A DNA stretch of 64,000 nt from Canna indica (taxonomy: Eukaryota; Streptophyta; Magnoliopsida; Zingiberales; Cannaceae), in NCBI GenBank assembly GCA_034359265.1, contig CP136891.1, positions 57,450,001-57,514,000 on the forward strand, written 5' to 3'. This document shows positions 1-64,000 of the stretch, piece by piece. How positions within the stretch are numbered: position 1 is the first letter of the stretch; each line of letters starts with the position of its first letter. The position numbers were made by a program, and so were the translations under genes. Under the pieces are notes generated by a model. It searched no databases. It was not told where the DNA came from and worked only from the letters and a program-made list of their open reading frames with translations.

Positions 1-366
1 TCTCGGATCTATTCCAAGACCGATGACTCTCTTCACTACATCAAACAAGGACAATATGAGCCGCTAAGAGAGTACTTGAAAAGATTCCATGTCATGGCTA
101 TGGAGATCCCCAACCTCGACCCTCACATCGAGTTGTATTTCGTCAAGCACGGCCTGAAACTAGAACAGTTTGTGGACCATCTTGCACTGTCCAAATCGAG
201 GAGTGTGGTCGAGAGGCCAGAAAGGTCAACCGACAGACTGATAAAGACAGTGTCAAAGACAAGAAGGCCAAAAAGCCTGATAAAAGGAGTGACGATCGAG
301 ATTACCACTCGCGAGACAATATCAAAAGAGGGAAGTCATCGCCCCAACCGAATGCTAGATATTTGA
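1..366 (+). pseudogene. Ty3/gypsy gag fragment
   Basis: The frame is open from base 1, so the window edge cuts the gene on its 5' side. The translation has the pattern of a plant retrotransposon gag domain: a short helix ending in SLHYIKQGQYEPLREYLKRF, then an acidic stretch and a KHGLK motif. After about residue 60 the product becomes basic and the frame ends at 366 without a zinc knuckle or protease, so this is a gag remnant. Gag forms the virus-like particle in which the element reverse-transcribes. It points in the opposite direction to the pol remnants at 2.9-5.1 kb, so at least two gypsy copies are joined here. The family call rests on motif memory alone. Confidence 0.6.
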
Positions 367-599
367 AATTTACTACATTAAATACGAAGAGGGAGACCAT
401 TCTCTGAGAAATTTATGACCTGCAGCTTTTCAAACATCCCATTAACACCGGCAAGCAAAAGGTACCGTCGAATGCTGATAAAAACAAAATGTGTGTTTTC
501 CTGCCTGAGGGTCAGAGTGGTATGGTCCGATTTGGTGCATCTCCTGTCCAGATGCAGTTTCGACGGGGGGCGGGGGACCTGTAAAAGATACTCCGACGC
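367..599. other. degenerate retroelement sequence
   Basis: I see no gene here. It is probably decayed gag-pol sequence of the flanking gypsy fragment; short open frames run out quickly. Confidence 0.35.
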
Positions 600-932
600 T
601 CAAGTCAGTGGAAGACCGAGGTGGAGGCCATGAAAATTTGAACTTAGGTTACCTGAGGCGTGTCGTGTCTGTATTTATTGCAGATTGAGGTGATGATGTC
701 ACCTAATAACCTCGTGGGGATATCGCTCGAAATGGATCGAGGCTAATCCCGAAGATGTCGAGCTTGTAATGGTGTATCCCTCATAATTAAGGAGGACGTG
801 GCTGTCCTAGTATGGTCGGGTGGAACCCCCAGGGAGAGCCATTTGGTCTGGCTCGAGTCGAGTTCAGAAGTGCGGGTGTTGCTGTCTGCTAGGCCACATC
901 TGGCCGGCCCAATAGTACTAGTTCGGTCCACA
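600..932 (-). repeat. Ty3/gypsy LTR fragment, minus orientation
   Basis: Read on the minus strand, a purine run (CTCGGGGGC, complement of about 933-942) is followed directly by TGTGGACC, the arrangement of a polypurine tract and LTR start. The following sequence is clearly related to the plus-strand LTR at 7546: both contain TAGTAC and GGGCC blocks, a CGACCATAC...GGACA...CCACGTCCT block and a TTAATTAT block. A TATA-like AATAAATACA lies near 675-685. The far end near 600 is a guess. Confidence 0.55.
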
Positions 933-942
933 GCCCCCGAGC

Positions 943-2880
943 TCGGTCGAAGTCTGAAGGACTGCGTGCTAAGGTCTAAGTAATGTTGGCTTACGACCTT
1001 GGCTTTCTTGTGATCCAAGTGATCTTTTGGAGTTGAGGTTGCTTCCACATGGTTTTGTGAAATTCGGAGTGATTAAGATGGCTGCATGGGGAAGGAAATA
1101 TCTTCAGTGTGTTTGTCATTTAATTGTATGATCAATATCCGCTACCATAGAAGTAAAAGATTTACTTAGCGGTTTCTAAGGCACTAAGTGTCGGGCGTGG
1201 CTCCGCTAGTGGGAAGGTGATACCGTCTATTTAAGATAATGGTTTTTGCTTTGGGCCTATAAATAGCCCCCGTCATGTTGTATGTGCTAGAGATCATGGA
1301 GTGGAAAGTATCGAAGGTTATCGCTCCTTCGGAGGCTGTCTATGAGTTGGTGGCGATTGACTCGCCAATTGTTGTAGTTTTGTACCCCCGAGCTTAAAGA
1401 GGAAAGCAGGAAGCGAGGACATGATCATAGGTTCGTATCGCCATGCTTACGACGAGTTGGCCTCCATCACTACGCGCTTGGGGAGGGGTTGTGTAGATTT
1501 GTGAACTGTCCCCTCAGCTGGTTGGAATCTTGTCCATGATTCTAGGTTTGCAAAGTCGGTGCTCCCATCTCACCCCTCCTTGCCCTTCAACTCTCGGGTC
1601 GCGGGAGGTCTTGCGACCAAGTCTATGTATATATGGTGATGAATCCTGGTAGCAGACCCCTGAGTCAACAGTTTTATTTTGTTTGGCTTGGCTCGACATT
1701 TTGAGCACGCTTTCGTAGTTTGTTTATCTTCTTGTAATGTACCCTTTTGGGTTTGTAACTATAAATACTTCATTTGTTGGGTTTTATGAATAAGAGGATT
1801 TTTCCTGCTTTCATTTTGGTTACGCCTGGCCGAGTTTGATTGTCTTTTCGATCGTTGTAGACCTATTTTAGTGTTTGTTTGGATGTCAAGTCGAAAAAGA
1901 ACAAAGTTCGAGGCTAGAGTTACCTGTTTGGTGGTGTTGAGATTGACGAGCCAAATTGATGAAGGTCGAACTCTAGTCTCTATAAGGACTCTGAGGCTGG
2001 AAGTTGAGGTGCTACGGCTGAGGACCAGACTCGGTGGAAAGTGAGCTCGCGAAAAGCGTGCTTGGGGTCATGTTGCTCATTTAGAGCGATGCTCATTCGA
2101 AGCGAATCGAACTGAGCGGGAGACCACATTTAGGGCCGAAGACCAAACTCGGTGAAAACGAACTCGTGAGAAGTGCACTTGGGATCGTGTTACTTATTTA
2201 GAGTGATGCTCATTTAGAGCGTATCGGGCTGAGCTGGATGCTGTATTTAGAGCTGAGGACCAGACTCGATGAAAACCGAGCTTGCGAGAAGCACGCTTGG
2301 GGTCGTGTTACTCATTTAGAGCGTGTTGGGCTTAGCCGAAGGCCGCATTTAGGGCCGAGGACCAGACTCGGTGAAAATTGAGCTCACGAGAAGCACTTGG
2401 GGTCGTTGAGAGCGTTGGAGCCCAAAATAGGCACCCAGGCCGGCGAGCCAGACTAGTGAGAATCGAGCTCTGGTCACTGTTGGAATTTGAGTGTGGTGCT
2501 GCAGCCGACGAGTTAAGCTGGTAAAAACCAAGTCCCAATCACGGTGAGGACTATGATGCCGAGGATACTGACGTTGGAGCCGACGAAGAATGGTGTGTCA
2601 CGTAGGTCAAGAGTCGTTGTGAGACTGTGTGGGTTCCTCTTGTGCATTTTGCAATGATTGCAAATAATTTCAGCCACAAGGGGAATGTGTAGAAGAAAGA
2701 GAGTAATATTATTGTTAAATGCCATGATAATAGAAGAGATCGAGGGGAATGTGTAGAAGAGACCGAGGTCTAGGCTCGGCCTACACATGGTGGAGCCTCG
2801 TTAAAACCCTTCATGGGAAAACCCAGTGAGAAAAAACCACCTTGCAAGAAAAAGAGTACACCAACCAGTTATAATTTTTG
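943..2880 (-). other. Non-coding 3' region of a minus-strand gypsy element
   Basis: This stretch lies between the integrase end (about 2.9 kb) and the minus-strand polypurine tract and LTR (about 940), where Tat-lineage elements carry a long non-coding 3' region. I find no credible protein. The minus strand at 2808-2868 contains the TTTTTCTTGCAAGG...TTTTAACGAGGC block that recurs after integrase in plant retroelements. A minisatellite occupies 2015-2405. TATA-like ATAAATA motifs at about 1258 and 1763 on the plus strand suggest that another repeat may be embedded. Confidence 0.45.
2015..2405. repeat. Tandem repeat of about 100-120 bp, about 3.5 copies
   Basis: The landmark GGACCAGACTCGGTG (with small changes) recurs near 2021, 2143, 2258 and 2361. 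Each is followed by GAGAAGC-CTTGGGGTCGTGTTACTCATTTAGAGCG-like sequence. Unit lengths shrink from about 122 to 103 bp. It lies inside the gypsy 3' region. Confidence 0.7.
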
Positions 2881-3720
2881 GTTAAAAATCTTAGCTGTAG
2901 TAGGCCCGCAAAGACGCCGAATTCCATGATCGTCGAAGTTCTCGTCCAGGGAGTTAAATGATTCTGTAGGCACCTTTTCGAGGACTTTCCTGATTCGATA
3001 GGGGCCTTCCTAATTTGGAGTGAGCTTTCCTTCTTAAGCTAGTTTTCTTTGTGGTTCGATCTTTCGGAGAACGAGGTCCCCTTCTGCGAAACTCCTCGGC
3101 CTGACACGTTTGCAATACTTCTGGGCTATCTTGAGTTTTATGGCCTCCTCTCTAATTTTGGTGAGTTCTCGCTCTTCTTCGATGAGCTCGAGCTCGCCTT
3201 GTCGAATTTTCAAGTTCTTCAAAGGCAATCCTACCAAGGCTGGGCTCTGTGATCTCGACAGGGATCATGGCCTCTGCTTCATAGACAGACCGGTAAACGA
3301 TCTCCGAAGTGGAAGATTGGGTAGTTGTGTTAAACTCCAGAGCACCTCGGGTAGTTCTTCGACCCAGTGTCCCTTGATCCGGCCAAGCTTCTTTTTTAGT
3401 CATGTCAGAATGACCTTGTTGGCTGCTTCAACCAGGCCATTTATTTGTGGGTGTTCTACGGATGAGAAGAGTTGTTCGATGCCGAGGTCCGAGCAGAACT
3501 CTAGAAATTGTTGACCTGGTGTTCCAATGTTGCTGACAAGCTCGCGTGGTATTCCATACCTGCCAATGATATTTTCCCAAACAAATTGTTGGACATTATG
3601 AGTCACAATTGAGGATAGGGGTTCGGCCTCTATCCATTTGGTGAAGTAGTTGATTGCCACGACTAAATACTTGATTTGCCCTAGTGCTTGGGGAATAGGC
3701 CGAGGAGGTCGATGCCCCAC
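2881..3720 (-). pseudogene. Ty3/gypsy integrase fragment
   Basis: Minus-strand frames give an integrase core. The segment IKYLVVAINYFTKWIEAEP corresponds to the usual LLVAVDYFTKWVEA block, with the first catalytic Asp replaced (AIN for VDY). It continues through YGIPRELVSNIGTPG and ENGLVEAANK-like sequence. In a shifted frame at 3237-3034 comes the C-terminal region with VRPRSFAEGDLVLRKIEP, the GDLVLR motif, and then a GPYRI block near 2985. Two or more frame changes and a stop in the GPYRI segment make it non-functional. Integrase inserts element cDNA into the chromosome. Confidence 0.8.
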
Positions 3721-4321
3721 TTGTGAAACAGCCAGCTAGTTTCTGAGTTGTGCAGTGGCTCGGGTGTGTAGTTTCAAGACTTCAAAGAATCTATGACACT
3801 TGTCACACCTTTTGACGTAAAGGTTGCAATCTACTCTCGTTGTTGGTCAAGGGTCTTCCTCCGATATGGTTGTCGCAGATGTCGTCGTAGACTTTCGTCA
3901 TTATGGTATTTGTTTAGGGTTGGTCGACGCACTTGAGAAGTGATCGGGAGTACCCTCTTTTGTAGAGTTGGTTGTCGAGGAGTGTGTAATTGCTTGCTAT
4001 CCTTCTGAATTTACATGGGTTGGAGGTGTGCTCCAAAATTTTGCCTCGTCTGAGGTTGTTTATGTATGGGGTCCTCCAGTATGTGTTTTGTTCAACTATT
4101 TGAACTTCAGCCGAGGTGTCGGCTAGTTGGATGCTCTATTACCCGAGGACTTGTTAGATTACCGACCTGTTGTTTTGAGATTTTCTGGTGCTGGCGAACT
4201 TAGATAACAGGTCGACTCAGGTGTTTTCTTCCTGAGGTATGTGCTGAATCACACAACTATCTAAGTTGGTGATTAAAGAATGTACTAATGAAAGATACCT
4301 TTCGAGGGAAGGGTCTCTTTC

Positions 4322-4552
4322 TTAGCAGGTGTCATTGACTTGTCCTACGAGAAGGTGTGAGTCACTTTTCACGATCACGTTTCGGGCTTTTACTTCTTGA
4401 GCGAGCTTTAGCCCGACGATCAGAGCTTCATACTTCGCCTGATTGTTATTGGATTTGAATTGGAGTTGGAGGGATTGCTCTATGGCGATTCCCTGACCAT
4501 TCTCTAGAATGATGCTTCCTTCGCTTCCTTTCTCATTGGAGGTGTTGTCCAT
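4322..4552 (-). pseudogene. RNase H domain fragment of a Ty3/gypsy element
   Basis: Minus-strand frame upstream of the integrase fragment. It shows the NNQAKYEALIVGLKLA motif followed by VKSDSHLLVGQV, the pattern of an RNase HI fold with the catalytic Glu in YEAL and Asp in SDS. An extra RNase H placed before integrase is typical of Tat-lineage gypsy elements. The flanks are shifted or stopped, so this is a remnant. Confidence 0.75.
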
Positions 4553-5998
4553 GAGTTACGTCCAAGTTTCGACCTGGCTGGGGATGCCTTCTTGGTCGAT
4601 GAATTCGACGACGAAGTCTGAAGTCGGCCAATGTTTGGGCCTTGATGGGGCCTCTAGGTTGATATTCAATAGTGAACTCTAATAGTTCTACTGACTAGGA
4701 TATCATGCGGCCAACGAGTTTGGATTTGGCTAGTACTTGCCTAATCGGTTGCTTGGTGCGTACTTGAATATGGTGGCTTTGGAAGTACGACCTTAGTCTT
4801 CAGGCCGAGATGACCACGGCAAAGGTGAGCTTTTCCAACCTCTGTTATCTGGTTTCGGGTCCCTAGAGGACCTTGCTAACGACCTTGCTAACAAAGTAGA
4901 TCAATTTTTCATCTCTTCCCAAGTTGAGGGTCTCTGTGGTCAACAATCCAGAAAGAAATGTCAGTCATCTGGCCACGATCGCACCCTCAACTCTGAAGGA
5001 ATGCCTCTTGAAGTTTTTGTAAGAACTTCGGAACATGCCAAAGAGTTTCCTCCTCAGGGTGCTACTGGAGGACACCCACGGGTCCTTCTACATTCCCTTG
5101 GCTTGATAGAAGGAGAAAAACACTTTGAGGCTCAACTCGATCCCGAGGAACTTCGTTAGAATCTCAAAACAGTGGAAAATGCCCAACTGTTCGGGTGAAG
5201 CTACATCAAGGTGACGTTTGCTTCAGTCAGCATCCCACACTCAAAACAGAAAAAGGCAACCATACACCATGATCCTCAAACATAGTCTGGTACACAAAGA
5301 GGAATTCAGGATCCCTTCTAGAATGATAGACCGTATCCTTCAAAGAGCAGGAAAGACACTCGAAAGCATCATCATCAACCAGAATGAGAAAGCGATACGC
5401 CTTTGCAAAAGGCTTCGATACAGTTGGAACTGGTCATAGTTGAGCTCTATTGCCTTAACTCGTTGTGAACCCACAAATATGGGTCTGCAACCTTGCCCGT
5501 CATACCTACTACAAACTCAATGCGAACACCCTTCTTTCCCGTCTACCTGGTGAAGACTTGAAATTGTAATAAATAAGGGATGAGTCAATACAACCTACCA
5601 ACCTAAGGTTGACCCCAACAAGACAAAAGTGAAGGGTGGAGTCAAGAAAACTTATCGGAAGTGAATGACAACGGTCTAGGAGATGAGCGGAGCAATAGCA
5701 TCACCAACAAAGACCTCGAAAGCACGAAGAAGGAGAGGGCAAGAACATGAGATGCAAAAAAACTCAAAATGAAGGAGATGGGAGAGAAGCAATAACCTGC
5801 TCATCAGACGACTAACAATCGTGCCCTCACAGTAGAATAAATCCCAGCCCGATCGCCCCATCAGCAGCAGAAACTTAAATGCCCTAAATCGCGAATGGGC
5901 GGATCTCCACTCCATGATTACTCCCCCTGGCAGAATTAGATGCTGGAAAAGGCAGGTAGTAATAAAAGGCCGACTCATGAATAGGAGCACCCCCTCCT
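4553..5998. other. Decayed gypsy pol and spacer sequence
   Basis: This probably continues the reverse transcriptase/RNase H part of the minus-strand gypsy element up to about 5.1 kb, then 3' spacer of a plus-strand copy whose LTR begins at 7546. I could not recognise catalytic motifs, and short frames such as 5218-5439 have no identifiable domain. Confidence 0.3.
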
Positions 5999-7268
5999 TA
6001 TTGGCCTAAGGTTTTTAACCTTGGTCGTAATCTTGGTTTTGATGATAACAAGCATAGAACTAATGTTTCATTGAGAAATTCTTTCAGGTTCCAAGTTGGT
6101 TAGCGCACGATGTCCCCAATTGGAAAAATCGTAGAAATCAGAGAAATCGGCAATGACGCTCGTCGACGCACTCGAATTCATCGGAAAGTTAGAGTTCAGA
6201 TTTAGAGTGTCTAAAATGTATATGTAATCCTCTTTTATGATGTAAAGAACACAAAAACCAAACCCGAAATCCAGAAGCGAAGAACACGACAAGAAATCAG
6301 CAAAAAAAGTTGATTTGTCATGGGCGGTCGCAGGTTAGGTCCGTCGAATCGAGCCCGAAAAACACAGAGTGCTCTAGTGCTTGGTCGATCGATCGATGAT
6401 CGATCGGCGAGCGACCGACAATCGGTAACGGGCAAAAATCTGCCCGTTGAGAAGAGGGGTGTTGTCTCTTCTCTTCATCGCTTATAAATAAGAAGCCATG
6501 AGAGCCTTCCTCCATGATGTTGATCACTTCTAATCTCCTTAAGCCATCTTTTGATCAATCATATTCCTTCACTGATCCAATCTTGTGAAAACCCTAGTTT
6601 AGATCCTTCATCTCTTTGATTGAGCCTTTACTTCATTATTTCACCATCAAAAGCATCAAGAGGAAGCTAGGAATTTTGTTGTGGAGCTAAGTATTTTATT
6701 GTTTGATTTAATGCTCCATTTAGTGTTGTATTTTGTTTTTATTTTCATTGTGTTTGAGTTTGTGTAAACCTAGAGTGCTAGGTTGGTTGAGTTGGTGATT
6801 GCCTTGGTGTTAAGGCTTAAATCCACCAGTGTAAACGTAGTTTACTAGAATTAGTTGAGTTTTCCTTAGGGTTGAGGTAGGAGAGTGCTCTCAATAGGAA
6901 TGCGGTATACTTTCGGGTGTGGAAGTGTCTTCGATTTGAGAGTGGATACTTTTCGGTGTAAAGTCCTCATTGTAAGGAAACTAATTAATCTAGTAAAGGT
7001 AAGTTTGAAAATCCTAAGTGTTGAGCTTAGCTAGTGGAGTAGGCAGGTAGTGGAGTAGGCATTGGGGCCGAACCACTATAAATAATTGTGTTAGTATTAT
7101 TTTCTTTGTGTATCGCATTACTTATCTTTATTACTTGCTTCCGCATTTAGTTGTTGAATTATGAATTGCCTAAGTAGTTTAAGAAAATATTAAAACCGGA
7201 TTTAGGTAAAAAAAATTAGTTAACACACTATTCACCCCTCTTCATTTAGTATGGCCATTTCACCAACA
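5999..7268 (+). repeat. Solo LTR, 1.27 kb (family A)
   Basis: The element starts TATTGGCCTAAGG (TGTTGG in better copies) and ends in ACCAACA. It is flanked by a perfect 5-bp duplication, CTCCT at 5994-5998 and 7269-7273. Internal landmarks shared with the copies at 11.09 kb and 34.2-35.5 kb are TTTTGATGATAACAA near the start, a cluster of CGATCGATC motifs, TATAAATA before the leader, GTGGAGTAGGC...CCGAACCACTATA, and ACTATTCACCCC near the end. No internal region remains, so it is a solo LTR left by recombination. Copia-type ancestry is likely but unproven. Confidence 0.75.
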
Positions 7269-7545
7269 CTCCTCACGCAACTACCATACTGGACACAAGA
7301 ACCGAAAAGTCGCAAAATAATGAAACCAAGATACGTTGATCTCACCTACCTTGGCGATTCAAGGGAAAAACTCAGCACATGTTCGCTTATCAAAGCATGA
7401 CCAAAGTCAGACACTTAGGACACGCATAAAGCTCGGCGAGCAAAAAGAACTCGCATATAAAAAAAGCTCAGTAGACGAGCTGAAGTCGGCACACTACTAG
7501 AGCTCAACACAAAGTTCTCGAGCTCCGACCATACTCGGGGGCTGT
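7269..7545 (+). other. Gypsy 3' spacer ending in a polypurine tract
   Basis: Non-coding. It ends in CTCGGGGGC immediately before TGTGGACT, which fits a polypurine tract priming the LTR at 7546. Confidence 0.4.
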
Positions 7546-7776
7546 GGACTGGACTAGTACTTTGGGCCCGACCAAATCGGGCCCGATAACGCCCACACTC
7601 ACGAACCAGACTCAGATCGAACCAATTACAAACCCAACCTAGGGGCTTCATTCGACCATACAAGGACACCCACGTCCTTTATTAATTATAAGAGATTCAA
7701 TTATCTCATTCTACACCTCCTATTCTTAACCCTAATTCACACATTTTATTGCAAAATCTCTCTCTTTATCTCCAAC
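7546..7776 (+). repeat. Ty3/gypsy LTR, plus orientation (probable)
   Basis: Begins TGTGGACTGGACTAGTAC right after the polypurine-like CTCGGGGGC. It shares blocks with the minus-strand LTR at 600-932. A plausible end is TCCAACA at 7776. No matching target duplication was found, so the right border is uncertain. Confidence 0.5.
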
Positions 7777-8952
7777 AATTGTTAGATCGGGTAAAAATAG
7801 ATTACAAAAGTGGTTTGAATCATTAACCCAATCACTTATGGCCTAAAAAATAATGGATGATAACTTTGACAAATAATTAATTGGAGTCCTCTCAAGAGTC
7901 CACAGACTACCAATTAAATTTCCAATGAAGACAAAAACAATTTCAATAAATTTCAATATCGATAGATTAAAAATGTGTATGGCCCTGTTGCTAGGGTAGA
8001 AAACAAGGCAGTGGATGATGAATTGATGACTATTGCCACATATATATAGTTGAAAGAAATGCAATAACATACTAGAATAATTGATCCTACATAAATTTCA
8101 CATTAAGCAATCATCGATAACCTAGCTAAGCTAGATCACCTATTTTAGCACGAAACTAAAGTGCTTCGTTGCAAAACATTCATTTAACTTGTTCATATTA
8201 AACATGGAATATGATGCAGCACATAACACTATTAAATGAATTGGTCAACATCGAGGCCGACTTATCGATTTTATTTGGTTTGACTTTATTTGAATATCCA
8301 ACTATATATCCATTTCAAAAACATTAATTTTTTATATTGATTTCATTGTTCGATTTTAGTTACCATTGGAGAAATTCAAAATCGTTGTAGCTTTGGCTTA
8401 TAATTTCAAATATACATTGTCGAATGTTCGTATTAATTTCAAATTGGTTCCGTATAATTTTAGATGATATATATAATTTTAGTTTGTGTTCAAATGCTTA
8501 ATTTTAGTATATTTTAATATTGTATTTATTTTAGTTCACTTGATATTGTTTTCATTGTTTGTATCATATTATCATATCTTGTTTAAATACTTATATTATA
8601 ATGATTTGTTCACTTTTGATTTTTAATGTTTTATGAATATTGGTTTGCAAGTCGAATATTGCACATATCTATATCTATCAAAACTATTTGGATCAAATAG
8701 ATTATTTGTCGAATATTCAAATCGTATATTAAGATCAATAATTGGATAATATGCCAAACTCCTCCTAGCGTCAATTCCCTACTAGACGAATATTGTCTAG
8801 GAGTCCTTGTGTCAAGAAAAAAGAACTATATACAAGATAAAAATTTAACACTTAACTTGCAAATCTATCGAAAGCTCAATATAGAACAAGTCACATTAGA
8901 GAAACTCGTCCACTAAATCTATTTAACTAGTCCACCTCTACTACTAATCGTA
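7777..8952. other. AT-rich intergenic DNA
   Basis: No gene or element end is recognised. Base composition is strongly AT-rich up to the GTA target duplication of the CACTA element at 8950-8952. Confidence 0.5.
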
Positions 8953-9439
8953 CACTACTAGAATATATCACATCAGCCACGGGAATCACCGACGGCCGCG
9001 TCGGCCGCTAGAATAATTCATGGCTTTTCGACGGTCGTAGCGGTCGTGGCTGATGTAACCAAATCAACCGCGGCTCGCATACGACCGTCTAGAGCCGTCC
9101 CTCATAGTTCATGGCGCGCACGGAGCGCGAAATAAAATAAGTTATTAGTCATGACTTAGCGGGGGCGCGAGAGCCGTTTGTGATATGAATAAATCATTAG
9201 TCACGACTAGAAGCGGTTGTCGCTTATTAATTAATGGCGAGAACGCAGCACGAAAATTAAAACACTCTGCACCGACGGCTTAGAGAGGGCCAGCCGTCGG
9301 TGATATTAAAATGACGAATCCACGGTTTTTCGACGGCTGGCGAGCCGTGGGTGAAAATACTTTTTATTTGTGTTCGTGCCCGACCCTTCCTCTTTCCCCC
9401 ACTCTCTTCTCTCTCCGTCGCTGCCAACCGATCGCCGAC

Positions 9440-10825
9440 GAAAATGGCCCCAACTTTCGCAAAATTTTTAATTTTGACCAATCCTTTGATTGGTCTCAAT
9501 TGTATATAAGAACTTTCGAATTTATTTCAATAATAGCCCTCCGTTTGAAATCGTGAATATGGTTGTTATTTCGCTGATGTGGCGATCCAAAAATAATTTA
9601 AAAAACCTCACTCACCATGTCAGCTCAATATACGTCAGATTACCTTTTAATACCCATCCACCCGGGTCCCACCTCTCTCTCTCCTCTCTACTCTCTCTCC
9701 CGCACTAACATGGAGATGAAGACGGCGGGCAAGCAGTGTGTTGGAGAACGAAGAGGACTACCGCTATGGGGCTGTGGAAGTACACATGTCGAGGGTCATG
9801 GCAACGTGGACCAACCCGATGGCGGAGCAGGACACACCGGGTCCTACCGACAACGGCGGAGGGTGTGACGGATGAGTTGTAGAACTAAAGCACTTCGTGG
9901 AAATGCGACATCGTCGATGTGGCACCGTCCCTTGCTCCGATTGTCGATGTCAATGACAGTATGGAGAGGAGGAGCAGGAAGGCCGAGAAGAGATGTAATG
10001 GAGGCGCTGTATTGAAGGTTGGATTGAAGGCGTCATTGCATGCTAGCGCTCACACGTATTGAAGGTTCTTTGTAGTAGATTTATAGAGAATCAGAGGGAA
10101 GTCAACATGGTAAGAAGACAAAGATAATACTCCTCGAGCAAAGAAAGTGGGATCGTGATGGAGAGGAACTCCATGGGGTCCGTGAGAACCTCCGGCGGGC
10201 AGAGGCCGTAGGCCGGTGGCAGAACCTCTGCTCCCCCAATGCGGACTGCTCTCATCCATGGAGGCAAATAGTGGAAGCTTCAGTAGGAGAAATATTTATA
10301 CAGTACAAGTATATGAATATTTCAACATGTTCCTCGATTATAACAGTACAATTATTTCTTCATCAATCTAACTAATTAGTTCATGAAGCAGGCCACCAAC
10401 TAACTTCAGCTAGTGTTGCAGCCGCGGAGGCGACGACGACCACCATGGCCTCCTTCTTGGTTAAAATGTCCGATTAAGTTAGTATTCTGCTGCGGATTGA
10501 TTGAGTCATTCTCAAGTGATTCAGTCAAACACATTTCCTCTATCATTTCATCTCAAGCATGCATGTGTGTCTCCTCCAACAGGAGTGCAGCCGCAAGTCA
10601 CTTGTTCTTCCAACAGCCACACGATGGGCTACTTCGGGAGAAGCGGTTGAGACTTGGCTTTGACTGCACAGGTGCGGCAGCGGCGGCAGCTAAGTGTTTC
10701 GTCGGAGCAAAGGTAGCAAACATATTGAAACAAATTCGAAAGTTCTTATATACAATTGAGATCAATCAAATGATTGGCCAAAATTAAAAAATTCATAAAA
10801 GTTGAGGCCATTTTCTTCTAATAAC
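9440..10825. mobile_element. MULE-like inverted-repeat element inside CACTA 1
   Basis: The stretch 9443-9530 (GAAAATGGCCCC..., TTTTAATTTTGACCAATC, ATATAAGAACTTTCGAA) reappears as its reverse complement at about 10725-10820, giving terminal inverted repeats of roughly 90 bp. Such long repeats are typical of Mutator-like elements. The interior from about 9700 to 10480 is much richer in GC than its surroundings and holds partly open frames. One minus-strand frame from the ATG near 10250 reads MRAVRIGGAEVLPPAYGLCP, which could be captured gene sequence. I found no clear 9-bp target duplication, so the exact borders are uncertain. Confidence 0.6.
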
Positions 10826-11089
10826 CCTATTTATATTGCACTTACTTTATTTCTTTTAGTCATTATTCATTTTTAAATTTTGACTTCTATCTCCCTTGTT
10901 CTCCAATACGCGCCCAGATGATATGCGTATTCGGAGAACTGTAGGGAGATGCTGCTGAAATTTAGAATGAAGTTAATGACTAAAAGAAATTCTAAGTGCA
11001 ATATAAATAATATGAATCTCGAATGGAATAGGACCATCTCACCTAAAGACATTACCTAAAGATATTGCCAACTTTTTGACAGAATATGT

Positions 11090-12442
11090 TGTTGGCTTAA
11101 GGGTTCCCCCCTTAGGCTTTGATCTTCATTTTGATGATAACAAACAAGTATTTAACATATGTGTGTGAAGTTTTGAGTTCCGGATGAGGTTGCGATAAGC
11201 ATGCGAACTTCAGCGAACCTCGCTCGGAGAAATGAAAGGAAAGAACGTCAAGAAAGGTTCGAATGTAGGTTGAGTATAAATCTTGTAAAGTTATCCAAGT
11301 TAAAACTTGGTAACTAAACCCATGAAAAAGCATGCAACAAAGATAAGATACAAATCAGCCTCAGCCTAAGTTTGGTCGAACGAACAAGGCAGAAAAATGG
11401 CAGTAGCCACTTCGGTCGATCGGTCGGTCAACCGAACATATGCAAAAATCAGTAGTGGCTATTTTGGTCGACTGGGCGATCGACCGGACAAGGCCAAAAA
11501 ATGACAGTGGCTACTTCGGTCGACCGACCGAGGCCAAAAATTGGCAGTGCCTACTTCGGTCAACCGATCGGTCAACTGGATAGCAGAGGAGCTGAAACAT
11601 GACTCATTCGGTCGACCCTCTGGTCAATCGAACAGAGCCGTAGAAGCGCAAAAAGCCAGCAGTCGTTGGGCGGTCGATCGGTCGATTGACCGACGATCGA
11701 CCGACAAGCGAACGAACGGCGTCAAATGGGCAAAAAAAACACCCATTGAGGAGCCGTTCGGTTGAGGGGTTATAAATACCCCTCACCTAACTTCTTTAAA
11801 CTCTCTTAACATCTAATACAAGCTTAAAGAAGAGAGATTTGTGTCTTCTAGAGATTGATTACTTGCGCTCGCTTCTCCGATCAACGTCTTCTCAAGCGCT
11901 CATCTTCGCTCAACTTGGGCTTCGATTTAAGCTCAACGACTTGGCGAGTTGAATGCTTTGAAGGCTTGGAAAAGAGCATTTGATCTTGGTCTATTTCTTA
12001 GCTCTTTTCGTTGAAATTTTAAGTGTTGTTTATACTTGTTTTCATTGGTTAGCTTGCTAGGTGTGCTAGTGTAAACACTTAGGGTTTACTTTGTAGAATT
12101 ATGTTTTGCCTAGGTGAATAGGTTTGAGGTGTTCTCAAAGGGTTGAGAATAGAGTCCTCGATTATATTCAAAGTGAAACGCAAAGTCTATAAAGTAGTTG
12201 GTTAGAAATCCTTGGTGTGAAGGTAGTGGAGTAGGCGGTTGGCCGAACCACTATATTTTCAAGTGTTAGAATTGCCTTGTGTGTTTGTTTTCAATTGTGC
12301 TTCATATTCACTAACGAACATTACTTAGTTGCACTTGAATTTGATTGAAATTGAAATTGGTAAAAAAAGAGAATTGAAGTATATTAGGTAAGTAACCCAA
12401 CAATATTCAACCCCCCCTTCTAGTGTGGGATTTCACTCAACA
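11090..12442 (+). repeat. Solo LTR, 1.35 kb (family A), inside CACTA 1
   Basis: Starts TGTTGGCTTAAGG and ends CACTCAACA. It is flanked by TATGT (11085-11089) and CATGT (12443-12447), a 5-bp duplication with one mismatch. It shares TTTTGATGATAACAAAC, TATAAATACCCC and GTAGTGGAGTAGGCGG with the family members at 5999 and 34.2-35.5 kb. It lies just upstream of the transposase start codon of the CACTA element. In CACTA 2 the same upstream region has no LTR, so this is an insertion into element 1. Confidence 0.8.
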
Positions 12443-13359
12443 CATGTCGGGCGATCAAAGTTGGATGTATCGACGAATTCATCGTGAAGCTAGTACGGAC
12501 TGAAGCGCAAAAGCCAGCAGTCGTTGGGCGGTCGATCGGTCGATTGACCGACGATCGACCGACAAGCGAACGAACGGCGTCAAATGGGCAAAAAAAACAC
12601 CCATTGAGGAGCCGTTCGGTTGAGGGGTTTTAAATACCCCTCACCTAACTTCTTTAAACTCTCTTAACATCTAATACAAGCTTAAAGAAGAGAGATTTGT
12701 GTCTTCTAGAGATTGATTACTTGCGCTCGCTTCTCCGATCAACGTCTTCTCAAGCGCTCATCTTCGCTCAACTTGGGCTTCGATTTAAGCTCAACGACTT
12801 GGCGAGTTGAATGCTTTGAAGGCTTGGAAAAGAGCATTTGATCTTGGTCTATTTCTTAGCTCTTTTCGTTGAAATTTTAAGTGTTGTTTATACTTGTTTT
12901 CATTGGTTAGCTTGCTAGGTGTGCTAGTGTAAACACTTAGGGTTTACTTTGTAGAATTGTATTTTGCCTAGGTGAATAGGTTTGAGGTGTTCTCAAAGGG
13001 TTGAGAATAGAGTCCTCGGTTATATTCAAAGTGAAACGCAAAGTCTATAAAGTAGTTGGTTAGAAATCCTTGGTGTGAAGGTAGTGGAGTAGGCGGTTGG
13101 CCGAACCACTATATTTTCAAGTGTTAGAATTGCCTTGTGTGTTTGTTTTCAATTGTGCTTCATATTCACTAACGAACATTACTTAGTTGCACTTGAATTT
13201 GGTTGAAATTGAAATTGGTAAAAAAAGAGAATTGAAGTATATTAGGTAAGTAACCCAACAATCTTCAACCCCCCCTTCTAGTGTGGGATTTCACTCAACA
13301 CATGTCGGGCGATCAAAGTTGGATGTACCGACGAATTCATCGTGAAGCTATAACGGACG
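11643..13359 (+). repeat. Direct tandem duplication of an 858-bp segment
   Basis: The segment from GAAGCGCAAAAAGCCAGCAG (11643) to about 12500 is repeated almost base for base at 12502-13359. The unit spans the 3' two thirds of the LTR plus the first codons of the CACTA transposase. The first transposase start is therefore a truncated duplicate (12444-12500) and the usable one is at 13302. The two copies differ at only a handful of positions by eye, so the event is recent. Confidence 0.9.
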
Positions 13360-13680
13360 AATTTCGAGTAGGCGCAACTTACTTCTTATATTTCGCCGGC
13401 TCGAATAAAAACTTCCTTAGTGGTGATAAAATCCGATGTCCGTGTCGAAAATATTCAAACATAAGATTTTTGGACCGAAAAATTGTCACAATGCATCTGT
13501 ATACAAAAGGATTCACACCAAGATATTTTCTATGGAATTGTCACGGGGATGTCAAGTCAGGACGTCGAGCAATCCTGTTGTCCAAACTCATGGTGAATCT
13601 TCTTCTACTGGTGTTTCTTCTTCCAATCTACCTAATCCTTATAGAACAATGATTTTGGATAGTCTTGGAGGATAATTCCA
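13302..13680 (+). pseudogene. CACTA transposase, Transposase-associated domain
   Basis: The ATG at 13302 opens MSGDQSWMYRRIHREAITDE, the start of the N-terminal Transposase-associated domain found in plant CACTA TNP2/TNPD proteins. It continues with IRCPCRKYSN (zinc-binding Cys pattern) and a MHLYTKGFTPRYFLWNCHGD block. The same domain occurs at 28077-28330 in CACTA 2. The frame shifts near 13560 and stops by 13675, so the transposase is not made as one protein. It is the first exon equivalent of the transposase remnant that follows. Confidence 0.85.
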
Positions 13681-13777
13681 TTTAAATGATAATATTGAGT
13701 CAGTTATTGAGACGGTAGTGCCACCAGATACTACGACAGTTGAAGTCACTGAATAACAACCTGCAATACAGATTGAA

Positions 13778-14980
13778 TTGTCGAATAAGGAGGCTGCAGA
13801 ATTTTATGAGATGTTGAAAGCTGCCTATGAACCTTTGTATGAGAATTGTTCTAAATATACAAGATTTTCAGCAATGACGCAACTCCTGAACATCAAGTCC
13901 GATTGTAATATCAGTGGGGTTGTGTTTGATCGGATTGCAGGCTTTATCAATGGTATGCTACCTCCAAATAACAAGTTTGAGCCAACTTTTTATAAGACAA
14001 AATAGTTGATGAGGAAATTAGGGCTTGGGTACGAAAAGATACACGCGTGCCCAAATAACTGCATTTTATATTATAAAGAAAATGCACAATTAGAGTAATG
14101 TTTGGTATGTGAACATCCTCGTTACAAGGAGAATAAATTGGTCCGATAAAAAAATATTCCCTTTAAGGTGCTTCGGTATTTTCCACTGACACCGAGGCTT
14201 CAAAGGTTATTCGGTATTGTCATCGAAAGCAAAACTTTACTTTACGAGCTGCTATATTTTGGACAATCAATTATTTCTCAACACATGACATATTGTCTGG
14301 TTGGAGCACAGATGGCCGACTCTCTTGCCCGTATTGCATGGAACACTCAAAATCCTTCAGTCTTGAGAACGGTCGAAAAATTTTCTTCTTTGATTGTCAT
14401 CACCAGTTCCTACTATCTAACCATCAGTATCGAATGAATCGTGACAAATTTACCAAGGGTAGAGTCGAAAGAGATGAGCCACCACCGATGTTGTCTGGTG
14501 AATAGATGTTAGCACGCGTTCAATTGCTTCCAGAAATTACTTTTGATCGGAATGTAAGAATTTCAGGCTTTGGTTAAACATATAATTGGGTGAAAAAAAA
14601 GTATCTTTTGGGAATTGTCATATTGGAGTTCATTACTGATTCAGCATAATTTGGACGTCATGCACATTAAAAAAAATGTGTTTGATAATATTTTTAACAC
14701 TGTGATGGATATTTCCGGCAAAACTAAAGATAATGTGAAGGTCCGACATGATGTGAAAGTACTTTGTAAGAGGCCTGAGTTAGAGTTGCAAGAGGTCAAC
14801 GAACGACTTCATAAGCCAAAGGCGTAGTATGTGTTAAATAAACAACAAATGAAAGATGTGTATCAATGGATAAAAGAACTCAGATTACCAGATGGATATG
14901 CCTCAAAGTTATCTCGATGTGTAAACATCGATGAATGCAAAATATCGGGGATGAAGAGCCACAATTGTCATGTATTCATG
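13778..14980 (+). pseudogene. CACTA TNP2-type transposase core, degenerate
   Basis: Several plus-strand frames together match a plant TNP2 (Transposase family tnp2) protein. The first has FYEMLKAAYEPLYENC and GVVFDRIAGFINGMLP. Next comes CSTDGRLSCPYC-like sequence in overlapping frames near 14300-14350, then CHHQFLLSNHQYRMNRDKF. Another frame has LDVMHIKKNVFDNIFNTVMD, the conserved HNLDVMHIEKNV block, near 14650. Frameshifts and stops separate the parts. The intact enzyme would cut at the CACTA termini to excise and reinsert the element. Confidence 0.85.
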
Positions 14981-15525
14981 TAGAGATTGCTTCCGGTCGC
15001 GTTTCGAGATCATCTACATGATAAGATTTAGGGTCCGTTGACAGAATTAAGTATATTTTTCAAAAATATTTATGCAAATGTACTTCGAGTCGAAGATAAG
15101 TCAGCACTTGAAAATAATATTGTTGAAATCATATGCAAGCTAGAGCAGTTTTTCCCTCCTGTATTTTTTGACTCAATAGAGCATCTACCGATACACTTGG
15201 CATACGAGGCATGAGTTGGTGGCCCCGTTCAATATCGGTTGATGTACTTATTTGAAAGATACATGAACCGTTAGAAGAAAAAAGTAAATAACACCGCCGC
15301 AGTTGAAGGTTTCATATCAGAAGCATATATAATTCAAGAAATTTCAATATTCTGCTTATTTTATTTTGAATCAACCATCAAGACAAGACTTAATCATCTT
15401 CCACAGAACGACGACGGGGGAGCTCGACCATCAGATGGTTGTTTAAATATCTTTTATTACCCCTGTCGTACTTTGGTTCTCATCTGTCTTGATTCTTAAA
15501 TGACGAAGAGTACCATTTAGCCTAC
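14981..15525 (+). pseudogene. CACTA transposase DUF4218-like region
   Basis: Translation shows RLLPVAFRDHL, then LEQFFPPVFFDSIEHLPIHL and GPVQYRLMYLFERYM, the order seen in the DUF4218 region downstream of the tnp2 domain. In-frame stops (for example after HDKI near 15030) break it. Confidence 0.8.
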
Positions 15526-16398
15526 TTGTACGTTTTACTAAACTGTCCAGAGATTGAAAAGTTCATTGAAATATTTGACATTGAGATGGTGATAAAAAAC
15601 TCAATTTACAGCGATGAGGAATTAGAAAGATTACGAAATCGTGAGTTCCCTAATTGGTTTCAAGCTTACAGCATAGAACACAGAGGCGAAATAGATAAGC
15701 AAATCTTTGAGTTTGCTACCGGACCGGCACGACTTGTACAGTGTTATAATGGTTATTTTGTTAATGGATATAAATTTCACACACTTGAATATTCATCTAC
15801 AAAAAAGACTATGAATGTTGGAGTCTGCGTCAATGGGACAACGTATGTTGAATGTGATATTGACGTTTACGGACTATTGGAAGAAGTCATAGAATTACAA
15901 TTTTTCGAATGTAAATCAGTTGCCCTTTTTAAATTGTAATTGGTTCGATACATGAGAGTTCATCCAAACTATAAACAGCGGGTCGAGGTCAATTACAAAT
16001 CAAAATTGGCTTCAAATGAGTCATTTATATTAGTATCTCAAGCTGAACAAGTATATTATATGCAGTATCCATCTCGAAAGAAAGATAGGGCAAATTGGTG
16101 TGTAGTCTGTAAGACTAAAGCTAGAGGAAAAATTAACCCGGTAGTTGGAGAGAATGAGCCAGTAGATGACTTCTATCAAGAAGAGGATCCTTCCGAAGTG
16201 GAACGAGTTAGTCCAATACTCGAGGATGATGACACAGAGTTAGTTCAATTGGAAATAGAATACGTTGATGACGACGATAATGCAGTTGAGAAAGGACAAA
16301 ATGATGATGAGGGAGAAGAAGAAGAATTTCAAGATTCCGATATAAAAGAACAAGAAGAAGAGTATTACACGGATGATGATAATGACGATGACGAATAA
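15526..16398 (+). pseudogene. CACTA transposase C-terminal (DUF4216-like) region with acidic tail
   Basis: Two abutting frames (15526-15939 and 15940-16398) are separated by one stop codon. The first has NREFPNWFQAYSI and TKKTMNVGVCVNGTTYVECD, like the DUF4216 region at the C-terminus of TNP2 proteins. The second has NESFILVSQAEQVYYMQYPS, a common block near the end of these proteins, then a very acidic tail of Asp and Glu. Reading through the single stop would rejoin the region, so decay here is mild compared with the core. Confidence 0.85.
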
Positions 16399-16481
16399 TT
16401 ATAAATGTGAAGTATATATTCAACTATTAAATATATCTATTAATCTATTATATATAATCTAATTATATTAAATTTTTACAG

Positions 16482-18112
16482 CTATGGTTCGAGATATCAG
16501 TTATCGAGGAGGCATTCCTCGTAGGACCCCCCGATGATTACCACCCGCCCCACATGTACCGACTGACCCTTCGCCTTCCACCACCATCCCCCCACCTGAT
16601 CCGTCCATTGTTCCCTCACCTGATCTGGCCACCATCCCCTTACCTCCGACTACCATCCCTCCACCACCCTCTGCAGATCCAGGACCATCTGTCATCTTCC
16701 AAACATAGGCCACGAGGGCCTAACAGAATTCTTCCTCCGCCACCCGAGGGAGAACTGCGCAGACCAATTAGTGTGCGCGGAAGACGGTAAGTATATGCAT
16801 TAATTATTTCTTATAATTTATTTATAATTCAAAATATCATAATATGAATTTATATTTGGTGCAGCTTTGAGCAAGAGGACGTCCCCCGCACGATAGCGGG
16901 GACGATCCAAAAGTTTATGCACGGGGCGTGGCCTACACGGTCTCACGTACCCCATGAGCATATGGATTTATTATGGCGAGAGTTCTCGGTAAGTATATTT
17001 ATTAAATTACTGTTAATATTAAATATTGATCGGTAATAATAATAATTTTTTTGTAGGCTCATTATACAAAGCCAGAGGACCAGATCACTTTTGTTAAGGC
17101 TGCATGGGAGTGTGTTGCCCGCGCTCACTATAACGGACTGCTTCAGTAGGCCCGTCAGACCGTGATGAGATGGCTAGGGGCCCTACAGATAGGGCAGACT
17201 CAGGGACACGCCCTCGAGTGGATTCCTAGCCCTGTGTGGGACCAGCTCGTTGAGTAGTGGGACATGCCTAAATGGCTGGAGGTCTCCCGGATTGCGTCGA
17301 GAAACTGCATGTCCGGGGGGACAGCACGGGGGCACGCCACACTGGTGGCTCCGTATCTTCTGCAGTTCATGCGTGTCGCATGGTATGCATAATTTAATTA
17401 TTGTTAATTAAATTATATATTGTGTATAATGATACTAATGTATTTGTTTTTTAATGTAAGACGCGTGTGGAGGAGGACGGCACCATCCAACGCCCGTCGA
17501 TGATGGAGGTGTTTGAGCGCATTCACCATCGTCGACGAGAAGCGGGGGACTACGTTGATAGCAGAGCCTCGATCATAATGGTAAGTATTTATGTCTATTT
17601 GATTTACATAATATTTATTTGTAGTTTATATATATTTAAAATATAAACACGTGTAGGAAATATACACGATGACTATGATCGAGCGTGGAGGCACACCGGA
17701 GGAGTTCGACGCAGCAGCTTGGATGGAGGCCGCAAGTGGCTGGGAGCACGGTCGTGTTTATGGCTTTACAAATAGTGGCCATGCACGCGCCGTGCTCGGG
17801 CCACTTGGGGCACCGACCCCTCCGATTGTGGGTGAGCAACCCTCGACATCTTGAGTGCAGGATCAGAGCCGGATACCGGCCTTGGAGTCGGAGCTCACCC
17901 AGCAGAGACATGCGATGGAGGAGCAGAGGCTGGCGATGGAGGAGCAAAGACGGACGAATGAAGAGTTGAGACAGACGATGCAGAACATGCAGGCACTCCT
18001 CACTCAGATTGCATCTCACTCTGGCCTTCTACCGATGATGTCGCAACCGTCGTCCTCCTCAACCCAGTCGATGCTCCAGACCCAATCGTTGTCGCCTCCA
18101 CCGCAGCCGTGA
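16482..18112 (+). pseudogene. CACTA second gene, Transposase_24-like
   Basis: Exon-like blocks separated by AT-rich introns read, in order: a proline-rich leader (16484-16790); FEQEDVPRTIAGTIQKFMHG with AWPTRSH (about 16866-16990); a block from AHYTKPEDQITFVKAAWECV (about 17058) to GHATLVAPYLLQF (17390); EEDGTIQRPSMMEVFERIHH (about 17465-17580); and a C-terminal exon from 17658 that ends in a coiled coil rich in Gln, Glu and Met (17855-18010) before a Ser/Gln tail. The order matches the plant Transposase_24 (Ptta/En/Spm) family, the presumed DNA-binding partner of the transposase. Stops at several places, for example before ARQTVMRW and in PVWDQLVE-WDMPK, show decay. Confidence 0.8.
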
Positions 18113-18755
18113 GATTTTGGTTTATTGTATTTTGTTTATATTTTGATACTGGTTTGTATACCAATAGTTGTTTATATACTTTTGGTTGTATATATATATA
18201 ATATTTTGATAATTGTTTGCCTCCGGTTTGAGACTTAGATTAATGATATTTATGTAAAACTTGTATGTTCGGTTTCAAATGCATGTGTATGATATTTTTT
18301 TGTTGTAATCTATGATTGAAAATAGATTATAATCTATAAATATCATTGTATACAAAAATTTATAAAAATTTTATTTTTTCAGTTACAAGATATACCTATA
18401 GCCACGGTTTACCAACGGGCGATCGTCACTAAGCTTATCGTAAATGGCTGATAGCTTGGGCAGCACCAAATATCACGATTGCTAATAGTATCACTGACAG
18501 CCTGATGTTGTGGCTGATGTGTTAGTATTAGTGACAGCTGCCTACAGCCGTCACTGATGTGTTTAAATCAGCGACAACGCCCGCGGCTGTCGCTGATGAT
18601 TACTTATGACGGCGTCTCTCAACCGTCACAACTTATATAAGATGCACACATCAGTGACGGCGTTTTGCTATGGCTAACACTGTCCGTGATAGTTATCACC
18701 GATGGTTCATCCACAGCTTGAGTCGTCGGTGATGACGATAATTCTAGTAGTGGTA

Positions 18756-19455
18756 CTTGTAAATTTAGGGCAAAAAAAAAAAAGACAACAAAATGCTAAG
18801 TAGAATTTAAGCCAAGTATATGAGACACTAAGATAATATAAAAATAGTTCAAAAATTATACATATCAAGTAACATTATAAGCTACTCATGCAACTATAGC
18901 TACAATGTGTTTCACCTAATGTGTTAAAGGATGCACTTCAAATTATACTATGACTACACCATGCAACTCTAACTCGTTATACCAATCGAGAGCTAAATAT
19001 GAACAATTGGGTTTCCCCTTGCACGATTGATCGAGTGAGATTGGTTCTATATGTAAATGCTCACTCAAATAAAGAGAACAACTATCTAGAAATAACCCAC
19101 AAGCTCTATATGTAATTGCCCCCATGTCGTACCGTATCCATAGCTTGCTAGATAGGTTGCGAGATGTCCTCTACCAATGGGTTAAAGGCTAATGATTTGC
19201 AAGAACAACACTCGATACAACACCCCAATGTTACCTTTGCCCAAATTAAGGGTTGATGTCCAAGTCATGCATACTATATCAACATTATGATACATTATAA
19301 GAAACTCAAAGAAACATCTTTTAGTCATCCTTCTTCCTTGATCACCTAATTAACATATTGTCGCATTCACACCCGTAGGCTCTACCAATCCGACCATGAC
19401 AACCACTCGTAGCCCCCATTGATGGCATATTCAATATCTTCTTGCTTTTCTAACC
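18756..19455. other. Intergenic DNA
   Basis: I see no gene. Between the CACTA duplication and the AT-rich element there are only short frames without recognisable domains. Confidence 0.5.
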
Positions 19456-19461
19456 CCAAAG

Positions 19462-20508
19462 GTAGTATTTGGTTGGATGGAATAGATGGAGAATGAAAAA
19501 CTATTCTCTATGCCCCACTTATTCTCTTGTTTGGTTGTAACTTATAGACAAATAATATGTGGGTCATAAGAAATAGATAATAAATACTATTTCCTATGCA
19601 TGAGGCATACTATTCCTTACCTCAACCCAAGGAATAGTATTTCTTGTCTATTCCTTATGATATTTTTCTATATTGTCCTTCAATATTTATAATATTACAT
19701 AATAATATAAAAAATTAAAAAATTAAATTAATTTTAATAATTATTTATCTTTAATAGATAATTATTATTTTATTATTAAATATTATTTTAATAATTTTTT
19801 ATTTAAGATTTATTTTTTTAAGAAAATAAATAAATAATAGCTTTTATTATTTTAAATTAACATATTATTTTACATTAATCCATTTTTTTATTATGCAGTT
19901 ATTAGTTAAAATAAATTATAGCCTAATTTATTATATTTTTAGAAGGACATTTTGATCATTTTTCTATATTATCATTCAATATTTATAATATGAATATAAA
20001 AATTTAATTGTTAAATTATTTTTAATAATTACATATCTTAAATAGATAATTATTATTTTACTATTAAATAATATTTTAATAGTTATTTTTTTTAAGATTC
20101 AATTATTTTTTATAAAAATAAAATAAATAATAGTATTTTATTATTTAAAGTTAATAAATTATTTTATATTGATTCATATGTTCATTATATTATTATTAAT
20201 TAGAATAAATTATAATATAATTTATTATATTTTTAGGAGAGTATTTTAGTCATTTTTTCTCAAGTTATTGTATATTCTTTGTGTTAAGTAAATAAAATGA
20301 ATATATTCAATTTTATTAAGAAGATTAATTTGATCATTTAATTTTTTATTCCTTATCTATTCCTTATGTTAATCAAATAAAGTAATTTTATTTTTATTTT
20401 ATTTTATAATATTAATCAAATAAGATAATATTATTTTTCATCTATTTTATTTCTTATTTATTCATATTTTTATAAATTTATTTTATTCAACCAAACACAC
20501 TCAAAGGA
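19462..20508. mobile_element. AT-rich MITE-like element with an internal duplication
   Basis: The left end TAGTATTTGGTTGGATGGAATA is mirrored at the right end by TTTATTTTATTCAACCAAACACACT. CAAAGG occurs just outside both ends, a possible short target duplication. The interior is about 85% AT and contains two related direct blocks (about 19665-19960 and 19962-20260), each with TTTTCTATATT-TCATTCAATATTTATAATA, TAATTATTATTTTA and AATAAATAATAG landmarks. There is no coding capacity. The superfamily is uncertain (hAT or PIF-like). Confidence 0.55.
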
Positions 20509-21700
20509 TTTGTCGGCCTTCTCGTGGTTGAAAGATCAGCCACAAGCAACTGCTACACTACAGTTGAGCAATACCGCACTTGCACCTAGTGACTCAGCAT
20601 TGCTTCGCGCCACCTAATGCTGCAAAATGTGATCGTGCAATACAACAACTTGTAGTTCGACCGCTTTGTAGCATGCTAGCTAATGTGATTGTCCAATCTA
20701 AAGCCCATGTGACACAATGACACAGGTAGAAATTTTATAAGGGGGCCAATTTTAAATATTAGAAATATCTAAAAATATAATAACCTATACAAAGGCCATG
20801 AGTTGCGAGTGTCACATTGGTGTTGTTATGTTGATACAACTTACCAATCGAGTGTAAGCCGCAGGTGTGCGGACCCAAGGATAGGTTAATTAGTACTTGA
20901 TTTTGAACTCAATTCTTATTGGATGTAAACTTTTTTGGACACATGTTAAAGAGTCATGTGAAATTTAAAGAGGCAATGACTCGATTTGGAGATTCGGTTT
21001 AGGTTCAAAGGCTGTGGAATCATTAGATATAATATATTTGAGGTCTAAGAAATTTTTACAACCAAGAAACAGGGTTCGTAAGGCCTCTAATGCTTCTTGG
21101 AGATATTTCTTGTGTTTGTGAGCCACAAACCTTAAATTCAAAGCCCTAGTCCTCTAAGTTAACTTTCTTGAAGCTTCTTTAAATCTTAAGTCTTACAAGC
21201 CTATAAGATTTAATACTTTGATGCCTTGAATTTATATAAGGCAACAAAGGGGAGTTGTACTTGTGTTTGTGTACTCTTGATCTCCCCTCTTATTGATTTT
21301 AGTTGTTTTATTGTCTTTCAATTTTAATTTAATTAAAATGTGTGGGTGACACACCTAGAAGTGCAATTTAATTACTGTTCATTTGGTATATAAGTAGAAG
21401 CATTCTTTAGGATTGAGGGATAAATCATTGGTGTATCCTCTTAAAAAAAATAATTATGTAGTGATTTGGGTTGGAAATCTTAATTGTGAACCAAGATAAG
21501 ATAATAGATGTAGGCAAAGTTGCCTTTAGATTTCTTGTGTTTATATTGATTTTGTGGTTTATTCTTACTTAGCTTTTAATTTTATTTAATTGTGATCACA
21601 ATATCTTGCTAACTAATCAATCATTGCATTAAGTGCAACTCACAGTTAGGATGTGTTATTTTTTAACTTAAAATTTTAGATACATACTATTCACCTCCTC
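20509..21700 (+). repeat. Diverged LTR-like sequence
   Basis: The part from about 20860 to 21700 shows weak versions of the family A LTR landmarks, ending in ATACTATTCACCTCCTCCC near 21685. No protein is recognised. The upstream part (20509-20860) holds nothing I can name. Confidence 0.3.
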
Positions 21701-21839
21701 CCTCCATTTTCTAGTCCGACCTTTTGTCACATAGTAAGTAAATATTTTCGAGTTTAATTTGAGATCTTCTAGAAAAACAAGACAAAATTGCAATAAATGC
21801 ATTGCCGGTAGGAAAAACCTTGAAGATGTTGTAAAAAAA

Positions 21840-22160
21840 AATTGTTATATTTTCGACGACTTCTAGTATTGGAAAGAGTGACTGGCAAAAATTTTCGACC
21901 AAAATAAGTCAAGATATTATCATTTTTTTAAAAAAAAAACTTCAATAGATTATCAATGAATTTTCGTCGAAAATTTAGTCGACAATAATTTTCTCATCGT
22001 CGAAAATTTTCGTCAGCGTTCCGACGACTCTCAACATCGGAAAGAGTTACCGACAGAAATTTTCGACCAAAATGTGTCGAAAAATTATAAATAACTGGTT
22101 TAAAAAGATTAAAAAATTATTGATAAATTTTCATCCAAATTTTAGTCGATAAAATTTTTC
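21840..22160. repeat. Two-copy repeat rich in TTTTCGACGA motifs
   Basis: Blocks at about 21848-21985 and 22018-22155 share the order CGACGACT, TCGGAAAGAGT, GACAGAAATTTTCGACCAAAAT and GTCGA-AAATTT. Dense inverted TCGAAAATTTTCG motifs suggest a subterminal region of a DNA transposon, perhaps of the hAT gene that follows. Confidence 0.5.
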
Positions 22161-22260
22161 AAATATTTATTTATTCTTGACACCTCAATGTTCTATATAT
22201 GAAAACTTATATATTTAGTCCAACCCAAATGAGCATCATCAACTTCCTCATCTAGCTATT

Positions 22261-23464
22261 GCAACAGGAGGGTTGTTTATCACAAGTCAGTGAACTCGTC
22301 CATTGAAATTCATGACGCTTACTACATCTCGACGTTGATGACGGGGATGATCGAGGAGATTGGACCCCAGAACGTTGTTCAAGTTATAACCGACAACAGA
22401 GGGAAGATGAGATAATTGAATAGGATTATCCTCACATATGTTGGACTCCATGTGCAACCCATTGTGTAGACCTAATGATGAAAGATATCAGTGATATATA
22501 TACCAATGGTGAAGTCGATGGTAAAGAAGACACAATAAATTATCTACTTCATCTACAACCACACATGGGTACATGCCCTAATGAAAAAATTTACAGACGG
22601 TAGTTTATTAATTTTTAAACAATTTATAGTATTTATTTATTTATCCGAGATGCAACTGGCAATTTCTGAGATTCATATGCAATCTCCATCCGAGATACTA
22701 TGGATCCGGATAGATAGAATTTTTTTGCCAATTTATTTATCAAAGATAAAATCTCGTTACTAGTATTAATTTTAAATTTGTTGCAGTCGAATAGTGGTTG
22801 CAATTTGGAACCGAAGCTCCAACTCTTCGAAAGATTATAACACGCATCCTCTCGCAAACCACATATATCATCAAGTGGATGCGAGAGGAATTGGTCGACC
22901 TTCTCCTTGATTCATACGAAGCCGCGCAACTGCCTTTCGTACGCCCGATTAGAGAAGCTCGTATATGTTCATTATAACATGCGACTTCGATTGCAGGTGA
23001 TGTAGAACGAAGATAAAGATATTCCACATGTAGATCCATTCGATGTCGAGTTCGTCCAAGGGGATGTGGACTCGATAATTGATTGGTGGAGTGCAATGGA
23101 GATTGACCCGCCTCTTCTTGATGAACCAGGAGAACCACCTCGGCCTTCACCAATTATATTTGATGTTGTTGAGTCTAAGAGAACCAGAAGACACGGATAA
23201 CCAAGCTCTTGAGAGGGACATGACCCTTGCTCCCTTGGACTCTCAATGAGTTCGACAAGTAAGACAACGATCCACGTCCGACTCTCCATCTTTGTAATCA
23301 AACGAAAGGAAAAAGGCAGCACCTTCACCTTCGAAGGCAAAATACAAAGACAAAGGCAAAGGAAAACGACCAATTGATCCTTTGGACACGATTGCAGAAG
23401 CGAAAGAGGACAAATAAGACGATCCCTCGATTCATAGCAGTAGCGGCACAAAAAATGGAGGAGG

Positions 23465-23499
<35 letters not shown>

Positions 23500-23914
23500 G
23501 GGGAGAAGACATCGTAGTGCCATCAACACTAGCACCTGCCGATCTATGAACGAATGAGCAATACTTCAACCACTCCACCCAAGATAAGGATCACGGTGCT
23601 AGAACCGGAGGAACAATTAAAGTATACGAGAAGAGAGGTCGCGTCGAGGAGGTGGACCGACAGCTTTGCAAGATTACCATCACGATATGATGAGTAGTTT
23701 GCAAGAGGTTTCTGAATCAACCTACTCTGTATCCAGTACCTACTCAACTGATGATACATGGACTAGTTCTTGGACTATCAACAATGAAACACTTATGGGT
23801 ATGTGGTATAATGGATACCAAGGCATGATGGCATGAGATCATTTCCAGATATGGGCATTGGAGACTTATGGTGTCGACCTTAGTCGTGTATGTCCCCAAG
23901 ATATGTACGAGTAG
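22261..23914 (+). pseudogene. hAT transposase (DUF659 type), decayed
   Basis: Plus-strand frames line up with a plant hAT transposase of the DUF659 class. First comes NVVQVITDN, then PHICWTPCATHCVDLMMKDI (about 22432-22490), and HTWVHALMKKFTDG around 22565. After a deletion comes FGTEAPTLRKIITRILSQ (about 22797), with KPRNCLSYARLEKLVYVHYN (about 22915-22980) from the C-terminal dimerisation domain. A low-complexity Asp run encoded by (GAT)n at 23464-23493 and a tail with DHFQIWALETYGVDLSRVCP complete the gene order. Many shifts and stops, and the lack of the N-terminal BED finger, make it inactive. Short ORFs on the minus strand here are shadows. Confidence 0.85.
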
Positions 23915-24059
23915 GACGGACGTCATTCGTCCGCATTTTAAACATTGTATTCATGTATTTGATATTTGAATCTTAAATTTAAGTATTTCTTGATCAATTA
24001 TATATTATTGGAGTTGTTTTTAACAACAAAAACAAATAAAAAAATCTGGCCGTTATGCC

Positions 24060-24150
24060 TTTTTCGTACCGGCCCATACCATGTGTCGGTACGGTACAGT
24101 ACTGATACCTATCGATATCGATAGTACCAGTACACACCGGTACCGATATT
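24060..24150. repeat. Inverted-repeat rich block, possible hAT 3' end
   Basis: GGTACGGTACAGTAC, ATCGATATCGAT and CACACCGGTACCGATA form overlapping palindromes ending in TTTAAACCATG. This could be the subterminal region of the decayed hAT element, but I could not pair it with a left end. Confidence 0.35.
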
Positions 24151-24880
24151 TTAAACCATGCTATCAGCAATGGTGAATATTGTTATGAATGCACATCTTG
24201 AGGATCAAGTAATAAAATGCCATCTCTTGTTATTTTTATCCAAACGGCAGTCGGCTACTTGCCCTTGTTTAATTTTATTTATTTATCATCCAATGTTATC
24301 ATCGTACCTCGGCCCCACTCACATAACTCCAGCCCTCACCCATGCATGACCATGGCCCCCGTGCAAGCTTCATTGTGCAACATAGTTCTCCAACCCATGA
24401 TGCACATTTTCTAAAAATGATATTTACAATACAATTGACAATGAAATTATTATTTTTTTAAAAATTATGTTTTATGCTTATAAATTATATGTGTGAATAA
24501 TATTTATTAATTTATATATAATCCAATGAATTGTCTTTTAAAAAAATACGTTCAACATCAAACAATTTAAATCTGCCCCTTTGATTTTGATTTAGGGCTC
24601 CGCATATTTGGGTGAAGAAATGTGACTTACAATTAAATGCAAATTAGGGTCAAAATATAACCGAAACCAAATTAGATGGATTGTAAATTCCATCATGCCA
24701 CGCATCCAAAGTCGGATAATTTAAGTGGGAGAGAGGAAACGTCAAGCGCTCATTCTGTTAGCTAAAATGAACTATATTACTAAGAGTGTTGTTATATCCT
24801 CGTAAAAATCAGCCTAAAAATTCTCCTAACCACTCACAATGACATGAGTTGTAATTTTATCAATAATTATTATATGTGAG
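24151..24880. other. AT-rich intergenic DNA
   Basis: No gene or element is recognised up to the 8-bp duplication TATTAGAA at 24881. Confidence 0.5.
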
Positions 24881-25385
24881 TATTAGAATAGGGATGACAA
24901 CGGTTCGGTTAAGCGCACTTTTAAGGAATAACCGAAATCGAAACCGATTTCTAAACCCGCTAACCGAAATCGAAATTGAAATCGGTCGATTTCAAAAACT
25001 TGTATCTGAAACCGAAACTGGCTCGGTTTCGATTATCCGCGGATAATCGAAACTGAATTATTCGATTCGGAGAGAATCGGTTATTCATTTTCTAATCGGT
25101 TAATCGGTGGTAGACGGATAATCGGTTCAAAGATTAATAACCAAAAAGTGATTAAAAGACACCAAACAATGATTAAAAGATAATAATTAAATAGTTCATC
25201 AAAATACATTGAGGTAAACAGTTCATCATCAAAAAATACATTGAAGAAAATATATTGAAGTTGTTGAACATAAAAACTTCAAAAGATTATACAGAACAAC
25301 AAATTGGCAACTCAATATCAGGCTTTGTTTACATCATTTGATAAGGGTGGTTCATAGCAAGAGGAGAGAGAATCAAACAACGCTA

Positions 25386-26019
25386 TCATTTAGGGTTCAC
25401 AGGAGAGAGAACAACCTCGTCATCTTCGTCTCCATCACAATCTTCCTCGTCAACCTCCTGTACCAGCAAGTCCAAATAGCAGTTTAGCTCTGTTGTTGGA
25501 TTGTTAAGGAATAGGTATGGCATTGACTAGTAATTTAAACTGGATGGTCCAAGGATCAGAGCTATACTACTGGTACCATACCACCTCTAATAAGTAATGA
25601 ACTAGTATTTAAACCCTTAGTTAAGTGTAAGGAATATGATTAAAAATGCAAGAATTCAATAACTCACGTTGCTAAAGTACTTCAAGGGATTGGACCATAA
25701 ATCTTCCTTTATTATCTCGGCCACCTGAAAATAGGCCAAAAACCACTTCCTTGAGTCGGGAATATGTGAAGATGGGACTAATAAAGACAACTTTTCTTCC
25801 CTTCTTTAATTTTTGTGGTGACAAGAGGGAAAGAAAATATTAGCATGTAAAGTTGTTAACAATTAAAGTAGCAACCACGAGTGTGTTTCCAAACAATAAT
25901 ATTTTCATGCAAAATAAGCAAATACATAATCTGTCAAGTGCAACCTCAGAAAACCAACCTCATCACAGATCCCTTCTGAGAGATATTTATGTTGAGTATC
26001 ACTGAACCAGGTGAAGAAA
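25386..26019 (-). pseudogene. Captured 3' part of a NAP1-related (SET/NRP) histone chaperone gene
   Basis: Three minus-strand exons with GT-AG borders are visible. 26019-25959 encodes FFTWFSDTQHKYLSEGICDE. 25724-25668 encodes VAEIIKEDLWSNPLKYFSN. 25457-25386 encodes EVDEEDCDGDEDDE followed by a short tail and TGA. In order these match the end of plant NAP1-related proteins (the FFTWF-D-QH, IIKEDLWPNPLKYFNN and acidic-tail blocks), which bind H2A/H2B in the nucleus. The N-terminal dimerisation helix and most of the earthmuff domain are absent, so the intact function cannot remain. Introns are kept, so capture was at DNA level and not by retroposition. The frame is open across all three exons. 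Confidence 0.85.
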
Positions 26020-26536
26020 CTGATGCAGAAATGGAGAAAGGGTAAATATGGATACATAAGTTTGTCTTACTTACATGTGAACATAAAAATGAAAAAGACC
26101 ACATTTATTGAATGAAATATCATTATGTGTTAATTAGAAAGTGATATATGGACAATCGCAACAAATAGATAAATCCAAGCAAAAACACAATCTTAATGTA
26201 TTGATTAATCAAATGACTGACACCATCACAATGTTGATCCATAACCAAAGATGATCCTGTGAAATCAAGAGATTTATGTTACGCTACACATACTACTCTC
26301 TTTGAAACACCAGAACATTGAGCCAAAGAAATCTGTATCTGCTCTTAACTCAGTCATGAAAGTGTGTCAAGTTCCACGAAAAAAATATTCAATTACTTAT
26401 ACGATGTAATTGGTTGCATAAAGAATCACGAAACAACCAAATTCGTTCACCCCAAACCATATACAACAAGAAAACTCATATCTAAGTTCCATTTGAATAA
26501 ACAACTAAATTGATTCTCAGTTCACAATAGATCTAA
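26020..26536 (-). other. Unassigned interior of the hAT element
   Basis: This lies between the captured NRP exons and the CACTA insertion. A polypyrimidine-AG site followed by an open stretch near 26265 (minus) could be another exon, but I recognise no domain. It is probably NRP intron sequence. Confidence 0.3.
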
Positions 26537-28076
26537 CACTACTAGAAATATGTTATTCAGCAACGGCGATCAACAACGATGGCTCGGGCTGTTGCAATTT
26601 CTAACAACGTTCTTACGGCCACTCAGGCCGTTGCAGATGTGATATATCTACAACGGCTTTGTTACGGTCGCTTGAGCCGTTGCTAACAAGTGGATGGCGC
26701 GAACGCGGCGCGCAAATAAAATAACTTATTTACAACGGCTTACTAAAGGCCGCGATGACCATTGTTAATGATATTATCACATTAGTAATGGCTTAATTAC
26801 GACTACTGCATCTGTCACTCTTTAGCCAATCGCACGCTCGCGGCGTGAAAATAAAATACTTATCAGCAAATGTGTTGCAAAGGCCGCGTAGCCGTTGCTG
26901 ATGATGTTACTTATCAACAACGGTATTCTAACGGATGAGTGAGCCATTGATGATGATGTTACTTATCAGCAATGGCTTTCTAACAGATGATTGAGCCGTT
27001 GCTCGTAAGTTTATTTAACTCGGCCCAATTGCTCCCGCCCCTTTCCTCCTTCTTCTTCCTTATTTTTGCCACCGCCGCTGCCGATCTTCGCCCACCCGTC
27101 GTCGTCGCCCGCAATCGCCCACCGTCGTCACCCGCTCCAAGTAATTTCAGCGCCCTCTCTCCTATTTATTGTAGAATCGGCAGGTGGCCGAAGCATTGTC
27201 CAGGGTCCGACATATGTCGGACACTGGACGTGGGCGCCGAAAAAGTGAGTTAATATTTAGAGTTTTTTTAAACCCTAAATTTTTTTATTACTCTAATTAA
27301 TTAATTATCTATATTAATTGTGAACTGTTTAGATAAATTTTTCAAATTTTAGATATTTTTTTTTATGTTTTAAGTTAATTTTTCATGTTTAGACTAGTCT
27401 TGGTTAAATGTTTAGATTATAATGTTTAATGTTTTTTTAATGTTAATTAGATTTAGATTTAGTTTTAGGTTATATCTATTAATTAATTTTAGTTTAAATT
27501 AATTTTAATGTTAGACTTTAGATTTAGATTAATTAGAATCGTCGACTTTGGATACACGCTAGAATCGTTCACTTTGGACCAGTGCCGGAATCGTCCACTG
27601 TGCACTCAAACCGGCATCGAAATATTTAGAAAATAATCATCCATCCGACGTGTTGATACATTTCACGTACGCATCGACGAGTCGGATATGATTTAGCAAA
27701 ACTTTAGATCCATTCGGGGGTTGTATGTTCGTGTAAAAGAAGTAGATGATCTTTTATACGACATACAACCCTTGAATTATCCCTGATTGGATAATTTGGG
27801 AATATAGTTATTTGTATTGCACATAGTTTTTTCTTTTAACTATTAACTCATTAATTCTTAAATTTTGGCTATTGTGTCTCTTTTGTTCTTCGATACGTGC
27901 CCAAATGATATGCGTATTCGGAGAACTGTAAGGATCGAGATGCTGCCAAAATTTAGAATGAAGTTAGCGGTTAAAAGAAATACTTAGTGCAATATAAATA
28001 ACATGAATCTCGAATGGAATAAGACCATCTCACCTAAAGGCATTAATTAAAGAAATTGTTATTGATTGAGAGAATC

Positions 28077-28676
28077 ATGTTGGGCGATCGAAGTTGAATG
28101 TACCGACATCTTGATCGTGGAGCTTTAACGGATGAGTTTCGATTAGACGTAACTTACTTCCTAAATTTTGCCTATTCGAATCGAAAATTCATTAGCGTCG
28201 ATGATAAAATCCGATGTTTGTGCCGCATTTGCTTGAATGCACGATTTTGGGATCGGGAAACTGTCACTCTGCATCTGTATAGCAAAAGATTTGCACCAAA
28301 ATATTTTCTGTGGACTTGTCATGGGGAATCACGTGAAGTCGGGATGTCGAGAAATCTTGTCGTTCAAATACATGGTGATTCTTCCTCTACTAGTGTTTCT
28401 TCATCCAGTCCATCTAATCACCATAGAATTATGATACTTGATAGTCTTGGGGGTCAATTCCAGCTGAATGATAATGTCGATCGGCCAGTTACTGAGACAT
28501 CGGTGCCACCAAATACTACGGGTGTTGATATCACAGAAGTACAACCTCCTGCCGCTAATCCTTCTACCGCTGAGGCTAGTTCATCGAGACGTAGACGGCC
28601 ACGTGGGCCAAATAAGATTCAGCCTCCGCTAGCCACAGAACAACGCCAACTTATTTCTGTGATTGGCGAGCGGTAA
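28077..28676 (+). pseudogene. CACTA 2 fused ORF: Transposase-associated domain plus second-gene leader
   Basis: The first codons from 28077 contain a stop, then an open frame runs 28098-28676. Its N-terminal half is the Transposase-associated domain (YRHLDRGALTDEFRLDVTYF, IRCLCRICLN, TLHLYSKRFAPKYFLWTCHG). Its C-terminal half, with SSSRRRRPRGPNKIQPP, is the basic/proline-rich leader that starts the second gene in element 1 (compare 16700-16790). The roughly 3 kb of transposase between them is gone, so an internal deletion has fused two genes. No catalytic residues remain. Confidence 0.85.
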
Positions 28677-28749
28677 TATATTATGAATTATGAATTATAT
28701 ATAATTCATTATATCATAATATAATATTTTTCTTTATTTTGGTTGTGCA

Positions 28750-29961
28750 GGTTCCAGCAGGAGGATGTCCCTAGGACTATATCTGGCCATCTGGGACAAT
28801 TCGATGATATATGCATGGGGCCTGGCCCAGTTGGTCTCACATGTCGCGTGAGCATGTGGACATGCTTTGGTGCGAGTTTGAGGTATGTATTTGAAGTTTT
28901 TTAATCAGCTTGATTATTATTGGTACTGATATTATTATTTTGTAGGTTCACTATACTTGGCCAGAGGAGCAGAGATCATTTATTTACAATGTGTGGGAGG
29001 CCATTTCTCGGCAAAGGTATAACTGCCAACTAGGGCAGGCTCGGGCACAGGCGATGGCTCGAGCTGGGGCCACAACCATAGCGGAGACTCGGGGATACAG
29101 TCCCGATTGGATTACTTCAAATATTTGAGATCAGCTCGTATCGATATGGTTGACCGAGCGGTGGTAGGAGGTATCTAGGACTGCGGCTGGAAACCGAATG
29201 TCGGGGGGAGGAGCGCGTCACACTGGCGGCTCTGTTTCATTTGTCATGCACGCGAGACGCATGGTAAGTATTATACCTTATTTTGAATTATATATTTTAT
29301 TTATTACTTTGTGTACTAATTAATGTATTTGTTTTATAAATATAGACGACGGTGATGGATGACAGCATTATCCAGCGACCCTCCCCGATGGAGGTGTTTG
29401 AGCTGACTCATCGTAGAGGACATGGGGCGGGGGAGTACATCGACAGCCGTGCTGCAGTCATCATGGTAAGTATATTTGTTTCAATTTTGCATTATTTATT
29501 TATAATATAAGTTTTTAAAAAAAAATGAAACGAAAACCAAACTCGTGTAGGAGACCTACACTCAAACGGTGACGCGGTGCGGGGGCACCCCCGAGGACTT
29601 TGACGCAAGAGCGTGGGTCGAGGCTGCAGATGGCTGGGACCACGGCCGCGTCTTTGGCTTTGCTGATAGTGGCCATGCGTGAGCCGTGCTCGGACCACTT
29701 GGGGCACCGACCCCTCCGATAGTAGGTGAGCGACCCTCCACCTCCAAGATTAATGATCAGAACATGAGGATATCGACACTGGAGGAGACGATTGCACGAC
29801 AGAGTCAGATGATGGTTGAGATGCATGTCATGCTGAGACAGATGACAGGTCAATCCAGCGGTGTACACTCAGATTCATCGTCATCGACTCAGTCCATGCC
29901 GGTGTACACTCAAACACTCTAGACCCTATCGTATGATCCCGACCTTCCTCCACCGTCGTAG
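28750..29961 (+). pseudogene. CACTA 2 second gene, Transposase_24-like
   Basis: Exon-like blocks follow the same order as in element 1: RFQQEDVPRTISGHLGQ (28750-28882), VHYTWPEEQRSFIYNVWEAI to HTGGSVSFVMHARRM (28946-29264), SIIQRPSPMEVFELTHRRGH (29345-29465), and ETYTQTVTRCGGTPEDFDAR with a coiled-coil tail (29551-29925). Introns are short, AT-rich and begin GTAAGT or GTATGT. Stops inside the second block (two near 29128-29167) and after SGHA (29681) break it. The protein would bind the subterminal repeats of the element. Confidence 0.8.
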
Positions 29962-30690
29962 CGATCTTGTTTTATGATACTTAGTGATCTTGGAGATACT
30001 TGTTACTTGATTGACTTGTTTGGATATTGATTCGTATCGTGTTGATACGATAGTTTTGATTTTGTATTATGGATATTTATAATTATAAGTATAATTATTT
30101 TTATGTATATATGGGTGTATCTTTGATGTGTATGTGAATGTATGTGAATGTATGTGTGTATGGGTGTGTGAGTTATGTATCAGGTTATAAATGTATCAAT
30201 GAAAATTTCTAATTTTGAAATTTCTCAGTTACAGGTTAACATCATCAGCAACGGCCTTCCCATGATCGTTCGTGTGAAAGCCGTTGCTGAAAGTGTATCG
30301 TAATACCTGGGCCACAAACTTAAAACCGTTACTAATGAACAACAACGACGACTTAGCAACAACCTTTCAGCAAAAGCTTTGCAACGGCGTGGCAGCCGTT
30401 GCTGATGGCAATATCCGCAACAGTCCACGCGTCGTTGCAGAACCGTTGCTGATAAAAGCAGTAGCAACAATCGTGCCTCGTTGCTGAGCCGTGGTTTATG
30501 ATGTATGAACAACGGGGGAAGCTCGTTCCGAAACCGTTGTTGATAATAGCATTAACAATGACGTGAGCGGCCGTTGCAGATCCGTTGTTAAGTTATCAGG
30601 TACGCGATCTTCTGCAACGACTGCGTTGCAACGGGCAAAGTCGTTGCTGGCCGTTGCTGATGGTCTTCAACAACGACAGAGCAACGGATC

Positions 30691-30771
30691 CACTACTAGA
30701 ATATACCACATCAGCTACGGGGATCACCGACGGATATCCAGCCGTTGTTGATGCTCGTTATTCTAGTAGTG
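30691..30771. repeat. 81-bp mini-CACTA unit at the right end of CACTA 2
   Basis: An extra CACTACTAGA start occurs at 30691 in direct orientation, only 81 bp before the element's right end, giving a tiny unit with CACTA inverted repeats on both sides. Its first about 45 bases closely match the left end of CACTA 1 (8953-9000: GAATAT-TCACATCAGC-ACGGGAATCACCGACGG). The bases before it (ATC) do not match those after 30771 (TAA), whereas TAA does match the far left end, so it is not a simple nested insertion. Confidence 0.8.
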
Positions 30772-30809
30772 TAAGATCTATTCTGAGTTGAAAAGCACAG
30801 GGATAGTAC

Positions 30810-31220
30810 CTTCAACGAATCTTTGACAGAAGTAACCATTCTCGTAGACAAACTGGGAGACTTGCTTCTGCAAGCGATCGTTCTCCTCCATTAAAAGCTT
30901 GTTCATTGTTGTCAGCTTCCTGTTCACGATCTGAAGTTGTGCTTACTCCTTTCGTTGTTTCTCTCGACACCTATAAGGAGATGGCAAAAAAAAGGAAGAA
31001 TGTAAAGAAATGGATGATATATGCAACAAGTATCAAGCAAACTGCAAAACATCAATACCTCTGGTTCCGAAACCAAACTTTGATTTGCTTCGGCTCAATA
31101 TTGGAGAGGATAGGACACTCCCAGATGAGTTGTTGCCGCTGCAATGAGCTTGGGTTTGGGCATTCATGGTAGAATCTCTTGAGAGCTTCTACTTGCTCGG
31201 GAGAGGGAGAGGAGGCGGCA
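30810..31220 (-). pseudogene. Captured HD-ZIP III homeodomain-leucine zipper fragment
   Basis: Two minus-strand exons are visible. The first (about 31220-31059) reads PEQVEALKRFYHECPNPSS, then RQQLIWECPILSNIEPKQIK and VWFRNQR, the homeodomain of class III HD-ZIP proteins (REVOLUTA/PHABULOSA/ATHB8 group). The second (30971-30810) reads CREKQRKE, an in-frame TAA, then LQIVNRKLTTMNKLLMEEND and RLQKQVSQFVYENGYF, the leucine zipper. The splice phase joins at the Arg codon as in the family. Missing are the START, HD-SAD and MEKHLA regions, including the miR165/166 target. The premature stop lies between homeodomain and zipper. The intron is retained, so capture was from genomic DNA. Confidence 0.9.
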
Positions 31221-31567
31221 GAAGTGAGGAGAAGAGAAACTAGATTAAGGATTAAAGATTTTAGGGTAGAATATATAGAATTGGGTTAACGGGTTGCAGG
31301 TTGCGAGTATTAGAATTATTAATATATAATATATTATTATATATATAATTATTAATATATAATAAAATAGAAATCAATTTCGGTTATCAAATTATCCGCG
31401 ATCCGATAATCAAAATTGAATTGATTTAAAATGATTTTTGGATTTTACTAATCGAAATCGAAATCGAACCGCCAATCCACTATTCAAAATTGGATTTTAC
31501 GGTTCGATTAACCGATTAATCGATTAATCGTGATTAATAGATTTTAATTGTCACTCTTATATTAGAA

Positions 31568-32535
31568 GGATTTTTAATCACATGAGTTAAGAATCTCGTG
31601 AGCACGCATGCATGCAATAATATTTTATTATTATTATTAATTTCCTCTCAACTCAAGCCTGACGTCAACTAACTTGCATTTATACCTAACTTTGACCGGC
31701 TCCTCCTCATTCACGTGCCACGTGGTAGATTGCTTAGCCTTCGGCCAGAATTTGATTTCCTAACACCATCATGCCAGCTGTGTTTACCTACGCTCTCTCG
31801 CATTTGCATTGAATATATAAATTACCCACTTTAAATAATACAAATTATAAAAAAATTAGGAAACAGATGTAACTCTACAACTAGACCAAACACCCCGCAT
31901 CCATCGCATCAACATTCAAGTATGTCAGTTTTTTTTAGATTAGTATATCGAAGAGTCAATCTATATATACGCACATGAAGCAATCTGCAGTTTGTCATCA
32001 TCTTGCCAAACCCACCACTAAGTCAAACAAATAAATAATAACACATGCAATACAGGATGTCCCAATTTCATTCAATTAATTAGTCCTCCGTCTCATCATT
32101 GGGGAGACAAAAGATATCAAACACATGCATCTGCCCACCTTGCCTATGTGCCAAGCCAATTCTTCAAGACATGCATTATATATGTATTCAACGAGTTGCA
32201 AGGTGGGAGGTTGGACTTTATTTCATGAGGTTTCGTGATTGTTTTGTTTAATTTGGATGGAAATAAGAAAGAGGGGATACGCACGCACTCTTTCATAGTG
32301 GAAGATTTCTTGAAGGATGAAGAGATGAATATACTTGTTTGATTAATTTCAAGTTTCAAAGTTTTTTATTAAAAGGCCAAGGAAACTCATTAGTATATAT
32401 TTATTAAAAGGCCAAGTTTTTTTATTAAAATGGTATATGGTTTATGTAACAATTTCATAATTATTACCTTTTTATTGTGCTATAAAAAAAAATTACTTTT
32501 TCCATCTTCGGGATCAAAGTTGTGGTTCCATCATT
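31568..32535. other. Intergenic DNA
   Basis: No gene is recognised. Pieces such as ACGTGCCACGTGG near 31713 contain a G-box-like core but cannot be tied to a gene. Confidence 0.4.
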
Positions 32536-32543
32536 GTCCACGG

Positions 32544-33183
32544 TAGGGGTGAGCAAAATTTTTCAATTCACCGAAACTGAACCGAAATCGATCGAACCGA
32601 AATCGATTTAACTGAACCGAAATCGATCGAACCGAAACCGATTTAACCGAACCGAATTTACCGAATTAATTTTGGTTCGGTTTTCGATTAAAGAAAATTT
32701 CGAATTTTGGTTTTCGGTTCAGTTCGATAAATTAACCGACGATTCGATTAATTTATCGAATTAACCGAATATATATATATATAGTAACAATAATATTAGA
32801 TGTTGGTATTTGCCTTGGTGGATAAGTGTAATGTTAAGTTTCCCATCGGCCCAGGTTTGAATCTAGTATTGTGTAATATTATTTTACATTTGATTTATAT
32901 ATATAATATGTGTTAGTTAAAAATAAATTGAAAATAAAATTTGCTTAGATGGTTAAAGAGGTAAAAGTTAAAGTTTGGTTGCAAAATGCTTGGTTCAAGT
33001 CTTAGCACATGTATGTTTTTTGAAAAAAAAAATTGGTTATTTTTTTAAATCTTTTCGATTAATCGAACCGAATTAACCGAATTTTTTCGATTCGGTAAAC
33101 GGTTAAAAATTTCTTTTGGTTCGGTTCGATTAATCGATGATTCAGTTTGGTTATTAACCGAACCGAACCGATGCTCACCCCTA
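32544..33183. mobile_element. hAT MITE, 640 bp
   Basis: A perfect 12-bp inverted repeat, TAGGGGTGAGCA at the left and TGCTCACCCCTA at the right. It is flanked by GTCCACGG and GTCCACGA, an 8-bp duplication with one mismatch. Both ends contain arrays of AACCGAAATCG motifs facing each other, like those of the 24889-31559 element. The middle is AT-rich with no coding potential. Confidence 0.9.
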
Positions 33184-33191
33184 GTCCACGA

Positions 33192-34190
33192 AGATCAGTA
33201 TCACAAAAAGTTATCAAAATGCTCTGGATATCGATTTAAAATTTTAAAATATTTAAAATAAAAAATAAAGTATACTAACAAATGAAACAAAATAACTACT
33301 TAAATAATTCAATTTTCATTGTTGAACAAATTTAAATGGTGAATTTCAATTTTCAACACTAAACAACCTAACAAACATATCTAACTTGCAAATCAATGAG
33401 CATCATGTATATTTGCCTCTATGAATTAAAATATAAAATTTTATCAAGAAATAGGAAGATACTAACTATTGCAAAATTAAGAAGATAAGTACATACTCAA
33501 TTGTTCTCAGAAGAATAAGATATTTAAATATGAGGTTGAATTTAACGAGCGGAGTCTAAATAATAGAGTGCGTGTAAATTTGATTGTTAACGTCCACTCA
33601 ATAGGATAACTAGTCTATCAACTTTGTAGATCAACCTAATAGAATTATTTAAATTGAAGATGATAGACTAGTTATCCTATTAGGTAGGTCAAAAATTGAT
33701 AAATAAAATAATCAAGTCATAATTATGGTGAGAGCGATTATGTGAGAAAAGATTACGCAAGAATGAGATGGATTTGCTACTAATTAAGCTAGGTCTTGTT
33801 TGCTATTGACTATGTATGGTTCTAGGTTATACATTATATTTGGAAAGTTCTTGGGAAGTTACGTTGATTCATTAGTCTTGATGGATATATTACTATTCAC
33901 TTCGTCAACTTAAACATTTAAATTAGATTAGTGATTTAGACTTATAAGATTGAGAGGTCAATTATCTCAACAGGCAAGTCGTTGCAGTGATACTTTATAT
34001 TTTTGAAAATATAAGACTAATTTTTTTTAAAAAAACTATTCATATATGTCATTATTTTTTTTCTTTCAAAAATGATTAGGTTATCTTCCTTATTTCAGAC
34101 GAAATACATAATTCATTTTCAAGCAAGCTGCTAGGTTGGTGCTTGGGCCTAGTTTTTTCTAGTTTGATCGATCAATTTGATTCAATTTTC
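33192..34190. other. AT-rich intergenic DNA
   Basis: No gene is recognised. A pair of related segments near 33595-33630 and 33665-33695 (GATAGACTAGTTATCCTATT, inverted) forms a small palindrome. Confidence 0.4.
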
Positions 34191-34199
34191 ACCTTAGGC

Positions 34200-35510
34200 A
34201 CGATGAGAATGAGTACTTAGCAATGTAAAATAACAATTGTAAATAGGCTAAGCATGCACACACAATAATATCAATGTTAACAATGAAATTTATAATGGTT
34301 CGGCAACTCGCATACTCTATTACCTAAACACAATGTTTAGGATTTCAAACCTAATCCACTAGATGTAGAGTTCCTTTATAATGAAGAATTTTTAACCGTA
34401 AAATCTTCACTCACTGAAGGCACTTTCATACCTGAAAGTCTCCAACTTCGCACTGAGAGCACTCTCCCACCTCACTCTTCGTAAGGACACTCTAATCCTA
34501 GATTATAAGGGTGGACTTAATTATACTTTCTAACCAAGGCAACCACCAACACTCAAGACCTAAACACTTAGATCATTACAAGCTTGAATGAGTACAAAAA
34601 TACAAGTAAAAACAATAGTAAATGACACAAGTAAGAAACAAAACTAGTTGGTGCTCTTCCTAGCTTGCTCTTAATCCTTCAAAGCCTTAAGATGACGACT
34701 CTTTAAATCAAAGAAGGCTTGAAGTAGAGCTGAAGGCTCAAACAAAGTAAGATTGAGAAAAGAGGTTTAGAACTCAAGGAAATTGGCTTAATCTTTCAAG
34801 GATGGACTCAATGAAGCATTATAGCTATAAGAAGGTCGATTCGAGGACTTTTTATAGAGGTCACAAGGGTAAGGGGTCAAAACTAGTCGTTAAATGGATC
34901 TAAAAAGATCTGTTGGGCATTTCAATTGACCACTGGTCGAATCTCGATGGATCGTCGATCGAATCTCGATCGATCGCCGGTTGAATCTCGATTGTTCGTC
35001 GGTTGAATCTCGATTGTTCGTCGGTCAAATCTCGACTGAGCATCGACCAAAAAGCTACTGGAAAAACCTCAATCGAAAGCTACTGAAAAACCAGTAGTTG
35101 TTCGATCGATCTTCGGTCGATTGTCGCTCGATTAAGGATCGGCCGAAGATAGACTAATAACTGTTTTTTTTTGTTTTTGCTGAAACTGATTTTTTGCTTA
35201 TTTTTGTTGATTTTTTTTTCAACTTGGGTTCGATTTCCGGTTTCAATTGAGGTTTGGCTTTGAGTAAAAACATGAAGATGGGTGAATTGAGGCCTAAAAA
35301 GTATTTTACACCCAAATCTAAGGCTAGACCTAACTTTCAAATCGATCGCCTCCAAAGTCGTCGATATTTGAATTTTTGTGATTTTTTCAACGAACTTTGC
35401 GCGCATATCAATCAGCCAACCTAAAATCAAACACTTGATAAACTCATTAGAATAAGTTTGTTATCATCAAAATCAAGATGGTGACCAAAGTTGAAAACCT
35501 TAGGCCAACA
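34200..35510 (-). repeat. LTR (family A), minus orientation
   Basis: Read on the minus strand it starts TGTTGGCCTAAGG at 35510, followed by TTTTGATGATAACAAAC, CGATCGA clusters (34.93-35.13 kb) and CCGAACCATTATA near 34300. These are the family A landmarks in the same order. The 3' end is worn and no duplication is visible at the left, so the left border is approximate. It interrupts gypsy integrase sequence that resumes at 35511. Confidence 0.65.
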
Positions 35511-35880
35511 CCGCATTCCATGAGCGTGGGAGCTCTTGTTCGAAGAATTCGGTGATCTTGTAAGCTCCTTTTCCTATGTCTTTCGTGACTCTGTATGAGA
35601 CTTCCCAGTTCGGGATAAGCTTACCTTCCCCTATCAGTTTTCTCTAGAGTTTAATATTTCTCAGCACCATATCTTATTCTTGAAACTTTTCGGTCTGACA
35701 TGTTTGTCGTACTTTCGAACTAATTTGAGTTTCATGACTTCTTCCATGACTCAAGCGAGCTCTCGTTCTTCTTCGACGAGGTCAAGCTCCTCTTCACGGG
35801 TTTCGGAGTTGCTTTGCTCATCAAAAGTTGCCCAGAGGCTAGGTTCCACGATTTCTACCGGGTTATCTAGTAAATTAAAT
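35511..35880 (-). pseudogene. Ty3/gypsy integrase C-terminal fragment
   Basis: The minus strand encodes an integrase tail: an acidic helix, then GKLIPNWEVSYRVTKDIGKG and AYKITEFF followed by LPRSWNA, which corresponds to the usual WEGPYRV...AYRL...VPRSWNA block at the end of Tat-type integrases. It is related to 2.9-3.3 kb but not identical. It is cut on the right by AT-rich DNA. Confidence 0.65.
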
Positions 35881-37100
35881 TATTGTTGATACATTAATTC
35901 AAATATGACAATGATGACTAATGTGTTAATATAACAATTGTAATTAATAGCCAACTATTATATATATATATAAATGGAAAGTGGTACACCCGACTCCATA
36001 AACCTTGGAAGTTGTATGTTTTTTCAAAAAATTGGGACAGCTGTCAAAAATTTAAAATTTAAACCATAAATATGATCAATTTTTCATGTAGTATTAAATT
36101 TTAGTCATCATTTTTTTAAAAAAAACATTCATAATAGTTCTGTTAATTTATAGTTCACATTAGCCCTTTTATTTAATTTCCATACAATTTAGATTTCCCA
36201 AATAGATAATATATTAATTATATAAATAAAATTGAATGACATTTTATTCATCAATTTTTTTTGATAAAATGAAGGACTGAAAAGAGTTAGTAACTCAAAA
36301 AAGTAACTGCATGTATCTTTTCATGACTAAACTAGTGATATTTAAACAAAATGAATAAATGATTAAAGAGTAATTAGATTTTTTAAAGTGTTAGGGGTTA
36401 AATTGAAATTAAATCATATATATAAACTACTAGTTAAGCCTAAAAAATATAAGAATGGAAGGATATGCATGTAATTATTGCTTCATTATGATATATTTCT
36501 TTTTTAATTTTTTAAAATGACTTCGTAACCGCCGGCTCGTTTCACACTTACTTTTCTGCGTGCCCTTGCGTACAAGAAACCGCGTCACGTCGTAACCCCC
36601 TGTGAGAGACTTGCGGATGGTGAGGGCCCCACCCACCTCTTTCCATTCTCCTCGCTCTCCTATCCAAGCGCGCTCATCTTCGAGTTCCATCTAAATCAGA
36701 CACCACGAAACGTGTGTCGTGGTTCCGTGACGCGTCTCAACTCGCCTATCAAAATCGCAACGTGGCGCCTGATTCGTCGTTTTTCATGGAGAATGCTGTT
36801 TGGAACAATGCACCTGTAAGTCGTGTCTCGGATAACGGAATAGAGAATGCTTCTGCCGAATGTTTTGAGTTGGCCGTGGGCTGGCGCGGCGCTGACGCTC
36901 GCTCGCTCGCTGCGGCTGCCCTTCGTATCTCACTACCTCCTTCCTTTTAGCCAGGAATTCTGCATTTAACATTATTTTTTTACATTTTTGAACGCATTTA
37001 ATAAAATAATTAAGGATGCGAAGTTTTCCATTTTATTCCTTTCCCCATGTCGATTAATTAACATAAATAAGTTAATCCTTCAGGTTTTCTTTATATTCAC
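35881..37100. other. Intergenic DNA and probable SKU5 promoter region
   Basis: AT-rich up to about 36.5 kb, then a more GC-rich patch (36520-36950) containing CGTGACGCG, ACGTGGCGCC and a GCTCGCTCGCTCGCTGCGG run. No recognisable protein is encoded. Its position 0.3-0.7 kb upstream of the start codon suggests promoter or upstream leader sequence, but no TATA box can be assigned with confidence. Confidence 0.35.
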
Positions 37101-37184
37101 ACGTATACGAAGTCTTATTGTCGTCTTCTTGTTTGCTCGCATCACTTTCTCACTGCTCTCTGTAACGCGCGGAAAAAATCGTGT

Positions 37185-37190
<6 letters not shown>

Positions 37191-37229
<39 letters not shown>
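37191..37229 (+). repeat. (GA)n microsatellite abutting the SKU5 start codon
   Basis: About 19 uninterrupted GA units end directly at the ATG at 37230, so the repeat must be in the 5' UTR. GA/CT runs in plant leaders are known binding sites for BPC/GAGA-type factors; a role here is inference. Confidence 0.9.
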
Positions 37230-37233
<4 letters not shown>

Positions 37234-40200
37234 TGGATTGGCAGTTGCAGTCGAGAAAGGCGGAGTCTGGATGGTGGTGGGCGGCGGTGGCGATGGTGTA
37301 TGCCACCGTCCTGGTAATGCCTTGCTCCGCCGCTGACCCCTACGCTTACTTCGATTGGGACGTGTCCTACATCACTGCCTCTCCCCTTGGAGTTCCGCAG
37401 CAGGTGGGTGACTTCTGCTGCTGTTTCTATTCGCCCCTACTCGATCGTATGCTCTGCTTTTAGACATTTCTAGTTCTCGTTTATGCTTAGATTCAAAAAT
37501 GATGATGATGATGATATTTGTTGATGGTTTTCGAATACTCGAGTGTTTTTATTTTCCTTTTAGGATCGGTTTTAGGGTCTATAACGCGGATTTGTGGTGT
37601 CAATTGTATTGATGGCAGGTTATAGCGGTCTCGAAACAATTTCCTGGCCCTATTATGAACATTACAACCAACTGGAATGTGGTCGTCAATGTACTAAATA
37701 GCTTGGATGAGCCCCTCCTCTTGACATGGTATCATGTTCGATGTTCATCTTTTTGAATTTGCTTTTTAAGGGTTCAATTAAGGTTATCGATGCCGGTATG
37801 ACTATGTAGAGATGAATTTTGTTCTTTTGCTTGTCTTTTTGGTGACAAGGGATGGTATTCAGCAGCGCAAAAATTGCTGGCAGGATGGAGTGCTTGGCAC
37901 CAACTGTCCCATCCCACCGGGCTGGAACTGGACTTACCAGTTCCAAGTCAAGGACCAAATCGGTAGCTTCTTCTACTTCCCTTCTCTTGGCCTCCAGCGC
38001 GCTGCCGGTGGATATGGTGGGATCACTGTGAACAATCGCGAGGTAATCGCCGTGCCTTTTGGGAAGCCAGATGGGGACATCACCCTCTTCATCGGCGATT
38101 GGTACACCAAAAACCATACGGTCAGTTTGTATATTGATTATGTATTTTGATGAGTAAATTGCACTCTTGTTCTCAGTTCGGCTGAATGGATTTATCGTAC
38201 AGGACTTGAGGAAGGCACTTGATGCTGGGAAGGACCTTGGTATGCCTGATGGTGTCCTGATGAATGGAAAGGGACCATATCGCTACAATACCACACTTGT
38301 CCCTGATGGTATCGATTATGAAACCATCAATGTCGAACCAGGTAATAGTTTGTGATATGGTCGAATATTCCAACTGATAGAATTTTTAAACATATAAGTG
38401 ATAAAATTAAGTTGTTCCTCCCTCGTTTTCAATTTGCAGAAACAGATTGTCCTTGTTGTATGCTTGAACGCTCATGAATTTTGTCTGGAGTTGCAAATGA
38501 TGAATACATCTAATTTTGTCATTTTAAGTAGTTATTTCTTGCTTTCCATAATAAATTTGTGTCTGGTTATCTTTGACTGCGCCTAGATGTCTTAGCATAC
38601 AAATCATAATATACGATAACATTATCTCAAAAGTATTTTCCTCTGTTTTTTCAGATCTATGTGCAACTAATATTGCAATTTTTTTAGTAGAGCTTGCCCA
38701 AATTTTTGTTGATGACTTTGGCTGCTGATGGGATTGGATCATTTTAGATCCATTTCTGATTTATCTAATGATTGATATACATGCGGATGCTTTCTTTTGA
38801 AAAAAGATGATTTATAGGTATGTTTGTGTGTATATATGTTCTGATTCTTTATTGTGATGACAAGAGATGAGATTAAGGGTAATCATACAAACATTTTATA
38901 CACATAGATTGTCTTCATCTTATTCACATGAACATCCATGCCTAGCTGCTGTTCTTCATTTTATGTAGATGAAAAGCAATATTTATCTAATTCAAATCAG
39001 AGTGAGAATATAGGTAAGCCTTTTTCTACTCAAGGATATGTAGGAAACCATATGCCAAATGAACTGGTAGTATTTCACAATTCAATGCTAGAAGATAGGT
39101 AGATCTCTAATGATCTGTCAGGTCTCGTTTTCCAAGCATATTAGCCCATAGTTGAATCACTCTTCTTTTTTTTCCCTGATGCAGTTTCTGCTTTTTGCAT
39201 GTTGTTTCTTATGTTGCCTGAAAATGTTGTTTTCTTAAAATAGGTAAAACGTATCGCTTCCGTGTCCACAATGTTGGCACCTCAACTAGCTTGAACTTCA
39301 GAATTCAAAATCACAACCTTCTTCTTGTGGAGACTGAAGGAACATACACTGTGCAACAGAATTATACTAACCTTGATATCCATGTTGGCCAATCCTACTC
39401 CTTCTTGGTTACCATGGATCAGAATGCTAGTAGCGACTACTACATTGTGGCAAGTGCTAGGTTTGTGAATGAGTCACTCTGGACCAGAGTCACTGGTGTT
39501 GCGGTTTTGCATTATTCAAATTCCAAAAGCAAAGCATCTGGTCCTCTTCCATATCCGCCTAACGATTTCTATGACAAGACTTTTTCTATGAATCAGGCTA
39601 GATCTATCAGGTTTGTATAAATTTTCATATTGAAATTTCCAATATAATATTTTTCTTTTCATAATCTTCCTTCATTATAATATTTTTTTTGCTCAGTTAA
39701 CTAAGCATGTTTTGGATTTTTGGAATTCATAAATATCTTTTGCTCTTGGAATTTTTCAATGGGTACAGGAATTTTAGAATTAATAACTAAGCATGTTTTG
39801 GTATTTTTTCCTTATAAAAATAATTATGATGTATTAGTTTTTTATCTAAAGTTAGTAGATTTTTCTTTGGTTTTTGTTATCACCAGCTCTCTTCTTGTTG
39901 ATATTGTATTTCATTTTTAGGCTAATCTTTATAGCTTCTTTTTCGTCAAATGTTTTTCAGGATGAATGTAAGTGCTGGTGCTGCACGTCCTAATCCTCAA
40001 GGATCATTTAAATACGGTTCAATCAATGTTACGGAAGTATATCTTTTGAGAAATGCGCCTCCTCTCACAATCAATGGAAAACGTAGGACTACACTCAATG
40101 GTATATCATATTCTCCTCCTGATACACCCTTGAGGCTTGCTGATAAGTACGATTTGAAGGGAGTTTATACACTTGATTTCCCCACCAAACCACTTGATAC

Positions 40201-41474
40201 ACCACATCGACTTGGAGCATCTGTGATCAATGGCACATATAAGGGGTTCATGGAAATCATATTCCAAAATAATGACACCACCGTTCAGACATACCACATG
40301 GATGGATATGCATTCTTTGTTGTGGGGTATGGACAAGATTTGTAGTGTTTCTTGGTAGATATGGGGAACTACAGTTATTGTTCTTGTTTTTAGAGTAAAA
40401 TTGGTCTTGCTTAATTGTGGCAGGATGGATTATGGAGAATGGACAGAGGAAAGTAGAGGCACCTACAATAAGTGGGATGGAATTTCTCGTTGTACAACAC
40501 AGGTATCTGCTACAAGAGCTAATTCTCCGTATACTTTTGTGTGTTTCTTCTTACTTCTTTACTAATGTTCCAAATGATATTTCAGTTGAGTAAGCTAAAG
40601 TTGGTCCATGCTGGCACAAAGTCTTTTTGTTTTTTAACTGCTCCACATGAATATATTCTTCCTTTTTTTTCTTCTACTCCCTCTTTCTCTAGATTGAAAT
40701 GCATGTTGTTGCACCTTCTCTTTGAATTGGATTTAGAAGATTGGATCCGATATGATGATTATGTCCTCACCGTAACCAAATTTTGGCTTGACTTGAGTGC
40801 ATATCCTGATTAGTCTAACCCAATGTAGTCGATATGGCCCATTAGATATCTGCCATGAATTTTGATTGCTTTCATGCATGCGCTTCTTTCTTTTTTCAGT
40901 TTGCCATTTCTGACTAAGAATTAAGTAATTCGTTAAAGAGCCAATGGAAATTGACAGTGTTTCTATACATGCATTAGAGATACCTTCTTTGTAGTGATAC
41001 TTCTGTCTCAAAATTTGGCTCCACTCTTCGATTGTTAATCCTCACTTGATATTTACACTTTATCCCAGGTTTTCCCAGGGGCATGGACTGCTGTACTAGT
41101 CTCACTGGACAATGTCGGTTTTTGGAATGTTCGAGCAGAGAATCTTGACACATGGTACCTTGGACAAGAATCTTATGTGCGAGTTGTCAATCCTGAAGAT
41201 GATTCTAACAAGACCGAGTTGTTGATGCCAAATAATGTACTCTACTGTGGTCGCCTCAAAAATTTGCAAAAGTATGTCGTAAGAGCCTTAAAGTAGTACA
41301 TTTTTCTTCTTCCTTTCTTTCCTTTCAAGTTTGATATATGATTCAACATGGAAATTTTGCAGGGATAATCAGGTACCTCATGGCTCTCAAAGTTCGTCTT
41401 CTTTTGTCACATATGTCGGGGGCATGTTGCTTACGGCAATGTTGATACTAGTTTCTAGTGCAATTTTTCCGTAA
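37230..41474 (+). CDS. SKU5: SKU5-type multicopper-oxidase-like GPI-anchored protein, nine exons
   Basis: Exons 37230-37403, 37619-37728, 37850-38120, 38203-38341, 39244-39610, 39961-40326, 40424-40502, 41069-41271 and 41363-41474 have GT-AG borders and sum to 1821 bases, 606 residues plus stop. Residues 1-34 form a signal peptide with a WWW core; the mature protein starts near ADPYAYFDWDVSYITASPLG. Three cupredoxin domains follow (about 40-150, 165-310, 390-545). The copper motif HWHG is TWDG here (residue ~95) and the C-terminal Cys-His ligands are replaced by WNVRAENLDTWYLG, as in SKU5 proteins, so oxidase activity is unlikely. Many NxT/S sites suit a glycoprotein. The Ser-rich stretch and hydrophobic tail (GGMLLTAMLILVSSAIFP) are a GPI signal. 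Arabidopsis SKU5 affects directional root growth and cell-wall expansion. The GPI tail favours SKU5/SKS1-3 over secreted pollen SKS proteins. Confidence 0.95.
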
Positions 41475-42360
41475 TCAATTCAACAAAACACTCTGGTGAG
41501 GGGGTCGATGGGTTTCTAACATCTTTGAAGAACGTGAATTGTCCAAAGTAAAACTGTTGCTAGTGTTTTTAGGTCTAAATTTTTCTTGTTAATATGAAGT
41601 TTCTTGATAGCAATGTATGTTTGTTTCATGACCATTCATTTATCCAGAAAACATTACTGACACAATGCAACTTCATTCAATGTATCCATTTGGGCCGATG
41701 CATGCCTTTGATTCTACTTTGCAGCCTGTAAAAACTCTCTTCGACGTCTCTGCCCCAAGATCAATGCGTAATGCAATTTGAAATTGAAAGCCGTAACGTG
41801 AACTGAAGGTCGAGACTCGTTCCTACTAACGGAGAGAGACATGTTCGTTCTTTAACAGCAATTGCTTTGTGCTGTTTATTATTCATGTAGCTGTTTCTTG
41901 AAGGAAAAAGTAAGCAGTTAAATAACTGATTGATAATTTTATTTTGGTCGAATGTATATTCCCAGTCGAAAAGATTTTTTTTCTCTTCACTTTGACAACT
42001 TTTAGCCACAAATATAATAATCGTGGACCAGCTAAAGAGTTCTTGTTGGTTTAAGTGCATAGTAATAGACAGTAGTGAAGTCCGGAGACGATGGATAGTT
42101 CGTTTAAATGTTTTATGTAATAATGACTTACTGAATTCATACGGTTAAATTGTTATGTATCTTTTATCATGTCAAATGATGCCAGGAAAGCTTGTACTTA
42201 AAAATCCTAAAATGATCAGAATAAAATTGAAAGAATTTGTTTTTTCTTTTTGTTTGGTTGGGACAAATAAAAATTAAATATAACATAAAGAATCAAAGAA
42301 TCAAAGAATCATTATCAATACTATCAAAACATTATTATAGGAAAATAATACATTTATATA
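41475..42360. other. SKU5 3' UTR and intergenic DNA
   Basis: The SKU5 3' UTR probably ends within 200-300 bases of the stop (AATATGAAG and TTGTTTCATG near 41590-41630). Beyond it no gene is recognised. Confidence 0.4.
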
Positions 42361-42367
42361 AATACTT

Positions 42368-42716
42368 AGGAAAAAAGGTCAAATTTATCCTTAAAGTATT
42401 GAAAAGTATGCAAATTTACTTATTAACTATATTTTTAACCAAAATTACCCTTGGCATTATATAATTGGATCATTTTTGCCCGTTTTCTTAACGAAAGTTT
42501 ACGTCAGCAAATGGAATCCCACGTGACAAGTGTAGCTCAGCCACATAAGATGTCACGATAGAAAATGACATGTGATAATTATGTACTTACAAGAACAATT
42601 TTGGTCCAAAATATATTTAATGGATAAATTTACACATTTTTTAATATTTTAGAAGCAAATTTGTATATTTTTCAATACTTCAGGGGTAAATTTGGTCATT
42701 TTCCCTTGAATAAAAT
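42368..42716. mobile_element. Fold-back MITE-like element
   Basis: The left part AGGAAAAAAGGTCAAATTTATCC...AAGTATTGAAAA...GCAAATTTAC is mirrored at the right by GTAAATTTGGTCATTTTCCCTT with CAATACTTCA. The centre contains GCCACATAAGATGTCACGAT. No coding content and no clear target duplication. Confidence 0.6.
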
Positions 42717-42916
42717 CTATATGGTGCCCAACCAATGTGTTTTATGCTCATTGCACGATTTCTGCAAGTTTGGCTTCTACCTTAGAATTTAAACAAATAC
42801 TTTAGTAAATTTCTTGAGAAATATAAATTTTAAAGATGAAACAAAAACAATATTCAAAAAGATATATCTTGATTACTAAAATAGAAACTTCATTAAATTT
42901 AATTATTAGTAACTGG

Positions 42917-43100
42917 TCCGCCCTGACCCAAAAGTTCGGGGAGAATCCCGTCCTAGTTCAAAATTAGGACGGAATCGGGATAAAATCGGGATACATCATA
43001 TTCGGAACCGAGACTGGGACACATATTTGCGTCTCGACTCAAAATTGGGACGGGACCGAGACATACCAAATCTCGACCCATCCCGATCCGAACTCACCCA
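42917..43100. repeat. Short GGGAC/GTCCC-rich repeat block
   Basis: Repeated units such as AATCGGGATA, AAAATTGGGACGGGACCGAG and ATCCCGATCC face each other, like hAT-MITE subterminal repeats. The ends are not identified. Confidence 0.4.
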
Positions 43101-43304
43101 TATTATGTTGGTTGATTTCTTATTACAATGACAAGTGACTAAAGCTAATAATTCATATCTTTGAGTAAATAATTCATGTTACAACACAAAGTATAATTGT
43201 CAAGCTTATATTTTTTTGATTTTGGTAAAGATAACATCAACATCATTCTTATAATGTTAATTAGAACTATATTAATGATAATAATATATTTTAAAAATTG
43301 ATTA

Positions 43305-43650
43305 AGTTTGTCCTGAAGTATTGAAAATGGTGCAAATTTGCTTCAGGGGCAAATTTGCACCTAAAGTATTGAAAAATGTGCAAATTTGCACTTTAAATAT
43401 GTTTTGGGCCAAAATTGCCCTTGTCAGTACATAACTGGTACGTGTCATTTTTTATTGTGGCATTTTATGTGGCCGAGCTTCACTTGGTACATTGGCTTTC
43501 GTTTGCTGACGTGAACTTTCGTTAAGAATAAGTACAAAATTGATCTAATTATTTAATGTCGAGAGCAATTTTGATCAAAAATATAATTAATGGACAAATT
43601 TGCACATTTTTCAATACTTCACGAGCAAATTTGATATTTTTCCCAAATAC
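43305..43650. mobile_element. Fold-back MITE-like element, inverted relative to the 42368 copy
   Basis: Ends carry CCTGAAGTATTGAAAA...GCAAATTTGC and TTCAATACTTCACGAGCAAATTTG. The asymmetric centre (TGTCATTTTTTATTGTGGCA, TTATGTGGC, GCTGACGTGAACTTTCGTTA) matches the reverse complement of the centre of the 42368 element, so the two copies lie in opposite orientation about 590 bp apart. Confidence 0.65.
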
Positions 43651-43973
43651 TTAAAAGGGATATTAGTAACACTCTTGCTGGCCGAATTTTTTTGGGTTTA
43701 CTCATTAAATATATCCCGAGTTTGAAGATTTTTTTCAAATCCCAACATTTTATTTGTACCAATACGGTACTCTAATTTTTTATTTTTTGAAGAAAACAAA
43801 TTATTAATTTATTTCAATACCGTAAGAATGTGTTAATTTTGTTGTTTGGCACTTAGCATTACTATTTGAATAAATGATTTGAAAGTACCACATCATTCGT
43901 ACTTAAAAGATTTTTCAATAGAAGTTACTTTTAACCGAGCATACAATGAAACCATAGCTTTCCCGTGGGGCTT

Positions 43974-43975
<2 letters not shown>

Positions 43976-44031
<56 letters not shown>
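43976..44031 (+). repeat. (GA)n microsatellite
   Basis: About 28 GA units, not adjacent to a recognised gene. Confidence 0.95.
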
Positions 44032-44034
<3 letters not shown>

Positions 44035-44279
44035 TTTTCAATTAAAAGAGGAAGTAATTCAAATGAGAAGGAAATGACAATAAAAGAAGGTGATAGCTAC
44101 TCACGTGCAGATGCTTCTTGGAAGGAAGAATTTAAAATGGGGTATGACTTTATATATATAAGTAGTATGCAAGGACAGAACGAGGATTACGCAAGGAAGT
44201 GGTATGCAAGTAGCTGAAAATCCACTTCATGCTGAATTGAAAGCCTGATCTAGTTCATCACCTATTACTATTAAAAGTA

Positions 44280-44646
44280 GAAGGCGCTTTGGTGGGATCC
44301 TCACGAACAGAAAAAGATTGCAGTCAGTTTGATAATAATCGAGCGACATTACTTTTTCGGTCCGAACCAAGAAATCCATTAGATATGATGCAAAACGGAT
44401 CTTGTTCTATCGTTGATCAGGATCAGAGATTTCTATATGAAAAATACGAATCGAAGTTCGAAGAAGGGAAGTGACCGTCGACCCGCAACAGCAACAAATA
44501 GAGGAGAATTTATTCAATCACATAGTTTGGGCTCCTAGAATATGGCGCCCTTGTGGCAATCTATTTGATTGTATTGAAAGGTCCACTGAATTGAGATTTT
44601 CCTATTGGGCCGGATCATTTCGGGGCAAGCAGATCATTTATCATAA
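44280..44646 (+). pseudogene. ycf2: Nuclear insert of plastid ycf2 (NUPT)
   Basis: The plus strand reads [20 protein letters not shown], then [20 protein letters not shown] and [14 protein letters not shown], and after a one-base frame change near 44470 [38 protein letters not shown] and [13 protein letters not shown]. This is the collinear interior of Ycf2, the large plastid-encoded protein of an essential ATPase complex. The insert covers about 120 of more than 2000 codons. A frameshift in the GEGE/DPQQ region, several substitutions and the small size show a decayed fragment of plastid DNA, not a working gene. Confidence 0.95.
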
Positions 44647-44660
44647 ATATTTTTTATGAT

Positions 44661-44930
44661 TTGGACAAAGTGAGAAAGAAGAGTTTTCAATGTATTCATG
44701 TTTGCTCAGACTGTGAGATGACAGTGAAGATGCTAAAAGGGGAAGCAAGGACTCCATGGCAATTGAAGCCTTTGGTCAATAAAATAAGGAAATTGGCATT
44801 AAGTGTGAAAGTAATAGACTGGAACTTCATAAGGAAGAATAGGAACGAGGAAGCAAATATATTAACTAGAGAAGCCTTATGCAATGAAGATATGGATGAA
44901 GATATAGTTGAGCTCTCTGTTCAGGCATAA
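44661..44930 (+). pseudogene. RNase H-like (RVT_3) fragment
   Basis: A plus-strand frame of 89 residues has VCSDCEMTVKMLKGEARTPW and VKVIDWNFIRKNRNEEANIL followed by REAL. This fits the C-terminal part of the RNase H-like domain common in plant LINE proteins and related genes (SDS-x-V..., W-I..., F-x-x-R-x-x-N-x-x-A-D-x-L-A). The N-terminal catalytic Asp region is missing. It directly follows the plastid insert and no other LINE part is close by. Confidence 0.6.
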
Positions 44931-45080
44931 CAACTTTAATTCAGCCTTTGTATGCACAAAATAATGTAATTCTTTGATAGTTGATTTGAATAAAATTACT
45001 GGATTGAGTTGGTGTGATGTTTGTGTTGAAGTGGCGGAGGGTGCACGCGTCCAGGGACCCCTCTTACCCATGGAAATCAA

Positions 45081-46040
45081 ACCGCCTAACTTAGTCTAGT
45101 CTTTTTTGAAAAAAAGAAAGAAAGTAGAGTTTAAATAATTATCTATCTAATATATCATAATTTTTGAATTTTTTTCATTAGTACACCACTTTTTATTTTC
45201 AAATATATCGTACCATTAAGCTATCATCAGCTTAGTCATTAGGAAACCAAGTGACACTGCAACTGTAGGTAAGAAGTCTCTTCAACATATCTAAATATCT
45301 TTTTAAAATAAAAAATTATCATTTCATCAAAAAATTTATAAAAATTATATATATATATATTTTTCTTTGGATTTGTGTAGCTCCACATCATTGACACTCA
45401 CCACTAACTCTCTACGTTATTGTCATTGGAAGCCAAAACCGTTATTACTCTCACCAACAACTAATTATATCGTTCTCAATTGCATCATTTCTTAGATCTC
45501 AATTGTATCATTTCTTAACCTCAAAAATTCAATAGTATGATATTTTATCTTTTAAAAATTTATTTAGAATTTTGATCTACATCGACAATACCACTCAGCA
45601 TCTAAATTGTCAAATTGATGATATCTCGATGGTAAAATATAATTGAAACAAATTAAAAATGGGACCCCTATTAGTTGAGAATAAAAGGTCGCTATAGATG
45701 TAGGAGAAATTTTTAAAAGTTAAAATATATAGATAATATTTTAAACTTTATTTTTTTAAAAAACTTTGTACACATGATAATTTTTGAATTTTTATTTATT
45801 TATTTAGAGAGGTTAATAACTTAATATAACACTACTGATCCATGCTATGTTATCATTTAAACAGCAAAATTGACATCTTTTTAACATACTGAACCACATG
45901 AGTTGTGCTATGTTATCATTTAAACTGTAAAATTGACACTTTTTTAATGGTATAATATAATTGATATAAATTAAATATTAAAGTAACCTATTACGATTTA
46001 CGAGACTTGAAAAAATTCATAAAAGTTAGAATATATTTAG
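45081..46040. other. AT-rich intergenic DNA
   Basis: No gene. A direct repeat of about 55 bp (TGCTATGTTATCATTTAAAC...AAATTGACA) occurs at about 45845 and 45905. Confidence 0.45.
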
Positions 46041-46049
46041 GAATTAACC

Positions 46050-46411
46050 CACTTTTATTTCCCTAGGTTCTATTTTCCCCTCCATTTTGTTCCCTTCCCT
46101 CTCGCTGTTCGCTCTCTCACTGCAATCTATCGCCTGATCTGCTCGCGATCTATACCTCCCAGCTCCCGCCGCTTGCCGCCGACAAAACCTTACCGCCGCA
46201 CGCCGTCGATTGACGCCTGTTGCCACTTTGGTATATGCCCTCGATTGATTTCCGCACGCTCTCAATCTCTTCTCATATTTCTCTCTCACCTCATAGTTCT
46301 GTCTCCCTATCTGCAGTGGCTCAATCGACAACCTCAGCTTTAGATCAGGCGACTACATCAACACATCATCGACTTCCTTCCTTCACCCTAGAGCCTGCGC
46401 GATTTCCAGGT
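46050..46411 (+). other. TFB5: Probable 5' UTR exon of TFB5
   Basis: A CT-rich leader (TTCCCTTCCCTCTCGCTGTTCG) with GC content well above its flanks ends at a good donor, TTCCAG|GTCTCTC, near 46411. The next downstream acceptor in gene context is CATTGCATGCAG at about 48884, which leaves a 26-base leader before the TFB5 ATG. The whole intervening 2.47 kb would be a leader intron holding a LINE. This is inferred from composition and splice sites only. Confidence 0.45.
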
Positions 46412-46924
46412 CTCTCTCTATCTTTTTCCATGTTTTCGTGCAAGAATTAAAAAGAATTCAGTTCAAATCCTACTTTATATATTTTTTATTTTTAATCGTT
46501 ATTATTGATAATTCGGTTCGTCTCCTCAAGTTTGCCATTTTTTATATTCTGATGCATATCACTTGATCTCTTCTCATCCCTTGGAAATTTGATATTATTG
46601 TATCAACACTCGCACTTAATTGGTTTCCAAAGCAAAGTAATGTATAATATAAGAAGTGTATATTCTTAATTAGTTTTGTGTTGGTAGAATATAAGCAGTG
46701 TATCCTTTGGCTTAGAATGGTATACTTAATCAAACTAAACTAATATGAGCCAACTACACACTATTTCAATCAAAGCAAAATGATCCTATCATACTTTGTT
46801 TGCTGCGGTTCAAGTGCCATATTTCATTCTTTCATCCATTAGCTGATGCCTAAGACCAATCTTTTCATCTTCTGGGTTTGGTATCAATGGAAGGAAGCAT
46901 ATACGGTGCCCTTGGATTTATCAG

Positions 46925-48365
46925 TCTTTTTTTTTGAGAAAAAAAATACTTGTATTAATCAAGAGTCTTGAGTTTTACAAGTGAATGGTAGAGGGAAACA
47001 TAAAACAAGAGTGTTTAATTACAATGAAGAGCGGAAAGAATTAACCATGACAAAGTTTAGAAAGATTAGCTCATTCGATAGCCAGGTCGAGAATGGTTTT
47101 TTTTCTATCCTTCAAAGCAACAGTTGTTACGTTCATACAAAATCATCCAATGCCAAATCATGATGAGGCAAAACTTGAGCAGCAACGTTGTGCGTGAGTG
47201 CTTGACCCTCCATTAATTGGGCCGAGCCAAGGATGGAAACTCAGAGGAAAGAGAGTGATGTTACTCAAGTTCAAAAGTAGATCCCAACCTTTAGTAGTGA
47301 AATGGCACTTAGAGAGGAGGTGATTAAGAGTTTCATCTTTTGATTCGCAAAGAGAGCAGCGAGGGTCCACAAGTATGCCTCGAGCAATAAGTCGATCTTT
47401 AGTGGGTAGCCTCTGATTCATAACTAACCAACTCATGACGGAAATAGCTTCAGGGCATGATCTGCGCCACATGAACTCAACGGCAGGGTCGGAGATCTTC
47501 ACAAGGTTGTTCTCCAAACTGATAGGTGGTAAGAGAAGTTCCTTCTTTTTTCGAAATGAGAGTGATTAAGGCCGTATTAATACGGGACAGCTCAGATGGC
47601 GAATTTTGTAGCTCGTTGAGAATACGAAGGATCCCATCCTTCAGGATATCCCAATGTTTCTTGAAAAACTCCATCGGAATTCCGTCAGGCCCTGGAGATT
47701 TATGATTCTTTAATCCACGAACTACCCTGGAGACCTCTTCCGCGGAGAAAGGATCAACAAGATGCTGTAGAGATTGGGATTCTTGGGAATATAGCTCATT
47801 CCAATTTACAGCCAAGAGAGATTTTGTTGCTTTACCGAGAAAAAGGGAATAAAAGTTTCTTAATTCCTCCAATATTGCAGGGGTGTCTGTTAGTGGCCTG
47901 TGAGGCCCCTGAATCAAGGTTACCCAATTCTTGTTCCTTCGAAAGGTGGCACGTTGATGGAAGTATCTTGTGTTACGGTCGCCCTCTTTAATCCATCTTT
48001 TTTTGCTCTTTGTCTCCAATAGGTATCTTTTCGTTGATAAAGTTTATCCAGCTTTTCTTTGCATTTTTGGAAATTGATGAGGTCCATAGTAGATAAATTC
48101 CCTGTATCAGCTTTTGCAGATAGACTGTGCACATGATCTTCCAAGGATTTCCTCTTAGAATTCCAGGATTTCTTCCTAAGGGTGCTCCAAGCTTTTAGGA
48201 CGGGTTGTAGATTTTTCCAAGCCATGATCCAGCCCCGGAGAAGATCCTTTTGTTGTATCGAGGAAGTTAGAGCGGGAAGAAGGCCCGACTTAATAATATT
48301 GATGAACTCCTCAGTGTCTAGCCATCCAATTTCTAATCTGAAAGGGCAAATTGCACCTTGCAACA
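46925..48365 (-). mobile_element. LINE (L1-type) retrotransposon, truncated and internally deleted
   Basis: Minus strand. 48365-47920 is the linker before reverse transcriptase (DTEEFINIIKSG, WRQRAKKDGLKRA). 48019-47520 is the start of reverse transcriptase: RWIKEGDRNTRYFHQRATFR, then KNHKSPGPDGIPMEFFKKHW and NTALITLISKKEG. It then jumps directly to 47517-47158, the zf-RVT end (WLVMNQRLPTKDRLIARGIL, DPRCSLCESKDETLNHLLSK). The palm region with the catalytic Asp pair is absent, and so are the endonuclease and ORF1. A poly-T run at 46926-46936 on the plus strand fits the poly-A tail. I could not find a target duplication. Confidence 0.85.
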
Positions 48366-48714
48366 TCGGAGGACAGTCTTAAAATTTCCATTTCAATAGT
48401 GTTCCTCTTGTTTATGCTTCTGTGTGGTCTTACCTTCTGTTTGTTGCACACTTCAGACATGTCTCTACATCTTGCTTTTTTGGTGGTGATAGTTATGCCA
48501 TTGGGAGACCAAATGAAGCAAACAGATATAATTCTTTTCAATACCTGCGCAATTTGAAAAATGAGATAGGAAGAGGAGGAAGGCGAATGCAAGGGAAATA
48601 AGTTAGGTAAACAAAGATTCTACATTATCTAAATTTTATGTGTGCAAAAAGATGAGCGCAATATAGACAGAACTAATTGGATTCCTAAAACTCTTTAAGA
48701 TAGACAGAACTAAT

Positions 48715-48718
<4 letters not shown>

Positions 48719-48749
<31 letters not shown>
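48719..48749 (+). repeat. (GA)n microsatellite upstream of TFB5
   Basis: About 15 GA units roughly 160 bp before the TFB5 start codon, within the probable leader intron. Confidence 0.9.
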
Positions 48750-48750
<1 letters not shown>

Positions 48751-48910
48751 AATCTCAGACTCGTTCAGCGGGGCCACAGCACTTGCAGATGAGATCTGCG
48801 CCACTTATTGCATATTTTTAATCAATTTATTTATCTACTTTGCAACTATTCAATTTTAAAACTGGAGTATTACATTGCATGCAGGTCTTACTTTTGCATC
48901 GTGATTCAAG

Positions 48911-49206
48911 ATGGTTAATGCAATGAAGGGTCTCTTGATATCCTGGTAACTTGCAAATTTGTATCATCAATCTGCTGTGTTCTGGCCATCTCTTTTATAT
49001 CCTAGAATGTTGGTTTTTTGTTTTTCAGTGACATCCCCATGGCGCAATTCATCATCAACTACAATGCTTCTCTTCCTCCTTCACAAAAGTTCATACTACA
49101 TGTGCTTGACAATACACACATTTTTGTGCAGCCTAATATGGGTGAAATGATCAAAAGCAAGATATCAGAATTCAGGGATCAGAATACTTATGAGAAGCCA
49201 GCATGA
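48911..49206 (+). CDS. TFB5: General transcription and repair factor TFIIH subunit TFB5 (TTDA/GTF2H5)
   Basis: Two coding exons, 48911-48945 and 49029-49206, joined at a split Cys codon across an 83-base GT-AG intron, give 70 residues plus stop. The product reads MVNAMKGLLISC, then DIPMAQFIINYNASLPPSQK and ILHVLDNTHIFVQPN, ending RDQNTYEKPA. It matches the full length and motif order of eukaryotic TFB5, which dimerises with TFB2 (p52) and stabilises TFIIH for nucleotide excision repair and transcription in the nucleus. The start is fixed by the family's MVNA beginning. A longer frame from 49018 is only the exon 2 readthrough of the intron. It looks intact. Confidence 0.96.
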
Positions 49207-50010
49207 TTCGTTTCAATTTCAATTTTCAACCCTATGTGAATCAAAATTCATCTTCAACTTTACTAGAAGTTGTGGCAAGCTGGAATTTTGTTATGCGATG
49301 ATGTATTTTTCTAGTTTGACCTGGAATCCAAATCTAGTGTAGGTGGTTTAGTTCAAAGAACACTGGAATTCGTCATATGGATGCATATATTTGGTAGTTT
49401 AAGATAATTCTGATACGTGAGGTTTAGTTAAAGCCTCAGATTATGTGCTTGATTGCAACCTGTCCTTGAAGCCTACCTCAAATTGAGTTATTTATTTGTG
49501 TAATATGCTTCTATTTGCATCTTTAGTTCTATGAAAACACTAGTAATATCATCACAAGCATAGGATACTAAACATAAACTTTGAAGATTTAGGGTTAAAC
49601 ATGCCATACCAACTTCAAAGTAACATCACTAGCAGCATCAGGAAAGCATCTAATTCTATAAAATGTAGTGGGAAATAGTGCATAATGACTGAAACTAAAT
49701 GTCATCCATCAGATAACAACAACCGGACTAAACTAATCAGCAAAAATAATATTAGCAAATATATCGCAACAATTTAGGTTAATCATCCATGATAAATGTT
49801 TTTTTTTTTTAAAAAAAAAAAAAGTCAAAAAAGCAAGTGCATGCCAACAATGCTAATGTTAGGACCTGAAGATTACAATCAGGTGAAGGGAGTATTAGCT
49901 ATGTGAAAAGCGTAATCCTTATTAGTAAAGATGCCTCACGGTGAGAAACAAATGAGACTCCCAAATAAGCAGTAAAGAATCTTGTAATGACTTTCAAGCT
50001 CCAGGCAAGC
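49207..50010. other. TFB5 3' UTR and intergenic DNA
   Basis: The TFB5 3' UTR probably ends by about 49.55 kb. A T11-A13 run lies at 49800-49824. No gene is recognised. Confidence 0.4.
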
Positions 50011-50012
50011 CT

Positions 50013-50243
50013 ATGTTGATGTTTGTTGAGGATGTAATTAAAAGATCTGATATCCGGATTGCAGAATTGTGCTGCACTTGGATGCGAGGGGAAGTGTCCT
50101 CCATATCTGAGCTTAAAAATGAAATTTCAGGTGCTGGAGTGGATGCCAATGGCGAGATCCTGTATCTACTTTTTGCTTCTTTACTTTCTACTGCATCCAG
50201 TAGCTTGGCAAGAAGCTTCCAACCACAACCTAACATGGAATAG
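50013..50243 (+). CDS. Unrecognised ORF of 76 residues
   Basis: The frame from 50013 reads MLMFVEDVIKRSDIRIAELC and later ISELKNEISGAGVDANGEIL. Amphipathic helices and a balanced composition make it look more like an exon than random sequence, and the frame is open for some codons before the ATG. I recognise no family. It could be an exon of an unseen host gene, or a captured fragment. No splice structure is evident. Confidence 0.25.
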   Translation: MLMFVEDVIKRSDIRIAELCCTWMRGEVSSISELKNEISGAGVDANGEILYLLFASLLSTASSSLARSFQPQPNME

Positions 50244-50464
50244 AAGAGTAATCAATAGTAACTATTGCAACCAAAACATAAATGAGCAAATTATTCTACT
50301 ATTTGACTAAAGGCTTACCACAGGAAGACACAAATAAAAAGGGGCGAAAAACATTTGCGTCGAAGGAAGCTAAAAGATCAATGTGTTGTATCCAGGCCAT
50401 TAGGGTGGGAATGGATCATGGTAGGAAAATGATTTTTTAAATAGTAGATTGTTAGAGAGAGTTT

Positions 50465-51595
50465 TTTTGCTGTAGGAGAAAAGGTTAGAGACAGAGATAA
50501 AGAGGTGAACAGATCAGCCCTTCTCCCTTCTTTCACTCTTCCTCTCTTCCTCCCCTCTTCCGATCTCACGGCCTTGCCAGCTCTACAATCCATCGTAGGC
50601 TCATTGCATATTATATTTTTGGGTAAATTATACGGAACCCCCTTTGACTATAGGGGATGTGCGCAAGATCCCATGTGGTTTAAAAAGTACTAGGAACACC
50701 CTTGACCTTCAATAGTGGTGCGCAAAAGCTATTATGTTAGCCTTCTCGTTAGTATGTTAACGGTGGAAGATATGTGCACTGATCGAACCCCCTTTGTTAA
50801 ACTTCATTTCTTCTCTTCTCTTCTACAACCTTAATCGAACACGGAAAGAATTAGGAACACAAACACGAAAGATGAGAACGGGAGGAACCCTAATCGTGCA
50901 TTTCCTTCATTTTCATTCTCAATTTTGCATTTTATGTCAAAGAATAGTTGCATTTCCTGCATTTTCATTTTCAGTTTGTCATTCAAAGTAGTTGCATTGT
51001 AAACCATCCATATGCACATATAATTGCACAAATTACATTCATTTTCAATTAGATGGAAGTAAAATTAGTAAACGAAACAATTATCAATCTTCTTGGACAT
51101 CCAAAAAACCTCCTTCCTGCGTTAGCTAGCATGCTTATAGTCTTCAATGGAGAAATCCTTCCACAGTAACAATACCTCACTAGATCACCATTTCGATTCC
51201 TACTCCCTTGCGATTTCATACCTGCGCTGCTGCCTGCATTCATGGAGCATGAAGTTCGCATCTTCTCCTTCTGGATTAGTCGAAGAACTCGCCCCAATTC
51301 TTCCTAGGTTCAATTAAGGTTGCAGAAGAGAAGAGAGGAATTGAAGTTTATTGAAGGGGGTTTCGTGCACGTGTCTTCTACCGTTAACATACTAATAGGA
51401 AGGCTAATAGAGTGGTCTCTGTGCACCACTATTGAAGCTCAGGGGTGTTCCTATCACTTCTGAAACCAAAGGGGGTCTTGCGCACATCCCCTATAGTTAA
51501 ATAGAATTTCATATAATTTACCCTATATTTTTTAATCAACTTGATTATCTACTTTGCAACTATTCAATTTTAAAAATCTAGTATTTAGTAAACAC
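50465..51595 (+). repeat. Partial duplicate of the TFB5 leader-intron region
   Basis: The CT-rich 50510-50590 leader-like stretch is followed by ATTGCATATT...TTTTTAATCAA-TT-ATTATCTACTTTGCAACTATTCAATTTTAAAA at 50604-50620 plus 51524-51576. That matches 48810-48866 just upstream of the TFB5 coding exon. A MULE (50621-51523) splits it, and gypsy/LTR sequence cuts it off after about 51590. No TFB5 coding sequence follows. Confidence 0.6.
50621..51523. mobile_element. Long-TIR Mutator-like element, 903 bp
   Basis: Starts GGGTAAATTATACGGAACCC and ends AATTTCATATAATTTACCC. The first about 165 bases (GGGGATGTGCGCAAGA, GTGGTGCGCAAAAGC, TAGTATGTTAACGGT) reappear inverted in the last about 165. Perfect 9-bp TATATTTTT duplications flank it (50612-50620, 51524-51532), as expected for MULEs. 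The interior (50780-51350) has AT-rich sequence with no recognised transposase. Confidence 0.9.
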
Positions 51596-51640
51596 ACTAT
51601 TCACCCCCCTCTAGTGTGACCATTCAACTTACAATATAGT
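51596..51640. repeat. Fragment of a family A LTR end
   Basis: GTAAACACACTATTCACCCC and CCTCTAGTGTGACCATTCAA match the last about 45 bases of the family A LTR. It forms the junction between the TFB5-like duplicate and the gypsy element. Confidence 0.6.
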
Positions 51641-52265
51641 GCTTTGAAAGGGGACATGTCGGTCGATGATTGATAGGCGGTGTTATACCAATATTTCGTC
51701 CAAGGTAAGTACCTTTTCTAAGTCGCTAGTTGGTCAGAAGCAAAGCTTTGTATATACATCTCAAAGCAGCGATTTAGAGCCTCCTTCTGGTCGTCTGTGT
51801 GGGGGTGATAGGCTAAGCAATTTGAGCTTGGTTCCTTGTAGTCAGGCTAGTTCCTTCCATACATCCCGACAAAATGGTTGTCTTGATCACTAACAATGGA
51901 TCTGGGTATACCATGCAACTTGATGACTCCTTATACAAGTGTTTCCACCACCTTCTCGTTGGTATAGTTACGGGGAAAGGCGAGAAAATGTCCATACTTG
52001 GTTAGACAGTCTACCACCACTAAGATATCTATTCTTCCTTCAGACAGTGGTAAGTTAGTAATGGAATCCATTGCTATGTCTTCAAACACCTCCTCAGGAA
52101 TGGGTAGTGGTTGCAATAAGCCAACAGGTGAAAGCTATTCAATCTCCATTCTTTGGCAGATTTGGTATTCTCTGACGTACGACTTGACATCCCTTTGCAT
52201 TGCCTTCCAATAAAAAATTGTGGCCACTCGACGGTAAGTCTGATTAACCCCCGAATGACCTCCAA
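51641..52265 (-). pseudogene. Gypsy integrase
   Basis: The minus strand has a zinc-finger remnant (CQRMEIE after VREYQI), then the core EVFEDIAMDSITNLPLSEGR, ILVVVDCLTKYGHFLAFPRN and LHGIPRSIVSDQDNHFVG, followed by WTKYWYNTAYQSSTDMSPF. The first Asp is in AMDSI and the second in VSDQD. Frameshifts near 51930 and stops separate the pieces, and it ends before the chromodomain or C-terminal region. Confidence 0.85.
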
Positions 52266-52299
52266 TTATTGAACTATGATACTCTCTTAGAATCATTGC

Positions 52300-52900
52300 T
52301 CACAAGGTCTTATCTTTCGGCACCATCATCTTTTTTTGGTATAACACAATGCCCTCATGTATTGTAACTCTTCCATTATCATCCTCTCCAGCTTTAGCTC
52401 TTGCCCGTAAGGATTGTAACTCGGGATCTTCCCAATTAATCCTTTTGATATATTCTAATATTCTATAAAGGGGTTGTATCAGAGCCATGTAAAGGCTAGT
52501 AAATTGTCGCGATAGAGCATTTGCTGCAAAAATTATCTTCCCTGCTCGATACTTAACCTCAAAGTCATATCCCAAGATTTTAATTAGCCAACGTTGTTGC
52601 TTTGGAGTTTGTATGGTTTGTGTAGTCATTTTTTAGAGGGCTTGTTGATCAGTTATAATGGCAAATCTTCGTCCAAGCAAGTACTGTTGCCATTTATCGA
52701 TTGCTTGGGTGATGGCATACATTTCCATGTGATAGGTGGAAGTAGCCTACATCTGAGGTGATTGTTTCTGACTGAAATAAGCGAGAGCTTTTCCCTCTTG
52801 TGTTAACACTGCTCCCACACCTATCCCGGAAGCATCAGTTTCTACTTCAAAGGTATTGCCGCAGTCTGGCAGTGCTAACACTAGTGCTTGACTTAGTCGT
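52300..52900 (-). pseudogene. Gypsy RNase H domain
   Basis: The minus strand reads FEVETDASGIGVGAVLTQEG, KALAYFSQKQSP, MEMYAITQAIDKWQQYLLGR, FAIITDQQAL, then TPKQQRWLIKILGYDFEVKY and RAGKIIFAANALSRQF. These are the classic Ty3 RNase H blocks with TDAS, YA-A and TD(Q/H). In-frame stops occur near 52750 and 52633. Confidence 0.85.
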
Positions 52901-52999
52901 TCTTTGAGTTGCTCAAATGCACTCTGGGCCTATTCTGTCCATCCAAAAGCTTCCTTGTGCAATAAGTTTGAGAGAGGTGCAGCTATACTCACGAATCCT

Positions 53000-53776
53000 T
53001 TGATAAATCATCGATAACACCCGGCTAGTCCTAAGAATCCCCTTACACCTTTGATGTCTATTGGACTTGGCCATAATTGTATCACTACAACCTTATTTGG
53101 GTCTACTTGCAACCCTGCCTCTGAAACAAAGTGACCCAGGTACTCGATAGTGGTAGGTACACTCGAAAGAGCACTTGGTGAGCTTAGCAACCAACCCATG
53201 GGTTTGGAGCAGACGAAGCACAACTTCCAAATGCCTTAAATGGTCCTCATAAGTTTGACTATAGACTAGTATATCGTCAAAAAATATGAAGACAAACTTA
53301 TGGAGGTGTAGCCGAAAAATACGATTCATGGTGGCTTGAAAAGTTGCAAGGGAATTTGTCAAGCCGAATGACATAACAAGAAACTTGTAATGCTCTTCGT
53401 GTGTTCTAAAGGTTGTCTTTGCAATGTCTCTAGCATCCACCCTTATCCGGTGATAACTGAAAAGTAAGTCCAATTTTGAAAACATTTTGGCACCACCCAA
53501 CTCATCAAAGAGTTCATCGGTAGTAGGAATTGGGAAATGATTCTTTACAGTAATCGCATTTAGTGCCCTGTAATCGACGCAGAAATACCATGTGCCATCT
53601 TTCTTTTTAACTAATAGCACTGTAGAAGAGAATGGACTACTATATTGTATAATCTCGTCCTGAAGCATGTGTTGTACTTGTCATTCAATCTCTTCCTTTT
53701 GGAAATGTGGGTATCTAGCTATAGGTCGAACATTGACAAGGACTTAGCTCAGGGGCAGGTGAATTTTGTGATTCGT
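53000..53776 (-). pseudogene. Gypsy reverse transcriptase
   Basis: The minus-strand frame 53668-53093 reads PFSSTVLLVKKKDGTWYFCV, DYRALNAITVKNHFPIPTTD, FSKLDLLFSYHRIRV, VMSFGLTNSLATFQATMNRI and FIFFDDILVYSQTYEDHL. The catalytic box is FFDD, so the Asp pair is kept. Upstream VNVRPIARYPHFQKEEIE runs to the solo LTR at 53776 and resumes at 56357. A shift near 53200 breaks the C-terminal part. This is the best preserved domain of the element. Confidence 0.9.
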
Positions 53777-56356
53777 TGTTACGCCCCGCCTAGGTTCAAT
53801 CCTCATAAGGGCACCACCTAGGAGAAGCGCAACCAATAATCAACCAACACACCAAATCCTTCATGAACAACTTGCAACATGAACCTCAACTACTTGCATT
53901 AGAATAATATCTATTACAATAATGAAATATTATTCAAGAAACTTTATACATATCTACGAAAATAATGTCAGAGTCTGCCTCCTCTATTCTATCTAACTAG
54001 ACCTTCTCAGCTACCACTCGAACCTACAGATCTGAGGCAAAAGCAACAAAAATCAACAGAAAGCTGAGTAGGATATCACAATATGTCAAGAGGTAAAGAT
54101 GACCATCTATGATGCCATGATGGCATGGTATTCAACTATGTGCATACCATAACTAATATTATATAATCATACCAACCAATGCGATATCATCCTTAGATAA
54201 ACACTCATGCATCTACCAACCACTATACAGATGTATAATAATGTATGCACCTCATAACTATTATTATTTACTCATGTTAACTAGCACAACGTCAAATCAT
54301 ACATATCCTACCGACAACGCGTACATGCATAATAATCACTCAATCAAGAGCATAGTAGATAATTGGGTTTCCCCCGCACTCTCACACCTCGAGAGTGGCA
54401 CCTCAAGCCCGCTCCAACTGGAGATGCGACTATCTAAACGATAGCCCGCCGACGTCTAACACTGTGACGCCGCACATGCACCTGTGTGGATATTTAGTGA
54501 TCACCGGTGTCACTTGCCCAAACACCTCGAGCAATAAATCAACGGTGTCCAGGCTTGCGCCCAACAACAGGTCATAATGCACAATATGCCAATATAACTC
54601 TCACAACTATAGAAGCAACATGCATAAAATGCTACTAGCCTGATGTCAATAATATAGTGCATATGACAACAACTACATCAACAATGCGACCAACCAACAA
54701 CCTGAATATAGCATTATGCAACTCCTCAACATCTACACATGCTTCTTAATTATCATAATCATTATAAATGCAATTCATGCAACATAATATGATATTAACA
54801 TGTATATGAGCCAACAACATGCAACAGGAATTTCAACAATAACAGATATCAAGATCAACGGAAGGAACAACAAGATAAATACTTCAGTTTAGGATAATCA
54901 AATATGTGTAAGGATGAGAATCAACGAGAGTCAACAAGAATCAATCGCCTTTAAAACCATACCCAACTATACCATCATAATAAAATACTTAAAATATAAT
55001 TTAAGGCTCGACACGCAAATCGAGGCAATCCACCAAATACTATTTTCAGAATCTGATCATCTTTTGGAGAAACAGTCATCACCAATAAATTCGGAACATC
55101 GTTTAGGTAAAAATTCATATAAGATATGCTCAGATCTGAAAACCGCAAGACCCTCAAAATAATTCTACAAGAAAATACCAAGATACTCATTTTAAAATAC
55201 ATAATAAATAGCAGGACTGTTACAAACCTATAACACTGCCACCAGCTATACTACATGGATATATACCACCTAATATAAACAATACCTCAATATAATATCA
55301 TCCCAACTTATAACACTGCTACGAAGACAATAACATTGCCACAACTAATACTAGCACTCATATACTATATATAACACTGTTATAATGAATAAAACATTAA
55401 CTAACACCATATCATTGTTACAGGATTATAACAGTGTTATATATAAACTACTCCTTCATCTCCCCCACTCAACTAGGGCTCCCTGCGCCTACCCCCATCC
55501 CCACCGCTACCATCGATTGAAATCGAGCGGCGAGGTCGAGATGGTATCCTCGTCGATCGGTAGTCGCGATCCGCCGACAGTCGGCGCCGCCTGTGGCCAC
55601 CACCCTGTGAACAGGCGACCACAAAGCAAAAGCAGCAGCCCTACATTGGCTGTTTGCCCGACAAGACCACGGAGGCCCTGCACGCGAGGCAGTGACGCCT
55701 AGCCGGACGCCACTGCTCGTCGTGGCCAGCGCTGGGCCGCGACACAACAAGGTGATGTTGCAACAGATGCTGCGGCCTGGCGGATTCGCCAAGGCATAGC
55801 AGCGCTACTCGCTTCCACCAAATCGGCCACGATTAGCCGAGATCCAAGCAGCGTCGGCGTGATCCGCCACTCACACAACCATCGGCGGCCAGAATGGCTA
55901 CAAACCTTGGCTGCCAGCAACGGCACAATAACAAATCGACAAAACCAAGCTTGATTGAATGAAAAAATATAGTACAATCCAAGGAAGAAATTCTAGAAAA
56001 TATACAGAAGCTTCATGTCAAATCGCAATATATGATTCAAAACCACGACAAGAATACTCAATCACGATCTCATCCCAACATATTCAGCTACCCTAAACGA
56101 AGGACAAGGGATCGAGAAAAGAATCCTACCTCGAATCGCTCCGATCACCCATCCAATATCTGACCTCCTCTCACGACGGTTGCCATCTACCCAATCAAAG
56201 ACCTAATAAATCTAGATTTTTAATCCGATTTGGATATTTTACATAAAAACCCTTCAATTGCATAAGTTTACTAAAATACTCCCCAATCATAATAAAATTT
56301 TGAAAATTCCCCAAAAGATCTAGGAAAATAAATATTCAAATTTTCGGGGTGCAACA
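53777..56356. repeat. Large solo LTR, 2.58 kb, inserted in gypsy reverse transcriptase
   Basis: Ends are TGTTACGCCCCG and CGGGGTGCAACA, a 12-bp near-perfect inverted pair with TG...CA termini. TTCGT (53772-53776) and TCCGT (56357-56361) flank it, a 5-bp duplication with one mismatch. The interior has no pol domains: an AT-rich half with many short AACATGCA/CAATATG-like motifs, then a GC-rich patch (55.46-55.93 kb). The gypsy coding sequence reads on across it. A large Ty3/gypsy-type LTR is likely; a non-autonomous element is the alternative. Confidence 0.75.
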
Positions 56357-56595
56357 TCCGTGCTTCTTGTTAGAGGAAGTCCTTGGGGCTTGGTGAATAC
56401 TGCTAAATATTTTTCCAGAAGTTCTTTCATCTACTTCCTCTTGACACACCCTTCTTGATGGTTGACGAGCGATAGCTCCAAGTGATATAGTTCAGCCATG
56501 GCTTGAGTTCCACGTAACCTCCTTAATGTGTGGCAATGTATTTGTTCAGTATGACAATTTGATTCCCCCTTCTACAAATGTTTTTGTCTCTCAAG

Positions 56596-56925
56596 CTAGA
56601 ACTCGAAGGTTAACTTGGCGTAGTCCAACATTACCGGACTGAGGGTGGCCATCCAAGCCACTCCAAAAACTACATCAGACCCTTTAATGGGTAGAACATA
56701 GAAATCAGTCTTGATGGTTGTTCCCCGCACCACTATAGTAAGTTGTTTAATAACACCTTCACTCTGTACACGAGTCCCATTTTCCACCATAACACTAAAA
56801 TTTGGAGCAGGTTCAATTTTCAGTCCCAAGTGCTTCACCATGCGCCCTTGGATGAAGTATGGGTACTTCCCCCCATCCAACAAGATTTGAACATTTCGTC
56901 CATCAATAGTTCCATGGAATCATAG
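56596..56925 (-). pseudogene. Gypsy aspartic protease
   Basis: The minus strand reads FHGTIDGRNVQILLDGGKYP with the active-site DSG/DGG motif as DGG, then MVKHLGLKIEP, VRGTTIKTDFYVLPIKGSDV and VFGVAWMATLSPVMLDY. This matches the retropepsin-like domain between gag and reverse transcriptase. It is open for 95 residues. Confidence 0.8.
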
Positions 56926-57376
56926 AGTCATCGGCAGAAAACACCCTGACAATATATTAAAAGATATGAGTGATTGCTCTGTAACCTCTGTTGATACAAT
57001 CTCGCCTCCTTCCATCAGGTGCTCAATATTCTTCGCAACCTCATCTTCACTGTACTCCATGCCTTGTCCATCATCCATCATGGACAACTAGGGTGCTTTG
57101 CATCTGCTGTGTCCCCACGCATATTTTTCATCATAATAGTAACATAATCCTTGTTCTGATCTCCTCTTCTGAGCTTCTGCAGACATGATCCGACGTAGAC
57201 TTGGCCGATTGCCTTTAGCCTGGATGTTAGGCATAGATAAGGTGCTTGAAGGTGTTCCCATGACTACTTTATTAACAATTCCCGATGGAGATAAACCTGG
57301 ACCTGGAGTTGGTAAGAGTGCTGGATTCCTTGATGATGCAAACGTGCCTTGGAATCTTTTGGCTACCGAAATCTTA

Positions 57377-58189
57377 GGTGCTGTTTGGTTAGCAAAAACT
57401 ATTTTCTGATTTGGTTTCAGTGAAATTGAAAATTGGTTTCAGTTTCTAGTTTTTAGTTTTCTGAAAGTGCGTTTGGTTAAGAAAAACAACATCGATTTTA
57501 GTCAGTTGAAATCAATGAATATTTATTTGGTTACAAAAAATAATATTAATTTTTCTTGAACATTTTTAGTACTAATTAAATGTTTAGTTAGTTTACAAAG
57601 TTAAATATTTGCTAATATAGTTATAAAATATTTATATGATTTAATTAATTAAGTTATTGGTAATTTAAGATTTTTTTGTTCAATTAGATATAAAAATTAA
57701 TTAATAGTTATTATAATTTTTTTTTTAAAAATAAGTCTAATGGTCTAAAATTAGTTTTGATTAAATTATAAATAGATAAACTTTAAGAAAATTGAGATAT
57801 TTAAAATTTAGGTTTGAGTCAATTAGATATAAATTGGTTTAATTAATTTGTAAATTTAAGATAATAGTTTGGGTTGAAATTGATTATTTTTATTTTTACT
57901 TTTAAAAATTAAATAAATTTTGATTTATTTTTAAATTAATTAATTTTATTAAAAAAATTATAATTACAAAGTTGCCACTGCATTTTGATAACAAAATTGA
58001 CAGTCTCGAAACAATAGAAAATAACATTCTGGTGTTTTTATTTTTATTAAGAAAACTAGTTTTGTTTTCATTCTAATTTTGATTCAGTTTCATGAAAATG
58101 CTGAACCAAACACGTTTGCATAAGCAATTTTGGTTTCAGTGAAATCGAAACCATGAAAACAGACTTGGTTTAGCTAACCAAATAGGCCC
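57377..58189. mobile_element. PIF/Harbinger-like non-autonomous element, 813 bp
   Basis: The left end GGTGCTGTTTGGTTAGC is mirrored by GCTAACCAAATAGGCCC at the right. TTA flanks both sides (57374-57376, 58190-58192), the 3-bp duplication of PIF/Harbinger. TTTGGTTTCAGTGAAATTGAAA near the left recurs near the right. The interior is AT-rich and non-coding. It interrupts the gypsy gag/zinc-knuckle region. Confidence 0.88.
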
Positions 58190-58925
58190 TTAGCTTCAAG
58201 TCGTTTTGCCATGGCTACGACCTCATGCATTGAAGAAGCTGTTGAGTTAACACCTCAGCTTAGATGTCAGCCCACAAGCCCGATACAAAATAATTTATCA
58301 TAATGGTCTCTAACAACTGTGTGGTTCGTAACGATTGTAGGTTCCTCGAAACTAACTTCGTATTCCTCAACAGTAGACATCTAAATTAATTTCATGAGTT
58401 GACCTTCTGACGATTCCAAATTTGTAGGTTCAAATCTTCGTCGAATGGCATCAACCAAATGCTGCCATCCCGCTAGTTGTTTGCGCCTCTACATCCACCG
58501 GAACCATTTATTGATTGTGCCTTCCATCTTGAAGGAAGCCATCATAAAACGATGTTGGTCCTCTATGGCATAGAACTCGAAGAAGACGTCCTCTGCCAAT
58601 GCAATCCACTCCTCGACATCATTTCCCTTAAAGATAGGCAGTTCAACTTGAGGAGGTTTCGGAGGGAAAGGAAAGTCATCTTCATCCCCGTTTCCTCGGC
58701 TTGCCTTTCCACGGGTATGATTCACTCCTCCTCCCGGACCAATGACCTTAGATTTGGGCTTAGCTAATTGAACTATTAATTTGAGCATTTAGTATCGAGA
58801 TTTGAGAAGTTAAATTTTGAAGTAGCTTTTGCTGCATCTTTATCGATTATCGTTGCAACTCCAGGTTATGCTATTGGGCCTCGAGGCTCGCCTGAAGCGA
58901 TCCCAGGATCTGGTCATGGCAAGTA
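58190..58925 (-). pseudogene. Gypsy gag
   Basis: The minus-strand frame 58788-58489 encodes PPKPPQVELPIFKGNDVEEW, then IALAEDVFFEFYAIEDQHRF and MMASFKMEGTINKWFRWM. This is the LP-F-G-D--W...E-YF plus W-(R/Q)W pattern of gypsy gag. It continues in broken form to about 58200 where the PIF-like element interrupts it. Confidence 0.8.
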
Positions 58926-59026
58926 CTAGTGTCATGTAGCATCTTTAAGGACTCTGCCACCACTTACCCACACGTCTCCATTGCCTTCTCCGTTGACGTC
59001 TTGCAAGGGTGTCATTATTTCAAACT

Positions 59027-59222
59027 CTTAGGGGGCGTTTGGTTGCCCGCAAGTGCAAATGTTGCAAAATCTATTTGCATGCAAAAGCAAATGCCCGCAA
59101 ATAGATTTTGCAGCATATCGTTTGGTTGCCCGCAAGTAGAGTTGCAACTTCTATTTGCAAGCGTTTGGTTGACCGCAAATGGAAGTTGCAATTGCACTTG
59201 CAACTTGTAATTTGCATCTTAC
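59027..59222 (+). repeat. MITE-like start with TTTGGTTGC repeats
   Basis: TTA|GGGGGCGTTTGGTTGCCC resembles a PIF/hAT MITE end. CGTTTGGTTG(C/A)CCGCAA recurs at about 59118 and 59162 with TTGCAACTTCTATTTGC blocks. The matching right end was not found; related TTGCAA motifs appear again near 60050-60100, so the minisatellite may lie inside the element. Confidence 0.45.
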
Positions 59223-59815
59223 GAATTTTTTCAAGCTAGGCCGGGCACAAATTTTTTCGAGACGGATCGGGCACGATTTTTGTTGGGCCGGGCCGTTCAC
59301 GAATTTTTTGGGCAGGCCACGAATTTTTCGGGCCGAGTCGGGCACGAATTTTTTTGAGTCGGACCGAGTCAGGTCGGGTCGTGCACGAATTTTTTCGGGT
59401 CGGGCTGGACACGAACTTTTTCGGGTCGAGCCAAGCATGAATTTTTTCGGGCCGGATCGGGCACGGATTTTTTTGGGTCGAGTCGAGCCGGGCAGTGCAC
59501 AAATTATTTTCGGGCATGGCCGGGCCGGGCAAGAATTTTTTTCGGGCCTGGCCGGGCTGGGCATGAATTTTTTTCGGGCCGAGCACGAATTTTTTCGGGT
59601 CGGGCACGAATTTTACCAGGTCAGGCCAGGCACAAACATTTTTCAGGCAGGCCGGACACAAATTTTTTTGGGCCGGGCCGGGCATGAACTTTTTTCGGGC
59701 CTCGCCGGGGACGAATTTTTCGGTCAGGCCGTGCATGAATTTTTTTAGGCCGGGCTGGGCTGAGCACGAATTTTTTCAGGCCGAGCCTTGCACAAATTTT
59801 CTCAGACTAGCCGAA
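59223..59815. repeat. GC-rich minisatellite, unit about 20-30 bp
   Basis: About 20 imperfect copies of GGCCGGGCACGAATTTTTTCG with variable joins. Because the unit lacks stops, long frames occur on both strands (plus 59179-59748 and minus 59736-59236, 59564-59151) with products made of repeated ARPGP/KKF-type and GRAGHEFF-type words. These are artefacts of the repeat and not genes. Confidence 0.9.
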
Positions 59816-61381
59816 AACTTAGGCCCAACACGATTTGCAAGACCTAGTATGATAAATTAATAATTTTAATTTTTGTATAATATTAAAAAAAATATATAAA
59901 ATTATCAAACGACATCAGATCTAAAATTTGACACTATCATCGTGTTCAGCACGTAAAAACCTACCACTTTGATATTTATCCCGTCTCCATTCGACGACTC
60001 TAAGTCGCACAAATTAATTATTTTTTAATACTTAAATTATTACATTTGCAATCTATAATCTTGTCTTGCGGGCTTTTTAGGTTGCAATTCTATTTGCGGC
60101 CAACAAATGATATTGGAATTACAAGTTACAACTAGTAAATACTATAAAATATTTTTACGGTTAATCAAATAAATTTATTTTCTAAATAATGTAATTAGAG
60201 TTACACCATTTGTATTTGCAGACAATGAAAGCACCAATTATTACGATTATAACTTGTGGTAACATATTTGAAGAATAAATAACATATAAGGAAGGGAAAA
60301 GATACGGCGGAAGAAGAATTAAAGGTCGTTCTTATTCAATGCCATTAAAAGTGTTACAAATGTTTATTTATACTCTCTCCTCCTAAAGACTCAGTCGTGG
60401 ACTCGTGGCCCAAAGATTACATGACCATAGACGTTGTATCGTCGCGGCCTTCTCTGACAATGCTAGTGGCCAGCTGGCGTTATGAGGTCCTTTACATGGA
60501 TTTGACGTGCGTTTAAGTTCTCATCGGTGCTTGGCTCGTGACAGATTCTGCCCTTATCGAGCCCTCTATCTACCAATTTGGAGTTCGATCCTGTAGACAC
60601 AAGCGAAGTCCTTGATACCCCCTTTGATAAGATGTCTACATGTTTCTTCGTATCAGTAGAAGTGACAGTACTCATGACGTTGATCCTAAGCAGGATTTGT
60701 TCATTAATGAATCACTTTTCCACCTCTCATAATTTTTTCAAAATCTAAAATGGTAATTGATATATCATTCCAATTATATTAAGATTTTGATCTTTTTTAT
60801 TCTACTTTTTAAGGTGAAGTTATTAAGATCTGAATTATTTTTTAATGAGAAATTGTGAGTGGCTATATTTGATGATAACAGCAACGAGCATCTTGATTCT
60901 AGCTATAAAGATGACATTTTTTTTTTAAAAAAAACTATTATTTATTTACTTGAACATATAAAAAGTATAGTTATGTTTTTTAAAAATAAGTTATTATATT
61001 TAATATTCAATCAATCCTGGATGTTCCAACTTCAATGGCTCAAGCGAACATGTAAAGATGATATGAGAAAAAAATTACCTCGAGGCATTTCTTTTATCGT
61101 GCAGAATTCATCTTCCTTTGTCATTTTGTATGGCTAACCAAGTACAGCAACCAATTCTGACCTAGAAAAATTGTTTAAGCAGCTAAGAAAATTGCTATAA
61201 GTAACATTCAACAGTAAATTAATATGCTCCATAATTTGCCTTGTGTTGCAAAGTGCCTGTTGATTTCTTCATTTTCCAGCACTATTTATGAATTGCTAAA
61301 ATAATATTCTTTTTTTTTTCAGCAAATTAAAATAATATTCTGAAATTGAAGCCCGAGAAAGAAAACTGTATCCTCTTATGA
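59816..61381. other. Intergenic DNA downstream of GOS12
   Basis: AT-rich with no recognised host gene. The minus-strand frame 60675-60463 (DILSKGVSRTSLVSTGSNSK) looks like the spacer of a copia-type polyprotein but is too short to call. The GOS12 3' UTR probably occupies about 61.15-61.38 kb. Confidence 0.35.
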
Positions 61382-62983
61382 TCATTTTGAAAGCCAATAA
61401 ATAACGAGAAACAAGCTGCAAGCTGCAATGACTGCAGAAAGGATGATAGTGTCCTTGGAGCGCTTCCTTCTGATGGCACCTGCAAGCATCAAAGAATGAA
61501 AGAATTAAAGCATCTAGTATAGCAGACAAAGAGTCTCAGCAGATACGAGCTCCGGGTACCAAGAAGGCCTCGAATTACTGGAAATTTGTCGCCGAGCTGA
61601 ATCACTTTTCCCTGAACATTGCCAAATAAGGTCCTTTGTGATCCCAATACTGATCTCGTTGCTTGTGCTTGATTAATCACCTCATCAATCTGGTTGGGAG
61701 CAACCGAATAAAAACTCTTGTTGATATTCTTTTATTCAAGATGAAACATTGTTGAGTTAATTTAATAATTTATAGTGTGATAATGGCACGTCAAGCGTCA
61801 ACATTAAAAACTCTTGCTCCAGGATTAAGAAAATGTTAAAAATAACTGCTAACAAATGGCACCAAAACTTATAGTTTATGGCCAAAGATTAGACATGCAA
61901 CACTTGTTATCTAGGGAGAACTTTGACATAAAATTAGGAACTAAACCCAATCACAAGAAAGATTAGGATCTTACATGACTTATGTTCCCATGAATTGCTG
62001 CTCTCTCCCTCAGCAAATTTACCCTGGGAGACATACTACCTGATGCCTGTAAAAGAAAACTGGTTTCAAAATAACATATCACAGCATTGACCTATATTTT
62101 GACCTTTGCTCACCTTGGATTCGCTGATATCGTCTCTAACAGAGTTAAGCAGTTCAGCATGCTCCCTCATGGAGTTCAAGTTCCCTTTAGTTCTTCTAAA
62201 TTCCTATACAGTGTTTGAAAAGCATATATCAGAAAACATCGAGACAGGTAAGTAATAGAAGTATAGAGCAGACATGTATGGCTAAATCTTGATTTTCTTA
62301 AGTTGTTTACAGTAGCAATAAAGCAGCAAACAAATGTTTGGTTTGCCTTTCTAGTATAGTTCCATGTAATGATGAAAACGGTGATAGATGATAAAAGGAT
62401 GAAGATAGACCCTAAAAAAGACTCAAAAGACCTTGTATATTTTAGCATAGTAGCCAGTTATTACTTATTACAAAATACATTTGTTATAGCAAACCACACA
62501 ATATGGGTTAAGCACTTTGTAAAAAATATACTAAGAAAAAAATCTCTAACTAATCAAAAAGTACTTTGGCTTTTTATTTCAAGCAGTTGTTCTACTCTTC
62601 AAAGAAGACTTCTCATGATAAGCTGATAGGACAAACAGAATTCTTTGCATAGCTCAGTAGAGATTGATAACTAAAGAAAAGGATGAATGCTAATGTACTA
62701 GAAAAAAATGATTAAGCTGGAACATTAATTGACCAAAGTTGCCACACTGGTGTTGCAGAAATTTGAAACTAAGAAAGAAAATTGACCTGTGTAAACTCAT
62801 GAAGTATGTCTCTGTGTCTTGCAAGTTTTTGGTTTATTGAAGTTGTAGGGGCTGCTGAAGCAGCACAGTGGCTCATAGCCTCATTGACATCGAGTAGTTT
62901 CTCTAATAAGGATTGGATTTCCATCTCCATGGACTTCCATGATCTGCTGGGTTCCAAAGTGGGTGATCCATTGTCTCCATAAC
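61382..62983 (-). CDS. GOS12: Golgi Qb-SNARE GOS12 (GOSR1/Gos28 homologue), 3' five exons
   Basis: Minus-strand exons 62983-62787, 62203-62114, 62046-61975, 61689-61560 and 61479-61382 have GT-AG borders and keep one frame, about 195 codons to TGA. Motifs in order are GDNGSPTLEPSRSWKSMEME and SLLEKLLDVNEAM, then QKLARHRDILHEFTQ, EFRRTKGNLNSMREHAELLN, SVRDDISESK and the SNARE helix QAQATRSVLGSQRTLFGNVQ. A C-terminal anchor follows, TIILSAVIAACSLFLVIYWL. The protein sits in the Golgi membrane and works in ER-Golgi and intra-Golgi fusion. The family's first about 45 residues, before GGY, are not found between 62984 and 64000, so exon 1 is either beyond the window or lost. Confidence 0.93.
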
Positions 62984-63718
62984 CTGAAATACCTTTGACA
63001 AATCATAATCAATCAAATTCCAAGGACATATAACCAATAAAATGATGTCTATTGCATATTTTTTATGTATCAAGAACATTAGATCGTCCAATAAAACCAT
63101 ATTCCTAGCCTTAAATTAACAATATTTCCCTTACTCTTCATTAGATGAATTAATAATTGTCATTTTATTATGTGTAGTTCTTTTAATTAAATCTACAGAA
63201 ACAAGAATTTTTCTATGATCATGATTGACTCAATCTGTATAAACAGTTATAAGCCAGTAAAATCCCAATAGGAATTGCAGTTCAGTAACCACCACACATA
63301 TGATACCTATCACAAGTAATCAACAAGCTATATGAATGTAAAAATACTGAAGGAACAAAAATTGCAAGCATGATATCATCTGCCGAGCTTCATAATCATA
63401 ATTACCAAGCTTTTTCTAGCAATATCTTGATGGACGAAAAAATAAGACTCAAAATTGATGGAGCCAATCAATTAGTGTCGCAAATCATCATGCGGTATGT
63501 GGTGCCAAGTAATAAGGTTGTGCCGTTGGCCCAAGCCTGTCCAGATGGATGAATAGAAAAGGAAACCCAAACACAATAGAATCCTCATCATCAACAGAAC
63601 CAAAAGGGTTACATAATCATATATAGAGTACAATCCTAATTAATAACCCGAATAAGAAAAAGTAAAATAAGAAATAAGAAACACATTTCAGTAAGGCAAG
63701 GTCAATGAGACCAACTAC

Positions 63719-64000
63719 TATCTCGAACATAAGGTCATCAATGGAAATTTAATCTCGTAATCTTGAGTGTGATCAACTACTGTGACGAAAAAATGGTGAC
63801 CCTAGAAAGACAAAAGCACACATTAAATACTTGTCTGACAGAAATTTGAAGAGCAAGAGAGTATAAAGAAGGATCTTACATAAGAAAGGTGATGCATAGC
63901 CTTAGCATACAACACGTCAACGGCTGTAATGGAATGTTGTAGAGGTTCTAAATAGTGCTTGGAAGGAGCAGTCCCCCAGTTTTTGTCCAAAGAATGAGTG
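63719..64000 (-). other. Two candidate exons of an unidentified minus-strand gene
   Basis: Minus strand, 64000-63885 reads in frame THSLDKNWGTAPSKHYLEPL and QHSITAVDVLYAKAMHHLSY up to a donor TAT|GTAAG. A later acceptor TTTCTAG (about 63808) opens GHHFFVTVVDHTQDYEIKFP and then LMTLCSR with a stop at about 63719. The splice phases agree. I do not recognise the protein. It could be the 3' end of a neighbouring host gene, an exon lying in a long GOS12 intron, or retroelement sequence (HFFVTVVD is faintly integrase-like). Confidence 0.35.

Follow-up and report, generated by a model that had tools for sequence, protein, structure and literature searches.

The DNA at positions 24889-31559 of the analysed window, a 64,000-nucleotide stretch of the Canna indica genome, raises the question of how pieces of two unrelated host genes came to lie together between the ends of one transposon. 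A preliminary description had proposed that a hAT element captured parts of an HD-ZIP III gene and of an NRP (NAP1-related protein) gene one after the other at the DNA level. We consider that the locus is very probably an Ac-like non-autonomous Pack-hAT, which acquired the two pieces serially by repair copying, was dispersed in the genome and later received a CACTA transposon. The anatomy of the element is as follows (window positions).

24881-24888: left copy of the hAT target-site duplication, TATTAGAA
24889-24900, plus strand: left terminal repeat TAGGGATGACAA; the C9 copy carries an identical repeat
24889-25363, plus strand: native hAT left end, matched at 35 other places in the genome
25364-26536, minus strand: main part of the captured NRP piece, with three exon segments and introns
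25386-25457, minus strand: NRP acidic-tail exon region beginning EVDEEDCDGDEDDE, read as far as an in-frame stop
25668-25724, minus strand: NRP exon VAEIIKEDLWSNPLKYFSN
25959-26019, minus strand: NRP exon FFTWFSDTQHKYLSEGICDE
26534-26536: left copy of the CACTA target duplication TAA; the C9 and C7 copies have a single TAA
26537-30771, plus strand: nested CACTA transposon of 4,235 bp, with CACTACTAGAA at both ends, in an NRP intron
28098-28676, plus strand: CACTA frame with a Transpos_assoc domain (PF13963; E 1.3e-13)
30772-30774: right copy of the CACTA target duplication TAA
30775-30824, minus strand: rest of the NRP piece, comprising the first part of the interrupted intron and a short exon remnant joined to HD-ZIP III
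30823-31203, minus strand: captured piece of HD-ZIP III, comprising portions of two exons and the intervening intron
31059-31201, minus strand: HD-ZIP III homeodomain exon piece, beginning at PEQVEAL
31198-31559, plus strand: native right end of the hAT, sharing CGGGAG (31198-31203) with HD-ZIP III
31548-31559, minus strand: right terminal repeat TAAGAGTGACAA, agreeing with the left repeat in 9 of 12 bases
31560-31567: right copy of the hAT target-site duplication, TATTAGAA, an exact 8-bp match to the left copy

Both gene pieces of the preliminary description are real, although their limits had to be changed. The NRP piece resembles NAP1-related protein 1 (E 1.3e-13) and covers 25364-26536 plus 30775-30824, not 25386-26019; its acidic-tail exon probably ends near 25416, the remainder up to the stop being NRP intron. 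The HD-ZIP III piece contains a homeodomain (E 3.1e-12) and lies at about 30823-31203, not 30810-31220. The whole Canna indica genome (753 Mb) was searched for parental genes, as had been proposed, and all candidates were scored (six of six for NRP and eight of eight for HD-ZIP). The search found an NRP-like gene on C3 and an HD-ZIP III-like gene on C1. When read by eye, the C3 gene has exons on either side of the captured part, and the C1 gene has START-type exons. In the protein searches, one Aegilops protein matched the NRP piece; the HD-ZIP III piece was 86% identical to a hypothetical protein of Punica (96% of the query covered) and 84% identical to a protein of Sesamum named ATHB-15 (94% covered). 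As for annotated protein products of the fusion, among the best 120 of the 422 passing HD-ZIP matches the protein named Canna was the one read from the C1 gene.

A search for other copies with the same ends and contents, which had likewise been proposed, found the same NRP/HD-ZIP III fusion in two further copies, on C9 and C7. The C9 copy is flanked by an exact 8-bp duplication, TGAGCAGT, and the C7 copy by CACATGAG/CACACGAG, which match in 7 of 8 bases; the three insertions have three different flanking duplications and the same junctions. The element has the marks of a Pack-hAT: host coding DNA, here the HD-ZIP III and NRP pieces, lies between DNA-transposon ends, donor-like genes still exist elsewhere, and three insertions of one fusion show movement together with the captured DNA. 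The NRP piece is about 92% identical to the C3 gene, but the HD-ZIP III piece is only 74-76% identical to the C1 gene, which may therefore be only a sister gene of the actual donor.

Both further copies lack the CACTA, and their site is empty with one TAA each; the CACTA is a separate, later insertion into the window copy. Without it, the window element is 2.43 kb long and consists, in order, of the native left end, NRP with introns, HD-ZIP III with its intron and the native right end. Most of the 6.7-kb element is accordingly this later insertion and not captured DNA. The CACTA between the two gene pieces was overlooked in the preliminary description. Among its seven scanned frames there were weak Transposase_24 matches besides Transpos_assoc, and a protein search with the CACTA frame gave no match at threshold; Transposase_21 is found in a related element at 8953-18752. 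A 3-bp target duplication is usual for CACTA elements. For the CACTAs of rice and maize, a 5-nt target duplication is given in the available part of PMC8903248.

A fourth element, on C6, bears on the order of assembly. It has the same HD-ZIP/right-end junction as the fusion copies and reaches further into HD-ZIP III, with an extra exon 3 beyond the HD-ZIP/NRP junction of the chimera. No NRP match, no recognisable left end and no matching upstream duplication were found for it. As it shares the right junction and has a longer HD-ZIP III piece without NRP, we infer that HD-ZIP III was probably captured first. In the proposed course of events, an ancestral hAT would have acquired a piece of an HD-ZIP III gene, by copying, beside its right end. 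A descendant would then have copied about 1.2 kb of NRP, introns included, placing it between its left end and the earlier capture, so that the two genes meet inside exons. The copying probably took place during repair of a break in the element, with template switching at shared sequences of 2-6 bp. The overlaps are CAA at the left junction, TT or TTT at the middle one and CGGGAG at the right one (5 of these 6 letters are present in the C1 gene). Three junctions on 2-6 bp of shared sequence fit template switching, though such short overlaps can be chance events. The introns in the captured pieces point to copying from DNA. The proposal that a hAT element captured two genes at the DNA level is supported, and the C6 relic favours the sequential order that was also proposed. 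Transposase supplied in trans would have carried the completed unit to three or more sites, on at least three chromosomes; the copies decayed there, and the CACTA entered the window copy later. No transposase domain was found in the hAT-part frames scanned (nine single and two joined), as expected of a non-autonomous element.

A single repair event could instead have captured both genes by successive template switches, with the C6 element later gaining exon 3 or losing NRP by recombination. This agrees with the presence of both pieces and the same junctions in all three complete copies, and the HD-ZIP III piece of C6 is no more distant from each fusion copy (89-92% identity) than the fusion copies are from one another (90-92%). 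However, an element with exon 3 past the junction and without NRP cannot simply derive from the chimera, and we regard the single event as unlikely, though it is the strongest of the alternatives. Divergence among the three copies should also be more even under a simple one-time assembly followed by dispersal, and this counts against our own explanation of serial capture and dispersal. In favour of that explanation, the NRP sites of the three copies are star-like, with 29, 23 and 29 private changes, 7 changes in conflicting pairs and 7 others. Identity, by contrast, is uneven, being 94-95% in NRP and 82-89% in the right end. Loss of CpG was rejected as the cause of this unevenness, since it persists outside CpG sites: the non-CpG difference is 3.9-4.5% in NRP, 6.1-8.4% in HD-ZIP III, 7.2-9.6% in the left end and 9.2-14.6% in the right end.

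According to the model of Gisby and Catoni (PMC8903248), two neighbouring hAT insertions could have mobilised the intervening DNA jointly, with no repair copying. The available text of that paper reports this for Pack-TYPE elements, hAT examples among them, and the family has many copies in the Canna genome. On the other hand, the captured pieces are internal parts of genes joined by intragenic junctions with short overlaps, the genes persist with their flanks on two chromosomes, and no leftover left-end repeat (with up to 2 mismatches) was found inside the element. These observations make joint mobilisation improbable.

The preliminary description had also called intron-retaining capture of two genes by a plant hAT element far less well documented than capture by Pack-MULEs and Helitrons, which is partly right. 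Du et al. (2011; PMC3260210), in the portion available, regarded the capture of genes as rare within the hAT superfamily, and the word hAT is absent from the accessible main text of a 2026 review of gene capture (PMC13317346). However, hAT capture with introns is already in print for grapevine and maize and has been catalogued as Pack-hAT (PMC2528002, PMC3260210 and PMC8903248, from the parts available); the Canna element adds a well-resolved case to a known process and does not represent a new one. Maize Ds2 and Ds-l4, as portrayed in the same portion of PMC3260210, are likewise non-autonomous hAT/Ac-type elements with introns in their host gene fragments (two exons and the intervening intron in Ds2-22), and genomic DNA was argued to be the copying source. 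Each of these named-donor cases involves one gene, whereas the Canna element joins two unrelated genes and has a relic that suggests their order. The Pack-hAT and Pack-TYPE elements of Gisby and Catoni (2022) are also non-autonomous and share the TIRs, the 8-bp duplication and the host coding DNA, and a subgroup of one Pack-PIF family is described there, within the available text, as having acquired a second gene piece. Benjak et al. (2008; PMC2528002, available sections) described grapevine Hatvine-6, which like the Canna family has shared ends and varied interiors often matching genic exons and introns; its members are described as sharing transposase coding sequence, and none was found in the Canna frames scanned. 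In animals, the FoSTeST model for Pack-TIRs (PMC8277862, as far as its available text goes) similarly proposes template switching at microhomology, followed by transposition for the multicopy ones; 190 of them (67.6%) have microhomology at one breakpoint at least (median 2 bp), but the captured regions are small (median 224 bp), unlike those of the Canna element.

It is very improbable that the fusion functions as a chimeric gene maintained by selection, even though all four introns of the window copy have GT-AG and the two pieces have the same orientation. The HD-ZIP III piece is interrupted by a TAA stop at 30943-30945 in the window and by another stop, TAG, in C9, and one acceptor is AA in C7; in the spliced model, the longest frame beginning with ATG has 56 residues in the window copy, 87 in C9 and 40 in C7. 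No fused reading frame survives in these spliced models, and the chimeric transcription unit of the preliminary description is a hypothetical one. Evidence for CpG deamination as the main route of decay of the captured exons is mixed. The HD-ZIP III piece has 13 odd residues among 96 homologous ones, of which 6 are CpG-compatible and some are common to other copies; C>T or G>A accounts for 10 of 29 private NRP changes in the window, 8 of 23 in C9 and 17 of 29 in C7. Few cases of hAT gene capture have been worked out, and this family is a good test case for excision-type transposons, with junctions defined to a few bases, donor-like genes, three independent insertions and an order-suggesting relic. 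Matches to HD-ZIP III and NRP in the Canna genome can be transposon-borne pieces. As a speculation that we rate as improbable, the family may capture genes serially (HD-ZIP III then NRP, and an endo-beta-mannanase exon in another lineage), and RNA of the fusion may feed small RNAs acting on the host HD-ZIP III and NRP genes.

The ends themselves are imperfect. The perfect 8-bp duplication of the preliminary description was confirmed, while its 12-bp inverted ends are present and recur in other copies but match in only 9 of 12 bases (10 of 12 in C9); in both copies they are of the TAGGGATG type, which we take to be an Ac-type hAT end. We rejected the view that these ends are statistically convincing by themselves, as the window contains 44 cases of an 8-bp repeat adjoining 12-bp ends with at least 9 of 12 matches, and each of 15 shuffles contains 5-19. 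The ends are nevertheless real, as indicated by the 35 genome matches to the left end, the longest reaching about 25360, and by the recurrence of the whole unit at two further sites, each with its own target duplication. Frequent chance pairs of this kind might suggest that two pseudogene fragments lie in old intergenic DNA and that the hAT-like ends beside them arose by coincidence, but this can practically be dismissed, as the C9 and C7 copies place the same unit and ends at three sites with three flanking duplications.

Rfam gave no match at gathering scores in the whole window. A third TATTAGAA, at 31308-31315, is part of 12 bp that match the left flank, and this 12-mer was present in 0 of 300 shuffled elements; its origin as filler copied from the window site was rejected, as the C9 and C7 copies hold TATTAGAA at the same internal place. 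AACCGA/TCGGTT-type motifs number 8-9 per 250 bp in the left end, 4-5 in the right end and 18-21 in one other hAT of the window, and 3-4 per 250 bp are also found at 11251-11750.

The non-autonomous hAT element at 24889-31559 is an unusually well-resolved case of the already described gene capture by hAT elements. It carries a piece of a gene for a NAP1-related histone chaperone (NRP) and a piece of an HD-ZIP III gene, and the preliminary description of the span between them missed a nested CACTA transposon.

Features of the element (window coordinates)
24889-31559: non-autonomous hAT element, 2,433 bp without the CACTA
25364-26536: captured NRP piece
26537-30771: CACTA transposon, 4,235 bp, CACTACTAGAA at both ends, TAA duplication; separates the two gene pieces
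30775-30824: captured NRP, continued
30823-31203: captured HD-ZIP III piece
31204-31559: hAT right end

The terminal sequences and the 8-bp TATTAGAA repeat were found where the preliminary description had placed them, and the element's inverted ends match each other at 9 of 12 bases. The window holds 44 pairs of 8-bp repeats adjoining ends that match at 9/12 or better (5-19 per shuffle in 15 shuffles), and because of these comparable pairs the terminal sequences and the repeat, taken alone, are poor evidence. AACCGA/TCGGTT-type motifs are common at both ends of the element; their density peaks in another hAT, and a lesser cluster lies at 11251-11750. In this other hAT, 640 bp long (32544-33183) and 1 kb away, the terminal repeats (TAGGGGTGAGCA) match at 12/12 bases and the target duplication (GTCCACGG/GTCCACGA) at 7/8.

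A search for other copies with the same contents, as had been proposed, was made in the 753-Mb genome (9 contigs, the window being on C2), and copies of the fusion were found on contigs C9 and C7. The first search, in which 40 of 19,697 candidates were scored, returned mainly CACTA relatives and revealed the C9 copy, whose ends are TAGGGATGACAA / TAGGGGTGGCAA and whose TGAGCAGT duplication is exact. The C7 copy is flanked by CACATGAG/CACACGAG and holds a private 1,165-bp insert, perhaps a solo LTR, that starts with TGTTGG, finishes with CCAACA and has AACAT on both flanks.

The parental genes were also sought, as recommended. For NRP, the search with 25364-26536 (6/6 candidates scored) returned the three copies, a gene on C3 (92%) and, around C2:29.85 Mb, short stretches that match at 78-80%. 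Read by eye, the C3 locus contains NRP exons from MVTDKGKK on and one more acidic exon downstream, outside the captured part. Its match runs from 25364 across the CACTA site up to 30824, which shows that the CACTA lies inside an NRP intron and that an NRP exon stub is fused straight to HD-ZIP III. The CACTA site is unoccupied in both C9 and C7. About 65 bp of the NRP intron is missing from the window copy and present in C9, C7 and C3. The CACTA, which contains a Transpos_assoc frame and has numerous relatives elsewhere in the genome, was inserted mid-palindrome (AATAGATCT-A-AGATCTATT; 26526-26536 with 30775-30782); the palindrome is unbroken in C9 and carries a single change in C7. A second, larger CACTA (8953-18752) has GTA as its duplication and contains a Transposase_21 (tnp2) frame; over three stretches it is 67-81% identical to the nested one.

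For HD-ZIP III, the search with 30823-31201 (8/8 candidates scored) returned the three copies, a related relic on C6, a gene on C1 and three short matches (136-150 bp). The C1 gene, where START-type exons follow (read by eye) and from which the sequence of a Canna indica HD-ZIP III database protein can be read, is 74-76% identical to the captured piece (76%, intron included, in this search). Since the identity is only 74-76%, this gene could be a sister of the actual donor. In the C6 relic, the junction of HD-ZIP III with the hAT right end lies where it does in the three copies, and an extra exon 3 (DYVVTNGQQHLTPQHPLRDVSPTG) is present; no NRP match was present, and a search for its left end found none. 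HD-ZIP III identity is 89-92% between C6 and each copy and 90-92% among the copies. The sequential capture proposed earlier is thus favoured as the simplest reading of the C6 relic, in which HD-ZIP III would have been captured before NRP.

At the left junction the element reads GCAAGAGG, 2/3 relatives shown have GCAAATT and C3 has ACAAGAA, CAA being common to them. At the middle junction TT or TTT is common to C3 and C1. At the right junction the native right end shares CGGGAG with HD-ZIP III, and 4/6 relatives shown have this hexamer; the C1 gene has CCGGAG. These short overlaps would fit template switching, which is described for animal Pack-TIRs (PMC8277862), the likeness being the short shared sequence at the junctions.

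The preliminary description regarded intron-retaining capture of two genes by a plant hAT as much less documented than capture by Pack-MULEs and Helitrons. Du et al. reported that gene capture is rare among hAT elements (PMC3260210), but hATs that contain exons and introns of genes have already been published for grapevine (PMC2528002), for maize Ds (PMC3260210) and, as Pack-hATs, for maize and rice (PMC8903248). A subgroup of a Pack-PIF family has a second gene piece (PMC8903248). No other two-gene hAT fusion was recognised in the consulted portions of open-licence papers.

NRP identity is 94.5-95.0% among the copies and 91.6-92.2% between the copies and C3, with 29, 23 and 29 private changes, 7 conflicting, 7 other and 61 shared against C3. 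The right ends are less alike (82-89%), and this excess divergence persists outside CpG sites, where the right end differs by 9-15% and the NRP piece by ~4-5%; exchange with other hAT family members is a possible source. HD-ZIP III is interrupted by TAA in the window copy and by TAG at a different place in C9. The longest ATG frames of spliced models are 56 (window), 87 (C9) and 40 (C7) residues.

The left end matched 35 other genomic places (among 40 scored of 1,443 candidates), and 8 of 30 relative loci scanned yielded elements whose tips match and whose duplications agree at 7/8 bases or better. Two of the eight, L037 and L046, contain an endo-beta-mannanase-like frame, judged by eye in L037 and matching a solved endo-beta-mannanase at E 7.4e-21 in L046; a Pfam search gave no match for either frame. 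From these two copies of the exon, it is very probable that the family captured at least one further host gene.

Elsewhere in the window, 59151-59775 is probably a tandem repeat, in which a short unit recurs and both strands hold long open frames that overlap, and multicopper oxidase exons (Cu-oxidase, Cu-oxidase_2) at 39222-40345 represent a probable host gene.
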